From Icerya purchasi (lineage: Eukaryota; Arthropoda; Insecta; Hemiptera; Monophlebidae): a DNA stretch of 64,000 nt. The notes under the pieces were generated by a model. That model had not been told where the DNA came from and searched no databases. It was given only the letters and a program-made list of their open reading frames with translations. Both the position numbers and the translations under genes were made by a program. Positions 1-64,000 of the stretch are shown one piece after another. Within the stretch, counting starts at the first letter, position 1. Each line of letters starts with the position of its first letter. The DNA lies in NCBI GenBank assembly GCA_039619475.1, contig CM077115.1, positions 479,210,400 to 479,274,399 of the forward strand, read 5' to 3'.

Positions 1-805
1 ATTTTGGTTTCTCGGCAATGATAACGAATAATGTTCCCTAACAGAAAAAATATATAGATGAATAAAGACGAATGTTCATTGTTTTGTAAGTAATACTCAT
101 TATTTGTAATCGGTTAAATATTAGCGTACCGATGTAATTAATGTTCTTCGAGGAGACCTTGGTACAACCAGCGCTCCGGCTGAGCTCAAGAGACGTCCAG
201 GATCAGAGCGGATCTCACGAAACTGTTTTTAGCTACGCAGTTTAGTCATAATGAAGGCTGCCGAATTAATAGAAATATCGAAACTTTTGACTAAAAATAT
301 TCAATTAAAAACGCCTAATTGTTTGCTTTTTTTCTAAATCAAATGAAAGAGAAATAATCGTTCAACAGATAAAAAAAAAACCTTTTTTTATTATCTATCG
401 AAACTTGATTAAAAACTCAAAAAAGACGAAAATTACTCATATAAACATTGAAAAGAATTGTTCGTTTACTAAAAAGGAAAGAAATGTTTAATGCTATTGA
501 AAAGTAATTAATTTTCAATTTAATTGATCAAAATCGTTCCTGTAACGTAATATAAAATTGCTATATACAACATTTATTTCTTTTAAATAAATAACAGTAC
601 AGGTTTTTTTTTTCAAGTCCGGTCTCTGATGTTCGTCATCATCTGCTGCTACCTGTGCATTCATTCTGAGTGATGTAACATTTTTCTGTTAATGTAAACG
701 AATTCACTCATGCGCTTTTAGCGGATTCAGCGGACACGTGAAAAATGTCACCAATCGAAATATTTATACTCGACACTACTACGATTTACGATTTAGCCCA
801 CATAA
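1..805. other. Unassigned A+T-rich sequence
   Basis: No coding region, repeat copy or RNA gene could be supported here. The stretch has poly-A and poly-T runs and scattered stop codons in all frames. It lies just beyond the 3' end of the LINE remnant that follows, so part of it may be old LINE 3' tail or flank, but nothing shows this directly. Confidence 0.5.
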
Positions 806-809
806 ATCC

Positions 810-1150
810 ACTGCTGACCATAAGCTTCCCAGCTTTTTCCACTCGTTCCGGTTTTGCGCCTTCCTAATTCAATTCTTCTCGCCGGCGGTTTTTATTACAT
901 CGTCCTCCCAACGAGTTGACGGTTTTCCATTCAACAGTTTTCTATCCGTAGGCCAACATTGTAGAACACGCTTTGTTCACCTGTGATCGTTTCCTCGGGC
1001 AACATGACCTGCCCAGCTCCACTTCAACCTGGTCATTTGTTCTACCGCATCGTTCTGTTTACACTTTCCTCTCGTATCTTTGTATTTTGTACGTCTGCAC
1101 ACGAATATAGATCAGCGGAAGAAGCCGGACACTAGCTCTGCATTCCTACA
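810..1150 (-). pseudogene. LINE remnant, RTE-type reverse transcriptase C-terminus
   Basis: Read on the minus strand in pieced frames, this encodes the end of an endonuclease/reverse-transcriptase polyprotein. Visible in order are MTRLKWSWAGHVAR, then a tryptophan-proline segment, then GKPSTRWEDDV, then an RKAQNRNEWKKLG block. The order 'lKWrWaGHvaR ... GrP..RW.DD ... AqdR..Wk.l' is the usual C-terminal tail of RTE-type and related insect LINE polyproteins. Stop codons and a frameshift interrupt it, and nothing of the catalytic RT core remains on the 5' side (above about 1200). It is therefore a dead, 5'-truncated copy. Assignment to a LINE tail is confident; the exact clade is not. Confidence 0.8.
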
Positions 1151-1159
1151 CCTACGCTC

Positions 1160-2118
1160 ACCTTTAAGTAATGACCGCTGTTAACCGAGAGGCATAAGAT
1201 TGTAGGCGACTAACGAGGGAGATGCGTTGAATGAGATGAATTAATCTGATCAGAAAATAACTAATACTCATCGCGTTCACCAACACGTTCGACGCCAGCC
1301 GTACATTGATATTCTACGCTAACAGCAGAAAAAAGCATACCTTCGACCTGTTACCGTATGGTATACAATCAGTATACGATCCACCTTTTTTTAACAAATA
1401 AGCTTGGACATTCTTTCCTATGCAAGTAACCTAAATAAATACACGATATTCGGCTATTAATTCAGGCTTTTGCGTGAGCTGGGGTAGTCAAACCTCTAAA
1501 ACCTTCCTTATATAAGTCCATATATATATATATATATATATATATTGATATGAATCAGGGTTGGTGGCGCGATCTTTTGTCGACAGAATAATAAATTATC
1601 TGTTCTGTATTTAGTTTATTGATTTCAGAACGTCGTCGATTATCGGCTTTAATAGTGTCTCAGTGTAAGGGCCGGTGGCGTATGCGTGTGCGCGCGTACT
1701 GCGACACGTGCCGAAATAGAGAATTATGTCGTACGATATCGAGAGGCCGGCTCAGGTAGATCGGATGCGATAAGGATGCATTGTTATCTGCATCTGGTTA
1801 CGTTTTAGTGTTCGAGCTTGGAACAACGGTCGGAGTTAAATGCAAGCTAGCGATCGCGTTTTCTCAACAATAATGTTTTTACTAAATATTTATCTTTTGG
1901 TTTCGTATATAAATATTTCCATCTAAAATTAATAAAACCCTAATGCCACCGATGTTTTGAAGAACCCGATAGTTATCCGCGGCACAGTTATAATTGTAGT
2001 CTTTTTATTTATTTATTTATTTACTTTTTCCGTCGTCATTCTTAATCCTTTGCTGGTCGTCTCCCTTACGTACGCACGAGAAAGAGTGGAGTAAAAAGGC
2101 GAGTTCGTAACAATATAT
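1160..2118. other. Unassigned sequence with a TA microsatellite
   Basis: No gene was found. A (TA)n tract lies at about 1519-1545. The part from 1640 to 1800 is less A+T-rich than its surroundings, but I could not read any long open frame or known domain in it. Confidence 0.45.
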
Positions 2119-2500
2119 AACTCGGCCATTTTGGCCTCGCAAGGGGCTATGCCCCTTGACCCCTCTTGCTTATATTTCTGTCTCTTTCTCTTCTATACTT
2201 TGTATAAAATGATCAAAATTTACAACGTAATTCTTACTGGCATCAACACACACAAAAAAACAACATAACCACAAAAGTCCTATTCTAACATTTAACTTTC
2301 ATTATATAAAATTAAGACATTTTTTCGTTACATTTTTCGTTACATATTTCATTACATAAAATTGTGACATTTTTTAAATAACAATAACAAAAATCCTATA
2401 AAATATAACAAACGTTACATAAAATTGGGACATTTTGCGTTACATAAAATTGAGAAATTTTTTCGAATGAGGGTAGCCTAAAAATTACGTTGTAATTAAT
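2119..2500 (+). repeat. Hairpin-headed short repeat, copy 1 of 3
   Basis: This is the first of three same-strand copies (others at 34458-34823 and 61865-62163). It opens with two perfect hairpins: GGCC-ATTTT-GGCC at 2124-2136 and AAGGGGC-TAT-GCCCCTT at 2141-2157. A segment around ATACTTTGTATAAAATGATC follows, then runs of TTACATAAAATTG-like words. It ends in ATTACGTTGTAATTAATATA. An inner inverted pair (TTACAACGTAATTCTTA near 2219 against its complement near the 3' end) spans the last 280 bp. All three copies sit between TATA tracts, which suggests a short non-autonomous element with a TA-rich target. The element class is unknown. Confidence 0.75.
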
Positions 2501-2519
2501 ATATATATATGTTAAGAAC

Positions 2520-2645
2520 GCAAATGACGTATAAAGAGATCAAGAACATTGCAGGCTGCAGGAAGGAATGGAAGAAGATGATTGGCTAGCTACAAAGACA
2601 AGAGCAAGGCTCCTTAACGTATAGATGGATATATTTACATGTGTA
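2520..2645 (+). pseudogene. Possible LINE 3' tail fragment
   Basis: One short frame reads IKNIAGCRKEWKKMIG, which resembles the closing 'A..R..Wk.l' block of RTE-type LINE polyproteins. It is followed at once by a TA-rich tail. It is too short to be sure and could be chance similarity. Confidence 0.25.
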
Positions 2646-2669
2646 TATATATATATATATTTAGTTTAA

Positions 2670-5089
2670 TGTATCTGTTGATAATCAAATCTTGCAATTA
2701 AATTTTCAATCACTTTCCGATAAGATGGATCCGTCTGTTACGGCAATGCGAGAATATGTAACTTTTTTTAAAAATTGTTTCAATAAATAAATAGTGTTCT
2801 CTTAATAACACATTAATTCTGAGTGCAGCAATAGGGAAATTACACCGATAGTTAACGTTCAATGAAAATAACTTTCCCTATGCCATGCGTTGACTGTAGC
2901 TAGTGTCATATTAGAAAAAAAAAAAAAAAAAGAAAATAAGTTAACCCTTTTAATAGGAAGGTAAACTTCGTTACGGATTACGTCTTCTTGAGCTTACGGT
3001 GAATTAAAAATGAAAATAAACACGAAAAAAAAAAAATAAATAAAATAAAAATAACAATTGCCACCCCACCGGTCACCAGGTCGCCGGCCACCGTGATTCT
3101 CTGCTGGAGTATCCACCGACTTTACGCACTTACGACTTGTTACGCGAGCAAACAAAAAATAAATAACAGCGATTATATTTTTTGACTATTACGCGCGACT
3201 AGAAAGAAACGATAAGAAACATGCCCAGAATACACAAAAACAAAGCATATATGAAGGAAAAATGACTATGTAAAAGAAAAATACGAAAAATGATTATACC
3301 GAAAAAATTGAAACATTCGTCGCGATGAAACTCTAACGACGTGCAACAACACGGTAAGCGGTAAACGGACAGTGGACGATTAATAATAATCCGAGCGCCG
3401 GTAAAAACTAAACATTTAACCGGCTGCTACCTGACCGACGCGATTAGAAGTGAAGAAAGATATTACTGATAAGAAATAACAAAAGATTATCTCTCTCGAT
3501 TTACCGCCATTACATGATTTTACTAATTTCTCGCAGCTTAATGCTACTTGGCAAGAATACCACCAACACAAGTAAATATACGCACCGAGGCCGAATCAAC
3601 TCGAAGGGAAAAGATCAATAGCAGGATCGCAAATCGTATGGATGAAGGATCTTGAAAGATGGTTTGGTTGAACAGAAAAACCGAGAGAAGCTGAATCAAG
3701 GGCTGAATCGGTAACCTCCGAAACGGAAATGGGGCACGAAGAAGAAGAGGACGAACGGGGAATCTTTAAGATCGTGCGTCCACGGAGATCACGTTTTGGC
3801 ACTGCCACTTGGCAGCACCTTTATGAAGTAGGAAAATCTATTTTCTAATCATCTTTTACCAGGCTTATTTAAAAATAAATAACTATTAAAAAAATAAATA
3901 AAAAGTACAAAAAATAATATTTTTTTTTTATTGTTATTATTTTTTGTCACCCATTCTCGTCATTTGGTTAGTTTAATACTTTTGATTTTCGCTAATTTAT
4001 TTGCACCTGATAATTTTCTTCTTTTTTCTTCATTTTTTTCTGCCAATAAGTTGCTAACGAACAAATTTTAATGGTGAATTTAGACTTGATAATCTTATTA
4101 CCTGTTGAATTTATGTAGTTCTGCGCAAAACCACTGAGCTGGGATATTAGTGATCATTTTATGTTTCGTATTCTGCGAATCGAGCGATTTATTATAAATG
4201 TCTAAGGATGTTAGTTTTTCCAGATGAATAACATTAACAAAGAATATATGCAAGCAACAACAATTTCTTTCAAAAAAGTAAACAATAAACTTCAATTCGA
4301 TCAATTTTATATAAACATCGAGGAATTTAATTTAGCCGATGAAAACTTCAACATGTTGAAGTGCTTTCGTCCGATGGACCTGACTGATTCCGTATGAAAA
4401 GAAATTTGTATAGCCACATACTTTTATTAAATTTTAATCGACTTAGATTTTGGTTATGTTAAATTTCGTTCTTGCGTTTACGTGCATACGCATGTTTAGT
4501 TACACTGCTTCCGCCCGAACAACGGTAGACGCCGTAATAAGAGGTAAATTTATTAATAGTGAAAGGCGGGATTTAATCAGTTTTATTTTTCATTTATTTA
4601 TCTGTTTGTAGGGAAGGGATAATGTTGCTTATTAGAATTACGCCCATCTTATAATATGAGTAGAAATTGTATAAATGTTTTAATGAAATTCACGAATTAG
4701 CAGTTTTTAGGATCTATCGATTGGTCTGAGTCTTATCATTTTATGAAACGAGCAATTGTAAAGGGAAGGCGACTAACGTTCGCTTTAATGATTATTGTAT
4801 GTTCAGAGTTCATTAAAAAGCAAATAAGTAAAAAGAGATAAGCACATCCTTGTTTTGTGATGAAGCATATTTATTTACGCTTTACACGGCAGATTTAAAT
4901 AGTATGCCAATTCAAGCATACAGGACGTTGTTTATGAAGTTTGTGAATATGATAATTTGTGATAATATTTCTGGTTTATGAATATTTGTTTTTATTTTTT
5001 GTAATGCGAGAATATTTCAACATGAAAATGAGAATAACGTAACGTACATAAAAACGCAGATTTCGTGTATATATCACAGCTAATTGTTT
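2670..5089. other. Unassigned A+T-rich sequence
   Basis: I see no supportable gene, RNA or repeat copy. Short open frames at 3596-3808 and 4098-4304 have no recognisable motif and low-complexity composition. Mononucleotide A runs occur at 2917-2932 and near 3025. Confidence 0.45.
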
Positions 5090-6054
5090 GACGCCAGTCT
5101 ACAACTAATTACCTCATTCTCTCGCGGAAGACTAGATATGGCGTCCCACAAGGATCCATTTTGGGTCCCACTCTATGGAACTTGCTCTACTCTGTAGTGC
5201 ACCATAGAATTGAGGGATTTTGTAACTGTTTTTAACAATAAATGTCACTTAATATTGTACGCAGACGACCTATGTCTGGCATTTGACGTGCATCATAATT
5301 ATCCTTATAAGCAAACAGAAATTATTTCAAAATACCTGCAGGGAAATATATAGGTGAATTTGGTTTGGAATTCTCTACTCCCAAGTGCAGTTTATCTGTG
5401 TTTGGTGATCGTGGAATTGTTAGCCGAGGTTTCCAGTTTCTCCCTAGTGTACGGAAATTCAGTATTTCATAACCCCCTATTAAAATATCTCGGAATAATA
5501 TTGGATGAAAATCTCACCTTTATTCTTTTCACTATAACATGATTGCCTTTAAATGTGAGATTACCTTCACACAAAATTCGCCAAAACTCAATCCAATGCT
5601 CGGGGGTTTGCATTTAGGGAGCGGTGCGTACTCTAAAAAGGCTTGACTCAGGCCTTGTATGGGTATGGCGTCGCTGTCTATGTCATTTTACGTCGAGTAA
5701 ATAAGCACCAGAGGAAATTTCTGTTGCGTATGGCTTCTATATATAAAACTTCTCTTACATCGGTAGCTTGTGTAATCTGTGGCATCTTGCCAACGGATTT
5801 ATATCTCACTGGTAGGGCTATGATCAATGAGCACAGTTTAGTGATTTGACACATCTATGAAACAATTAGGCTTGTTAGAAAATAACTTTCTACAGATACC
5901 GCGGCCGGTTTCCAAAAAACTATTTAGGAAATACATATATGGATAAACTAATACTGGGTGAGTGGCAGAGGCGGTGGAGCAATGACTTCGCTGGTAGGAA
6001 AACATTCGAGTTCCTGCCCGCTGTTTCTCTTAGACTAAAGTTGAAAAACATGAA
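5090..6054 (+). pseudogene. R1-clade non-LTR retrotransposon, RT region (5' part, interrupted)
   Basis: This is a decayed reverse transcriptase read on the plus strand. It shows RYGVPQGSILGPTLWNLLYS at 5134, then LILYADDLCLAF with the catalytic YADD at 5258-5269, then a 'KYLGIILDENL' block near 5490. Next come LLRMASIYKTSLTSVACVIC and GILPTDL at 5720-5810, and finally EWQRRWSNDFAGRKTFEFLP near 5960. The 'LLR..saYrT.S..A..Vi.G..PidL' and 'WQ.rW....GR.T..l.P' blocks are typical of R1-clade elements. At least one frameshift separates GVPQGS from YADD, and stops occur later, so the copy is dead. It ends exactly at the CATGAA duplication and resumes at 24909 in the same frame. The endonuclease and 5' RT parts are missing. 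Confidence 0.88.
6049..6054. repeat. Target-site duplication CATGAA, left copy
   Basis: Six bases directly before the palindromic element, identical to 24903-24908 directly after it. The duplication falls within a coding triplet run of the R1-like element. Deleting the insertion with one copy keeps that frame open. Confidence 0.9.
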
Positions 6055-6085
6055 AGTAGTCAGTAAATCTATGTTCTGGGACCTC

Positions 6086-6093
6086 TGACGTCA
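6086..6093. promoter_or_regulatory. Palindromic TGACGTCA (CRE/ATF-like) near the left terminus
   Basis: A perfect TGACGTCA lies 31 bp in from the terminus. It is the consensus for CREB/ATF-type factors. One 8-mer alone is weak evidence of function, but its position close to both ends of the element is notable. Confidence 0.35.
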
Positions 6094-6159
6094 CAAACCC
6101 GAGAACTGTGTGCAGAGGGCAGAAAGTAACCCAATTTCTTGCACGGGCGCTGAAAATTC

Positions 6160-6245
6160 ACCCAAGTTTCCCCAATTTTCCCCAAATTTCCTGCAATTTT
6201 TAGCAAATTTCCTCAATTTTCTGCAAATTTCCTCCAAATTCCTCT
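6160..6245. repeat. Subterminal array of short AATTTCC-type units
   Basis: About six degenerate units of 13-15 bp, each close to AATTTCCTCCAA (variants CCCAATTTTCC, GCAAATTTCC), lie in a row just inside the terminus. The mirror copy is at 24712-24797. Clustered subterminal units often bind an element's own recombinase or replication proteins, but that is only inference here. Confidence 0.6.
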
Positions 6246-6284
6246 GTACAGGTTCCGCGCATTTCCCATAGTTCGAACCAATTA

Positions 6285-8560
6285 AAACTAACCCTAGTAT
6301 ATTATTTAATGCCTGAAACTAACCCAAGTCCCCGCCCACCCCTCCTGTCTACAGCGTTACCGCGATCTTTTTAATTAATTCAAAGTCTAAGTATATGTAA
6401 TATAAAATTAGCCTAAGTATTTATTTTTAATGTGTAGAGAGTAGAAAGTAACCGATTAAAAATTAACCCAAGTATGTTATTTAACGTCTGAAACTAACCC
6501 AAGTCCCCGCCCACCCCTCCTGTCTACAACATTACCGCAATTTTTCAAAATTTAGGGCCTAAGTATGGAAATTCCAAATTTAACCCAAGTATACTATTTA
6601 AAGCCTGAAACTAACCCAAGTCTCCGCTCGCTCTTTCCACGATCCCGCGCATATATCCAACAAAGCGTTAGTCACTGCGAAAGCATACGTACCGTTCCCG
6701 CGCACGCGTCGTATGTTCCCGATACTGCGATCTTTTTTTTTTTTTTTTTTTAATATTTCGAAGCCTAAGTATAAAAAATTCCAAAATTATCCTAAATATA
6801 TTTTTTTCATTATCACATTTCCCCGTTTGTACAGGTAAATGTGGAAACACACACGCCGTCCCCGCGCATATATCCATCATAACATTAACCACAGTGAAAG
6901 TGCACACCCATTCCCACACATCGCGCCCTCTACTATCATATGTATGTATTACACATGCCTTTGCATGTAATATATGTAGCATACTTTTTAATTTTCATTT
7001 TTCGAGGTTGGGAGGGGTAAAATTTTGCCGGAGTGATAAAAACGTTTGAATCTCAACACTTAGAACCCAAAATTTAAAGGAATTTTCCGAGTCGTGCTCC
7101 GTTCCGGCATTTTTTTTTTAAATTTTATTTTTAAAGAAAATATTTGAACGTTCCATCAGTCGAATGAAAGCGGGCGAGTGTGCTGCTACGAGATGTATTA
7201 TGTAAGCGCGACCGCGGCTGTACTAGAAATATTTAAATGTTCCAGCAACTAGTTGAAACTGTCACCAGGTGAGGTGAATTCCAGTCGTTCGTTTTGAAAT
7301 TAACCAGCCGATCATCTATGCACACTCTCACTTGCCACCGTTAGAAACCTGTTCGCGATCGCTACAAGTTCATACACACGCACGTACACACCACCACTTG
7401 ATAAATATTTTTTCGTCTTTTTCCGCTTCCGATCTTATTTGTAATCCGTTGATTCTTTTTTTATTATTTTTCCGTATTCTCCGTTCATTGCAAAAGCACA
7501 CCATCCATTCATGCACACATATCAAGCATTATGTTAACCTCTACAAAGCTACACTGTACTATTCCACACACGCTCCGGTCGCCGTCGAAATAAACGCCGC
7601 GATATCACTCCCACACACACACACATACACACAACCACTTCATATATATTTTATTTTCGAGTCAAATTATTATAGAATTAGCCTAAGTATAATTTTCTTT
7701 TTCATTTCTGTTTACTTCTTCCGAAGTTCATAATTTTTATATTTTTTTTGTTTCTCCGATTCTAAAAATAAATCTGTCAATGTATTAGCCACTCTCTCCC
7801 GCGCACAGAATGTTCCCTCGCACTCATCTGCTACCTATCGTTCTTATTAATTTTTTTCAAGTCTAATATTATAGAATTAGCCTAAGTATAATTTTCTTTT
7901 ACACTGCTGTTTACTTCTTCCGAACGTTCATAATTTTTATATTTTTTTTGTTTCTCCGATTCTAAAAATAAATCTGTCAATGTATTAGCCACTCTCTCCC
8001 GCGCACAGAATGTTCCCTCGCACTCATCTGCTACCTATCGTTCTTATTAATTTTTTTCAAGTCTAATATTATAGAATTAGCCTAATTATATTTTTTTTTC
8101 GCTTCCAATCATTTCCTCCGACCGTTGATAATTTTCTTATTTTATTTTTTCTCAGGTTCTAAAAATAAATCCATTGTCATCTTCACTAGTATGATTGCGC
8201 ACATATCTTCTGCCGGTATTTCTCATATTGTTCATAATAATTTTTCATGTCTATGTATTATGGAATTAGTCTAAAATATATTTTTTCCCCTCTAAAGACT
8301 TTTTCCAAACGTAAGTATTCAAACATTAATTCGAGTATATTTTTATTTAACGCTGTTTCATAATTTCCCTCTCCCTTATCCACCCTACACAAATTTCAAT
8401 TATTTTCTATTATTTTTCATGAGTACATCCCCCTGAAACTACAGTGAAACCACACCAAACATTCCCACGCACCATATAGATTTTAACATCATTCGTAATA
8501 ATTCTTTTCGAGTCTATTAGTTTAAGATTATTCTATTTTTTTCAAACTCTAAATATTTTT
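6285..8560. repeat. Degenerate repeat field with the motif AATTARCCYAAGTATA
   Basis: The motif recurs at roughly 6292, 6408, 6463, 6577, 6764, 6790, 7676, 7873, 8075, 8265 and 8325, with intervals often near 100-200 bp. A longer companion (GAAACTAACCCAAGTCCCCG, followed by a C-rich word) appears at about 6315 and 6490, and partly at 6608. Pieces such as CCCGCGCA and ATTCTTTT-CGAGTCTA recur between the motif copies. The field looks like an old array of 170-200 bp units that has drifted. The apparent ORFs at 6565-6982 and 7332-7733 lie in this field and are not convincing genes. Confidence 0.7.
7671..8069. repeat. Near-identical 199-bp tandem duplication
   Basis: Two adjacent units, 7671-7869 and 7870-8069, are almost identical, both beginning TATAGAATTAGCCTAAGTAT. 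A third, diverged unit starts at 8070. This is the freshest part of the repeat field. Mirror copy: about 22888-23286. Confidence 0.85.
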
Positions 8561-8904
8561 TTTTTCAATATCTTTCATATTATATTTTTTTCCTCAATAT
8601 GTCCGCGTACCCTCATAGTGCAAAGGTACTCTGCTTATATCCTTGCATGCATGTTGTCATGTCGTTGATTTCGATCATGTGTCAAGGTCATCGAGTCTGC
8701 CCGAATCTTCCATGTCATATCTTTTGTAGAAAAACGGTTCATATGTTCACACCTACACACAAACACCCATAACCGAAAGAACACCTCTCAACTTCGTTCA
8801 TCTGCGTATGTATCCAGCTTTCACCAAAGGAATGTGGTTTATCTGATACGACTCAACATCTTCAAAGACTTGCATCGAGCTAGAATCTCGAAAGGATCTG
8901 TTCA

Positions 8905-9044
8905 GGCAGTCAGTATTAGTGCTATGTCGAACGTGTAGAATTTGTTGAAGCAGTGTTCTTCACGCATTAATAAAAGTTTGCTCTAACGTTAAAAGTAATA
9001 ATTTTCTACATTTTTTAGTAAAAAGTTAAAAATATTATTCAAAC
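8905..9044 (+). promoter_or_regulatory. Possible initiator and 5' leader of the 331-codon gene
   Basis: TCAGT at 8910-8914 matches the arthropod initiator core. A transcript from there would have a leader of about 130 nt containing one tiny upstream ORF (ATG TCG AAC GTG TAG). The main ATG at 9045 has A at -3. No convincing TATA box is seen at -30. Mirrored at 21913-22052. Confidence 0.25.
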
Positions 9045-10040
9045 ATGAATAACAACATTGTTTCGAAAGTCGACGAATTTATTCAGAATTCATTTTCGAG
9101 TGATAGTGTCACGCATACAACTTCATCACCTCCATCACCGCAGTCAGATGATTGTTATACAGCAGAAGAATCAACATCTTTTGTACATAATATCATTGGT
9201 CCTGTATTATTAACAGAACAAGCAGATATAGCGGAATATTTTCTAGATATCAGCATCCATGTAGATTGTGATTATGGTTTTCGAGTAACTGAACTAGCAA
9301 TGATTAATATGTCCGGTGGAAAGTGTTTGCATACGCTGTATAAGCCAAGCAGAGCATGGCATGCATCAAAAATGCCACATTTACAATGTTCTTCGATGAG
9401 TCATTACTTGAAAAATCCTTCATTATTTCCCTGTCGGGAAGAAATATTTATGGCACGCGATATATTCACGATATTATCTCAAAAACCGAGAGCTCGCATA
9501 TATATTTTAACAGTATATGCTAAACTTACACTAATGGAACTTAACGAAAAGTCTGAATTGTTGAGTGATTTAGACTATGAAATCGTTAATATGGATCAAG
9601 TCTTTCGACTACATAGTATTGAGAATCTACATGAAGAGTATTTTGGTATAAGCAATTTGATAACCTGTAAACATCATAATGAGATTGATAGTTTTCATTG
9701 TGCAGCGAAAAACGTTATGGTGATGAAGGCCTGGTACGATCATGTTATCCATCCGCTGAAGCTTATGAATAATCTCAATATAAATGATTTAAGTCAGTTG
9801 TTCATTACAGCCACCAAAGAAATGATAATTACATTATTTCCAAGTTGTGTTGGTGACATTTATGCATTTCTACCAGATAGATTAAAACAGGATGATACGA
9901 TAAAATCACTTCTACCATGTTACGAGCATGAGCATGATGAAGAATATTATATCGATGATGATATATTGCGACGGAGTACTCGAAATTGTATGAAAGTAAA
10001 AGATTGTATCGATTGTCAATGTAAAATTCGCACGGATTAA
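9045..10040 (+). CDS. Uncharacterised element-borne protein, 331 aa (left-arm copy)
   Basis: This is the only long ATG-initiated ORF in the arm with normal amino-acid composition. Residues 1-45 are Ser/Thr/Pro-rich and probably disordered. Residues 66-110 contain FLDISIHVDCDYGF, TELAMINMSGGKCLHTLYKP. Residues 146-165 read like a beta strand plus helix (RARIYILTVYAKLTLMELNE). Residues 207-230 carry TCKHHNEIDSFHCAAKNV then W230. The C-terminus has four cysteines (C315, C321, C324, C326). The order 'D.D-GF..tELAmi...G...h.lykP', a 'y..a.lt' strand, and 'C..H......hCA.kNv....W' recalls a family of roughly 300-aa proteins of unknown function found with repeats in insect genomes, with a possible DEDD-exonuclease-like (RNase H-fold) layout. 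That likeness is from memory and unproven. No membrane segment or signal peptide is seen. Confidence 0.75.
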   Translation: MNNNIVSKVDEFIQNSFSSDSVTHTTSSPPSPQSDDCYTAEESTSFVHNIIGPVLLTEQADIAEYFLDISIHVDCDYGFRVTELAMINMSGGKCLHTLYKPSRAWHASKMPHLQCSSMSHYLKNPSLFPCREEIFMARDIFTILSQKPRARIYILTVYAKLTLMELNEKSELLSDLDYEIVNMDQVFRLHSIENLHEEYFGISNLITCKHHNEIDSFHCAAKNVMVMKAWYDHVIHPLKLMNNLNINDLSQLFITATKEMIITLFPSCVGDIYAFLPDRLKQDDTIKSLLPCYEHEHDEEYYIDDDILRRSTRNCMKVKDCIDCQCKIRTD

Positions 10041-10059
10041 CTATTCATTATTTCGATCG

Positions 10060-11030
10060 TTTATCAATTTTGTGTATATTTGTATATATTTTTGTATATT
10101 AATGTATATATTTTTTTCCCTAATCGACAGTCCGTTCGTTTTTTGTGTTTTGTTAATCATTTTGTAAATATATTTTTATACATATTTAAATTTTATTTCT
10201 ATATATTTACATATATTTTTTCTTTGCCTTCAATTCCCTCCATATCTTTCATTCTATTGTATATATTTTTTCCTAATTAATTTTAATCTTTTTTCGCTCC
10301 TTTTCAATTCAGTTTATTTAACTATTTAACTATTTCTCTATTTCTTTTTCCTCCTCTTAACTTAAAGTACTGGTAATGATGAATATTACAAAAATCTGAA
10401 CCAGTTGTATAAAGTGTACGTGTAATTATTGTCTAATTTTCGAATATAATCCCGCATAATTTGTTCATATCTTTTTAGACTAAAACATTATATTTTTTAT
10501 TCTTTCTTTAACGAATCTAACTGTTCAACTTTTTCATGTACATCACGTACATCAAGTATTTTCCGCAGCTGTGTGAGTTTTCATTAATTTGTAAGACACA
10601 ACCTAAGACCCAGAGAGTTCTCTCTAATTGTTTAAAATCTTTCATAATCACACTTTTTTATTTTACATATATTTTTTGAGGTATATACGGGATCGTCTAT
10701 GAGGTGTGTTGATCAATAGAGCAACAGGTAGAAAACCTACTAGCTTACGAGACACAACATGTTTATAGAAAAAACGTGCTAGCATGAGCAGATCAGAGTT
10801 GCAATGTGCGAGTGAGAGACTGTATGCATGTATGTGTGCGAGAGCAACAGCTTGATTATAAAAAACGTCGAAGATACATGCATCTATCTGTGAACAATTA
10901 TCACATCAAACATAAAAAGGCTGACTAAAAGATTATTATTTTCTTTTTTCATTCATTCTGGCCACTATTACCACTCGCGCCCCACTGTCAAGACCTCTGA
11001 ACATACATTACTAACCTCACCGACACTATA
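10060..11030. other. A+T-rich sequence downstream of the 331-codon gene
   Basis: No gene was recognised. The first 250 bp is rich in TATATTTTTG-like words, which produces a meaningless low-complexity ORF at 10080-10280. A less A+T-rich island at 10680-10880 holds repeated TGTGCGAGWGAGA-like words but no open frame of note. Confidence 0.4.
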
Positions 11031-11039
11031 ATATTTTTT

Positions 11040-12140
11040 TCTCTGTGTTATTAAATTAACCCAAGTATATTTTTATTCATTTGTTACGCAAACTTTTGTT
11101 CAAATCTTTCGTAATATGTCGTGCACACATTTATATCCCACAGACACTACTCGCTTCATTACCACGAATACATCTCTTTCATTGTTACTTATCATAACAT
11201 AGTTTTTCCTGAAATTGTAGAAAAATTCTCTTCGTTCCATTCTTCCAAGGTGTTTTATTTCCTAATTTCAAATCATGCATAATTATTTAAGAATCAAATT
11301 AAGTATATTTTATCATTTCCAAAAAATTAATCATCTCTGTACAAGGCATTAACTCATTTTTCAAAACAAACATATTATTTTTTTAATCTATCGTACATAT
11401 CATTTTTATCATTCAAATTTTTTTCTGAATTCACAAATAGTTAACCTATAGAAAACATATTATTGTAAACATACATGACGAAGTCACTCCTCATAATTAC
11501 ATCATGAATTCATTTTTTTCATTTTTTTTTACCATCATGAAATTGTAGTAGTGTTTTTAATTTTTTATTTTCCATACGTGACAAAAGCAATAAAATCACG
11601 ACATCTATGAATACACACCATATGCTTCCAATAACCTATCATGCATTTTTTTAATTTAGTCCAAGCATACTATTTTTTCAATAACAAAGCCGATCATACA
11701 TAATTTTTTCTTCTATATAATCACTAATCTATGAAAACACTTGATTCGTTTTACTCATACTGTAGCAACCACTCCTTTTCCCTCATGCTAACAAACTTCA
11801 AAATTTAATAATATAACACGAAATTAATCTAAATATCTGTTCATGCTATTAAAATTAATATATCAATCTTTACATTCCTTTTGTACATTTCTGAAAAAAT
11901 CCTACAACATGTTTTAAAATTAATCGAAGTATACTATTTTATTACCTAAAATCAATTATTCTCTCATACAGTTTTTTTCCAATCATCCATAATGTTTTTT
12001 CTGTATTGTCATTATTACAAAGTCATACAAAACAACAACACATTTTTATTCATAATGAATCCTTCATTCCATTCCGTTCATGCTATATACCATTATCATT
12101 CAATTCAACGTTATGAAATTAGTATAAATATACATTCATG
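11040..12140. repeat. Second field of the AATTARCCYAAGTATA motif
   Basis: Diverged copies of the same motif occur near 11053, 11293, 11655, 11822, 11918 and 12119. Words such as TTCAAATCATGCATAAT recur between them. The spacing is looser than in the outer field. Mirror copy: about 18817-19917. Confidence 0.5.
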
Positions 12141-12589
12141 CTAGCAAAGTTATTATCTCACCCTTTGCATTGTTCCAAGATGATTTATTTTACATTTTTT
12201 CTTTAAATTTCCCTCATACTATTATTTTTGAAATGTAGGATGATGACTATGATTAGAATTAATGATTATGAAGTGAGAGATGCATGGTGAAATTGTATTG
12301 TCATTATATGCGAGATGATGTGTGTTTGTGGGTGAGTATGGATGCATGTAAAATATATGACTGTGTTAGTAGAAAACATCTGTTCATGCGTGAACACAGG
12401 TACAGATACAGTTATAGAATGAGAGAGGTAAAAATATATATTTTGTTATGTTTGATATGTGCATGATAAAGAGGTTAACAAAGAATAATCACATTACCCT
12501 CACAACTTAGACATTGAGTTATACCTTTGCAATATTTTAGATGTAAAAGCAGTGACATTGACATGTGGTAAACGTTTTCATCACTTTTG

Positions 12590-13615
12590 ACTAATTATAA
12601 CCAATTTTCCAACATTTCTCTTCGTTTTTCCTACATTTTAATACTTTTACACCGTTTTAGTCAATTTTTACTATTTAATGCCATTTTTTTTCCAGTGTTT
12701 TTACCACCTTTCTCACAATTTTCATCATTCTTTCATCATCTTTGTTAGGTTTTTTCTTACAACTCTTTAACACTTCGATCGTTGCTAGTGATAACCATCA
12801 TTATTTATGCTTTCAATCCTTCCACTTCAGCAATGCACACATACAGCTTAGCAATCGCCGCAGCCATTGAACGTTGTAGGACTGCAATCGTGATCTCCAT
12901 TTGATTATTAGGATTTAAAAGTCACATCTTTGAACGCTTGATCTAATGCATCAACATGATTTTTTTATATTCGCCCACCCGCTGCTGGAGGTTCCACTTA
13001 ATATTCTCAACAGACTATCATACAGTCGTTTAATAAGAGATTCTGTAAGACCCGAGACATTTACTTAACGTTTTCCCAACACATTTACAGACCTACCCTG
13101 TACACTAAGGAAATCTTTAAACATCTCTGTAACCATTCCTTTTAAGCTGGCGGGAGCAAGGAACTCCTATAAACGTTTATCAATCAGCACTTCATCGTTC
13201 ATCGCCCTGGTTTCACTCGCCGTTGCACAGACATGTAATAAACATTTTCTTCTTTTACAATTTTCTTATGCTATAACACTATTACATCATTTTTCCTCGT
13301 TTCTAACTAATTGTAACAAGTTTTCCATTATTTCTTAGCATGTTCTTCTGTTTTAGGACCTTTTGCGCCATTTTTTCATCAATTTATGTTATTTCACATC
13401 GTTTTTCTGGTGATTTTAGTGCCTTTCACACAATTTTACTAATTATTTTCGACTATTTCTTAACATGTTCTTCTGTTTTAGGTCCTTTTTGCACTATTTT
13501 TTCATCAATTTATGTTATTTCACATCGTTTTTCTAGTGTTTTACTACCTTTTACACAATTTTACTCAATTTTTCCCCCATCTTTGAAGATTTTTTTTTTC
13601 ATTTATCTCATACAT
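12590..13615. repeat. T-rich degenerate repeats including a 125-bp tandem pair
   Basis: A unit beginning TTCTTARCATGTTCTTCTG occurs twice with a 125-bp offset (ATG at 13340 and 13465). Each copy is followed by a TTTTTCATCAATTTATG block and a TTTCACATCGTTTTTCT block. A more diverged version of the same words lies at 12600-12720. The ORF at 13340-13639 is an artefact of this array. Mirror copy: about 17342-18367. Confidence 0.6.
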
Positions 13616-13675
13616 TATATCTCCGAATGTGACGATTAGCTATCCTTTAAGTACATTTTTTAATTCAATATAAGT

Positions 13676-14070
13676 GAGGAGTACTTTTCAGGTCGACATG
13701 TATACTTCGTGATATGACATTCAATTCATTATTAATCTATGTTTCAACAGATTTGTGGTCGGTTGTTGGAGGTTTACAGAACTTTCTGTTGCATTGCTTA
13801 TAGTATAATGGTTCTTGTGTGCTAGTAAGATGATGGTGTTTTGTGGGGAATAATAAACATGGGAAAGAGAAGGAGTGCGTCCCATCAAGAAGGGGGAGTG
13901 ATGCTTTGTAATTAACTTGGGTATTGCGCGCATTGCATGGCAGTTATAATATGCTCGAGCAAAAATTAGTCGCTGTACTCGCATGGTGTTCATGTTATTC
14001 ATTAGATGTTCACACTGAGAGATGCAATGGGCTCATCAACAGATGGATCCATGCTATCATTTCGATTTTT
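13676..14070 (+). repeat. Direct duplication within the arm, copy A
   Basis: This roughly 395-bp block resembles 14451-14850 along its length, at an offset of about 780 bp. Both start GAGGAGTACTTTT, share ACATGTATACTTC and TTTACAGAAC, and end in a coding-looking stretch. Translated, copy A gives CYSLDVHTER...IHAII, where copy B gives CYTLNIHTEK...VHAII. Many differences are conservative in protein terms, which suggests the block once encoded something. Mirror: 16887-17281. Confidence 0.7.
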
Positions 14071-14450
14071 ATAATTGTAATCTGCACTGAGTATGTATGT
14101 ATTACAACGAACCAATCAACTCTGTTACAGATGGTAATGTTTGAGGATAGATAGTGAAACGTTCATTAGAACATGAATGTGTATACAAAGTGTTGTTACA
14201 TCACATGTATGTCATCAAATTAACTAAAATGTTGCGTCTATAGTAAAAAAAAGAAATGAGGGTTTTTCCCTAAGAGGGCGACTATAATAAAATTGATGCG
14301 ATTTTAGATGGAAATGGGGTATTTTACAGTAAAAACACTGTTTTGCACCTAAATGGTGAATATTCTGGAGGTTAAACGGCATTTTTCACACAAAATTTGA
14401 TGTTTTTTTATAAATGTAGCTATTTTACTCCTACATGGAGTAATTTCTGC

Positions 14451-14850
14451 ATGAGGAGTACTTTTTGGACTGACATGTATACTTCTTGATGTGGTATTCA
14501 ATTCATTCTGAAGCTATGTTTGAACAGCTTTGTAAATGGTTGGGGGGGGGGGGGGGGAGTTTACAGAACTTTTCTGCTGCATCAGTTATAGTATAATAGT
14601 TTTTATATGCTAGTGAGATGAAGGTATTTGGTTAGGAATAATAAATATGGGTAAGAGGTGGAGTGCATCCCAATCAAGCATGGGAGAGTATTGTTTGGGA
14701 ATTAACTCCATTATTTGCACACATTGCAATACAATTACATTCAGTTTGGTCAAAATTACTTGTTGTATATCGTTCATGTTATACATTAAACATTCACACT
14801 GAGAAACGGACTGGTCTCTTCGACATCAAGGTCCATGCGATCATTACACT
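14451..14850 (+). repeat. Direct duplication within the arm, copy B
   Basis: This is the partner of 13676-14070. It contains the G run 14542-14557 (16 G), whose right-arm counterpart 16402-16415 has 14 C. That is the only difference between the two arms that I could find. Mirror: 16109-16506. Confidence 0.7.
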
Positions 14851-15121
14851 CTTTTTCAACAATTTGCGACGTTTCATACTATTTTTTAATGTTTTGAACG
14901 GCTCTTATGATGTATTTCAGCACATTTTCACAGATACAAAGTTCGTAATGCGAAATAATTTGAATTATTTCGACAGTCTTTACACACAAATAAAATACTA
15001 TACCATTAACACACTCAACATGAAACAAATCATTACAAATAGAAATAAACATCGAAATTGCGCAGAAATTTTAAGGAAATTCAAGAAGCATAGTGTATAT
15101 GAAAATGAATATATTCTTTAA
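14645..15121 (+). other. Conserved open frame without ATG (left arm)
   Basis: A frame of about 158 codons is open from the stop at 14642-14644 to the stop at 15121. It has no early ATG. Its first third matches the translation of copy A of the direct duplication. The C-terminal part is Asn/Lys/Tyr-rich (TLNMKQIITNRNKHRN) with no recognisable motif. It could be the 3' exon of a spliced gene (a GGGTAAGAGG donor-like word lies at 14649, but in the wrong place to help) or a decaying gene. No function can be given. Confidence 0.35.
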
Positions 15122-15196
15122 ATCAACACTCCAAACTTGCAGTTTCAGAATTATATCAGACCCTGACTAAGAACCCCCTTGTTCCTTATGCTGCAT

Positions 15197-15762
15197 ATAT
15201 ATGTATATAATCATATAATATTAAATTATACATATAACTACATATGTACATATATATATCTAAATATATACATATATATATCTACATATATACACATATA
15301 TATCTAAATATATACATATATATCTACATATATACATATATATCTACATATATACATATATATATCTATATATATACATATATATATCTAAATATATACA
15401 TATATATCTACATATATACATATATATATATACATATATACATATATATATCTACATATATACATATATATCTACATATATACATATATATCTACATATA
15501 TACATATATATATCTCCATATATACATATATATATCTAAATATATACATATATATCTACATATATACATATATTATCTACATATATATACATATATATCT
15601 ACATATATACATATATATCTAAATATATACATATATATCTACAATTATACATATATATCTACATATATACGCATATATCTACATATATACATATATATAT
15701 CTAAATATATACATATATATCTACATATATATACATATATATATCAACATATATACATATAC
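15197..15762. repeat. A+T-only tandem repeat at the centre of the palindrome
   Basis: The 566-bp centre is made of roughly 20-bp units close to ATATATACATATATATCTAC, with variants CTAAAT and longer TA runs. It keeps one direction throughout and so is not itself part of the inverted repeat. The long Tyr/Ile frame across it (15244-15792) is an artefact. Confidence 0.9.
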
Positions 15763-15837
15763 ATGCAGCATAAGGAACAAGGGGGTTCTTAGTCAGGGTC
15801 TGATATAATTCTGAAACTGCAAGTTTGGAGTGTTGAT

Positions 15838-16314
15838 TTAAAGAATATATTCATTTTCATATACACTATGCTTCTTGAATTTCCTTAAAATTTCTGCGCA
15901 ATTTCGATGTTTATTTCTATTTGTAATGATTTGTTTCATGTTGAGTGTGTTAATGGTATAGTATTTTATTTGTGTGTAAAGACTGTCGAAATAATTCAAA
16001 TTATTTCGCATTACGAACTTTGTATCTGTGAAAATGTGCTGAAATACATCATAAGAGCCGTTCAAAACATTAAAAAATAGTATGAAACGTCGCAAATTGT
16101 TGAAAAAGAGTGTAATGATCGCATGGACCTTGATGTCGAAGAGACCAGTCCGTTTCTCAGTGTGAATGTTTAATGTATAACATGAACGATATACAACAAG
16201 TAATTTTGACCAAACTGAATGTAATTGTATTGCAATGTGTGCAAATAATGGAGTTAATTCCCAAACAATACTCTCCCATGCTTGATTGGGATGCACTCCA
16301 CCTCTTACCCATAT
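15838..16314 (-). other. Conserved open frame without ATG (right arm)
   Basis: Exact mirrored copy of 14645-15121 with an identical translation. It has no early ATG and no recognised domain. Confidence 0.35.
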
Positions 16315-19300
16315 TTATTATTCCTAACCAAATACCTTCATCTCACTAGCATATAAAAACTATTATACTATAACTGATGCAGCAGAAAAGTTCTGTAAAC
16401 TCCCCCCCCCCCCCCAACCATTTACAAAGCTGTTCAAACATAGCTTCAGAATGAATTGAATACCACATCAAGAAGTATACATGTCAGTCCAAAAAGTACT
16501 CCTCATGCAGAAATTACTCCATGTAGGAGTAAAATAGCTACATTTATAAAAAAACATCAAATTTTGTGTGAAAAATGCCGTTTAACCTCCAGAATATTCA
16601 CCATTTAGGTGCAAAACAGTGTTTTTACTGTAAAATACCCCATTTCCATCTAAAATCGCATCAATTTTATTATAGTCGCCCTCTTAGGGAAAAACCCTCA
16701 TTTCTTTTTTTTACTATAGACGCAACATTTTAGTTAATTTGATGACATACATGTGATGTAACAACACTTTGTATACACATTCATGTTCTAATGAACGTTT
16801 CACTATCTATCCTCAAACATTACCATCTGTAACAGAGTTGATTGGTTCGTTGTAATACATACATACTCAGTGCAGATTACAATTATAAAAATCGAAATGA
16901 TAGCATGGATCCATCTGTTGATGAGCCCATTGCATCTCTCAGTGTGAACATCTAATGAATAACATGAACACCATGCGAGTACAGCGACTAATTTTTGCTC
17001 GAGCATATTATAACTGCCATGCAATGCGCGCAATACCCAAGTTAATTACAAAGCATCACTCCCCCTTCTTGATGGGACGCACTCCTTCTCTTTCCCATGT
17101 TTATTATTCCCCACAAAACACCATCATCTTACTAGCACACAAGAACCATTATACTATAAGCAATGCAACAGAAAGTTCTGTAAACCTCCAACAACCGACC
17201 ACAAATCTGTTGAAACATAGATTAATAATGAATTGAATGTCATATCACGAAGTATACATGTCGACCTGAAAAGTACTCCTCACTTATATTGAATTAAAAA
17301 ATGTACTTAAAGGATAGCTAATCGTCACATTCGGAGATATAATGTATGAGATAAATGAAAAAAAAAATCTTCAAAGATGGGGGAAAAATTGAGTAAAATT
17401 GTGTAAAAGGTAGTAAAACACTAGAAAAACGATGTGAAATAACATAAATTGATGAAAAAATAGTGCAAAAAGGACCTAAAACAGAAGAACATGTTAAGAA
17501 ATAGTCGAAAATAATTAGTAAAATTGTGTGAAAGGCACTAAAATCACCAGAAAAACGATGTGAAATAACATAAATTGATGAAAAAATGGCGCAAAAGGTC
17601 CTAAAACAGAAGAACATGCTAAGAAATAATGGAAAACTTGTTACAATTAGTTAGAAACGAGGAAAAATGATGTAATAGTGTTATAGCATAAGAAAATTGT
17701 AAAAGAAGAAAATGTTTATTACATGTCTGTGCAACGGCGAGTGAAACCAGGGCGATGAACGATGAAGTGCTGATTGATAAACGTTTATAGGAGTTCCTTG
17801 CTCCCGCCAGCTTAAAAGGAATGGTTACAGAGATGTTTAAAGATTTCCTTAGTGTACAGGGTAGGTCTGTAAATGTGTTGGGAAAACGTTAAGTAAATGT
17901 CTCGGGTCTTACAGAATCTCTTATTAAACGACTGTATGATAGTCTGTTGAGAATATTAAGTGGAACCTCCAGCAGCGGGTGGGCGAATATAAAAAAATCA
18001 TGTTGATGCATTAGATCAAGCGTTCAAAGATGTGACTTTTAAATCCTAATAATCAAATGGAGATCACGATTGCAGTCCTACAACGTTCAATGGCTGCGGC
18101 GATTGCTAAGCTGTATGTGTGCATTGCTGAAGTGGAAGGATTGAAAGCATAAATAATGATGGTTATCACTAGCAACGATCGAAGTGTTAAAGAGTTGTAA
18201 GAAAAAACCTAACAAAGATGATGAAAGAATGATGAAAATTGTGAGAAAGGTGGTAAAAACACTGGAAAAAAAATGGCATTAAATAGTAAAAATTGACTAA
18301 AACGGTGTAAAAGTATTAAAATGTAGGAAAAACGAAGAGAAATGTTGGAAAATTGGTTATAATTAGTCAAAAGTGATGAAAACGTTTACCACATGTCAAT
18401 GTCACTGCTTTTACATCTAAAATATTGCAAAGGTATAACTCAATGTCTAAGTTGTGAGGGTAATGTGATTATTCTTTGTTAACCTCTTTATCATGCACAT
18501 ATCAAACATAACAAAATATATATTTTTACCTCTCTCATTCTATAACTGTATCTGTACCTGTGTTCACGCATGAACAGATGTTTTCTACTAACACAGTCAT
18601 ATATTTTACATGCATCCATACTCACCCACAAACACACATCATCTCGCATATAATGACAATACAATTTCACCATGCATCTCTCACTTCATAATCATTAATT
18701 CTAATCATAGTCATCATCCTACATTTCAAAAATAATAGTATGAGGGAAATTTAAAGAAAAAATGTAAAATAAATCATCTTGGAACAATGCAAAGGGTGAG
18801 ATAATAACTTTGCTAGCATGAATGTATATTTATACTAATTTCATAACGTTGAATTGAATGATAATGGTATATAGCATGAACGGAATGGAATGAAGGATTC
18901 ATTATGAATAAAAATGTGTTGTTGTTTTGTATGACTTTGTAATAATGACAATACAGAAAAAACATTATGGATGATTGGAAAAAAACTGTATGAGAGAATA
19001 ATTGATTTTAGGTAATAAAATAGTATACTTCGATTAATTTTAAAACATGTTGTAGGATTTTTTCAGAAATGTACAAAAGGAATGTAAAGATTGATATATT
19101 AATTTTAATAGCATGAACAGATATTTAGATTAATTTCGTGTTATATTATTAAATTTTGAAGTTTGTTAGCATGAGGGAAAAGGAGTGGTTGCTACAGTAT
19201 GAGTAAAACGAATCAAGTGTTTTCATAGATTAGTGATTATATAGAAGAAAAAATTATGTATGATCGGCTTTGTTATTGAAAAAATAGTATGCTTGGACTA

Positions 19301-20916
19301 AATTAAAAAAATGCATGATAGGTTATTGGAAGCATATGGTGTGTATTCATAGATGTCGTGATTTTATTGCTTTTGTCACGTATGGAAAATAAAAAATTAA
19401 AAACACTACTACAATTTCATGATGGTAAAAAAAAATGAAAAAAATGAATTCATGATGTAATTATGAGGAGTGACTTCGTCATGTATGTTTACAATAATAT
19501 GTTTTCTATAGGTTAACTATTTGTGAATTCAGAAAAAAATTTGAATGATAAAAATGATATGTACGATAGATTAAAAAAATAATATGTTTGTTTTGAAAAA
19601 TGAGTTAATGCCTTGTACAGAGATGATTAATTTTTTGGAAATGATAAAATATACTTAATTTGATTCTTAAATAATTATGCATGATTTGAAATTAGGAAAT
19701 AAAACACCTTGGAAGAATGGAACGAAGAGAATTTTTCTACAATTTCAGGAAAAACTATGTTATGATAAGTAACAATGAAAGAGATGTATTCGTGGTAATG
19801 AAGCGAGTAGTGTCTGTGGGATATAAATGTGTGCACGACATATTACGAAAGATTTGAACAAAAGTTTGCGTAACAAATGAATAAAAATATACTTGGGTTA
19901 ATTTAATAACACAGAGAAAAAAATATTATAGTGTCGGTGAGGTTAGTAATGTATGTTCAGAGGTCTTGACAGTGGGGCGCGAGTGGTAATAGTGGCCAGA
20001 ATGAATGAAAAAAGAAAATAATAATCTTTTAGTCAGCCTTTTTATGTTTGATGTGATAATTGTTCACAGATAGATGCATGTATCTTCGACGTTTTTTATA
20101 ATCAAGCTGTTGCTCTCGCACACATACATGCATACAGTCTCTCACTCGCACATTGCAACTCTGATCTGCTCATGCTAGCACGTTTTTTCTATAAACATGT
20201 TGTGTCTCGTAAGCTAGTAGGTTTTCTACCTGTTGCTCTATTGATCAACACACCTCATAGACGATCCCGTATATACCTCAAAAAATATATGTAAAATAAA
20301 AAAGTGTGATTATGAAAGATTTTAAACAATTAGAGAGAACTCTCTGGGTCTTAGGTTGTGTCTTACAAATTAATGAAAACTCACACAGCTGCGGAAAATA
20401 CTTGATGTACGTGATGTACATGAAAAAGTTGAACAGTTAGATTCGTTAAAGAAAGAATAAAAAATATAATGTTTTAGTCTAAAAAGATATGAACAAATTA
20501 TGCGGGATTATATTCGAAAATTAGACAATAATTACACGTACACTTTATACAACTGGTTCAGATTTTTGTAATATTCATCATTACCAGTACTTTAAGTTAA
20601 GAGGAGGAAAAAGAAATAGAGAAATAGTTAAATAGTTAAATAAACTGAATTGAAAAGGAGCGAAAAAAGATTAAAATTAATTAGGAAAAAATATATACAA
20701 TAGAATGAAAGATATGGAGGGAATTGAAGGCAAAGAAAAAATATATGTAAATATATAGAAATAAAATTTAAATATGTATAAAAATATATTTACAAAATGA
20801 TTAACAAAACACAAAAAACGAACGGACTGTCGATTAGGGAAAAAAATATATACATTAATATACAAAAATATATACAAATATACACAAAATTGATAAACGA
20901 TCGAAATAATGAATAG

Positions 20917-21912
20917 TTAATCCGTGCGAATTTTACATTGACAATCGATACAATCTTTTACTTTCATACAATTTCGAGTACTCCGTCGCAATATATCATC
21001 ATCGATATAATATTCTTCATCATGCTCATGCTCGTAACATGGTAGAAGTGATTTTATCGTATCATCCTGTTTTAATCTATCTGGTAGAAATGCATAAATG
21101 TCACCAACACAACTTGGAAATAATGTAATTATCATTTCTTTGGTGGCTGTAATGAACAACTGACTTAAATCATTTATATTGAGATTATTCATAAGCTTCA
21201 GCGGATGGATAACATGATCGTACCAGGCCTTCATCACCATAACGTTTTTCGCTGCACAATGAAAACTATCAATCTCATTATGATGTTTACAGGTTATCAA
21301 ATTGCTTATACCAAAATACTCTTCATGTAGATTCTCAATACTATGTAGTCGAAAGACTTGATCCATATTAACGATTTCATAGTCTAAATCACTCAACAAT
21401 TCAGACTTTTCGTTAAGTTCCATTAGTGTAAGTTTAGCATATACTGTTAAAATATATATGCGAGCTCTCGGTTTTTGAGATAATATCGTGAATATATCGC
21501 GTGCCATAAATATTTCTTCCCGACAGGGAAATAATGAAGGATTTTTCAAGTAATGACTCATCGAAGAACATTGTAAATGTGGCATTTTTGATGCATGCCA
21601 TGCTCTGCTTGGCTTATACAGCGTATGCAAACACTTTCCACCGGACATATTAATCATTGCTAGTTCAGTTACTCGAAAACCATAATCACAATCTACATGG
21701 ATGCTGATATCTAGAAAATATTCCGCTATATCTGCTTGTTCTGTTAATAATACAGGACCAATGATATTATGTACAAAAGATGTTGATTCTTCTGCTGTAT
21801 AACAATCATCTGACTGCGGTGATGGAGGTGATGAAGTTGTATGCGTGACACTATCACTCGAAAATGAATTCTGAATAAATTCGTCGACTTTCGAAACAAT
21901 GTTGTTATTCAT
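20917..21912 (-). CDS. Uncharacterised element-borne protein, 331 aa (right-arm copy)
   Basis: The translation is identical to the left-arm gene at 9045-10040, with ATG at 21912-21910 and the stop at 20917. The two genes are transcribed toward the centre of the palindrome. Both copies are intact, which fits a very recent origin of the palindrome, ongoing exchange between arms, or selection. Features and doubts about function are as for the left copy. Confidence 0.75.
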   Translation of the reverse strand: MNNNIVSKVDEFIQNSFSSDSVTHTTSSPPSPQSDDCYTAEESTSFVHNIIGPVLLTEQADIAEYFLDISIHVDCDYGFRVTELAMINMSGGKCLHTLYKPSRAWHASKMPHLQCSSMSHYLKNPSLFPCREEIFMARDIFTILSQKPRARIYILTVYAKLTLMELNEKSELLSDLDYEIVNMDQVFRLHSIENLHEEYFGISNLITCKHHNEIDSFHCAAKNVMVMKAWYDHVIHPLKLMNNLNINDLSQLFITATKEMIITLFPSCVGDIYAFLPDRLKQDDTIKSLLPCYEHEHDEEYYIDDDILRRSTRNCMKVKDCIDCQCKIRTD

Positions 21913-24863
21913 GTTTGAATAATATTTTTAACTTTTTACTAAAAAATGTAGAAAATTATTACTTTTAACGTTAGAGCAAACTTTTATTAATGCGTGAAGA
22001 ACACTGCTTCAACAAATTCTACACGTTCGACATAGCACTAATACTGACTGCCTGAACAGATCCTTTCGAGATTCTAGCTCGATGCAAGTCTTTGAAGATG
22101 TTGAGTCGTATCAGATAAACCACATTCCTTTGGTGAAAGCTGGATACATACGCAGATGAACGAAGTTGAGAGGTGTTCTTTCGGTTATGGGTGTTTGTGT
22201 GTAGGTGTGAACATATGAACCGTTTTTCTACAAAAGATATGACATGGAAGATTCGGGCAGACTCGATGACCTTGACACATGATCGAAATCAACGACATGA
22301 CAACATGCATGCAAGGATATAAGCAGAGTACCTTTGCACTATGAGGGTACGCGGACATATTGAGGAAAAAAATATAATATGAAAGATATTGAAAAAAAAA
22401 ATATTTAGAGTTTGAAAAAAATAGAATAATCTTAAACTAATAGACTCGAAAAGAATTATTACGAATGATGTTAAAATCTATATGGTGCGTGGGAATGTTT
22501 GGTGTGGTTTCACTGTAGTTTCAGGGGGATGTACTCATGAAAAATAATAGAAAATAATTGAAATTTGTGTAGGGTGGATAAGGGAGAGGGAAATTATGAA
22601 ACAGCGTTAAATAAAAATATACTCGAATTAATGTTTGAATACTTACGTTTGGAAAAAGTCTTTAGAGGGGAAAAAATATATTTTAGACTAATTCCATAAT
22701 ACATAGACATGAAAAATTATTATGAACAATATGAGAAATACCGGCAGAAGATATGTGCGCAATCATACTAGTGAAGATGACAATGGATTTATTTTTAGAA
22801 CCTGAGAAAAAATAAAATAAGAAAATTATCAACGGTCGGAGGAAATGATTGGAAGCGAAAAAAAAATATAATTAGGCTAATTCTATAATATTAGACTTGA
22901 AAAAAATTAATAAGAACGATAGGTAGCAGATGAGTGCGAGGGAACATTCTGTGCGCGGGAGAGAGTGGCTAATACATTGACAGATTTATTTTTAGAATCG
23001 GAGAAACAAAAAAAATATAAAAATTATGAACGTTCGGAAGAAGTAAACAGCAGTGTAAAAGAAAATTATACTTAGGCTAATTCTATAATATTAGACTTGA
23101 AAAAAATTAATAAGAACGATAGGTAGCAGATGAGTGCGAGGGAACATTCTGTGCGCGGGAGAGAGTGGCTAATACATTGACAGATTTATTTTTAGAATCG
23201 GAGAAACAAAAAAAATATAAAAATTATGAACTTCGGAAGAAGTAAACAGAAATGAAAAAGAAAATTATACTTAGGCTAATTCTATAATAATTTGACTCGA
23301 AAATAAAATATATATGAAGTGGTTGTGTGTATGTGTGTGTGTGTGGGAGTGATATCGCGGCGTTTATTTCGACGGCGACCGGAGCGTGTGTGGAATAGTA
23401 CAGTGTAGCTTTGTAGAGGTTAACATAATGCTTGATATGTGTGCATGAATGGATGGTGTGCTTTTGCAATGAACGGAGAATACGGAAAAATAATAAAAAA
23501 AGAATCAACGGATTACAAATAAGATCGGAAGCGGAAAAAGACGAAAAAATATTTATCAAGTGGTGGTGTGTACGTGCGTGTGTATGAACTTGTAGCGATC
23601 GCGAACAGGTTTCTAACGGTGGCAAGTGAGAGTGTGCATAGATGATCGGCTGGTTAATTTCAAAACGAACGACTGGAATTCACCTCACCTGGTGACAGTT
23701 TCAACTAGTTGCTGGAACATTTAAATATTTCTAGTACAGCCGCGGTCGCGCTTACATAATACATCTCGTAGCAGCACACTCGCCCGCTTTCATTCGACTG
23801 ATGGAACGTTCAAATATTTTCTTTAAAAATAAAATTTAAAAAAAAAATGCCGGAACGGAGCACGACTCGGAAAATTCCTTTAAATTTTGGGTTCTAAGTG
23901 TTGAGATTCAAACGTTTTTATCACTCCGGCAAAATTTTACCCCTCCCAACCTCGAAAAATGAAAATTAAAAAGTATGCTACATATATTACATGCAAAGGC
24001 ATGTGTAATACATACATATGATAGTAGAGGGCGCGATGTGTGGGAATGGGTGTGCACTTTCACTGTGGTTAATGTTATGATGGATATATGCGCGGGGACG
24101 GCGTGTGTGTTTCCACATTTACCTGTACAAACGGGGAAATGTGATAATGAAAAAAATATATTTAGGATAATTTTGGAATTTTTTATACTTAGGCTTCGAA
24201 ATATTAAAAAAAAAAAAAAAAAAAGATCGCAGTATCGGGAACATACGACGCGTGCGCGGGAACGGTACGTATGCTTTCGCAGTGACTAACGCTTTGTTGG
24301 ATATATGCGCGGGATCGTGGAAAGAGCGAGCGGAGACTTGGGTTAGTTTCAGGCTTTAAATAGTATACTTGGGTTAAATTTGGAATTTCCATACTTAGGC
24401 CCTAAATTTTGAAAAATTGCGGTAATGTTGTAGACAGGAGGGGTGGGCGGGGACTTGGGTTAGTTTCAGACGTTAAATAACATACTTGGGTTAATTTTTA
24501 ATCGGTTACTTTCTACTCTCTACACATTAAAAATAAATACTTAGGCTAATTTTATATTACATATACTTAGACTTTGAATTAATTAAAAAGATCGCGGTAA
24601 CGCTGTAGACAGGAGGGGTGGGCGGGGACTTGGGTTAGTTTCAGGCATTAAATAATATACTAGGGTTAGTTTTAATTGGTTCGAACTATGGGAAATGCGC
24701 GGAACCTGTACAGAGGAATTTGGAGGAAATTTGCAGAAAATTGAGGAAATTTGCTAAAAATTGCAGGAAATTTGGGGAAAATTGGGGAAACTTGGGTGAA
24801 TTTTCAGCGCCCGTGCAAGAAATTGGGTTACTTTCTGCCCTCTGCACACAGTTCTCGGGTTTG

Positions 24864-24871
24864 TGACGTCA
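24864..24871. promoter_or_regulatory. Palindromic TGACGTCA near the right terminus
   Basis: Mirror of 6086-6093, lying 31 bp in from the right end. Functional meaning is unproven. Confidence 0.35.
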
Positions 24872-24902
24872 GAGGTCCCAGAACATAGATTTACTGACTA
24901 CT

Positions 24903-24908
24903 CATGAA
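24903..24908. repeat. Target-site duplication CATGAA, right copy
   Basis: Identical to 6049-6054. It directly follows the terminal CT of the palindrome and leads back into the R1-type coding frame. Confidence 0.9.
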
Positions 24909-25180
24909 TCTAATTTTTTTCAACTCGCAGGTGTTGTCCGGGCATGACAAGTTTCAATCCTACTTATACAGGTTTGGGCTTGCTGATGCCCCGAATGCAT
25001 ATTTTGTTCATTACACTTAGTCGATGATCTGAATTCTGTTTGACTACCCTGTCCTTTCCGATATTCTTGGAGAACTCGTACGCACTTCCTTATATGCTCG
25101 ATAGAAGAAACTTCCCTGAATAAGTCGAAAGGGCAATGCATTTAAAATTTACGTTGTCCAATCAGTAATAGTTTTCCTAT
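24909..25180 (+). pseudogene. R1-clade retrotransposon, C-terminal part (resumed)
   Basis: After the insertion the frame left at 6054 continues. It reads QVLSGHDKFQSYLYRFGLAD, then a degraded cysteine-knuckle region, then VDDLNSV with stops. 'LtGHg.F..YL.rF.l...p.C..C...Dd.eHtlf.C' is the C-terminal zinc-knuckle layout of R1-clade reverse transcriptases; the cysteines are largely lost. The old copy was therefore probably already inactive when the palindrome inserted. Coding likeness fades near 25180. Confidence 0.8.
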
Positions 25181-25189
25181 ACCTTATTT

Positions 25190-26470
25190 CAAACGTGATC
25201 CCGAGGCTATTGTTTGGATGTTCGACCTGGTTTGTTCGGCTTTTCTTGCTATTATTACATTTATTTATTTTATTACTAACGTAATAAAATGAAAAAAAAA
25301 AAAAAAAAAAAATACAAACCAGTAACACATAATGTGATTGGTGGCGGAACTATGTTTATATCCGGTCACCTTCCAATAATCTAAGTACTTTTGTAGGGAG
25401 TTACTACACACATAGTTTATTATCTTTTCATTTTCATTTATCGGTTACGTGACACATACACGCATTATATTCTTGAGTAGTTTACTTCCCTGCTGCTTTA
25501 CGGACAAATTTCAGAATAAATTTCCCTCGTCCGCAATATTGGAAATAGGGAATTATATATAAAAAAAAAAAAAAGTTGCTTGACCGCTTGCGAAACTTGT
25601 CAACCCATGGATTGATTTGCAAGTTCCGAGTAGATCTGAGTAAAGCGAAGTTACTATGTATTATTAAATGAACAGTTATTGCATATACATATGTGCAATC
25701 GGTTCTGAAAATGATTCTGATAAAGCTCACAAATTAGTAAGGGGTTTTAAAGTCGAGAAATCGTTTTTGTTCTCAGTATTTGCGTTGGTAATAAGACTAG
25801 CATTTTAGGTTTAATAAAAAGTGAATAAAGAATAATTCCTTTATTTACTGTGTTACATCCAGAATTTGAATTTTATGATGAAATAAATTTATTTATGATT
25901 TACAAGGCGGTTTTAAAAATTATTTAAACTAAAATACGCTTTCAAAGTTGAAAAATAGAGTTAGGCAATTGTAACTTTTGTATTACAAGTGCATTGTTGT
26001 TATGCAACTGATTAATATGCTTCAATTGCTCTACAAATTTGGAATTAATCTGAGCGGCCATCAGATACTATATATGTATTTATCTATTTGTAAATGATGA
26101 CGTAACCCCCACGCTCGGAGTAACATATAAAAACAAAAAACGTCATGACAAACCATTACCAGATACGTAATTGAAATTGTAATAAAAATGCTATGTAAAC
26201 AGTAAATTATTTTTTTATTTAATTTTTAAACAATGGCCTATTCCCAAACTTTATGTACGGTGCATTTATTAAAATACATATTTATATTATTAGAGTTTAC
26301 GTAACCTATTCACTTAGTTTTTTTTTTACATTACACAAGTTATATTCTCCTCTGGCTGATCATTGCCTAAACGCGGTGGAGGAATCTGTGTACTCCAGGC
26401 AATCGGCCAGGTTTCATAGATGAGGAGTCAAACAAACAATGATCGCTGCTAGTAGAAACAACACTACCAG
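25190..26470. other. Unassigned A+T-rich sequence
   Basis: No gene or repeat copy could be supported. Poly-A runs lie at 25291-25311 and 25561-25574. The frame at 25482-25730 has no recognisable motif. Confidence 0.45.
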
Positions 26471-26480
26471 TAGAATAGAG

Positions 26481-27643
26481 CAGAGATGTTGCGGATATTC
26501 GCATCCGCAATTGCGGAACTTCCGTATTAATTTTGACCTCCGCAACCACATCCGCATCCGCAATAATCAATGCGGAGTTTTTGAAGATGAGGACGTTCAG
26601 CATGACATATGTAACATGTCACGGCCAGAAATTGTGGGCCGGGTCAGCGAGTGGCATGTACTATCGTATTTCGCTGATTAATCGATAGGAGACTAACCAA
26701 TATTGAACAAGCTGTCAATGGTTTTTTTTTTTTTGTTTAACAGTTTGGATTGTAAATCAATCAAAACGTCTTTAGATGCACTGTACGGACCTTTTTTTTT
26801 ATTTACTTTGTTATTATTTGAGTATTTTGCCGTGGATAATCTATTGTGATAATTTATAAATGGCCCCGCAATGCTACCACCGACGCAAAGTTTAATTTCG
26901 GTTTATTTTAAACCATATGAACATGACCAAGATAAATCTTAGCGTAAAATATGCAATAAACGTACTCTCGCAAGGATCGCACAACTACGTCTTTAAAGAA
27001 TCATCTGATATATCAATGTATCCGGAACAATTTTTTCAATTGCAAAGCTCAGATAATAAGAAACTATTGCAGAAAAAAAAGAAAAAAAACATGAACAAGG
27101 TAAGTTTCAATAATATTCATTTATTAGTCTCGTTTTATGAATATGGTTTAACTACTGCTAAGTAAATGTAATGTGAATTGTCAGCTGACTACATTTGAGA
27201 AATTTCGATCCGATAGTTTTCATTTTTTACATTTAATAATAGGGCAATGATGAGATTTGAATGAGAGCTGGTCGAAAGACTGACGGTATAATATTACTGT
27301 TCCTCTGACAAGCTGAACAATTATTTAGTGGCGTGGGATTACTTTATGAAACTCTGTGAAACAGGTTAAAACCTGAAAAGGCCAGCGACATTGCTCTTTA
27401 TTAAATATAATGCACCAATTTTTAAATTTACCTACGAAAATTTTTATTATAAAATAAAGATGACTAAAAATGTGATTATAAAATAGTAAGCATTACTAAA
27501 AGTATCATTATAAAATAAAAATTTATTACATTCATACCTAAATTAACCAACTCTTAAAAAAAAAATTTAACACCTGCAAACCACATTAGCATCCGCATCC
27601 GCAGATTTAGACTCAAAAACCATCTGCGCCCGCAACACTCCTG
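26481..27643. mobile_element. hAT-like non-autonomous element, 1163 bp
   Basis: The ends are CAGAGATGTTGCGGA and, inverted, CAGGAGTGTTGCGGG, matching at 12 of 15 positions. The flanks are GAATAGAG (26473-26480) and GGATAGAG (27644-27651), an 8-bp duplication with one difference. CAG-starting inverted ends with an 8-bp duplication are typical of hAT elements. Both subterminal regions carry repeated ATCCGCA / TGCGGAT words. The interior has small open frames (26439-26681 and 26917-27165) but no transposase block I recognise, so it is probably non-autonomous. Confidence 0.65.
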
Positions 27644-27659
27644 GGATAGAGAACAGAAT

Positions 27660-28580
27660 TTGATGCAGCTAATGAAGTCAGCATTATCATAAACAAAAGA
27701 TGGGCTAACACAGTTAATATACACAACTACAAATCAGTAGTAGAATAATCTTAACAAAGATAAATACGAACCCGACAATAGCAACAATTATGCAAATATC
27801 TATTCCGACGAATAAATGTGAAGGCGAGAAGGCCCAGAAAATATATTAAAGAGAGAATTTGGAATATCTAAAATAAAATTTAATAATGTTAAGCGATTAG
27901 ACTGCAGTAGTAGAAAAGGAAAAAGAAGGGGGTTTTCAAAGAAAATGAAATGATAATAGACAATATAATGTACAGGCATCGCCCAATAAGAATATACATA
28001 TATATATATATATATATATATTTATTTATTTTTTGGCTCGGCTAACACTGATTCTTTTATTTTTTGTTTAGATAATTAAAATTTTGGTTCTATTCGCTAT
28101 TGAGTAACGGAAGAACGCGATTATTAAAAAAATGAGAGGGTTTGGAAACGTAATTATCGATGAAATATTACAACATTAAGGTTGTATTAATTTAGAGTAA
28201 AGTACGAATTGTTCATTGAATAAAGAGGAGCACTTGAAAAACAAATGGTTAGCGTCGCATACGTAACTATTCTCCGGTAGATGAAGGGGTCAGAATAAAG
28301 ATGAAGAAAGAGAGACCCGGTTCCGAAAATCGAGGAGGAATGAATTGTTAAATCAAAAACGACATATGGATACAATGGAGTTCTGTTGAAAAACTTGAAA
28401 GCCCTGGAACCGTAGACTAGAAGGAATGGAAGGTTGGATAGAAAGATAGAAGGAGTGCGGATTGGAAAACGAGTGGGCATACATGTCGGACTAAAATTTC
28501 GAATGTAATTTTTTCGACGAAAGAAAGAATATTATTGATGGATAAAGATTAATATGCAAATTATCATGCGTAGTATCTAA
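27660..28580. other. Unassigned sequence with a TA microsatellite
   Basis: No gene was found. A (TA)n tract lies at about 27993-28021. The minus-strand frame at 28187-28480 shows no known motif. Confidence 0.4.
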
Positions 28581-28584
28581 GTAT

Positions 28585-28949
28585 GTCGTCGCGATAGCCT
28601 AGTTGCTAGAGCGCTTGACTTCCGTTACCACGGGTTCAATCCTGAGCGACGACAGAACTTATTACAAAGAATTAAATTAAAATACTCGCTAATAATCGCG
28701 TGGAAGGCAATGGCAAACCACCACGTACACCATCATATGTGCGCTAGGTCACAGTACACAGCAGACTCACACGGGACTGCGCACTTGTATATACCGATAT
28801 AAATCAAACGATTACTAATCAGTTCCGAATGTAGTCTTGCGTGTGTAGACCTGCGTTGCATACAATAATTGCCTAGTGTATATCTGTACAGCTGAGATGT
28901 ACGAATAGGTAGTCGCCGACGCTCAGGAATTAAGTATGGCACTATAAAG
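28585..28949 (+). mobile_element. tRNA-derived SINE, copy 1
   Basis: The head (28585-28653) is tRNA-like: 7-bp acceptor strands GTCGTCG / CGACGAC, an A-box-like TAGCCTAGTTGCTAGAG, and a B-box GGTTCAATCC. It lacks a credible anticodon arm and is followed by a body of about 295 bp, so it is a SINE and not a tRNA gene. The body contains GGAAGGCAATGGCAAACCACC-like sequence (28701-28721) and ends in GGCACTATAAAG. A second copy lies inverted at 50783-51114. The 3' end abuts the RNase H remnant of the neighbouring LINE. Confidence 0.85.
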
Positions 28950-30240
28950 TAGCTAAGTACGCTAGATTGTCGACCATTTCATTTGCCTCAATTCCAACAT
29001 GATCTGGTACCCATAAAAAAATGGTTAAGTTAACTGACCGAGAAAAGTCATAGAAATTTAAAGAAAAATATGAGAGCTTATTGTACAAAATAGCGTAGGA
29101 GATAAACTTTTCCATTCTATAACAAATGTGCGATAGGATGGAAATATTTTTAGAAGAAAATCGCCAATTGTGAAGTATGAAAGTATAAGAACTAATGAGT
29201 TTCGACAGCTATATAGACACAGGCGTTTTATTATAAATCGGTATGCAAGATATGACCTACGGACTGACAGGGGTGGAACATTGGACTCAGCATGCATTGT
29301 AACAATAGAAGTGGATTACAGTGCCCCGAGACAAAATCTTAGGCAACAGTTCTGTATACGGTCTAGTCTGATGGTGTCGAGATTGCGCAGCATTTCCACA
29401 TAGAAAAGCGTGGTAATTTAGATCTTATGATTGCTTTGTAAAGCATAATAAGCGTGGCCGGATCATCATGCCAGTTGGTTAACGAGAGAGATTTGATTTG
29501 GTCTTTTACAAGTAGAGTGAGTAGTTTATTAACTATAATCATACACGTACTATAGAACACTTTTTTAACTTGTATGTTCTGAAAATGTTAGGCGGTTATT
29601 AAAAAATAATTCCCAAGTAGCGGAAGTTATTAACTTGAAGATAGGAATTTTGTGCCGATATGAGAAAACATGCAACGTGATGTAGATGATAAAATAGGAA
29701 GATGGATGGAAGAGAGGGAATTTTCTAGTATGGTAATTTGGAAGAACAATATTAGTCTTATATATTCAATTTTCTATAAAATACCCGTTATTGTTATACG
29801 AAAGGCATCTCTCCACAGAGCTGACTGAGCATTCCAGTCACCTCCAATGATGTAAGGATGTGGAAGAGAGTCAATAAAGGAATCCAAATAAGTGCGAAAT
29901 AGACTAAAATTTGAGGGAATGTAAACAGAAATGAAATGAAATGCTCGAGAAAAATTATTAATTGGTATTGTAAAAAATTGAGATGAGATGTTTGCAAAAA
30001 GGAACTGAAGGAATTGCGAACAATAAAATAGATTTACTTACTAAAATTGCTGCACCTTCATAATCTTCTCGGTCAGATCTAATTATTTTAAACGTTTTAA
30101 TGTTAATTTTTGCTATAATATCTTTGAGCCACATTTCGGAGAGCAAGGCAGTATCTATTTGACATTGATATATTAGGCTCTCTAACGTATTCCTCTTTGC
30201 TCTTAGACTTCGGCAGTTCCACTGTAAAATTTTCACTTTG
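28950..30240 (-). pseudogene. I-type non-LTR retrotransposon remnant (endonuclease, RT end, RNase H)
   Basis: Read on the minus strand. The endonuclease start MKILQWNCRSLRAKRNTLES lies at 30236 and continues with LLSEMWL, IIRSDREDYEGAAILV, and in another frame IIGGDWNAQSALWRD near 29810-29860. The RT core is gone. The copy resumes at 29560 with the RT C-terminal block SLTNWHDDPATLIMLYKAI, IRSKL, LDRIQNCCLRFCLGAL, and PPLSVRRSYLAYRF. It ends with an RNase H piece, FLWVPDHVGIEANEMVDNLA, at about 28960-29020. Endonuclease, then RT, then RNase H points to the I group. Frameshifts and an internal deletion make it dead. Confidence 0.82.
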
Positions 30241-31954
30241 CAGTTAACTAATTAAAAGCAGGAGAATCTTAAGGTTAAAGAATAATGACAATTAAATCGA
30301 GATGATTAGGAATATTCTTGGAAAACACTCGGAGATAAAGAATGATACTAAATAGACTACGTATTAGTTAGAAGAAGATATAAGAACAAAATAAAACAGT
30401 GCAAAATATATCCAGAAGCAGTAATCAGAAGCGATCATAACATGGTAATATTGGAAATACAACTAAAATAGAGAAACAATCATGTAACATGAGAAACGGG
30501 AAAACTAAAAGAGGATAAAATAAACGAATACTAAAAAGAAGCGTAATAAAAATATTGATGATAAACGGAATCTCTTAAAAAACAGTAATACATGCAACAG
30601 AAGAAACATTAGGAAAAGTGATCAAAATGCATGAAAAACCATAGATTATTAATAACGTTATTAGATTAATGAAAAGAAGACAATTTAGGAAGGACAAAAT
30701 GTTTGTCCACAAGAAAGATAGAAATAAGGTAAAGAGAGAAGCAAAGATAGTAGAGATAGCGTGTATAGAAAATCAATGTAGACAAACGGAAGAAAATATC
30801 AAAAAGAGAAATATAAAGAGCGGATATACAAAAAAGTTCAGGAGATTTTAAAAATAAAATCAATATGAACTTAAAAATGAAAACATCGCCATAGAAGAAT
30901 AAATCAACAGATAATGTAGAACCAACAATAACCGTTTGGCGTAGATATGACAAATGTTATTAAGTGCGTACATTCTCATTTAATACTTATTTCATTTATA
31001 TCCGCTTTTTATTATTAAGTTTGCAGATAAGTTCGAGAATAGGTTACTTGGTTGTAGCTGGTTACGTTTTCTTTTCTCGCTGCTAATTTTAAATTTCTGT
31101 TCGATATTGCGTTTCCAAAAGTACCGCTCATTCGATTTTACGATTCGCAAAGGTTTTCGAACCCTGATTTTCGCGTATTATTTGCTTTCTCTTTCGTTTT
31201 CTTTCGTTCGTTATCGCTTCCCGTTTCTTTGGTTTTCGTGCCTAGTAATTCATTTTCCTTCGTCCACTTTACCTCATCGTCGTTTACTATATAACCAATT
31301 CTTTTCATGGCTTGTTGTCGTCAGCGCTTTTACGCAAAATATAACCACAAAATCCAATGTTTTCTTATTTTCGATGATTAAACGCTAAACAATAACTACA
31401 GGAGAACTTGAAAAAGCCCTAATAGAACTTTGGGGGCAAGAAAAGCGCCTGGATACACGGTAATATTAGTAGCAAACTACTAAAAAAAAATATATATATA
31501 TATAATTTAATTAAAGAAACGCATAGGAATCCCGTAAGATTTTAAATGTAATTAGATCAATAATAATTCCTAAAAAAAGAACGAGAAAATGCGTACAACA
31601 TCGCACAATTAGTCTAACAACACGTACTTCGAAGATATTAACAAAAATTATACCCGACAGAATTAAACATAAAATTTGACAAGAGCTAAGTAAAAATCAG
31701 TATGGTTTCAGGCAAGGCAGAGAAACTAGAGAAGCGATACCAGATTGAAGAATATTATTGAAAAAGAAGATAGAAATAAATCAGTCGCTGTACACATTAC
31801 CTTTAAGGATCTAGAAAAACCGTTCGACAAATGTATTTAGAAATTACCCAATGAAATACCGGAAACAATGCATACGGAAATAAAGAAGAGAAAGAAGGTT
31901 TAATAGAAATCAAAAAAAAAAAAATTAATAAAAATAAAAGATACGGAAAAATTC

Positions 31955-32115
31955 CGGATCGAAGCCGCTCCCAGGTTTACCCAGCCTGAAATAATTGGGT
32001 ACCAGAGAAATCTGGAAAGGTAAAGGCGGCCGAGAGAAAGGAACTCTGCTCTCTCCCCCTTACTCTCATTAGTGCAGTTGGGTTTTCCATATTGTTAACT
32101 TCACAATCCATGATA
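31955..32115 (+). repeat. Diverged short repeat, copy 1
   Basis: Shares the words CTGAAAT, CAGAGAAATCTGG and AAGGCGG, plus a trailing TTAACTTCACAATCC block, in the same order as 38235-38405. Identity is modest. It may be a transposable-element 3' region lying within or next to the LINE remnant. Confidence 0.45.
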
Positions 32116-32584
32116 CCTTATCAAAGATATATGGGACTTACTAAAAATTGATTTGTAAAATTCCATTACACACTTACATACAGGTCAAGCTAATAAAAGC
32201 GTGTTAAAAGTTAGAAGTATTAGAAAAAGAAATATACAATAAAGAAATATACGATAAAGAAATATGAAAATAATCGGAGAAAAAATAAAACTAGTGAAAA
32301 AACAAAAATATCTAAAAAACCTAATTACAGAGGATGGAAGAAATAAAAATGGAAGATAAAAGTGAAAAACTACAATAGAAAAATTAGCGTTTAATTAAGA
32401 AAATAAGCTCTTCTAACATCTAAAAATATTCAGATTGAAATAAAGAAAAAACTTATTACAGTATTCATACGAGGAACATTCTATGGTTCAGAAACTTGAA
32501 ATTTAGACAAACAGTTGAGCAGCCAACTAGAAGCACTTGAAGTGTGTTGAAGAAGAATGGAAAAGATATCATGGATGGAAACGG

Positions 32585-32725
32585 GAAGAAATAAAGTATT
32601 AGCGTTAAGGAAGAAATAAAGTATTAGCGTTAAGGAAGAAATAAAGTATTAGCGTTAAGGAAGAAATAAAGTATTAGCGTTAAGGAAGAAATAAAGTATT
32701 AGTGTTAAGGAAGAAATAAATCTAT
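32585..32725. repeat. 25-bp minisatellite
   Basis: About five perfect or near-perfect copies of a 25-bp unit starting GAAGAAATAAAG lie head to tail at 32585, 32610, 32635, 32660 and 32685; a sixth unit breaks off. There are no spacers. It expands a stretch at the 3' end of the LINE remnant. Confidence 0.9.
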
Positions 32726-32769
32726 TAAGAACATTATTGCGCGTATACCGTTATTTTAAAAAAGGGAGC

Positions 32770-34140
32770 AGAGAAATATGGAGGTCATGGTTTAGTTGCC
32801 GCAAATGAACAGTGGAATTTCGTACACGATCACAAATATTGAAAGTAATAGCAGAAATTGGATATTCAGTCAAGGAAGAATCGCTTTTCACTCCGAAATC
32901 GCCGAAACTATTAAATAACAGCTCTTTGACTATTTTTTTTGTATTACTTTTTTTAATGTAGTACACTTTTTGTCGATATAAAGGTGGTGCATTTTACTAA
33001 AGTGAATAAATTCCTAAAACTATTACGTAGATCTACCGATCGTTTTCCATTAAGCACGTTACGTTTGTAACCAATTTGTAACTACTGAGCAGGCGGACTT
33101 GAAGACAGCCTGATATTTTGCAGATAAATATAGCAACGTTAACAATGGTGCACCATAATCTTTTCCGCTAATAGTGACGCTAAACAATGGAGCACATTAC
33201 GACTTTAAATTTATTTTGATGACATTCAGATTGACCGAATGCAGAACTTTTTTCAACTGACCGAATATTTTCCGTTATAACACTGGACCGTAGCATACCA
33301 TCAACATTAGTGTGTCGGTAATGTCGTTAAAGCAATGATTTATGAGTAACGACAGGTTCCTGTAGTTCAAAATATTTTACTATAAATAAATAAAATCTTT
33401 TTCAAACATGACAGCAAATAACAGCATTAGTTTGTTTGGTTGATTCCGAGTCACCGTTGATGGCTTGTACATGGTGAGAGTGACAAACCGGTTCTACCCC
33501 ATTATAGACCTTTGAGTCGATCAACATAAAGCATTGATCACAGAACAATGACTGCAAGAGGAAGACTGTAAGGAACGTTTGTTTAAATTTCACTTTTACA
33601 ACCTTCCGGTATTTTTATTTTATTTTTTTATTTTTTTTTGCATGCGATGGGTGTCCTAAGTAGACAATAAGCAGTGGTGATATATCGATATATTATTTTC
33701 GTTTTAGGTGGCTCTTCTCTTTCTGATTAATGTATGAATCAGGCCAAAATTATAATATAAGGTCAATTTTTCAATTAAATCCGATTACTTCTCTTAAATG
33801 GCGCTCGAAGTATTATCGGTAAGATTGGCTGCAAAATTAACACATGGTGTTGTAATCGTTGCATATATCGAATACTGTGAATTCTTATTACGTCATTTAG
33901 GCTCATGAACATATCATCGTTTCAAATATACCACGATGCTTATTATACTTGAAGAACCTTTGCCTGAGACCGCTGAATGATTTTTACATTTGAATTGCTG
34001 GCAACTCCCTAGATTTCAAAAGATATGTTCACATTAGTTTTTTAGTAAGACTTTATTTTCGACTGACAACGAAGGGTATTTGTGCTCATTAACGAGTTCA
34101 TGTATTAGTATTTAAGATCCAATTGCTTTCTTTTTGCCAG
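32770..34140. other. Unassigned A+T-rich sequence
   Basis: No coding region, RNA gene or recognised repeat was found. The frames at 32751-32966 and 33402-33593 show no motif. Confidence 0.4.
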
Positions 34141-34149
34141 GAGATACGA

Positions 34150-34445
34150 TATTTCCAGGTTAGTCGTTGATTCAGATGAAAACTAAAGTATTTTACTGAC
34201 TCCGTTGTAGAAATTATTTTTACGTCTGTTTCGTATCGATATATTTTGAAAGTTTTTCTTTAATGTTAACAGGACATGGTTAAATTTTGATTTATTCGAC
34301 TTTCCATAATTTAAATTACTTTTCCAAATATGTATTAGATGATTCTGAAGGAATCCAATCGCATCGGCATAATCGTTATTAGTCGATAATATTAAAGTAT
34401 CGTCTGCGAACACAGCTGTGTTGTGGTATCATTGTCAGCTGAAAA
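34150..34445 (-). pseudogene. Jockey-type reverse transcriptase fragment
   Basis: The minus-strand frame begins with the catalytic block VFADDTLILSTNN near 34410. It continues with FLQNHLIHIWKSNLNYGKSN, NKSKFNHVLLTLKKN and a terminal GVSKIL. These match the 'FADDTail', 'LQ.hL..i..W...W..K.N..Ks....F' and 'VkYLG' succession of Jockey-clade RTs. Only about 90 codons remain. The 5' side ends just before the hairpin-repeat copy at 34458, which may have inserted into it. Confidence 0.7.
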
Positions 34446-34457
34446 TGTCAGAAATAT

Positions 34458-34823
34458 ATCGGCCATTTTGGCCTCGCAAGGGGCTGTGCCCGTTGACCGC
34501 TCTTGCTTGCATTTCTGTCTCTTTCTCTTCTATACTTTGTATAAAATGATCAAAATTTACAACGTAATTCTTACTGGCGAAAACACAAAAAAAAAAAATA
34601 ACATCATTACAAAAATTCTATCCTAACATTTAATTTTCATTATATAAAATTGAGAAATTTGTTATATTTTTCGCTACACTTTTCGTTGCATATATCGTTA
34701 CATAAAATTGTGACATTTTTTAAATAACAATCACAAAAATATTATAAAATATAACAAACGTTACATAAAATTGGGACATTTTTTCTAATGGGGAGGTAGC
34801 TTAAGAATTACATTGTAATTAAT
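34458..34823 (+). repeat. Hairpin-headed short repeat, copy 2 of 3
   Basis: Same element as 2119-2500, starting ATCGGCCATTTTGGCC. The second hairpin is weakened (GGGGCTGTGCCCG). It ends ATTACATTGTAATTAATATA. It is flanked by ATATAT on both sides. The ORF 34423-34626 crosses it and is not a gene. Confidence 0.75.
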
Positions 34824-34829
34824 ATATAT

Positions 34830-35595
34830 AGGTATATAGAAAATAATTGTTATCTGCAGGGAAGTTAAAAATTGCAACGTTATATTTAGCTCTGGGTAAT
34901 AGAAACATATTTTAATTTGAAATGTGAAGATTTGCAGTAACGTACTCGAATTTAAATCGCCGAGTTGAATAAAAAAAAAATAGCAAAAAAAAACCAGGAT
35001 AGGATTTCTCTGTATGCTAACTCTTTATTTTTCGTATTCGTTAAATAAATAAAAAAGTGTGTACATCGTAATATATTTAACAAATTTAAATATCATTTCA
35101 GAGACTACGGAATATTTCTGTAGAAAAATAATCGATGCACATTACCATTTTCACATATACTTAAGTCTATAAACTTGTTCGGATGCAGACGAAGATAAGC
35201 CACACATTAAGTACCGATATAATGGAAATAATTTGCATCGAATTAGATGAAATAATCATTAACTCGAATATATTCCCAATTTTTAAGTACATTGTACGAT
35301 TTCTTTGTTAAAACGTGAACATTTCGACGAAATTGCGCATAATTGTAATAAAAAGAATATTAAAATTTTTTTTCAAAATAGACGCTGTGAAGAATAAAAA
35401 CAGAAAAATGTACTTACCATTTGTAGTAAGGCATCGCTCGTGCATACTGATTTATCTTCTGTTTTGGTCATTTCGAAACGACCGTTTAGAGTGCTCTGCA
35501 ATAAAACATATTTATCGAGTTTAAATGGGAATTAAAAAAACCGACTAAATGCGTTGTAAATAAATTGGTTTTTACAAACAATGTGGCCACATTCT
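34830..35595. other. Unassigned A+T-rich sequence
   Basis: No gene could be supported. The short frame 35315-35524 has no recognisable feature. Confidence 0.4.
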
Positions 35596-35599
35596 GCAA

Positions 35600-36072
35600 C
35601 CTGTAATTGTCGGGTCTTCATCGTTTCGGCCTCAACGTTTCAGCCCTGACACGTTTCGGCAGCAACATGTTCCGGCCTTGCTACGTTTTGGCTGCGATAT
35701 GCTTCGGCCTCGCTGCATTTCAGCCTCGCCCTTTTCCTAATTAGATCTAGTTTAGTGTTAGTGAATTTTCGATTTTTTCAGAAAATTTTTATTCAAATAA
35801 CCCGCTAATTGAATATATAATCAGCATTTCATGTCTTTCTAAAAGGAAATAATTTTTTAAGCGATAAAGAACGAAAAATAAACATTGAAAACCGCTGATT
35901 TATTTTCTACGCTAATTAATTATTCATTTCCCGCATTGTGTTTTTTTACACCTTAAAAAAAAAAAAAAATAAATAAATAAAAAATTCACTGATACTAAAC
36001 TAGATCTATTTGGAAAAAGGACGAGACCGAAATACTAATCGTTGAGGCCGAAACGATATGGCCCCTAATTAT
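35600..36072. mobile_element. Foldback element with iterated CGTTTCGGCCTC
   Basis: Left outer sequence TAATTGTCGGG...CGTTTCGGCCTCAACG is mirrored by the complement of GTTGAGGCCGAAACGATATG at 36042-36061. Inner arms TAGATCTAGTTTAGTGTTAG (35742) and CTGATACTAAACTAGATCTA (about 35988-36007) also pair. The left arm contains roughly seven degenerate units close to CGTTTCGGCCTC (CGTTTCAGCCCT, CGTTTCGGCAGC, CGTTTTGGCTGC and so on), most of them missing from the right arm. No coding capacity is seen. It is a MITE-like or foldback element whose left arm has expanded. Confidence 0.6.
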
Positions 36073-36079
36073 CGTAAAG

Positions 36080-37085
36080 CGCGGACAGTGTTTTTAAAGC
36101 TTTCGTCCTTCATCAAATTAATCTTGTTATGGTTGAAGTCGGATTCGGTTCCAACCGAAAATACAAATAAAAGGATAAGGACAAAGTAAGGAAAACGTAA
36201 TTTGTTAAGACCCGGAAAAAAAAAAAAAAAACATCGGAAAGAGCCCTGGAATTAAAAAATAATAAAGTCAACCGGAAGCGGTCAAGCGAGGCCATACAAG
36301 GGCAAAAAAAAAAAAGGACCGCCTCATAAGAAACAAAATGGGCGAAGCTGGAAAAGTCAAAAAGTTTTGCATATAATTAATATTGCGTTAGTATTATCTT
36401 TCCTTTCTTTGATTTTATCTTTAATAGCCGGTTAATTTAAATTTTCTTTTATCGTGGTCAAAAACCTCCCGGTATAATTATATATATTTTTCCTGGCGAG
36501 ACAAAAAATAAATAAATATGTATATATATATATATACAATTATTTTACGTGAGCTGATTCACGATGTTGAGTGAGAACTTTACGGGAGTGGGCGCAGGAT
36601 GCAGCATATACCGCTGGGTTTCATAGGCGATAAGAGCGTAGGAAGGAGAAGAACCCCCATTAAAGTGACAAAATTGTGGCTGGGGGCCACTGTGACACGG
36701 TCGGTGTCAGATTCCGTCTAAGTACGCCCACAATGTGAATTTGCAATAAATCGAATTTCGTTTTAACGGAATCAATGCGTGGAACGCGTGAAGTGGTTGA
36801 AAAACTGAAGAAGAATAATGAAAGAATAAGGGACAATTTAAACGAAGATGAAAGAAATTGGAATAAATCGATCGACTGCCAGCCCCGGATAGAGTTGTCT
36901 AGCGGCTAACCTGAATCTGAAATAGTTTTACCTTAAATATAATTGGTAATGTTAGCGATAAATATAACAGCTACAATATTTTAACATAGATGATAATTCT
37001 AAAAACAACAATAATAATTATACCAAGAGAAACCACGATGAACTCGAGTAACAATGATAGTTGTTTTTGTAATGAAAATTATTAT
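36080..37085. other. Unassigned sequence
   Basis: No gene is supported. A less A+T-rich patch at 36540-36730 has no long frame. There is a (TA)n tract near 36520-36535. Confidence 0.35.
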
Positions 37086-37112
37086 AAAAAAATTAAAGAT
37101 ATGAATAATCGT

Positions 37113-37546
37113 AAAAATGCTGTTTTACAAAAAATAAATACCGACTTCAAGGTTTATTATATAAATTTAAAAATGCACTAAAATGTAAAAAATAATTACT
37201 CCCGATAAGAAAATATATATCAGAGTGATATAACACTTAAGTGGTGATATCGTAATTCTTATACAATATTAACTTTTTGGAGTTGGCATTAAATTCATGT
37301 TACTATATTTAGGAACAATTTAATGAACATTTAATGCAGCTTTTATTCTTTTAATATGAATTTGATGCCAACTCTGATTAAGGTATTAATGTTGTATAAG
37401 AATTACAATATCACCTTAAGTTATATCACTCTGATATATGTATATTTTTTATCGGGAGTAATTATTTTTTACTTTTTAGTGCATTTTTAAATTTTTATAA
37501 TAAATCTTCAAGTATCGGTATTTATTTTTTGTAAAAAAGCATTTTA
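37113..37546. mobile_element. 434-bp palindromic foldback element
   Basis: The two halves are near-complements almost to the centre. AAAATGCTGTTTTACAAAAA at 37113 faces its complement ending at 37546. AATAATTACTCCCGATAA, ATCAGAGTGATATAAC, GTAATTCTTATACAA and GAGTTGGCAT all recur inverted. The loop is about 50 bp (around 37320-37370). It has no coding capacity. A decayed relative lies at 44085-44495. Confidence 0.8.
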
Positions 37547-37689
37547 TTTTTTACTTTTTAGTCCATTTTTATTCAATTAAATTAAAACATTTTAATAAGA
37601 ACAGATATTCCCACGGCGTGAAAACATCAAAAGCTACATTTCCATGGTAATTTGGCAAATTTATAGTATTTCAAGTCAATAAATCTAAC

Positions 37690-37942
37690 CCGACGGTGAA
37701 AACAATCATGAATGAAAAGCATCCAAAAAGCTTCAATCTCCCGCATTATTAGGGATAACTCAACAACTACCGGTCAGATCTTGATCAAATTTAAATGGGA
37801 CCACATGAAAAACGTCACCTTTCAAATAAAAGAAGAATCATCAAAATCGGTTCACTTAGAAGAAAGTTTTGTGGTAACACACATAAAAAAAAAAAAAAAT
37901 ACAGTCGAATTGAATACCTCCTCCTTTTTTGAAGTCGGCTAA
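37690..37942 (+). repeat. Repeat ending in CTCCTTTTTTGAAGTCGGC
   Basis: The stretch with AAATTTAAATGGGACCACATG, TCAAAATCGGTTCACTTAGA, a poly-A run, TACAGTCGAATTGAATACCT and GAAGTCGGC closely recalls a repeat I associate with many insect genomes, where it ends in ACCGACTTCAA on the other strand. The same terminal word ACCGACTTCAA occurs at 37140-37150 inside the adjacent foldback, so the two may belong to one composite element (37140-37942). The recollection of wide distribution is from memory. Confidence 0.55.
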
Positions 37943-38234
37943 TAACGAAAATTACAAAAATCGTAGAACCAATTATAATTTTTAATTGCACGTGTTTTAT
38001 ATGTAACTTATTCGTTTTATGCGGTTTTCCGTTATCTTTTGGCGAGATTGCACCTTTGCAGCGCATTTGTGGATTTTCTTTTTTCAGTAGTACTAAAAAT
38101 AATAAATAAATAAAATAAATTGAAATTGAAATTAGTCACAATGTCGTCTGGAGTCGTGATTTTTTCAATATCCATCTCTAAAGTTGTTAAGGTGCTGGCT
38201 ATTAAATCAGAGGGCACGGTTTCGAGACTTGTCT

Positions 38235-38405
38235 AGTTCCAGACCCAAATCGCTACCAGTTATATACCTAATCTGAAATTAAATTGGATAGCAGAGAAAT
38301 CTGGGGGAAAATTAAGGGCGGATCCGAAGTAGAAAATAACTGGCTCCAGTATTCTCATCGATTCCATTAGGCTTAGTACACTGTGAACCTTAACTTTACA
38401 ATCAC
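38235..38405 (+). repeat. Diverged short repeat, copy 2
   Basis: Partner of 31955-32115: CTGAAATTAAATTGGATAGC, CAGAGAAATCTGGGG, AAGGGCGG and CTTTACAATC lie in the same order. The identity is visibly interrupted. Confidence 0.45.
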
Positions 38406-38409
38406 CGAC

Positions 38410-40020
38410 GAAGGGTCACTTGACTTTTTTTTTTACTTACAGAGAAAATTACTTTGTTTACACTGCGCGTGGGTTCTTTTTTTAAATTACGGTTAGATCT
38501 CTATCGTTACTCGGGAAATTCGGTGAGTGCATTTATATTTTTACTTTATATTACCTTTTTACGCCTATATTTCTCAATTATGGCAATTCTCCATCTTTAA
38601 AGCTTCGTATTGTTAAGCTTCCTTTCGTTGTGTACAAATGATTATTTTAGTTACTTCAGGCTAGTGTGCTCAAAGAGAAAAGTTTAACTCCTGTATAAGC
38701 AATGGAAATGAAACTTTGAAGCGTTTATGGAGAGCGACAACGGGATATATTTATTTTCATGAAATAATTCACTTTGCAGCAATCGATACTTTCGGAATTT
38801 TAACGATGATACACATTTATTATAAATAATTTTATTCGTACTTCACTTTCAGATGCAGCTATTATTATTATTCGTGCGCTTAAAATTTTATATTATTATT
38901 ATGATTATTGTGTCCTGTTCGAATGATTTTTATAATTTTGCTGTGTAAAATTATGCAAATCGGCCTGATCATTATTTGTTTGTATTTTCTTCCTTAGTGT
39001 CATTTGTTTATTTACGTTTATGCTGGAAATAAAATGTTGAAGCACTCTGCTTGTTTGACGCAGCGAGACATCAATGAGAATTTTTTGATTTACGTAAATT
39101 GTATTTAACGAGTGTGCGTCTGTGTGCACGTGTCAAGAAGATATTTTTCATTAAACTTACATTAATTTTAATATTATTTTTTGAATGTTGTTATTTATAT
39201 ACACATAATTTTGTTCTGTTCAGATTACTCGAGATAACCCTTTCCATTTTTGGGAAATGTACTTCTTTTATCTAAGCATACTATCTCATATTTTCAGCTG
39301 GGAACTCCTGCTTTTTTTTTACTTTCTGTTTTGTTTATTATTTTGGATGCAGCTTTCCCGATGAATCATTTGGGGACTCGCGCCACTGCGCTGAATTCAC
39401 ATCTTCGGAGCCTCCCAAGCGTTATCGATTATTATTACTATTATCTTTATGTATTTTCTAGTGGACTCTAATGTAAATGTCGCCGTGAAGTTCTTGTTTG
39501 TTTTTCAGCGAAAATTTTGGCCTTTTGGCTCCATATTAGTCCTTGGAGAAGACCCGCGTGTTGTATATGTCCTGGGTAAACTGCATTAGGGTTCGTAAGT
39601 CTTTCGAATTATCGTTGTAGTTTACATGTATTTATTATTATTATTATTATTATTAATAGGGACTATCATTTGAAACAGGCCGCAAAGGGAACGTTGTTGT
39701 TCAGCCTCGAGCATGAGATAGTTTGACGTAAGGTAACTAAGGTGGTCCAAGAGGAAATATTCTCCATCCCATCCGTAAGACTGATAGCTATGGTTACTAC
39801 ATTGTGTTTTTATTTTGAGAATTTGTATGCGCTTGCACCGCCAAGAGTTATATTTTCAGTTTGTTGTCCACTTATATTCCGTTGCTGCTGTGTTCATTAA
39901 TGTTTTTGTTTATTTTCATGTTTGGAACGTGATGTGTTCTGTTGCGTGCTGTGTGTTTAAATGTTCGATTAATATAGTAGGGTATTAACATATTTTGAAT
40001 ATCGCATATTCAATTCAAAC
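38410..40020. other. Unassigned sequence with ATT microsatellites
   Basis: No gene is supported. A (TTA)n tract lies at about 39631-39656 and a shorter one near 39430. The ORF 39250-39471 runs into such a tract and is not convincing. Confidence 0.4.
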
Positions 40021-40036
40021 CATTCCGTTTTGAATA

Positions 40037-40327
40037 TTGGAGGAAGGAGTAGCGAAGCAAATTATATACCTCCAGCGTGTTTTCTTCGAGTTCAGACAGA
40101 TCACATTTAATTTTCCAAATAAAAATACTGGCGATTATGTTGTGGCTGAATTAGAGCAGAGCTGCGATACATTTCTCTTTTATCCAGCGGTGCGTTATCA
40201 AATCATTGTAATACAACAATATATGCAGCGGATATGCACCGATTTAGGAGATATATTGTCTCGGCAGATGTCAGCACGTACGGTCTCGCTGATCGATAAA
40301 TTCAATGCAATACGACGTGCGATATAA
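40037..40327 (+). other. Open frame of about 96 codons, coding status uncertain
   Basis: The translation from 40037 (a TTG, no nearby ATG) has balanced composition and looks helical: ELEQSCDTFLFYPAVRYQII, then MQRICTDLGDILSRQMSART, then LIDKFNAIRRAI. That is unusual for the A+T-rich background. I recognise no family. It could be an exon or a decayed element protein. Confidence 0.25.
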
Positions 40328-40822
40328 AAACTAAAATTATACAATCCTATCTCGCTCTGTCAGTTGTAGCGTATGAACATTTAGACCAGCATACCCGAAT
40401 TATCAGTGGGTTCATTTTAGTCGCATCCATAATATTCTAGTTTAGTACTTTGCGAGCGGGTGTTGCTAATTAGGGAATTTTGTAATTTCCTACGTAACCG
40501 GCCATTCATATATTGTTGACTAATTTGGCGAAAATTAGCCTTCGAATAATCGTTTTTTCGAGTAGCCTCGAAACCATCATCAAGTTCGTATATTCCCTGC
40601 CCCTTCGCAGGTCGCACATTTTTTACGTCATATTTTGCTTTATATATTTATTTCTGGTCATTACGATATACCGAAGAGGAGGAATTCCACCACAAAAAAT
40701 TTCGGGTTGAAATGTTTCTGGTCAAATTCGAAAATTTTCACTCTGATTAATCGCATGAAGTTGTGAAACTTTTTGCGTGAGGCATTGTGATTCACGACTG
40801 CGTTAGTATATATGTATATATA

Positions 40823-41110
40823 TTATTATTATTATTATTATTCAAATTTAAGGTGCGAGTACTTAACGATTACTCATCTACACTCGCATGCACACCAGCT
40901 GAATATAACATCATACATTACTTTAAAAAAAAAATTACTATGAACAATTAATTAACTAAAACTAAACGAAAAAACTATAAGCCCGTGTCCTTGGCAAAGG
41001 CCTCACTCAACCTTGTCCTTTCCCTGCGGTCCTGACAATTCTCATACTGTCGATTATGTAATAACTTTCTTATTTCGTCGTTCCCATCTCAAAAATTGTC
41101 TACCTCATCT
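40823..41110 (-). pseudogene. Possible LINE 3' end with (AAT)n tail
   Basis: Read on the minus strand, a frame at about 41105-40983 gives GNDEIRKLLHNRQYENC and QDRRERTRLSEAFAKDTG. Roughly 150 bp of non-coding sequence with a GTGCGAGT / ACTCGCAC hairpin follows, then an (AAT)n tract at 40825-40849. A coding remnant followed by a simple trinucleotide tail is what truncated non-LTR copies look like. The family is not recognised. Confidence 0.4.
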
Positions 41111-41119
41111 TCTTTTATC

Positions 41120-41465
41120 CTTAATAATCAGATTTTTATCCTATACGTTTACCTATTGTTAACCTCTCAACATATCCAGCTCAATCCCACTTTTTCCTTT
41201 TGCATTCGTTAACTAAATTTATTATAGTTTTTAATTTTTCTTTGATAAGTGTGTTTCTTTAAAAGAAAAAAACCTAAATATTCCATTTTAAGAACGCTTG
41301 ATATTTTTCTTTTTTTCTTTTTTTTGTTATAGACCATATGTCAATGTTAGAACAACACAACTTTAAATATGTTACTTTTGACTTTAACAAATAGAACTTG
41401 GATATATGACTAAAAACGAGATAAAGGAGGATAGCAATAGGTTGGAAAAAGTATCGGCATCAAAA

Positions 41466-41507
<42 letters not shown>

Positions 41508-43320
41508 ATAGATACGTGTATATATTTAAACTTCATTTATAAAAAAACCTAGTGTAATACCAAAAAGAATAATACTTTTTTAGTCGTAACGTACCGGAAG
41601 AAATTTTTGTAAATCGTAAATGACAATGTTAAAGTTTGTGACTATGGTTGGAATATCGTAATTCGATACCAAAATGGTCTGGAACAGTGATTGACCAAAA
41701 AAAAATTTTCAATTAATAGATCATTTACCTGCCTGAGAGATATCTAAACGAAGTCATATTTCTAAACTGATGGAAAAATTTCCAAAAACCAATATTAAAA
41801 TTAAAAATTTTGGAAACATTTTATAAGGTCTGAATATGTTTACATTTACACGATGAAAAATACATTTTTTTATTCAACTAGCGCGCCAACAATGAAAGTA
41901 AATAGTGATTTCACGGTAAATGAAGTTTTTGACACTTTTTCACTGTCAAATAACTTTTTGCTATAAATATAAATAACAGCAATTAGTCGTGTAACTGAAG
42001 CAGTGATAGCAATTTTTATCTTATCATTAGCTCTGATGACTACAATAGGAATGATATAAAAATTTTACATAGCTAAATAAGTATATGACACTCCAGCTGT
42101 TACACAGGACAAGTGAACGAAACTCACCAAACTGAACAATGAATATCGCAGAAAGGCAACAGTCTAGATGCTCTTGAAACCAAATATTCACCTGTCTTAA
42201 GAATGGAGCTTAATGAAATTGCAAGTTCAGGAGTTATCGGATTCCCGTTAAAGACAAAATTGCCTCGAAAAGATTCTCTCCAGCCGTGCAAAAAAGGAAC
42301 ATTTAGGACGACCGGTGAAGTGGACCGAAAATTTCCAGCACCAGTCGAGAAAAAACAACTACTTTTATGCCTTGGCCGGCAGACAGAGTAAACAGAAAGT
42401 ACATTGTGTTTTCGTTTTAAAGTTCAACGTGAAATAAGCAGTCTAAAAAACCGACAATCAGTTACGATCTCACGTTATTTAGAAATCCTGTCACGAAGTC
42501 TGTTACATGTTTTTTCGTTTTAACCCTGTTCCGTTTTTGCGTTATGTTTATACAAATATTTATTTTCTTTTCCCATTTTTTATTTTATTTATTTATTTTT
42601 GTCGAATGTGGTCAACTGAAATCGACTCTTCTACAAGTATTACAGAAGAACAAACTATCATTCATCCGGAGGTCCAAGAGTCCGTCCGGTAAGATGGCTT
42701 GAGTTAAACCTAATTCTAATCTTTTTTTTTTTTTTTTTTCAAAATCCCATTTTGTTTCTTCATATTTATCGACTTAAAAAGAAGGAAGGTCGTTCGTCGC
42801 GTAGATATTTTTGTCTTACGCTTGTACGTACAATACTTGTAACCATGTGGACCAATAATTTTAATGGTTCTTTGTTCATTCGAAAGTGTAACCGATCAAA
42901 GGCGAGAGACAATGTAAGCATCAAGAATATCAGTGAATACTGTATAGTCATGAAATAACATGAAAAAATTGGATCTTCGTAGAAAAGTTGTTAATAACAT
43001 CATCGCTACAATTTCTAATGAATTATTCTAATCACACTCGCCATGATTAGGGTCAAGATGCGTACTACTTCGGTCGGTGTTGAGTCTGTAAATGACGATA
43101 TAGCGGCTTCAGATTCGTTTTCTTTGTTCAAATCTATATTTATCCGTGGAAATTAGCATTAATAATATTTTAATTTTTCATGAAATAAGTTTCTTTCCGA
43201 GTTGCTTAATATTAATAATATTTTAGGTCAAACGAACTTCTCTAAAACACTCTCTTTTTCACGTTATCTGATGACTGCTGAGTGTGTTTAATATTCATTG
43301 TGGCACTGACCGGTACACTT
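41120..43320. other. Unassigned A+T-rich sequence
   Basis: No supportable gene. A (TA)n tract lies at 41473-41505. The ATG frame 42203-42391 (62 codons) has no recognisable motif. Confidence 0.4.
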
Positions 43321-43324
43321 TTGA

Positions 43325-43405
43325 ATGATCAAAGGCGAACAAACAAAAAAAAAACACATGTGTGACGAACGTATAATCTCTTCTTTTTGAAGTCGCTGAT
43401 AACAA
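43325..43405 (+). repeat. Decayed copy of the GAAGTCGGC-ended repeat
   Basis: A poly-A run followed by a spacer and TCTTCTTTTTGAAGTCGCTG, then ATAAC, mirrors the end of the repeat at 37690-37942. Only the last 80 bp is recognisable. Confidence 0.4.
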
Positions 43406-44084
43406 AAAGGTGATCGATCGAGTTAAAATATTATCCATTTACCATGGAAATATAGGTAAAATATTTTTTAATAAGACAAAAAATTAAAGTACCTAAGGTT
43501 TATTATCACGGGTAAAAATATAGATTTAAATAAAGCACATGAATTTAAAACCGCCATGGTGCCATTTATAAGCTCATCACTGACGGACATAGTACGTGTC
43601 TATTACGCGTAACTTTTGACCGCGTCAAATTATTGCTTGTTTACTAGAGAAACTGCACCGATCAGTAGTGGTTCCATGTGAGTGCGATATTGAGAAATAC
43701 CGACTGACTAGTCATCAAATAACGTTAAAAAAAGAGTTGTCCCTAAACATATACTTTCTTTGCTTAATATAACGCAGATTAAAAAAAGGCCAAAGTTTTC
43801 ATTGTAATACTGGGAAAATAGAAACCACCAAAATTTTTAAATTAAAAGGACGATGAACAGATTTGAATAAGTGTAATTACTCCCGAAGCGAGATTTTCGA
43901 ACTCATTACTTGGAGAATTTTAAGATTACTCTTGCACCAATTGGACGCACTTTATACTGTACCAAAAATGGAGAATCGTTTGATCTTTCTGCAATATTTA
44001 CACTGAAAATTGCGAATAAAATAGTTTTTTCCGAAAAAAAAAGTTCAAGATTTACTTTAAAAATTTAAGAAAAGTTCGCTAAAA

Positions 44085-44495
44085 ATTAAAAAATAATTAT
44101 CCGATAATAATTAATATATTTCAGAATAATTATGTGAGGATATTTTTATAGTTATTGAACAACATCAACTTTTTAGAAATAGTGTTACAACAATAATTTA
44201 TTTATTTCATTAAATATTCCTGATGTTTCCAGTATTTAGGTTGTAGAAAACACGAGTGTATTATTATTATACTTATTTAATTTAGTTCCTAATTATTGAT
44301 GTCATTTGAATTCGGTGTTGCCTCCAATAAGTATTTAATTTTGTTTAAGAGTAATCATTTTATGTACTTTACTGTAAAATAGATATATATGTATAATATT
44401 TTATCGAATAATTATTTTTTACCCTTTAGTACATTTTTATTCAATTTTTTGAGTAAATCTTGAAGTCGACATTTTTTTGTTAAACTATTTTAACA
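44085..44495. mobile_element. Decayed copy of the 434-bp foldback element
   Basis: The left arm AAAAAATAATTATCCGATAA (44087) and right arm TTATCGAATAATTATTTTTT, TTTAGTACATTTTTATTCAA, AAATCTTGAAGTCGAC (44400-44470) correspond to the arms of 37113-37546. The middle has diverged. Confidence 0.55.
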
Positions 44496-44499
44496 GCAC

Positions 44500-45700
44500 A
44501 TATTTTTCTTTATAACTTTTATTAATGATCTTTCTCCTCCGAATCGCAAGCGAAAACACCATCTTCGAACTGTCACGATCAATTTGTTGCAATATAATTT
44601 TTCCTTATCTTTCGAATTTAAACATTCCCTACACGAAACAATAAATTCCTTTATTTCCAATGACCTAGTCTCAGGTAAACGGATGATACTTCTACCGCGG
44701 AAACTTAACTTTACTGAGATAACGTTTCTCCTCTAATTCCTCGTCATTTGTTAATTAATTGTTTGATTAATATATATTCATTAGACGAATGAATAATTGC
44801 AGAATCGATTTTAAATCTAGCTGGAAGAATTTTTTATAAATGTACTTAAATCGCCTTCGAAAGCGACGTCTACCTAAGCTATTATTTATTTGGTTCTCTT
44901 TTTTTAGAAATAAAGTAAGACATGCAAATACCTAACATAATCAAATAAAAAGGAAAATAGGCGAAATATCAAAACGAAGAAATTCCCGTCCTTTTTAAGA
45001 ATAAAAAAAAAAAAAAAAAAAAAAATAGTTTATGTTTAACAAAACTTATTTGATGTACCGCGATAATTATGAATTCAACTATAGCCAGACAAAATGGTTT
45101 TAAGTAGTTCGTTCAGATCTTTGAAAATTCGTTCGAGCTATCATTTTGAACTGGGATTCGAATGAAATAGACGAAATCGGAAAAGGTTCCATTTTTGATA
45201 TGACTATCGTGCAAAGGAATATTATTTAAAAACTAAGCCTGATCAAAAACACTCAAAAACAGTTGAATATTTCGGAATCTTTTTTTCGTTCAGGCAATGA
45301 AAATTTTATCGTTACTTTGAATAAAAAACTGAAAAAGTGTAGAATAAAAAATTAACGAAAATCAGTTATTGCATATTCTTTTAAAATACGATTTTTTTAC
45401 AATTAACATACATAATTTAACTGTAAACTAAAGTAAAATAAAATAAGCCCCCCTGTAAACTAATCAATAAATATACGAACCCTGAAACATATTCTAAATT
45501 ACGGTATAACTCTTATTCCTTTTCGTTCACAAATCATGAAAAAAGAACGAAAACAATAAAGAATGGGGTAAAAAAATTTTGAAACGTAAACCTTTTTCCA
45601 AACTCAAAAAGTCTAGAAATTTAGAAACAATATATTTTTTTCCCCCTTAAATTGTATGTTCTGTGTGTAACTACTACAGTCATTACAGCACAAACGGGGG
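44500..45700. other. Unassigned A+T-rich sequence
   Basis: No gene is supported. A poly-A run lies at 45004-45025. Confidence 0.4.
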
Positions 45701-45712
45701 GAGATCGTTTAA

Positions 45713-45925
45713 TTATGCTGAGTTAAGCTGCTCACTCTTTCGAAGGCAATCACCCTGGTGATGGTAATTGCCTCGTTTGAGAGGATTTCGCAATAGGCCA
45801 AGTTGTTTTCGTAGTACTGTAAACTTTTGGCAAGTAAGCAGTATGTGAGAAACTGTCGGTACGCTTGTCTGACCATACAAAGAAACAATATTAAAAAGAA
45901 AGAAACGTAAAATGTTCGCAAACAT
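45713..45925 (-). pseudogene. Probable LINE C-terminal fragment
   Basis: One minus-strand frame reads GQTSVPTVSHILLTCQKFTV then LRKQLGLL. 'T..HiL..C..f...R..L' is the closing block after the RNase H domain in I- and Jockey-type polyproteins. The initial cysteine pair is lost. Short and isolated. Confidence 0.45.
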
Positions 45926-45929
45926 TTCT

Positions 45930-48900
45930 GTCTAGCTTTTTAAAAGGTGCTTCGCAAAAACGAATCTTTCGTGGGTTAATTACACACTCGATTAGCCATT
46001 ATAAATCTGCCACTGCATTTAAAGGTAATTTTTTATTGTCCTAAATTTATTATTACTAAAATTTATTTCGTTATAAAATGTTTTATTGATTAATATTTCC
46101 CGATTAAGCAATATAATTTATTTGTAATCATAGATGCACACACTTTCTACGAAATTTAAAAGCGAATCTGCAAACGATTTTCTGAGAAAAAAAAATTTAT
46201 AAATCGGTATAATAATTAAAAAAGCCGGCAAAAAAAATTACAACGTAAAAATGATTGTGGTTCAATTTTTTATTTTTAAAGAAATTTGTAATTTTTGATT
46301 GTTTATTACAACCAGTCTAGTATTTTTCGTAAAGATCTCAGGTTTTCATCAATGTCGTTACATTTAAAATAAACACTTAAAACGCTAAAAACATAAACGA
46401 AACAAGCAATAACAATATATTTCTTTCGTTCATACAAACCTTATTTTTTCGTTGAAAAAACTCGCAGAAATTTGGTGCCTTTTTCTTTTGACCAGTTCAT
46501 TTGCAAAAACTTTTTGAACTTTTTTTATATGGGTACCAATGCTACCATGGTCACCTTTTCATTATAATTCATGTCATGTCGTCATAACTGATGGCGATTA
46601 TCATACTGTTTTATGGAATTAAACCAGTTCTGTCATATTTCCCTCACTATAATTAAGGTATGCTGCGGTGATCAATTTCACGGTGCATATATAATATGTA
46701 TATGTGTACGCGTATTTGTTTTTTTGTTGTTTTTTTTTGTTTTTTTTTTTTGTTTTTTTGGGGCTCGTCAACCAGGGACCTCACTCAGAAACAATAGGAA
46801 AAAGAGTTAACTAATTAAAACCTAATTCGATTCTAAATGGTAGAAATAAAGGAACCAATGACAGGAATAAAGAAACCATTGGCAGGAACAACAGACTGAG
46901 ACGGAATGGGCAGAATATAAAAAGCACAGTAGGGAGCAGGAAGCCTTGACTTTAAAAGAAATAAATAAAGGGAAAAGCGTTCCACAGAAAGAGCAGAACA
47001 CTCAAAGAAAATTCACAAACAACTGATTCATTGAGATGTAGGGGACAATAAGGAGAGGAAACCAAAAATGTGTATGCGTATGTACATGTGTACATGTACA
47101 TGCGAACGGATTGGCAATGTGTACTGTGATGGCAAATGAAGCTTACATTAAAACTTTCCAATTATACATGCATGACCCAAAAAATGTAGAGTAATTTTTG
47201 TTTCATCTAATTTTATTCAACATTGGACCCCGTAAATTTTGTATCGAGAAATCGACATCGCGATCAGTAATTTCAAATAGATCGGCGATCATTCCAATTA
47301 TAGCGTCCTTCGTTGCTTCAATCTCTAGTTGTATTCAATTCTAGTTCGTTTCTCACTCTCTCTCACTAACATAATCTAATGCTGGGTAATGCTCTCGGCT
47401 GGCGACTAGGGCCCCCTCAAAAATAGATTATTTTCATGATATTTTAAAGTACTAAAAATAGGAGCCGTGCACCATAATGCAATGATCACGATGTCCTTTA
47501 TTAATCAGAAAATAACTTGTACCGAAAGCAAATAATTTTTAGCGCAAACGTAATAGAAAAGTTTATTGATACATGCATGGTAGAGAAGCCGACTGTCGTA
47601 GCGTGGTTGACTAACTCTAGTGTCACTTCGGAAATTTCAATATTCATTTGCTGAATGTGGTATCATAGTTTGGTATTACAGAACCGCATTCATCGTATTG
47701 ATAAACATGTGGCATCGGTGTTTTTGTAAAAAATTTTAGTAATATAAATTTCCCGGGAAAATTATAATTTCTTCAATAGTGGTGTTTCGCTAGAGTAGAA
47801 TTCGGTTCGAACCCTGCTGTCGCGTACTAAAAATATACTAACAATGATCATCGCGTCGGATTATTAAGACCGAATAAATAAGTTAAAAATATATTAAATA
47901 GAAACAACAATAAAATAATAAAAACATGTTAAAAATACATGTACATACGAAGCTAGACGAACAGCGGAGGTGTACTGTTTTTGTATTTTTCAGTGCTGCG
48001 AAAGTGAAATATTTCATAAAATGTCCAACTTCCATTTTTGAGATAATTACAATAACTTAAATAAAACCGTTTACAATGAATAATAGCGGGTAATAAAAAT
48101 AGAGCGCCGGTTTTTCAAAAATCTGTGCACGTTTCTTCGCCCGGCAACAACGATAAACGATTCGAGTGGGCCCGGATGACAGGCGTATGTCTGGAATATC
48201 TAAGTTCGTTATAAATGAAGTTGGACTGAATTTAATTTTGTTCATAAAAAACGGCGCCGCTTCTTCTGTCTTTGGCACCTGCGGTCAATATAAAAGCGTG
48301 TTCGCTGACCTAAAATCTTCGCGCTCTTCGACAAATTCTTTTTTAAAAGTTTTTCATTCGGCCTTTTGCTCTCGCTTTGTTTTCCTCTCACTTCGTTCAT
48401 TAGTTTAACGCTGCCATTTCAGTTATTATTCTTTCTATACGACTTTCTTTTTTTTTTAAAACAGGTTCTTAGTTATTGTTCTTTGTACAGACTTTTCCTT
48501 TTCTCAGAACATTATTACAATTTCTTGTCACACCATTTCGTTTCCTGTTTTTGTTTTTGTTTCGCTTAGAAAAACTTTAACCCCATTTTCTTTGAAATTG
48601 CTTTTCTCGGAAGCCTGCGTCAATTACCGTTTTGGAGTCTCCTATATTTTACAAAAATTATTATTTCCTTCTTTTCAAAAAGTGTTTCCCGCTTCACTGG
48701 TTATAAAAATCATTATCTGTTTTTTCGTTTCTTTTCCAGAGTGTAAGAGCACCGCGTGAGTAAATGATAATTTTTATCAGTGCGCCTGTTCTAGAATAAC
48801 AACGTTACCCAATTATGTATGTATGCATCTATCTATCTTCTTATGATAGCCTTATAAAGGGTACCTCAGTAGCTGAAGAGTTACTTTTTTTTTTTTTCTT

Positions 48901-50780
48901 CATCAGATTATGAAAAAACTATGAAATCCAAAAAAGGTTATTGAAGAGCCTAAATATTAATGAGTGATCAGATTTTTAGAAACAAAAAATTTTAAAAAGT
49001 TCCGCAGCCCGTTCTATAATATCTGGGGAATATTGGCGCATTTTCGTTATTAGAATACAGGGAAATTATTGCAAAATTTTGAAATTCCAAATGCGGGAAA
49101 ATGATTTACCTAAACCGATCATCAGAACTGAAAAAGAATCCACGGTCATTTCCACGAAAACTAGATAATATTTATTTTTTTTTTTTTTTTGAAATGATGT
49201 ATTTTCACCTCTAGTATAAAAGAAAACTATCAAAATTTTAAAATTAACGGTCTCAAATTTTGAAAAATGTGAAAATCAGTCTTCAAAAATTTTTTTGTCA
49301 AAAATTTCACGTTACTCTATGTTGTAGCTACGCGGGACTGATTTTTTTTTTTTTCTAACCGGCGCGTATTTTCAGAATACTTTAGAATAAAAAAGTCCAA
49401 AAGTATTGAAATTTAGGAGCTCGAATTTTTTGAGAAAATATTCACCTAAAACGGTAAGAGTACAAACTAAAGAAAAGTCTCCAAACCCTCCTCAGAGCCT
49501 CAGCGGTTATGCACCACCCATAAATCGTATACATTTAATAAAAAAGCCTATAGGTTTTCCATTTTAAAAAAAGTCTAAAATAATTAGATGTAGGTTGCAA
49601 AGATATATCTAAATCATTAAGCAGAATATATATGTGTGGGTTGTGTATCATGTATACTGTGTGCGTTAGATAAATCATCACAGATACTTCTGCAAGCTAT
49701 ATTGAATTATTTTAGACTTTTTTTTTATAATTGGGACATGTTGACACCTCGGTGAACTCCATTTTAAAATCTGTGAACTAATTTCTCATATTTTTCAATT
49801 ATTCAACTTTTAGACGATAATGTTTTATACTTTTTATAGAAGAGTGGGTTTTAATTAATTACGTCATTTTTTTTCGCAAACAAATGTTACATATAATCGA
49901 TGCAAAACGGTTAGATCACTTTTCGTATTATTCTCGGCAAAAAAATGACTAGTCATCGATATGTACAGCATTGTTCATAAATCTGGTTTTGAAGTCTGTT
50001 ATGATTTTCTGTTATTTTTAACCCTGTTACGTTTAAAAGAAATGTATTTTTTCATTGTGCTCTTAATAGTTTTTGAATATTCTTTTAGTACAATGTATTT
50101 TTGTTTTTAAGAATGTCGTTTCAATTTAAATCATTTCCAGATTCTTAAAAGCTGTAAACTGATTCCGGAAGATATGATTTTTAGTTTACGTATTGAAGAA
50201 TTATTTGTAATTATTTTTTTTTTTTTTGATTTCTTAAATATGTATAAATTTGTAAAAGATACATAACTTTCCGTTTAAATACTAAAAAATTATCTGTAAA
50301 TATCTGAATTGTAATGTATAGGAGACGCGAATGACCTAGAAGTCGAGCGTCTATAAATAAATATCGAATTTGAAATTTATATGTAAGTATTATTGAAATC
50401 TAACTTATTTAAGGATTAAGGAAGTTTTCTTTGATAAGGTGTAGAGGACTTAACGATTGTGTCCTTCATACTCCGGTGGTGGTAACACGAAAATAATGTT
50501 GTAATTTTGAGTTAAGGAAATTATAAGTTGCTACGAGAAACTTTAAATTATTATTATGTTTTAAGAATGACAAAATCAATTGTAATTTACTATTTTATAA
50601 GTATTACGGAATTATTATCTGAGCCATGGATAGTTTTTTAAAAAGATTTTTTTTTTTTTTTTTTAATTTCTTTACACTCAAAAATATAAATATTTCGTAA
50701 AATTTTCAATTCGAGGTGATATAGTTGGAAATTATATATTTCTTTAAATGAAATTTCGTAGTTCGTAAAAAATTGTTTTT
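45930..50780. other. Unassigned A+T-rich sequence
   Basis: No gene is supported over nearly 5 kb. A poly-T/G tract near 46718-46762 explains the ORF at 46613-46810. GGTTCGAACCC at about 47803 is a B-box-like word without a matching A-box at the right distance. Frames at 48057-48569 have no motif. Confidence 0.4.
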
Positions 50781-50782
50781 TT

Positions 50783-51114
50783 CTTTATAGTGCCATACTT
50801 AATTCCTAAGCATCGGCGACTACCTATTATCTCAGCTGTACAGACATAAGTATTAGTGTTCATAGCGATTGTTATATGCAGTACGAATGTGTACACACGC
50901 AAGACTACATTCGGAACTAATTAGTAATCGTTTGATTTATCGATATATAAGTGCAGTCCTGCTGTATACTGACCTAGCGCACATATGATGGTATACGTGG
51001 TGGTTTTCCATTGCCTTCCACGTGATTATTATTAGCGATTATTTAATTTAATTCTTGTAATAAATTCTGTCGTCGCCTGGGAAAGTGCTCTAGCAACTAG
51101 GCTATAGCGACGAT
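50783..51114 (-). mobile_element. tRNA-derived SINE, copy 2 (inverted)
   Basis: Matches 28585-28949 on the opposite strand from the A-box-like region to GGCACTATAAAG. The tRNA-like head has lost its middle: the B-box and anticodon region are replaced by a shorter AGCACTTTCCCAGG. The GGAAGGCAATGGAAAACCACC-like word is kept. Two copies with the same 3' end support a real SINE family. Confidence 0.85.
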
Positions 51115-51119
51115 CATCC

Positions 51120-52440
51120 ATGACACAAAATTCGTTTTGAAATCCAAGTGTTTAGAATATCGATATTTGCAGTAAAATTTTAAAAGTACATTCTACCGAA
51201 ATAAAAAGTGACCAGTGGTTGACAAACTATTTAAAACTACTGATCCTGAAACAAAAAGCTACCCCCTAATAAATCAAGATTTTTCTACTTTTCGACGTGT
51301 TAACCATCTTAAAAGTGATAACAAACCATTAGACACATTTATAGTGCGTGAATGCGAACTTTAAAATAGTTCGTTCGCTACTACGTCGAATTTGAATTTC
51401 ACGCGTGAAAGTGAAATCAGAAAAAATAATTAATCGTTATTAGGAGTTTTCCCGAATTTTTAAAAAATTCACTTATCCTTCATTTTTTTAAATATATTTT
51501 GGGGGCTCGTCATAAACGCGAGTGAATTTTTTTTTTTTTTTTGTATATTATTAATAGTAGCTACCGGGTTTAACTCGAATGAAAGACTACTGCTTAACCA
51601 ACTACGTCACTACAGCTGGCTGGCTTATTTTAATTTAAAGTGCTCTAGCCGTCTTTATAATAGGACGATATAATATTTGGCTTAGATGAAAAATTAAGAA
51701 ACAATTTAATATTAACTGCCGAAAAAATAAACAATGGGAAATAAACTTTTACAGGACGAGTTTCGAAGGCAAAATAGAAATAATCGTAAAATCGGTGATG
51801 TAACCTTCTGCTAGAACTGTAATGCAAATGATATATAAAATAAAAGATGCTGACACACTTTACGATTTTGCGGGAAATTAGGAGGTGTGTTTAAACCTCT
51901 GAGAAATAAGGTTCGATTTTAAGGCAGATATGTCAACTATCAGGCGCGATGTCCCACATCAAAACAGTAATTGTCTGTAAATACCTGCGTTAAACTTTCG
52001 AAAGCTTAATCCAATTTATTTAAATCTGCAAATCCCGCGTTCGTAGAATATCGTGTTAGATTAATTGGTATTAGTTTAAGCATCTGTGTAGAATTGAATT
52101 AATTTTTATCCAGCAAAATTGTTAAATGTAATTCGGAAATAATTACATTGTTCAAAATTTCGCAATTGTGATGCATAAAAACAGTAAAAATTTGTACGTT
52201 TGCGGAGGGGAATTTCATATGTGCCGCCGCTGTGTGGAATAAGTTTTTTTTATATTTTCTTTAGCCCCTAAATTGAATTCTGATCTGATTAAAACCCGTT
52301 TAAGGCGCCTCTTACTCTTTTATTCTACGAAATTAATTAGTATATTCAAGAATACTCGATTTCAAATAATTTTTGATTGGATCAAAATTTTTAAAAAATT
52401 GCAATAAACTGTTAAAATTGTAACTCTGATTATTAAAGTA
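51120..52440. other. Unassigned A+T-rich sequence
   Basis: No gene, RNA or repeat copy is supported. Confidence 0.4.
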
Positions 52441-52449
52441 ACATTACAT

Positions 52450-53520
52450 AATCCCACCACCTTGACGAGGTGGAGGGGCCTGAGTATTGTTTCTAGGACG
52501 TCAGGAGCTACCACCTGGCGATAGTGTAGCTGTCAAAAAGGTAAGCCAGGCAGATCGCAACAGAGGAACCAGACTTTCCATGTTAGAAACGGTTACTTAT
52601 TCGGAATCTATTTTGCAGGTCAAACCGCTATTGATGAAACTTTGATTAATACTTAAAACAGACATACTTACATGAAAGTTACAAGACTAAAAGAGTTCAG
52701 AATAACCAAGGATATAAGAGACTCGATAGACTTAAATGTTGGAAAACATGTCATCGAAACAAACTCACAACCATCTAGAGAAACATAAAAATCTCGTAAA
52801 CTCGCGGCTACCAGAAACAAACAAGAGAATGGTAGCGTAAATAAAACAATTGCAAGGATAGAAAACGTAGAAATGCAAATCAAGGAGCTGGCAATTATGA
52901 AGAAGAAAGAAATTGGAAGTAAGCGCATGAGAAGACTTTGGCGGTGGGAAAATAAGAAAGACCATGGAAGATCTTCTGCGCCCAAGATAAATAACGAAAA
53001 GAAAAAAAAAAATTCTGACTGAATTAAAATAAAGTTTGTTTAGTTATCGAAGAATTCAAATACCCCATTGAAAATCAAAACGGCGTAATTAATATGGACG
53101 GAGTTGATTTAGTTTAAGCGTAGTGTACAATATAGTGCAGAAGGCCGATAAAAATACTGTTCGGATGGAGGAGTTGAAATCGGCATTCGTTTCAGAGAGG
53201 TTCGAAAAGCAATAGATCACCTAAAGGGAATAGGGTCCCTGATTTGGGCAATCTGCCTGCAAAAGTATTTGAAACAGTGGAAAAAAGTGCTATGCCTATG
53301 ATTTGTAAATACATACGGAAATCACATCAGAAAAAAAAAAAAAAAAATGTGCTAGTCTCCGTATTCATCATCAATTCTAAATACCTCATTCTCACAGATT
53401 CACTCAGTATTCTAATGTCCCTCTATACCTTTTACACAGATAATATAATTGTACAGCGCGTCCTTCTCCTTCACGATCTCCTTATTCGATCCCAAATTTC
53501 TATGTCTTTCATGTAGATCC
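52450..53520 (+). pseudogene. LINE fragments: 5' leader, RT start and RNase H piece
   Basis: CCACCACCTTGACGAGGTGG at 52456 is a hairpin-forming leader-like word. After about 650 bp of decayed sequence, EVRKAIDHLKG, then in the next frame VPDLGNLPAKVFETVEKSAM, looks like the RT entry block 'ev..ai..lk..kapG.D.ip..v.k'. After an A run, NSKYLILTDSLSILMSLYTF at about 53370-53430 matches the 'iltDSlSal.al' core of an RNase H domain. Most of the RT between them is deleted. An I- or R1-group element is likely. Confidence 0.55.
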
Positions 53521-53959
53521 TCAGCAATATTGGTCCTCTCGGTAACGATGCCAACGACCGAGCTACTAGGGAGGCATCCGAGCTTCCATCCAAATCCTCG
53601 TACTTCTCTTCTACCAACGATATGAAGAAAGAAAGAAGAAGTTTATTGCAACAAACAATCGAGAAACAACATGAAAAAAAAAAAATATTAGACTTATAAT
53701 TGCGTACCGCCAACTATAGCTTACCGCACGACTTGAAGTTGAAATGAAAAAGCAATGCATAGACATGATAAATTACAGCTTAAATTGTAACAACGGGTAA
53801 AAAAGCAATTAAAAAAAAAACCTGTGCATCCCGGACGAAAAAAGAAAAGAAGAAAAAAAATAAATGAATAAATAAATAAATAAATAAATAAAAATAATAC
53901 ATGTCAAAATAAGATTTACAACTGTGATAAATAAAGAAACTTGAACGCTACACCACTAG

Positions 53960-56230
53960 AACTAATACTACAGTATATTGTGTTTAAGCCTTCTGTGCTT
54001 GTATCTGGTGTACATGAACTCGAGTTGCGTAGAATCATAATTACCAATTGCAGAGATTAACTCATTTTCATGCTGTAAACACTTCTCGCAGAATTTACGT
54101 GTTAAATCTAATACGTAATCTCTAATAAAAGGTAGTAGTCCTAAGGTCAGACGCATATTTACAATTTTAGAGTATCTAGGGACATTTAATACACATCTTA
54201 AACATCTGTTTTGCAATAACTGAAGCTTACTATAACTAGCATTAGAAACTGAACTCCACACTGGACATGAATAGCAAACTATAGGACGAATTAATGTTTT
54301 GTATAGAATTAGTTTGTTATTAATGCTAAGAAACGACTTTCGATTGAATAATGGATGATACGATGGTACAAATTCTTTTATTAGCTTTTATGAACACTTG
54401 ATTTATATGCTCCAGGTAGTTCAACCTTTTGTCCAGTATAACTCCAAGATAGCGCACGTGATTCGATCAGCTAATTATTTCGGAATTAATTTTTATTTCC
54501 GCGAGCAGCCCGCCTGCGAGTGAAAAATACGGCTTCAGTTTTACTCGGGTTTATGTCTATTTGCCATTTTTTAAAATAACGCAAAACGTAATTAAGTCCC
54601 GCTTGCAGCTTGTTTGTAATTGCATTTGGTATATAAGAACTGCAGTAAAGTGCTAGCGCGGCCTGCACCTCCCTCAGCTCGGGAAAATCAGATAGAAATA
54701 ACGTAAATAAAAAGGGACCTAAAATACTTCCTTGCGGAGCCCCAGCTAAACACGTTTTAGTGGACGACCTAGCTCCATTAACAATTACATCGAATAATCT
54801 GTTACTCAAGTAACTATGAAGGAGATTTATTAATGAATTTGTATAGAATCATTTTATAAATAATCCCCTTGTGCCATGTTGTATCAAATGCTTTTGCAAC
54901 ATCTAATAGGACCATACCTGTATGTTTATTGCAGTTGTAATTATGCGAAATATATTCCGTAATTCTCGCCACCTGATGAGTGGTTGAGTAACCAGAACGA
55001 AAACCGAACTGAACGTTAGGAATCAAGTGATGTCTACTGGAATGCATTTTAAGTCGAAATAATATAGATTTTTCTGCTATCTTACTGAGATTCTTTAGTA
55101 GGCTAATAGGGCGAATATTTGACGTTTGCGAAGTGTCTTTCCCGGGCTTAGGGAGAGTAATGATTTTTGCAATTTTCCAACTGTTAGGGAAATATCCAAA
55201 TCTAAACATAGCATTTATCAAGTTAGTAAGTTCAACAATGGCTTTACAGGGGAGTTTTTTAATGGCAATAGCAGGAATATTATCAATTCCAGAAGTGTTT
55301 TTAGGTTTCAAGGCTTTAATATTGTCTCGTATCTCTTTGGGAGTAACTAGTAGAATATTATCGGCCGAATGATCTGAGTCAAAAAGTTTTTAACAGTGGA
55401 ATTGGTTTTATTTGTTTGATACTTCGATGTAAGTTTGCAATTTCGGGTGTGAGTCGCGAAGTATTCTGCCGCTAGTAACTCAGCTTTCGCGGAATCGCTA
55501 TACACGTAGTTATCTAGGCATGCGTCATACAAAGGAGGAAGAAACGCGTGCTGCTTAGTATAAAGTTTGCAGATTTTCCCCAGAGGCGAGATTGTCTTTT
55601 ACTGTTAGATTTGACAGCATGCGATTAAAATTATCATTTTTATTTTTACGTAGAAGAAACCTGACAAGATTATTAATATAATTCAAGCCAATTTTTAAAT
55701 ACCGTGAACGGCTAGTAAAACGAAGCTTAACGTATAATCTTCTAATATAATTCTTGAGAAGCGCAAGCATATAAGTAGGCAAACTATTATGTAACCTATT
55801 GGTCGGTATCTTTGGAATAAAGTTTTCAGCGGCAGTAATGATTAAGTTCGTGACAGTGTTCAGATGCTTATCGATATCAGTCACGCTAATAAAAATACGC
55901 GCGTTTAGAATAATATTTTCTGAAATAAATTTTCTAAATTCGTCCCAATTTGCGTTTTGAAAGTCAGCAATGTAATTATCTACAGCATGCAATTTATTAC
56001 TCACTATGACAACAGATATGGGATTATGGTCAGAAGACAGACAACTTAATGATATGGGAGGTGTAATCGCAACATTTTTCGTCAGCACGATATCTATGAC
56101 ACTGTTTCGAAATCCCCTGGCGCTAGAACAGTAAGTAGGTTCTTTAGGCGCAGAAATACAAACACCAGTACGTAAAGAAATTTCGTAAAGGATATTACCA
56201 GCCCTGTTATTACATGAAATTCTTCTTGAA
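53960..56230 (-). pseudogene. Jockey-clade non-LTR retrotransposon, best-preserved LINE copy
   Basis: Minus strand, 5'-truncated. The endonuclease end GFRNSVIDIVLTKNV ... LSCLSSDHNPISVV lies at 56140-55990. A linker follows to 55350. The RT begins NTSGIDNIPAIAIKKLPCKA, then KIITLPKPGKD, NIRPISLLKNLSKIAEKSIL, FGFRSGYSTTHQVARITEYI and VLLDVAKAFDTTWHKGIIYK. A frameshift near 54812 leads to NRLFDVIVNGARSSTKTCLA, GAPQGSILGPFLFTLFLSDF and LRYFKKWQIDINPSKTEAVF. The thumb SINNKLILYKTLIRPIVCYS, then LQLLQNRCLRCVLNVP, ends at about 53968. Where YADD is expected (54640-54650) the frame reads LALYCSSYIP: the aspartate pair is missing. The copy is dead. Confidence 0.88.
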
Positions 56231-56643
56231 ATCCCTTACAATTAAATCCTGGAAACGATTATGGAGCTTTAATCAACAAAACCGCCTTTTCCTTATTAAA
56301 CCTGATTCGCTATCTCAGATCCCCCTTTCGTTCTATTCAAGGAAGACAAATATTATTCTTACCAGAATAATAATAATTATAATGATAATAATAAGGAAGG
56401 CCTTTATCAAAATTTCGAAAATTCACCAACAATATTTATAATTCAGCGGCGGTAAAAGTTATATATGAACATCGGAACAAATTTTGAATTCTCGGTTATT
56501 GTTAGAAAAAAACGCATGAATATTGAAACGGTGTCGTGTTTTATGAACTACATCAAGACATTTGATTTTGTTTAGCGGAGTAAACTTTGACTAGTGTTGA
56601 CCGGAGTAGGCCACAAATTTAGCAAAAGTTCGAATAAATAAAA

Positions 56644-56862
56644 ATGTCACCTTCGAAGACTTTTACCCATCAAGCAGTGTACGCCATAGATGAACTTCCA
56701 CTGCGTTGTACGGCCCCTTATGAAGAACATATTATGCATAAGACTTCACAGATTAATGATAAAATAGGATTTCAGTCGCAGGAGGTCACATTCACATCCT
56801 TAGATGTGCTATCGACAATAATAACCGACAATGTAAAAAATTTGCTATCGCAAATGCGCTGA
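56644..56862 (+). other. Small ATG open frame, 72 codons, uncertain
   Basis: The ATG has AAAA before it, and the translation (YAIDELPLRCTAPYEEHIMH, then FTSLDVLSTIITDNVKNLL) has ordinary protein composition. No family is recognised. A second protein-like frame follows at 57051-57329 in another phase, so the two may be exons or pieces of one decayed gene. Confidence 0.3.
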
Positions 56863-57050
56863 ATCGAACACTATAACGCAGAGTAAGAGGTAACAGTTCA
56901 TAAAAATAAAACGAAAAAAAGTAATCGTTCAGAACTTGGCCTGTTGGAAATTGTGAGACAATATACCATTCGATAGCTGAAAATAAAGGCAGGTCTGAAG
57001 CAGAAATTAGACGCGGAATTCAAGTAGGAGAAAAGTGTTAAATGAACTGA

Positions 57051-57329
57051 CTTTACGATATACAAAAACGTAAACTAAAAGCGGGTAAACAGTTCAGTTT
57101 TTGTGGCGCGGAAAAGCAGCTACTGCGAAAATGCGAACGGCGAGAGATAGATACGCTAGAAATGTATTGCCGGTTGAAGGACATCTTCTCGAGGGATTTA
57201 AATCCTAAGAAAGTAATTCATATCAGTAGATTCTACAAGCGCAACCCAACAAATTTGCTGAAAACTAGCTATGTGTATATGTTCAAATACGGTAGAATGG
57301 TCTTCGAAGTTTGGCGAAATTTATTTTGA
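57051..57329 (+). other. Open frame of 92 codons without early ATG, uncertain
   Basis: Open from the TGA at 57048 to the TGA at 57327. It encodes a basic stretch FCGAEKQLLRKCERREIDTL, then MYCRLKDIFSRDLNPKKVIH, then ISRFYKRNPTNLLKTSYVYM. The composition is more protein-like than the background, and a region free of stops for 92 codons is unusual here. No family is recognised. Confidence 0.3.
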
Positions 57330-57560
57330 ATGAAAGGTACTTTTATTTACATTGTGGTATATGGTTATGTATATATATATATATATAATAAAATTTAATA
57401 TTGACACACTTCCGAATGTTATATCATGAAGTAGGAATTGCCTCCATTTTGACGTGCTTTTCTCTGCTTGAGAGACGAAAATTTTAACATTAATCTCATT
57501 TTTATTTCTTCTTTTTTATTTTCTTTGAATTTGGTATTATTTTTTTATTTATTATTGTTA

Positions 57561-58300
57561 TTATTCTTTATAAGTTCTTTTATCCTTGCGTTTATCCAGA
57601 ATAGGGTTAAGCAAAGTTTGCGAGTGCAGACAGTATTGACTAGCCTGTAGCGATTTTAGACTGGAGTTGTTGGCAGAATCATAAGTAATGACCGCAAAGT
57701 TAAGTTTGGTACGTATTAGCGCGTAGGATGTACCTAGTGGAATTTTTGCATCGCAACTAAAACCTTTTTGGTAAAAAGTTTCCAGAAACTCGAAGCCTTG
57801 CTTCATAGTCACTCTTGTGTTACTTGATGCGGTTGGTCCAAGAGAATTTCTATTAATTATAGACAAGAATTTACATTGACTGTGTTCTCTTCATTGGTTA
57901 GCTATATAGGGTTAATCTAATATATTTTTCCCTATTAACTCATGACTTCGTTTGATGAAAACTCGGATTTTTCAAGAGAACAACTTAATCTACTTTTGTG
58001 AGCCCACGCGTGGAGGGTGTTATATAGCGGTTTTTAAATAGGCCGAACGGTTAGGTCAATGTTTTTCTCAGAGGAAGCGAGAGATAGGTCGTTGACATAT
58101 AAATATCGTTTCAGTAGCGATTGAATAGTCGACATAAAGATAATAGCAAAATTTTGAGGAGAGAACCTCGTGAGTCACCGTTGCCCCCGTATAAACTATA
58201 CGGGAGATGAGACTATTGACTCTTACCTGTCCGTTTTTTGAAAAAGTTGACAATGAACGAAACTGAATCAAGAGGAAAATCGAATTTAAATCATGCACGT
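57561..58300 (-). pseudogene. I-type reverse transcriptase remnant
   Basis: Minus strand, three frames. FIVNFFKKRTGKSQ and then GDSRGSLLKILLLSL (58230-58130) correspond to 'FL..R...v......G.pqGS.Ls..Lf'. RYLYVNDLSLASSEK near 58090 corresponds to the catalytic 'lYvDDl.l', with the first Asp replaced by Asn. SYALIRTKLNFAVITYDSAN, then SLKSLQASQYCLHSQ (57740-57620), corresponds to 'i...iRskl.yg...y.sa....Lk.Lq..Q...LR'. Dead and fragmentary. Confidence 0.6.
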
Positions 58301-58507
58301 ATTATGCGTGAAATGTGAACCGTTCATATGACTTTTTCTATATCTAGAAATAAAAATAATAAGTAAATATTACTGGCAAGAGCACCGCACATAGAGCCTC
58401 TAAACTGACCGCTGCCGATCCATGTTTCGCGATTCGAATTGTAATACCGAAATTAGTTGCTTATTATTTGAAAACCATTTTTTCAAACATTCTGAATAAA
58501 TTAAATA

Positions 58508-58515
58508 GTTTGTCA
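58508..58515. repeat. 8-bp target-site duplication GTTTGTCA, left
   Basis: Identical to 59137-59144; the pair brackets the hAT-like element. Confidence 0.8.
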
Positions 58516-59136
58516 CAGGGACGGATCCTGAAGGACACTTGGGTGGGGGGGGGGGGGATTATATAATTACATAAAATATTCTACGGTAGACAGTAGATTT
58601 GAGAAATACCCCTTGCTTCATAAAGAAAATCAAATAACGACCACCTCTTTAGAAATTCATAAAAATGTTTTAAAAATACTTGTAATTATTACAATTTTTA
58701 ATTTAACTTTTGTCTTATATTTAGGAGTGAAAAATAAAACGAAATTATAAAATTATACCTTAAATATGGTAGTTTAGAAATAGTAAGATAGTATTTCTTA
58801 TTAGACACTTTACTTCTTTTTTATTTCTGTTAGTAATCCGATCCGAATTCTCTTTGTTCGCGAGCAAGTAAAGAAAATATATATATTTCTCATTGAACTA
58901 TTTTCATGTACATTACAAAATCAAAATTAAAAATAAATAAAAATGGCAAAAGATTGACGATAGCTGTGTTTAAAATAGAATAAAAAAGGAACATTAATAG
59001 TTTTATTAGAAATAAATATTAATTATAATTAAATTTATAGCATAAATTAAGTTTCTTTGTTATAATAAATTTTTTCATGGAGACTTTAGTCCTTTGAGGG
59101 GGTGTCCCTTACCGCTTCTCCATGTATCCGCCACTG
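58516..59136. mobile_element. hAT-like MITE, 621 bp
   Basis: Ends are CAGGGACGGATCCTGAAGG and, inverted, CAGTGGCGGATACATGGAG. Imperfect inverted ends beginning CAG with a perfect 8-bp duplication (GTTTGTCA) are the hAT signature. A subterminal G run (58542-58558) and a GGGGGTGTCCC word near the other end extend the inverted likeness. The interior is A+T-rich and has no transposase. Confidence 0.82.
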
Positions 59137-59144
59137 GTTTGTCA
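59137..59144. repeat. 8-bp target-site duplication GTTTGTCA, right
   Basis: Identical to 58508-58515, directly after the terminal CTG of the element. Confidence 0.8.
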
Positions 59145-59149
59145 GGTTC

Positions 59150-60988
59150 ACGCGATCGTCGCTGGACTTTGATAGGAGAATAACAATGATTTTTAACAAT
59201 TGATTCGGGAATTATTAGCGCTACCCATAAGTGGTTGAAGATTTCAAGTAGGTACCTTAGACGTTAGCGCAGCAACGTCCTAATGAAGACATTGGGAATT
59301 TTAGCTAGTTTTTACATTTACGAATGACATTTTGAAACTTTTATATTGTTAATTGCATTTAGGTTGTCGGTTGAGAAAATTGTGTCTGTTAGAATGCCGT
59401 TTCTTGAATTTAAATTTGTTTCAGAGTAATTGACGGCTGCTGAATTGGCTGCAAAGATTTCGGCAAAGTGATTTGTTCTGACCTTTAGAAAGTTTCTCTC
59501 CGTGACAATTAGATTGAAGTTTCATAGAGGATGTGTCTACCAGAGGACCAGCGCAACCTATTCTAAATTTGTGTCGTTGAAATACAGGCATTTACAGAGG
59601 ATTTATACTTGTGTCATTGGCCTCTTCTCTGTCTCTTAACAATTTTCCAAATTCTGGCCGATTTTTATTTAAACTTAATCATATTCGATTCGTTATGGGC
59701 TTTTTATCTAGTGGTAGGTTTTTAGCTTTCCGAACAGGCAATAAATTCCACTAGGGAAGCCTTTTTACAATTTTTTTCACCTCCCCACCCCTGTGATGGT
59801 AGCCACCAGCTGCTTTTATGATTACCCGTCTGAATAAGTCGATGATGATATCAGTAGTCATAGCGGAGAATGACTGCTAATCTTAACATTCATTTTTTTG
59901 ATACGATCAAAACAAAAAAAACAACAACTAAGGAAGACGTAAAAAAGGTCCCCCCTTATGGAACTTTCGTTGGTTAATACTGAAATAACCCAAAAAATAA
60001 ATGTTATGGGAGAGCTTTTTCGAATAATAAATGAAACAGTTAATTTTCATTTACTTTGCATTGTTAACGTAATCAGTTAAACCTTAACAGTACAAAGAAC
60101 AAAAAAAAAAAAAAAAAATTCATCTTGTCTATGCCAAGGCTAAGCAAACATATATAAGCGCATTCCATTAATATACATATATTATACGAAATTAAGGGAA
60201 AATAAATAATAAATAAATAAATGAATAAATAAAAATTTTAAACAAAATTCCGAGTTTAGTGAAATAGTGGGTTGTATAAGTACATGAAAACCGGTTTAGG
60301 ATTTGATGGCTCACCTTGCATCGATCCTGAGAGACATATGATCAAGGCGTAAATTAGACATTAATTAATCCCGGTAGCGGAAGCGGACGAAGAAACAGTC
60401 GAAAAATTAGTCAAAGAGACAACAGCTACGAAAAGGTTACTTGTCGGTCAAAATTGGTTCTTTCTGTCAACGGTCAGATCTTAAACAGCGAACGTTTGCA
60501 ATCATTAAGAACATTTTTCACTATGCTCTGGTTTACTTCATAGATTAACGCGAACGCCAAGGTACAAAAAGAAGTCGTAATTTGGTCGGTCATAATTTTT
60601 TGAAATAATTAATTTTCGGATTTCCTCTTTTTCGTTATTAAATATACAGCTTTGAATCATGAATAAATTCATCATTCAACTATACGAGGATCACAGCACT
60701 TTAGGTGTAATATAGTTTACTTCCGTTTTATAATTCGTATTTTACTATGACGAGCATTTTTTTAAAAAAATTTGTCTAGATTTAATTAATGTAATTTATT
60801 AAAAACACAATCAAGTCTTTAATTTCACAGCAATAAGCAATGGTAGCAATAACTCTAATCTGAGATGAAATAAATAAAAGTAGATTAATTTCGTGTCTAT
60901 GTATTTAGTGGTCTTGGGAACATCTCTGATTGGAATCCTCCTAACGAGCACAAAAAAAAAAAAAAGATAATTGCTAACCATGTTAAAT

Positions 60989-61019
<31 letters not shown>

Positions 61020-61800
61020 TCGATTATCCGTATTTCAATAATTTTTCGAGAGCGCATTATTTAGGTAATTACAGAAACAAGTTCGTACGGTGTACCAGTG
61101 CAATAAAAACGTTTTAAACCGAAACAACAAAATGAGAAGGAGGCAGCTTATCGACAACGAAGTTATGTTTATAGGTAGGTGTTCACTGGTACACTTCTGT
61201 ATAGGCCGTTCTTCTTCCGTTTAGGCTTTAGAAAAATCTGTACCTCTTACGTCTGACGAACCGTTAAACAAAGCTGCAACTAGTAGCACTGTGCAGAGCT
61301 ATCTGGAAACTGTCTAAATCGGAGTAAATAAATTTCATTTTCGGAAACTAGGTCGAATGCGACATCGCAGCAAAGGCCTTCCTGCAATCGATTGCTCGTA
61401 TCAAAATTAGCTAATGACAAGGCGAAGATTGTTCCGAGCGAATATTGTAATTAAACCCCGCAGTAAATAAATATATGTAAAATTATATTTTAAATAATTG
61501 CACGCCGAAAAAAATGTTTGCATTTCATTATTACGCGGAAGGATGCTAAGTCAGTTAAAAACGGAATTAAATGAATCTAGAGAGACGAATGCATTAAAAT
61601 TCGAACACCGTATACCGCATTAAATACTCATTGTAATGTATATATCCAAACAGATGGAAAAGATTACTTTCATGAGGTTCGCTTCTCAAACAGTTCTGAC
61701 TTCCCTTTAAGTTATATAAGTTAATGAATTTGTTTCCGTTTGTTGATTTCCTGTTTTAATTTATGCAACAATTAATTACGCATACACACGATATACGCAC
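59150..61800. other. Unassigned A+T-rich sequence
   Basis: No gene, RNA gene or recognised repeat could be supported in this 2.6-kb stretch. Poly-A runs lie near 60103, 60953 and 60995. Confidence 0.4.
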
Positions 61801-61818
61801 ACCCATATGTACACACAC

Positions 61819-61820
61819 AT

Positions 61821-61864
<44 letters not shown>
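61819..61864. repeat. (CA)n(TA)n microsatellite
   Basis: A (CA)n run passes directly into (TA)n and abuts the third hairpin-repeat copy. The ORF on the other strand here (61776-62015) is an artefact. Confidence 0.9.
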
Positions 61865-61869
<5 letters not shown>

Positions 61870-62163
61870 CGGCCATTTTGGCCTCCAAGTTGCCCCTTGA
61901 CCCTCCTTGCTTTTATTTCTGTTTTTTTCTCTTCTATACTTTGTATAAAATGATCAAAATTTACAACATAATTCTTACTGACATCAACATAAAAAAAAAT
62001 AACAACCAAAAACATCCTATTCTAACATTTAACTTTCATTATATAAAATTAAGACATTTTTTCGTTACATTTTCCGTTACATATTTCGTTATATATTTCG
62101 TTACATAAAATTGTGGCATTTTTTTTAATGGGGGGATAGCTTAAGAATTACGTTGTAATTAAT
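61865..62163 (+). repeat. Hairpin-headed short repeat, copy 3 of 3
   Basis: Same element as 2119-2500 and 34458-34823, starting AACTCGGCCATTTTGGCC. The second hairpin has lost its loop-side stem (CCAAGTTGCCCCTTG). An internal deletion removes about 85 bp of the TTACATAAAATTG region. The end ATTACGTTGTAATTAATATA is intact and followed by (TA)n. Confidence 0.78.
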
Positions 62164-62169
62164 ATACAC

Positions 62170-62203
<34 letters not shown>

Positions 62204-62605
62204 GTATATGCATGTATATGCATGTAAGTGTGTAAGTAGATAGAATACGTTCGTTCTAGGACACAGTTCCAATTTTCATCACCAGGTGATTCAGGTGCAC
62301 TAGTGTTACACCAGTGTTATTGTAGTACATGAAGCTATCTCAGTAAAATAGATCTTCTTGGCCCTGTCTGCTTTCTCTGCAGATACCAGTATAGGAATAC
62401 CTATTGCTCAGTAAGTTGTCCAGTATGGAGCTTAGGAGATGGCTTTAACAAGTTAGTTATAATTTCGCTGCCCCAGACTGAGTTGTTTGATGTATTTAGA
62501 TGTTTTCATGTGTGTTGATGATGTATTTACCACTGCCTAATCTGTGTAATAATTTTTGCTAATCTGTACTGGCTTTTTTTGCGTATGTACGCTTTGAGAA
62601 TATGT
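62170..62605. other. Unassigned sequence downstream of the polymerase remnant
   Basis: No polymerase similarity continues here on the minus strand, although the C-terminal half of the protein would be expected. TATG and TGCATGTATA repeats occupy 62185-62230. Confidence 0.4.
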
Positions 62606-62606
62606 T

Positions 62607-63730
62607 TCACTGTTGACTTACAGTTATTGATGTAGTGATTTTCTGCCTTGGTGTAACGGACTGGCACTTACCGCCACGTATTCCAGCTTCGAAGAATAAA
62701 ATATCATAATCAGTTAGGGGCTCCAATTCAACCTTTGTTAACTTCAATATTGCTTGAAATGCCAATCCAGGAGCAGTAAAACTCCATGCAGGATCCAATT
62801 TGTTAATTTTATAACAGACACTTCTAAAGTTTTCGAAAACATCTGCAAGTAGAAGCATATCCGTCTTCAAGTATACATCGCTGTACTCACCAAACGTTTG
62901 AACACTTAAGGTCTTCCGCACATTTAATGCATGCGAGTAATCTTTTTCGCTAAAATTTGATTTTGTCAGAGAATTATAGAAATGCTCTTTTTCAGACAAA
63001 CTTGTTTCTTCCAATTTTTCCCACGATGACGCATATGAATATGGGAAAACTCCCTTTCTACGGAATAAAGGAAGTAAAAAATCAGGCGTTGCAATGTTGC
63101 TGATTGTATGACGAAGCGAACTATCAGGTAAATAACTATCTGGCTTCTTAAGGCTTGATGCCGCGAAATTGAATGTATTTTCATTTTTTTCTGAAACCTG
63201 TTTTGAAAATAATGATATGGAGGGTTCTTTGCTATTTGATATCACCTTGCTGATCATCATCATACGCCAAATCCCTGATAAATAAATGAGCGTCATACGC
63301 ACTCAGATTATGTCACAAAATGCGGGAGTTGATACTTTAAGTTACATTTTGAATGCGCTGCACCTCGAAATTTACCAGTTAAATGATTATGATCTGCGAC
63401 TTCATCATCGTGTAGAGGTCCTTCGCAAATATGGCACAGCGATGATTCTTCCGAATCGTCTGGCGTCCACTACAATCAAGTGTTTTTGTGATAAATCTTT
63501 TCTATTTTTCGCGCATCTTCCACCAACCAATCACAAAATATATTTAATTGCATTAGCATCTCGATAGATTTTAGGTTTCGATGTAACATTAAGCCGGCCA
63601 TCCTCTTCACATATTAACACAATATAGTAACAAAAGCTAAACGCCTCATGTTGTTGCATAGGAGTAGCACTAGACACTTTTTTGAGGCTTGTTTTGAATA
63701 TCATCATACGAACCATCTTCCATGTGTTGC
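62607..63730 (-). pseudogene. Polinton/Maverick-type protein-primed DNA polymerase B, N-terminal part
   Basis: Minus strand, several frames. FSFCYYIVLICEEDGRL then KPKIYRDANA lies at about 63650-63560. CHICEGPLHDDEVADHNHL ... GAAHSKCN (63436-63341) is the HNH-like zinc block typical of Polinton PolB. HNLSAYDAHLFIRDL at about 63310-63270 is the exonuclease II block 'HN...YD.hl.i'. The long frame 63302-62607 then carries RRKGVFPYSYASSWEKLEET, FGEYSDVYLKTDMLLLADVF (exonuclease III 'YlktD'), LDPAWSFTAPGLAFQAILKL and FFEAGIRGG. The C-terminal polymerase motifs are absent. The gene breaks off just after AGIRGG, where GGTAAGT gives a donor-like word. Frameshifts upstream of 63302 make it non-functional as it stands. 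Confidence 0.85.
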
Positions 63731-63734
63731 CGCT

Positions 63735-64000
63735 TATATTTTTGCAAATTTCAATCATGTTGTTGATTTTTCCGACGCTTACCACCAGTTTCAACATTAT
63801 CACCACTATCACTAATAAATTCTTCATCATTGTCATCATCATCACATGATTCATTGTTTAGAGTTTGCAGGAGACACTTCAGATCAGCCTATATAACAGA
63901 TGATAAAAATTGTTGCTGTTTGTATCGTTAGAATTTCAATATTTTGTTTTCTTCGCTTGACATAACAACTGTGACGGGAATATTATTCTGGCAGCATTGC
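63735..64000. other. Window edge, possible upstream part of the Polinton remnant
   Basis: On the minus strand an acidic stretch, DDDNDEEFISDSGDNVE then GGKRRKNQ, can be read at about 63840-63770. It may be the linker before the polymerase or part of an N-terminal domain. Nothing else can be assigned before the window ends. Confidence 0.35.

Follow-up and report, generated by a model that had tools for sequence, protein, structure and literature searches.

Giant palindromes with Maverick/Polinton ends as probable non-autonomous elements in the genome of Icerya purchasi

The window, i.e. the whole 64,000-nt stretch of Icerya purchasi DNA analysed here, carries an 18,848-bp insertion that belongs to a genuine and recently active architecture inside a known family, Maverick/Polinton, one that is apparently undescribed as far as the open papers we searched show. 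On the sequence evidence, it is a palindrome that retains Maverick ends, an accessory gene (ORF X and, in a sister type, also ORF Y) and little else recognisable, the whole doubled as mirror arms. We consider it likely that such insertions represent a non-autonomous Maverick that turned into a giant palindrome (a snap-back form) and is mobilised in trans, probably via a hairpin.

Structure and genomic distribution of the palindromic insertions

The insertion comprises a left arm of 9142 nt (6055–15196, forward strand; first bases AGTAGTC), a 566-nt central spacer (15197–15762), consisting mostly of an AT-rich microsatellite with a unit of ~22 nt, and a right arm of 9140 nt (15763–24902, reverse strand), whose reverse complement matches the left arm at all but 2 nt in a single G-run. 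In the arm comparison, the first 8501 nt were the same, one difference followed, the only one in the window copy (16 versus 14 G), and the sequences were then the same to the end. The mirrored 9.14-kb arms described in a first-pass annotation of the window were thus recovered, and they occupy 97.0% of the element, as that annotation had claimed. Each arm contains a tandem repeat with a 200-bp unit in 2.6 copies (7654–8171, mirrored at 22786–23303) and ORF X (331 aa; 9045–10040, forward strand), whose mirror copy (20917–21912, reverse strand) is identical. The target-site duplication CATGAA, likewise reported there, directly abuts both ends of the insertion, at 6049–6054 on the left, next to position 6055, and at 24903–24908 on the right, next to position 24902. 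Once the insertion and one CATGAA are removed, a frame of about 95 codons spans the insertion site, with its left part at 5879–6054 (forward strand) and its right part at about 24909–25017, in agreement with the continuity noted previously. By eye, we take this interrupted frame to be R1-like.

Related elements were sought throughout the genome (1,103,370,081 bases searched). A 92-nt terminus query scored at least 40 places (402 first-look candidates in the genome), which by eye resolved into at least 19 facing pairs and two singles. The spans of these pairs, also taken by eye, were 17.4–19.2 kb in 14 of the 19, the remaining five measuring 2.1, 4.7, 10.8, 22.5 and 32.1 kb; with five of 19 end pairs outside 17–19 kb, element length is not strictly fixed. 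The window element and 11 further ones were read, the 32-kb element (E397) in parts. All 12 copies start with AGTAGT, finish with the complementary end and carry their own perfect 6-bp target-site duplication, the sequence of which differs in each, and chance is therefore excluded as a source of the window structure. The 5'-AG...CT-3' termini proposed initially could be extended to AGTAGT...ACTACT in the window and the 11 further copies. The terminus search thus yielded other copies, all 12 of those read sharing their ends, and the interpretation of the insertion as a mobile element placed by transposition or integration was corroborated by the presence of the same termini with different 6-bp duplications at 11 further places.

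Seven of the 12 copies are giant palindromes (the window element, E327, E424, E592, E227, E397 and E188) and two others have short terminal repeats and are gene-bearing Mavericks (E053, 18.5 kb, with repeats of about 970 nt; E327_C1, 19.1 kb, with repeats of about 540 nt). The other three are shorter derivatives, including E466 (10.8 kb, 1844-nt terminal repeats) and E432 (4.7 kb, terminal repeats of about 1150 nt), the bodies of which correspond to all or part of one arm, and the 2.1-kb mini-element E284.

ORF X, used as a query, scored at least 121 places (3491 first-look candidates in the genome), with at least 50 convergent pairs taking up 100 of the 121 scored copies and 21 copies remaining unpaired. 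Among the matches listed, 99 of 121 copies are free of stops, both arms score equally in 42 of 50 pairs, and a stop in either arm occurs in nine pairs, seven of which have the same stop codons in both arms; by our own count, the X–X distance is 11.5–12.6 kb in 31 of the 50 pairs listed. At 20 of the 50 pair midpoints, 1 kb was fetched, revealing a palindrome in 14 of 20, one of them off-centre. The six non-palindromic midpoints belong to pairs with X–X distances of 9.4, 9.8, 15.8, 16.0, 16.4 and 17.7 kb, all outside 11–13 kb, as expected if one arm had gained or lost DNA. These 20 midpoints and five further loci were chosen by us from the X-search matches, E330 and E349 being picked from the eight pairs with unequal scores.

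An AT microsatellite forms the centre of the palindrome in the window and in most copies examined. In E188, the palindrome continues through the microsatellite centre at 98%. The stems of E397 are perfect as far as they were read (790 and 798 nt) and enclose a loop of 15 nt, and E592 passes through the same 15 nt into the microsatellite and then back. The centre of E397 could have arisen by fold-back at a new point or by loss of the middle of a palindrome like E592, either of which suffices, and its 32-kb length appears to derive from about 14.6 kb duplicated in tandem.

Arms as perfect as those in the window would also be produced by an assembly artefact in which fold-back reads or a collapsed repeat generated the mirror. 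Such an origin is scarcely credible here, given that all 12 copies have matched, mutually different target duplications, that several copies show a few arm differences, and that facing X pairs are found at dozens of loci. The assembly itself (1,103.38 Mb, scaffold N50 601.66 Mb, two chromosomes) was produced from HiFi reads with hifiasm, according to its published description (PMC11183206), which likewise speaks against an artefact.

Relationship to gene-bearing Mavericks

Similarity between the palindromes and the gene-bearing Mavericks is concentrated at the ends and around ORF X. Arm positions 1–374 (6055–6428, forward strand; by the symmetry of the arms, mirrored at 24529–24902, reverse strand) represent the part of the terminal repeat common to both, with 90–93% DNA identity among the matches listed. 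Upstream of ORF X, arm positions 2617–2962 (8671–9016, forward strand) aligned in short segments with the sequence immediately internal to the terminal repeat of gene-bearing Mavericks, with DNA identities over positions 2734–2962 of 82% to E327_C1 and 83% to the mini-element E284 (among the matches listed). On the 3' side of X, positions 4111–4376 (10165–10430, forward strand) share 81–82% DNA identity with the intergenic sequence that separates the polymerase ORF from X in gene-bearing Mavericks, so that the stretches flanking X stand at about 82%, in both cases among the matches listed. These DNA comparisons covered matches longer than 100 or 150 nt, at most the best 8 or 14 in each; among the matches listed, most of the arm has none to gene-bearing Mavericks.

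The scanned ORFs of E053 encode a double-jelly-roll capsid protein (E = 1.1e-74), a Pox_A32-like ATPase, an integrase with a chromodomain and a PLA2-like domain; a 1224-aa ORF is also present, recorded by length only. The 1224-aa ORF of E327_C1, taken as the polymerase ORF, showed an endonuclease VII-like match and 60% identity over 176 aa to a fragment elsewhere in the window (62610–63302), which itself has a weak DNA_pol_B_2 match (3.5e-5, below the curated cut-off). The remaining ORFs of E327_C1 correspond in length to those of E053, mostly compared by length alone, and a protease was not found among the scanned ORFs of either element.

ORF X is a distant homologue of a Maverick accessory ORF that lies next to the polymerase in gene-bearing Mavericks, the two sharing 27% identity (1e-26); this Maverick homologue is predicted, with modest confidence, to adopt a DnaQ/RNase H-like exonuclease fold. 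ORF Y, present in E592 and E397, shows 50% identity (1e-102) to another Maverick ORF, and E424 seems to hold a different sequence in the place that X occupies elsewhere. Among five copies of X, dN/dS was 0.24–0.63 in seven of ten pairs, with few changes, and the other three pairs had no synonymous change; for Y, the value was 0.62. Judged from these ratios, purifying selection on X and Y would be weak at most.

For the rest of the arm, Pfam returned no family for the three stop-to-stop ORFs of at least 130 aa outside the microsatellite, and in a translated comparison with E053 and E327_C1 only the termini, X and its flanks stood out, the remainder consisting of short, weak pieces. No PolB, integrase, capsid protein, ATPase or protease of its own was thus recognisable in the arm by Pfam analysis of the three ORFs and translated comparison, and the palindromes were therefore classed as non-autonomous derivatives, not as full Mavericks. 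This lack of recognised core genes, together with the absence of a DNA match over most of the arm (among the matches listed), would also suit a transposon family that is not related to Mavericks and resembles them only in its ends. We regard that reading as highly improbable in view of the identities of the 374-bp terminus and the X flanks among the matches listed and of the homologues X and Y.

The palindromes resemble Maverick/Polinton elements (polintoviruses, adintoviruses) in their (AGT)2...(ACT)2 ends, 6-bp target duplication and length of 17–19 kb; DNA at the termini and homologues of two ORFs are also common to both. For intact vertebrate Mavericks, PMC8097293 gives (AGT)2...(ACT)2 or (AG)3 ends, a 6-bp duplication, lengths of 12.7–24.6 kb and terminal repeats of 46–1447 bp. 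By these figures, the window element fits the family size of about 13–25 kb but departs from it in having arms of ~9140 nt; moreover, unlike Mavericks, the palindromes have no recognisable polymerase, integrase or capsid genes. The initial statement that no described family has this structure consequently stands in part: the ends and the 6-bp duplication are those of Maverick/Polinton, and same-ended gene-bearing partners (E053 and E327_C1) are present in the genome, whereas the 9-kb mirrored arm and the absence of recognisable core genes are indeed unlike published Mavericks.

Similarity of the arms within and between elements

Over 8.7–9.1 kb, substitutions between the two arms numbered 0 in the window element, 2 in E327, 18 in E424, 14 in E592, 0 in E227, 1 in E397 and 3 in E188, with 1, 3, 3, 2, 4, 0 and 0 indel events, respectively. 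Divergence between arms is thus 0–0.2% inside one palindrome, against 1.0–21.3% between the left arms of different elements, each arm being ended in the latter comparison at the microsatellite, or at 8,900–9,100 nt if the edge motif was not found. Divergence from the window element is distributed in blocks (mosaic), and high and low blocks are nearly alike in both arms. In the X region of seven other copies, with gapped columns excluded, differences from the window element found in both arms and in one arm numbered 7 and 0 in E227, 10 and 0 in E350a, 9 and 0 in E188, 0 and 0 in E249, 5 and 2 in E330, 0 and 1 in E500, and 2 and 14 in E349.

Codon 105 of X is a TAG stop in both arms of E227, E350a and E188. 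In the X region of this lineage, E227 differs from E350a by three substitutions and E350a from E188 by seven, with none between the arms within any of the three. A broken X has therefore reached at least three places, each time in both arms; since the lineage spread to three loci with X broken, X is not needed in cis.

A single ancient inverted duplication, followed by ordinary cut-and-paste or replicative transposition with no homogenising step, would be the simpler history, one origin accounting for the common architecture. It is nonetheless improbable, since the two arms of a palindrome would then be expected to lie 1–21% apart, as different elements do, rather than 0–0.2%, and the occurrence of between-locus differences in both arms also disfavours it.

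Under the explanation that we prefer, the Maverick ends would have been retained as the parts required for replication and integration, and the PolB and integrase of gene-bearing Mavericks would copy and insert the palindrome in trans, as suggested by the shared ends and the target duplications. The strand displaced in protein-primed replication would fold back on itself to give a hairpin whose stem measures about 9 kb, and repair or copying of this hairpin would equalise the arms in each round; it is the arm statistics that argue for this step. The product would integrate with a 6-bp duplication, and an insertion would therefore begin with identical arms. The decayed copy E349 is consistent with such a beginning: all 14 of its arm–arm substitutions are private, seven in the left arm and seven in the right, and at none of the 14 sites do both alleles occur in the other 15 alignment rows, indicating arms that were identical at birth and decay independently. 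The private pattern was observed in this one decayed copy (14 sites) and at three further sites.

Alternatively, the arms of a palindromic Maverick derivative could have been matched after insertion by chromosomal gene conversion, as in Y-chromosome palindromes, without hairpin replication. Arms that are much closer inside an element than between elements would suit this process too, and the differences in E424 and E592 (18 and 14) are concentrated in the inner half, so that a degree of gene conversion between the arms is conceivable. Conversion is further favoured by arm-difference sites at which both alleles occur in other elements, numbering 8 of 19 in E424, 3 of 14 in E592, 1 of 2 in E327, 1 of 3 in E188 and 1 of 5 in E227 in the multiple alignment. 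This alignment is rough in the inner third, where the types hardly align; it gives five substitutions for E227, against 0 substitutions and 4 indel events pairwise, and 13 of the 14 that it gives for E397 are the loop. Of the 11 shared sites in E424 and E592, ten fall beyond column 9000, in a part where alignment of the two main types is poor, and the shared alleles in these two elements may well be due to chance, although they are unlike the private pattern of E349. Overall, we think gene conversion an unlikely explanation. It did not remove the 14 private substitutions of E349, seven per arm, and the short, separated repeats of the small-TIR relatives should convert less, yet they are mostly equally alike: substitutions between repeats were 1/1844, 0/1150, 2/855, 2/541 and 12/921, only the last being clearly above the giant-arm divergence.

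Element length, significance and comparison with known systems

Gene-bearing Mavericks and palindromes have differing interiors and the same length, which suggests packaging; the roughly 18.5-kb length that they have in common is possibly maintained by a capsid packaging limit. A constrained Maverick genome size has been argued from vertebrate elements, and Maverick particles are stated as not yet observed, in PMC8097293. The palindromes might even be inherited satellite genomes of Maverick viruses, in the form of full-length hairpins that are packaged by helper capsids and have their halves made identical in every cycle, a proposal that we put forward tentatively and hold to be rather doubtful. 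If it were true, this helper-packaged hairpin lineage would be a virus satellite whose entire genome is a palindrome.

Giant palindromes are a successful transposon form in this genome, with dozens of insertions, and their arms supply each insertion with its own birth clock. Palindromes this large are generally unstable. The family provides a natural record of the possible fold-back of protein-primed linear DNA, as well as a test of whether the capsid sets Maverick genome length, largely non-coding palindromes at the length of gene-bearing elements being otherwise hard to explain.

No description of a giant-palindrome Maverick architecture was found in a limited search of open papers, and several known systems share individual features with it. 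Foldback/Galileo-type transposons also have very long terminal inverted repeats; they differ from the Icerya palindromes in transposase class and target-site length, and their arms are shorter. LTR retrotransposons offer a comparable clock, based on two repeats that are identical at birth and then undergo private decay, but in Icerya the repeats are inverted and belong to a DNA element. Copy-back or palindromic defective adenovirus DNA is similarly a protein-primed linear DNA with one end duplicated in mirror image, although these are laboratory variants and not an inherited mobile family. Adeno-associated virus snapback genomes are comparable as defective double-stranded snapback forms containing one part of the genome, as set out in PMC8235507; those forms are described there from stocks of a small ssDNA virus, whereas the Icerya form is inherited, numerous and about 18.5 kb in length.

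A miniature element and an ORF triplet on contig C2

The 2.1-kb mini-element L025 (C2:284386295-284388351) carries the ends of the palindromic Maverick family, together with terminal repeats of ~857 nt and a 6-bp target-site duplication of its own, and is a miniature, nearly palindromic element. Searching the genome with X, the 331-aa arm ORF, recovered three copies at C2:350479442-350505019 (+, - and -), mutually identical over the 1193 nt compared and all carrying the codon-105 TAG; this triplet perhaps arose by partial duplication.

Other repeats in the window

Pieces resembling a non-LTR retrotransposon occupy window 53971-56235 (-), enclosing an RVT_1 match at 54817-55389 (3e-13). Two short inverted pairs were also observed, at 28690-28758/50963-51031 (91% alike) and 37144-37212/37445-37513 (93%).

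A Maverick-type polymerase fragment

Window 62610-63302 (-) holds a piece of a second Maverick-type DNA polymerase; over 176 aa it shares 60% identity with the polymerase ORF in one of the gene-bearing Mavericks.
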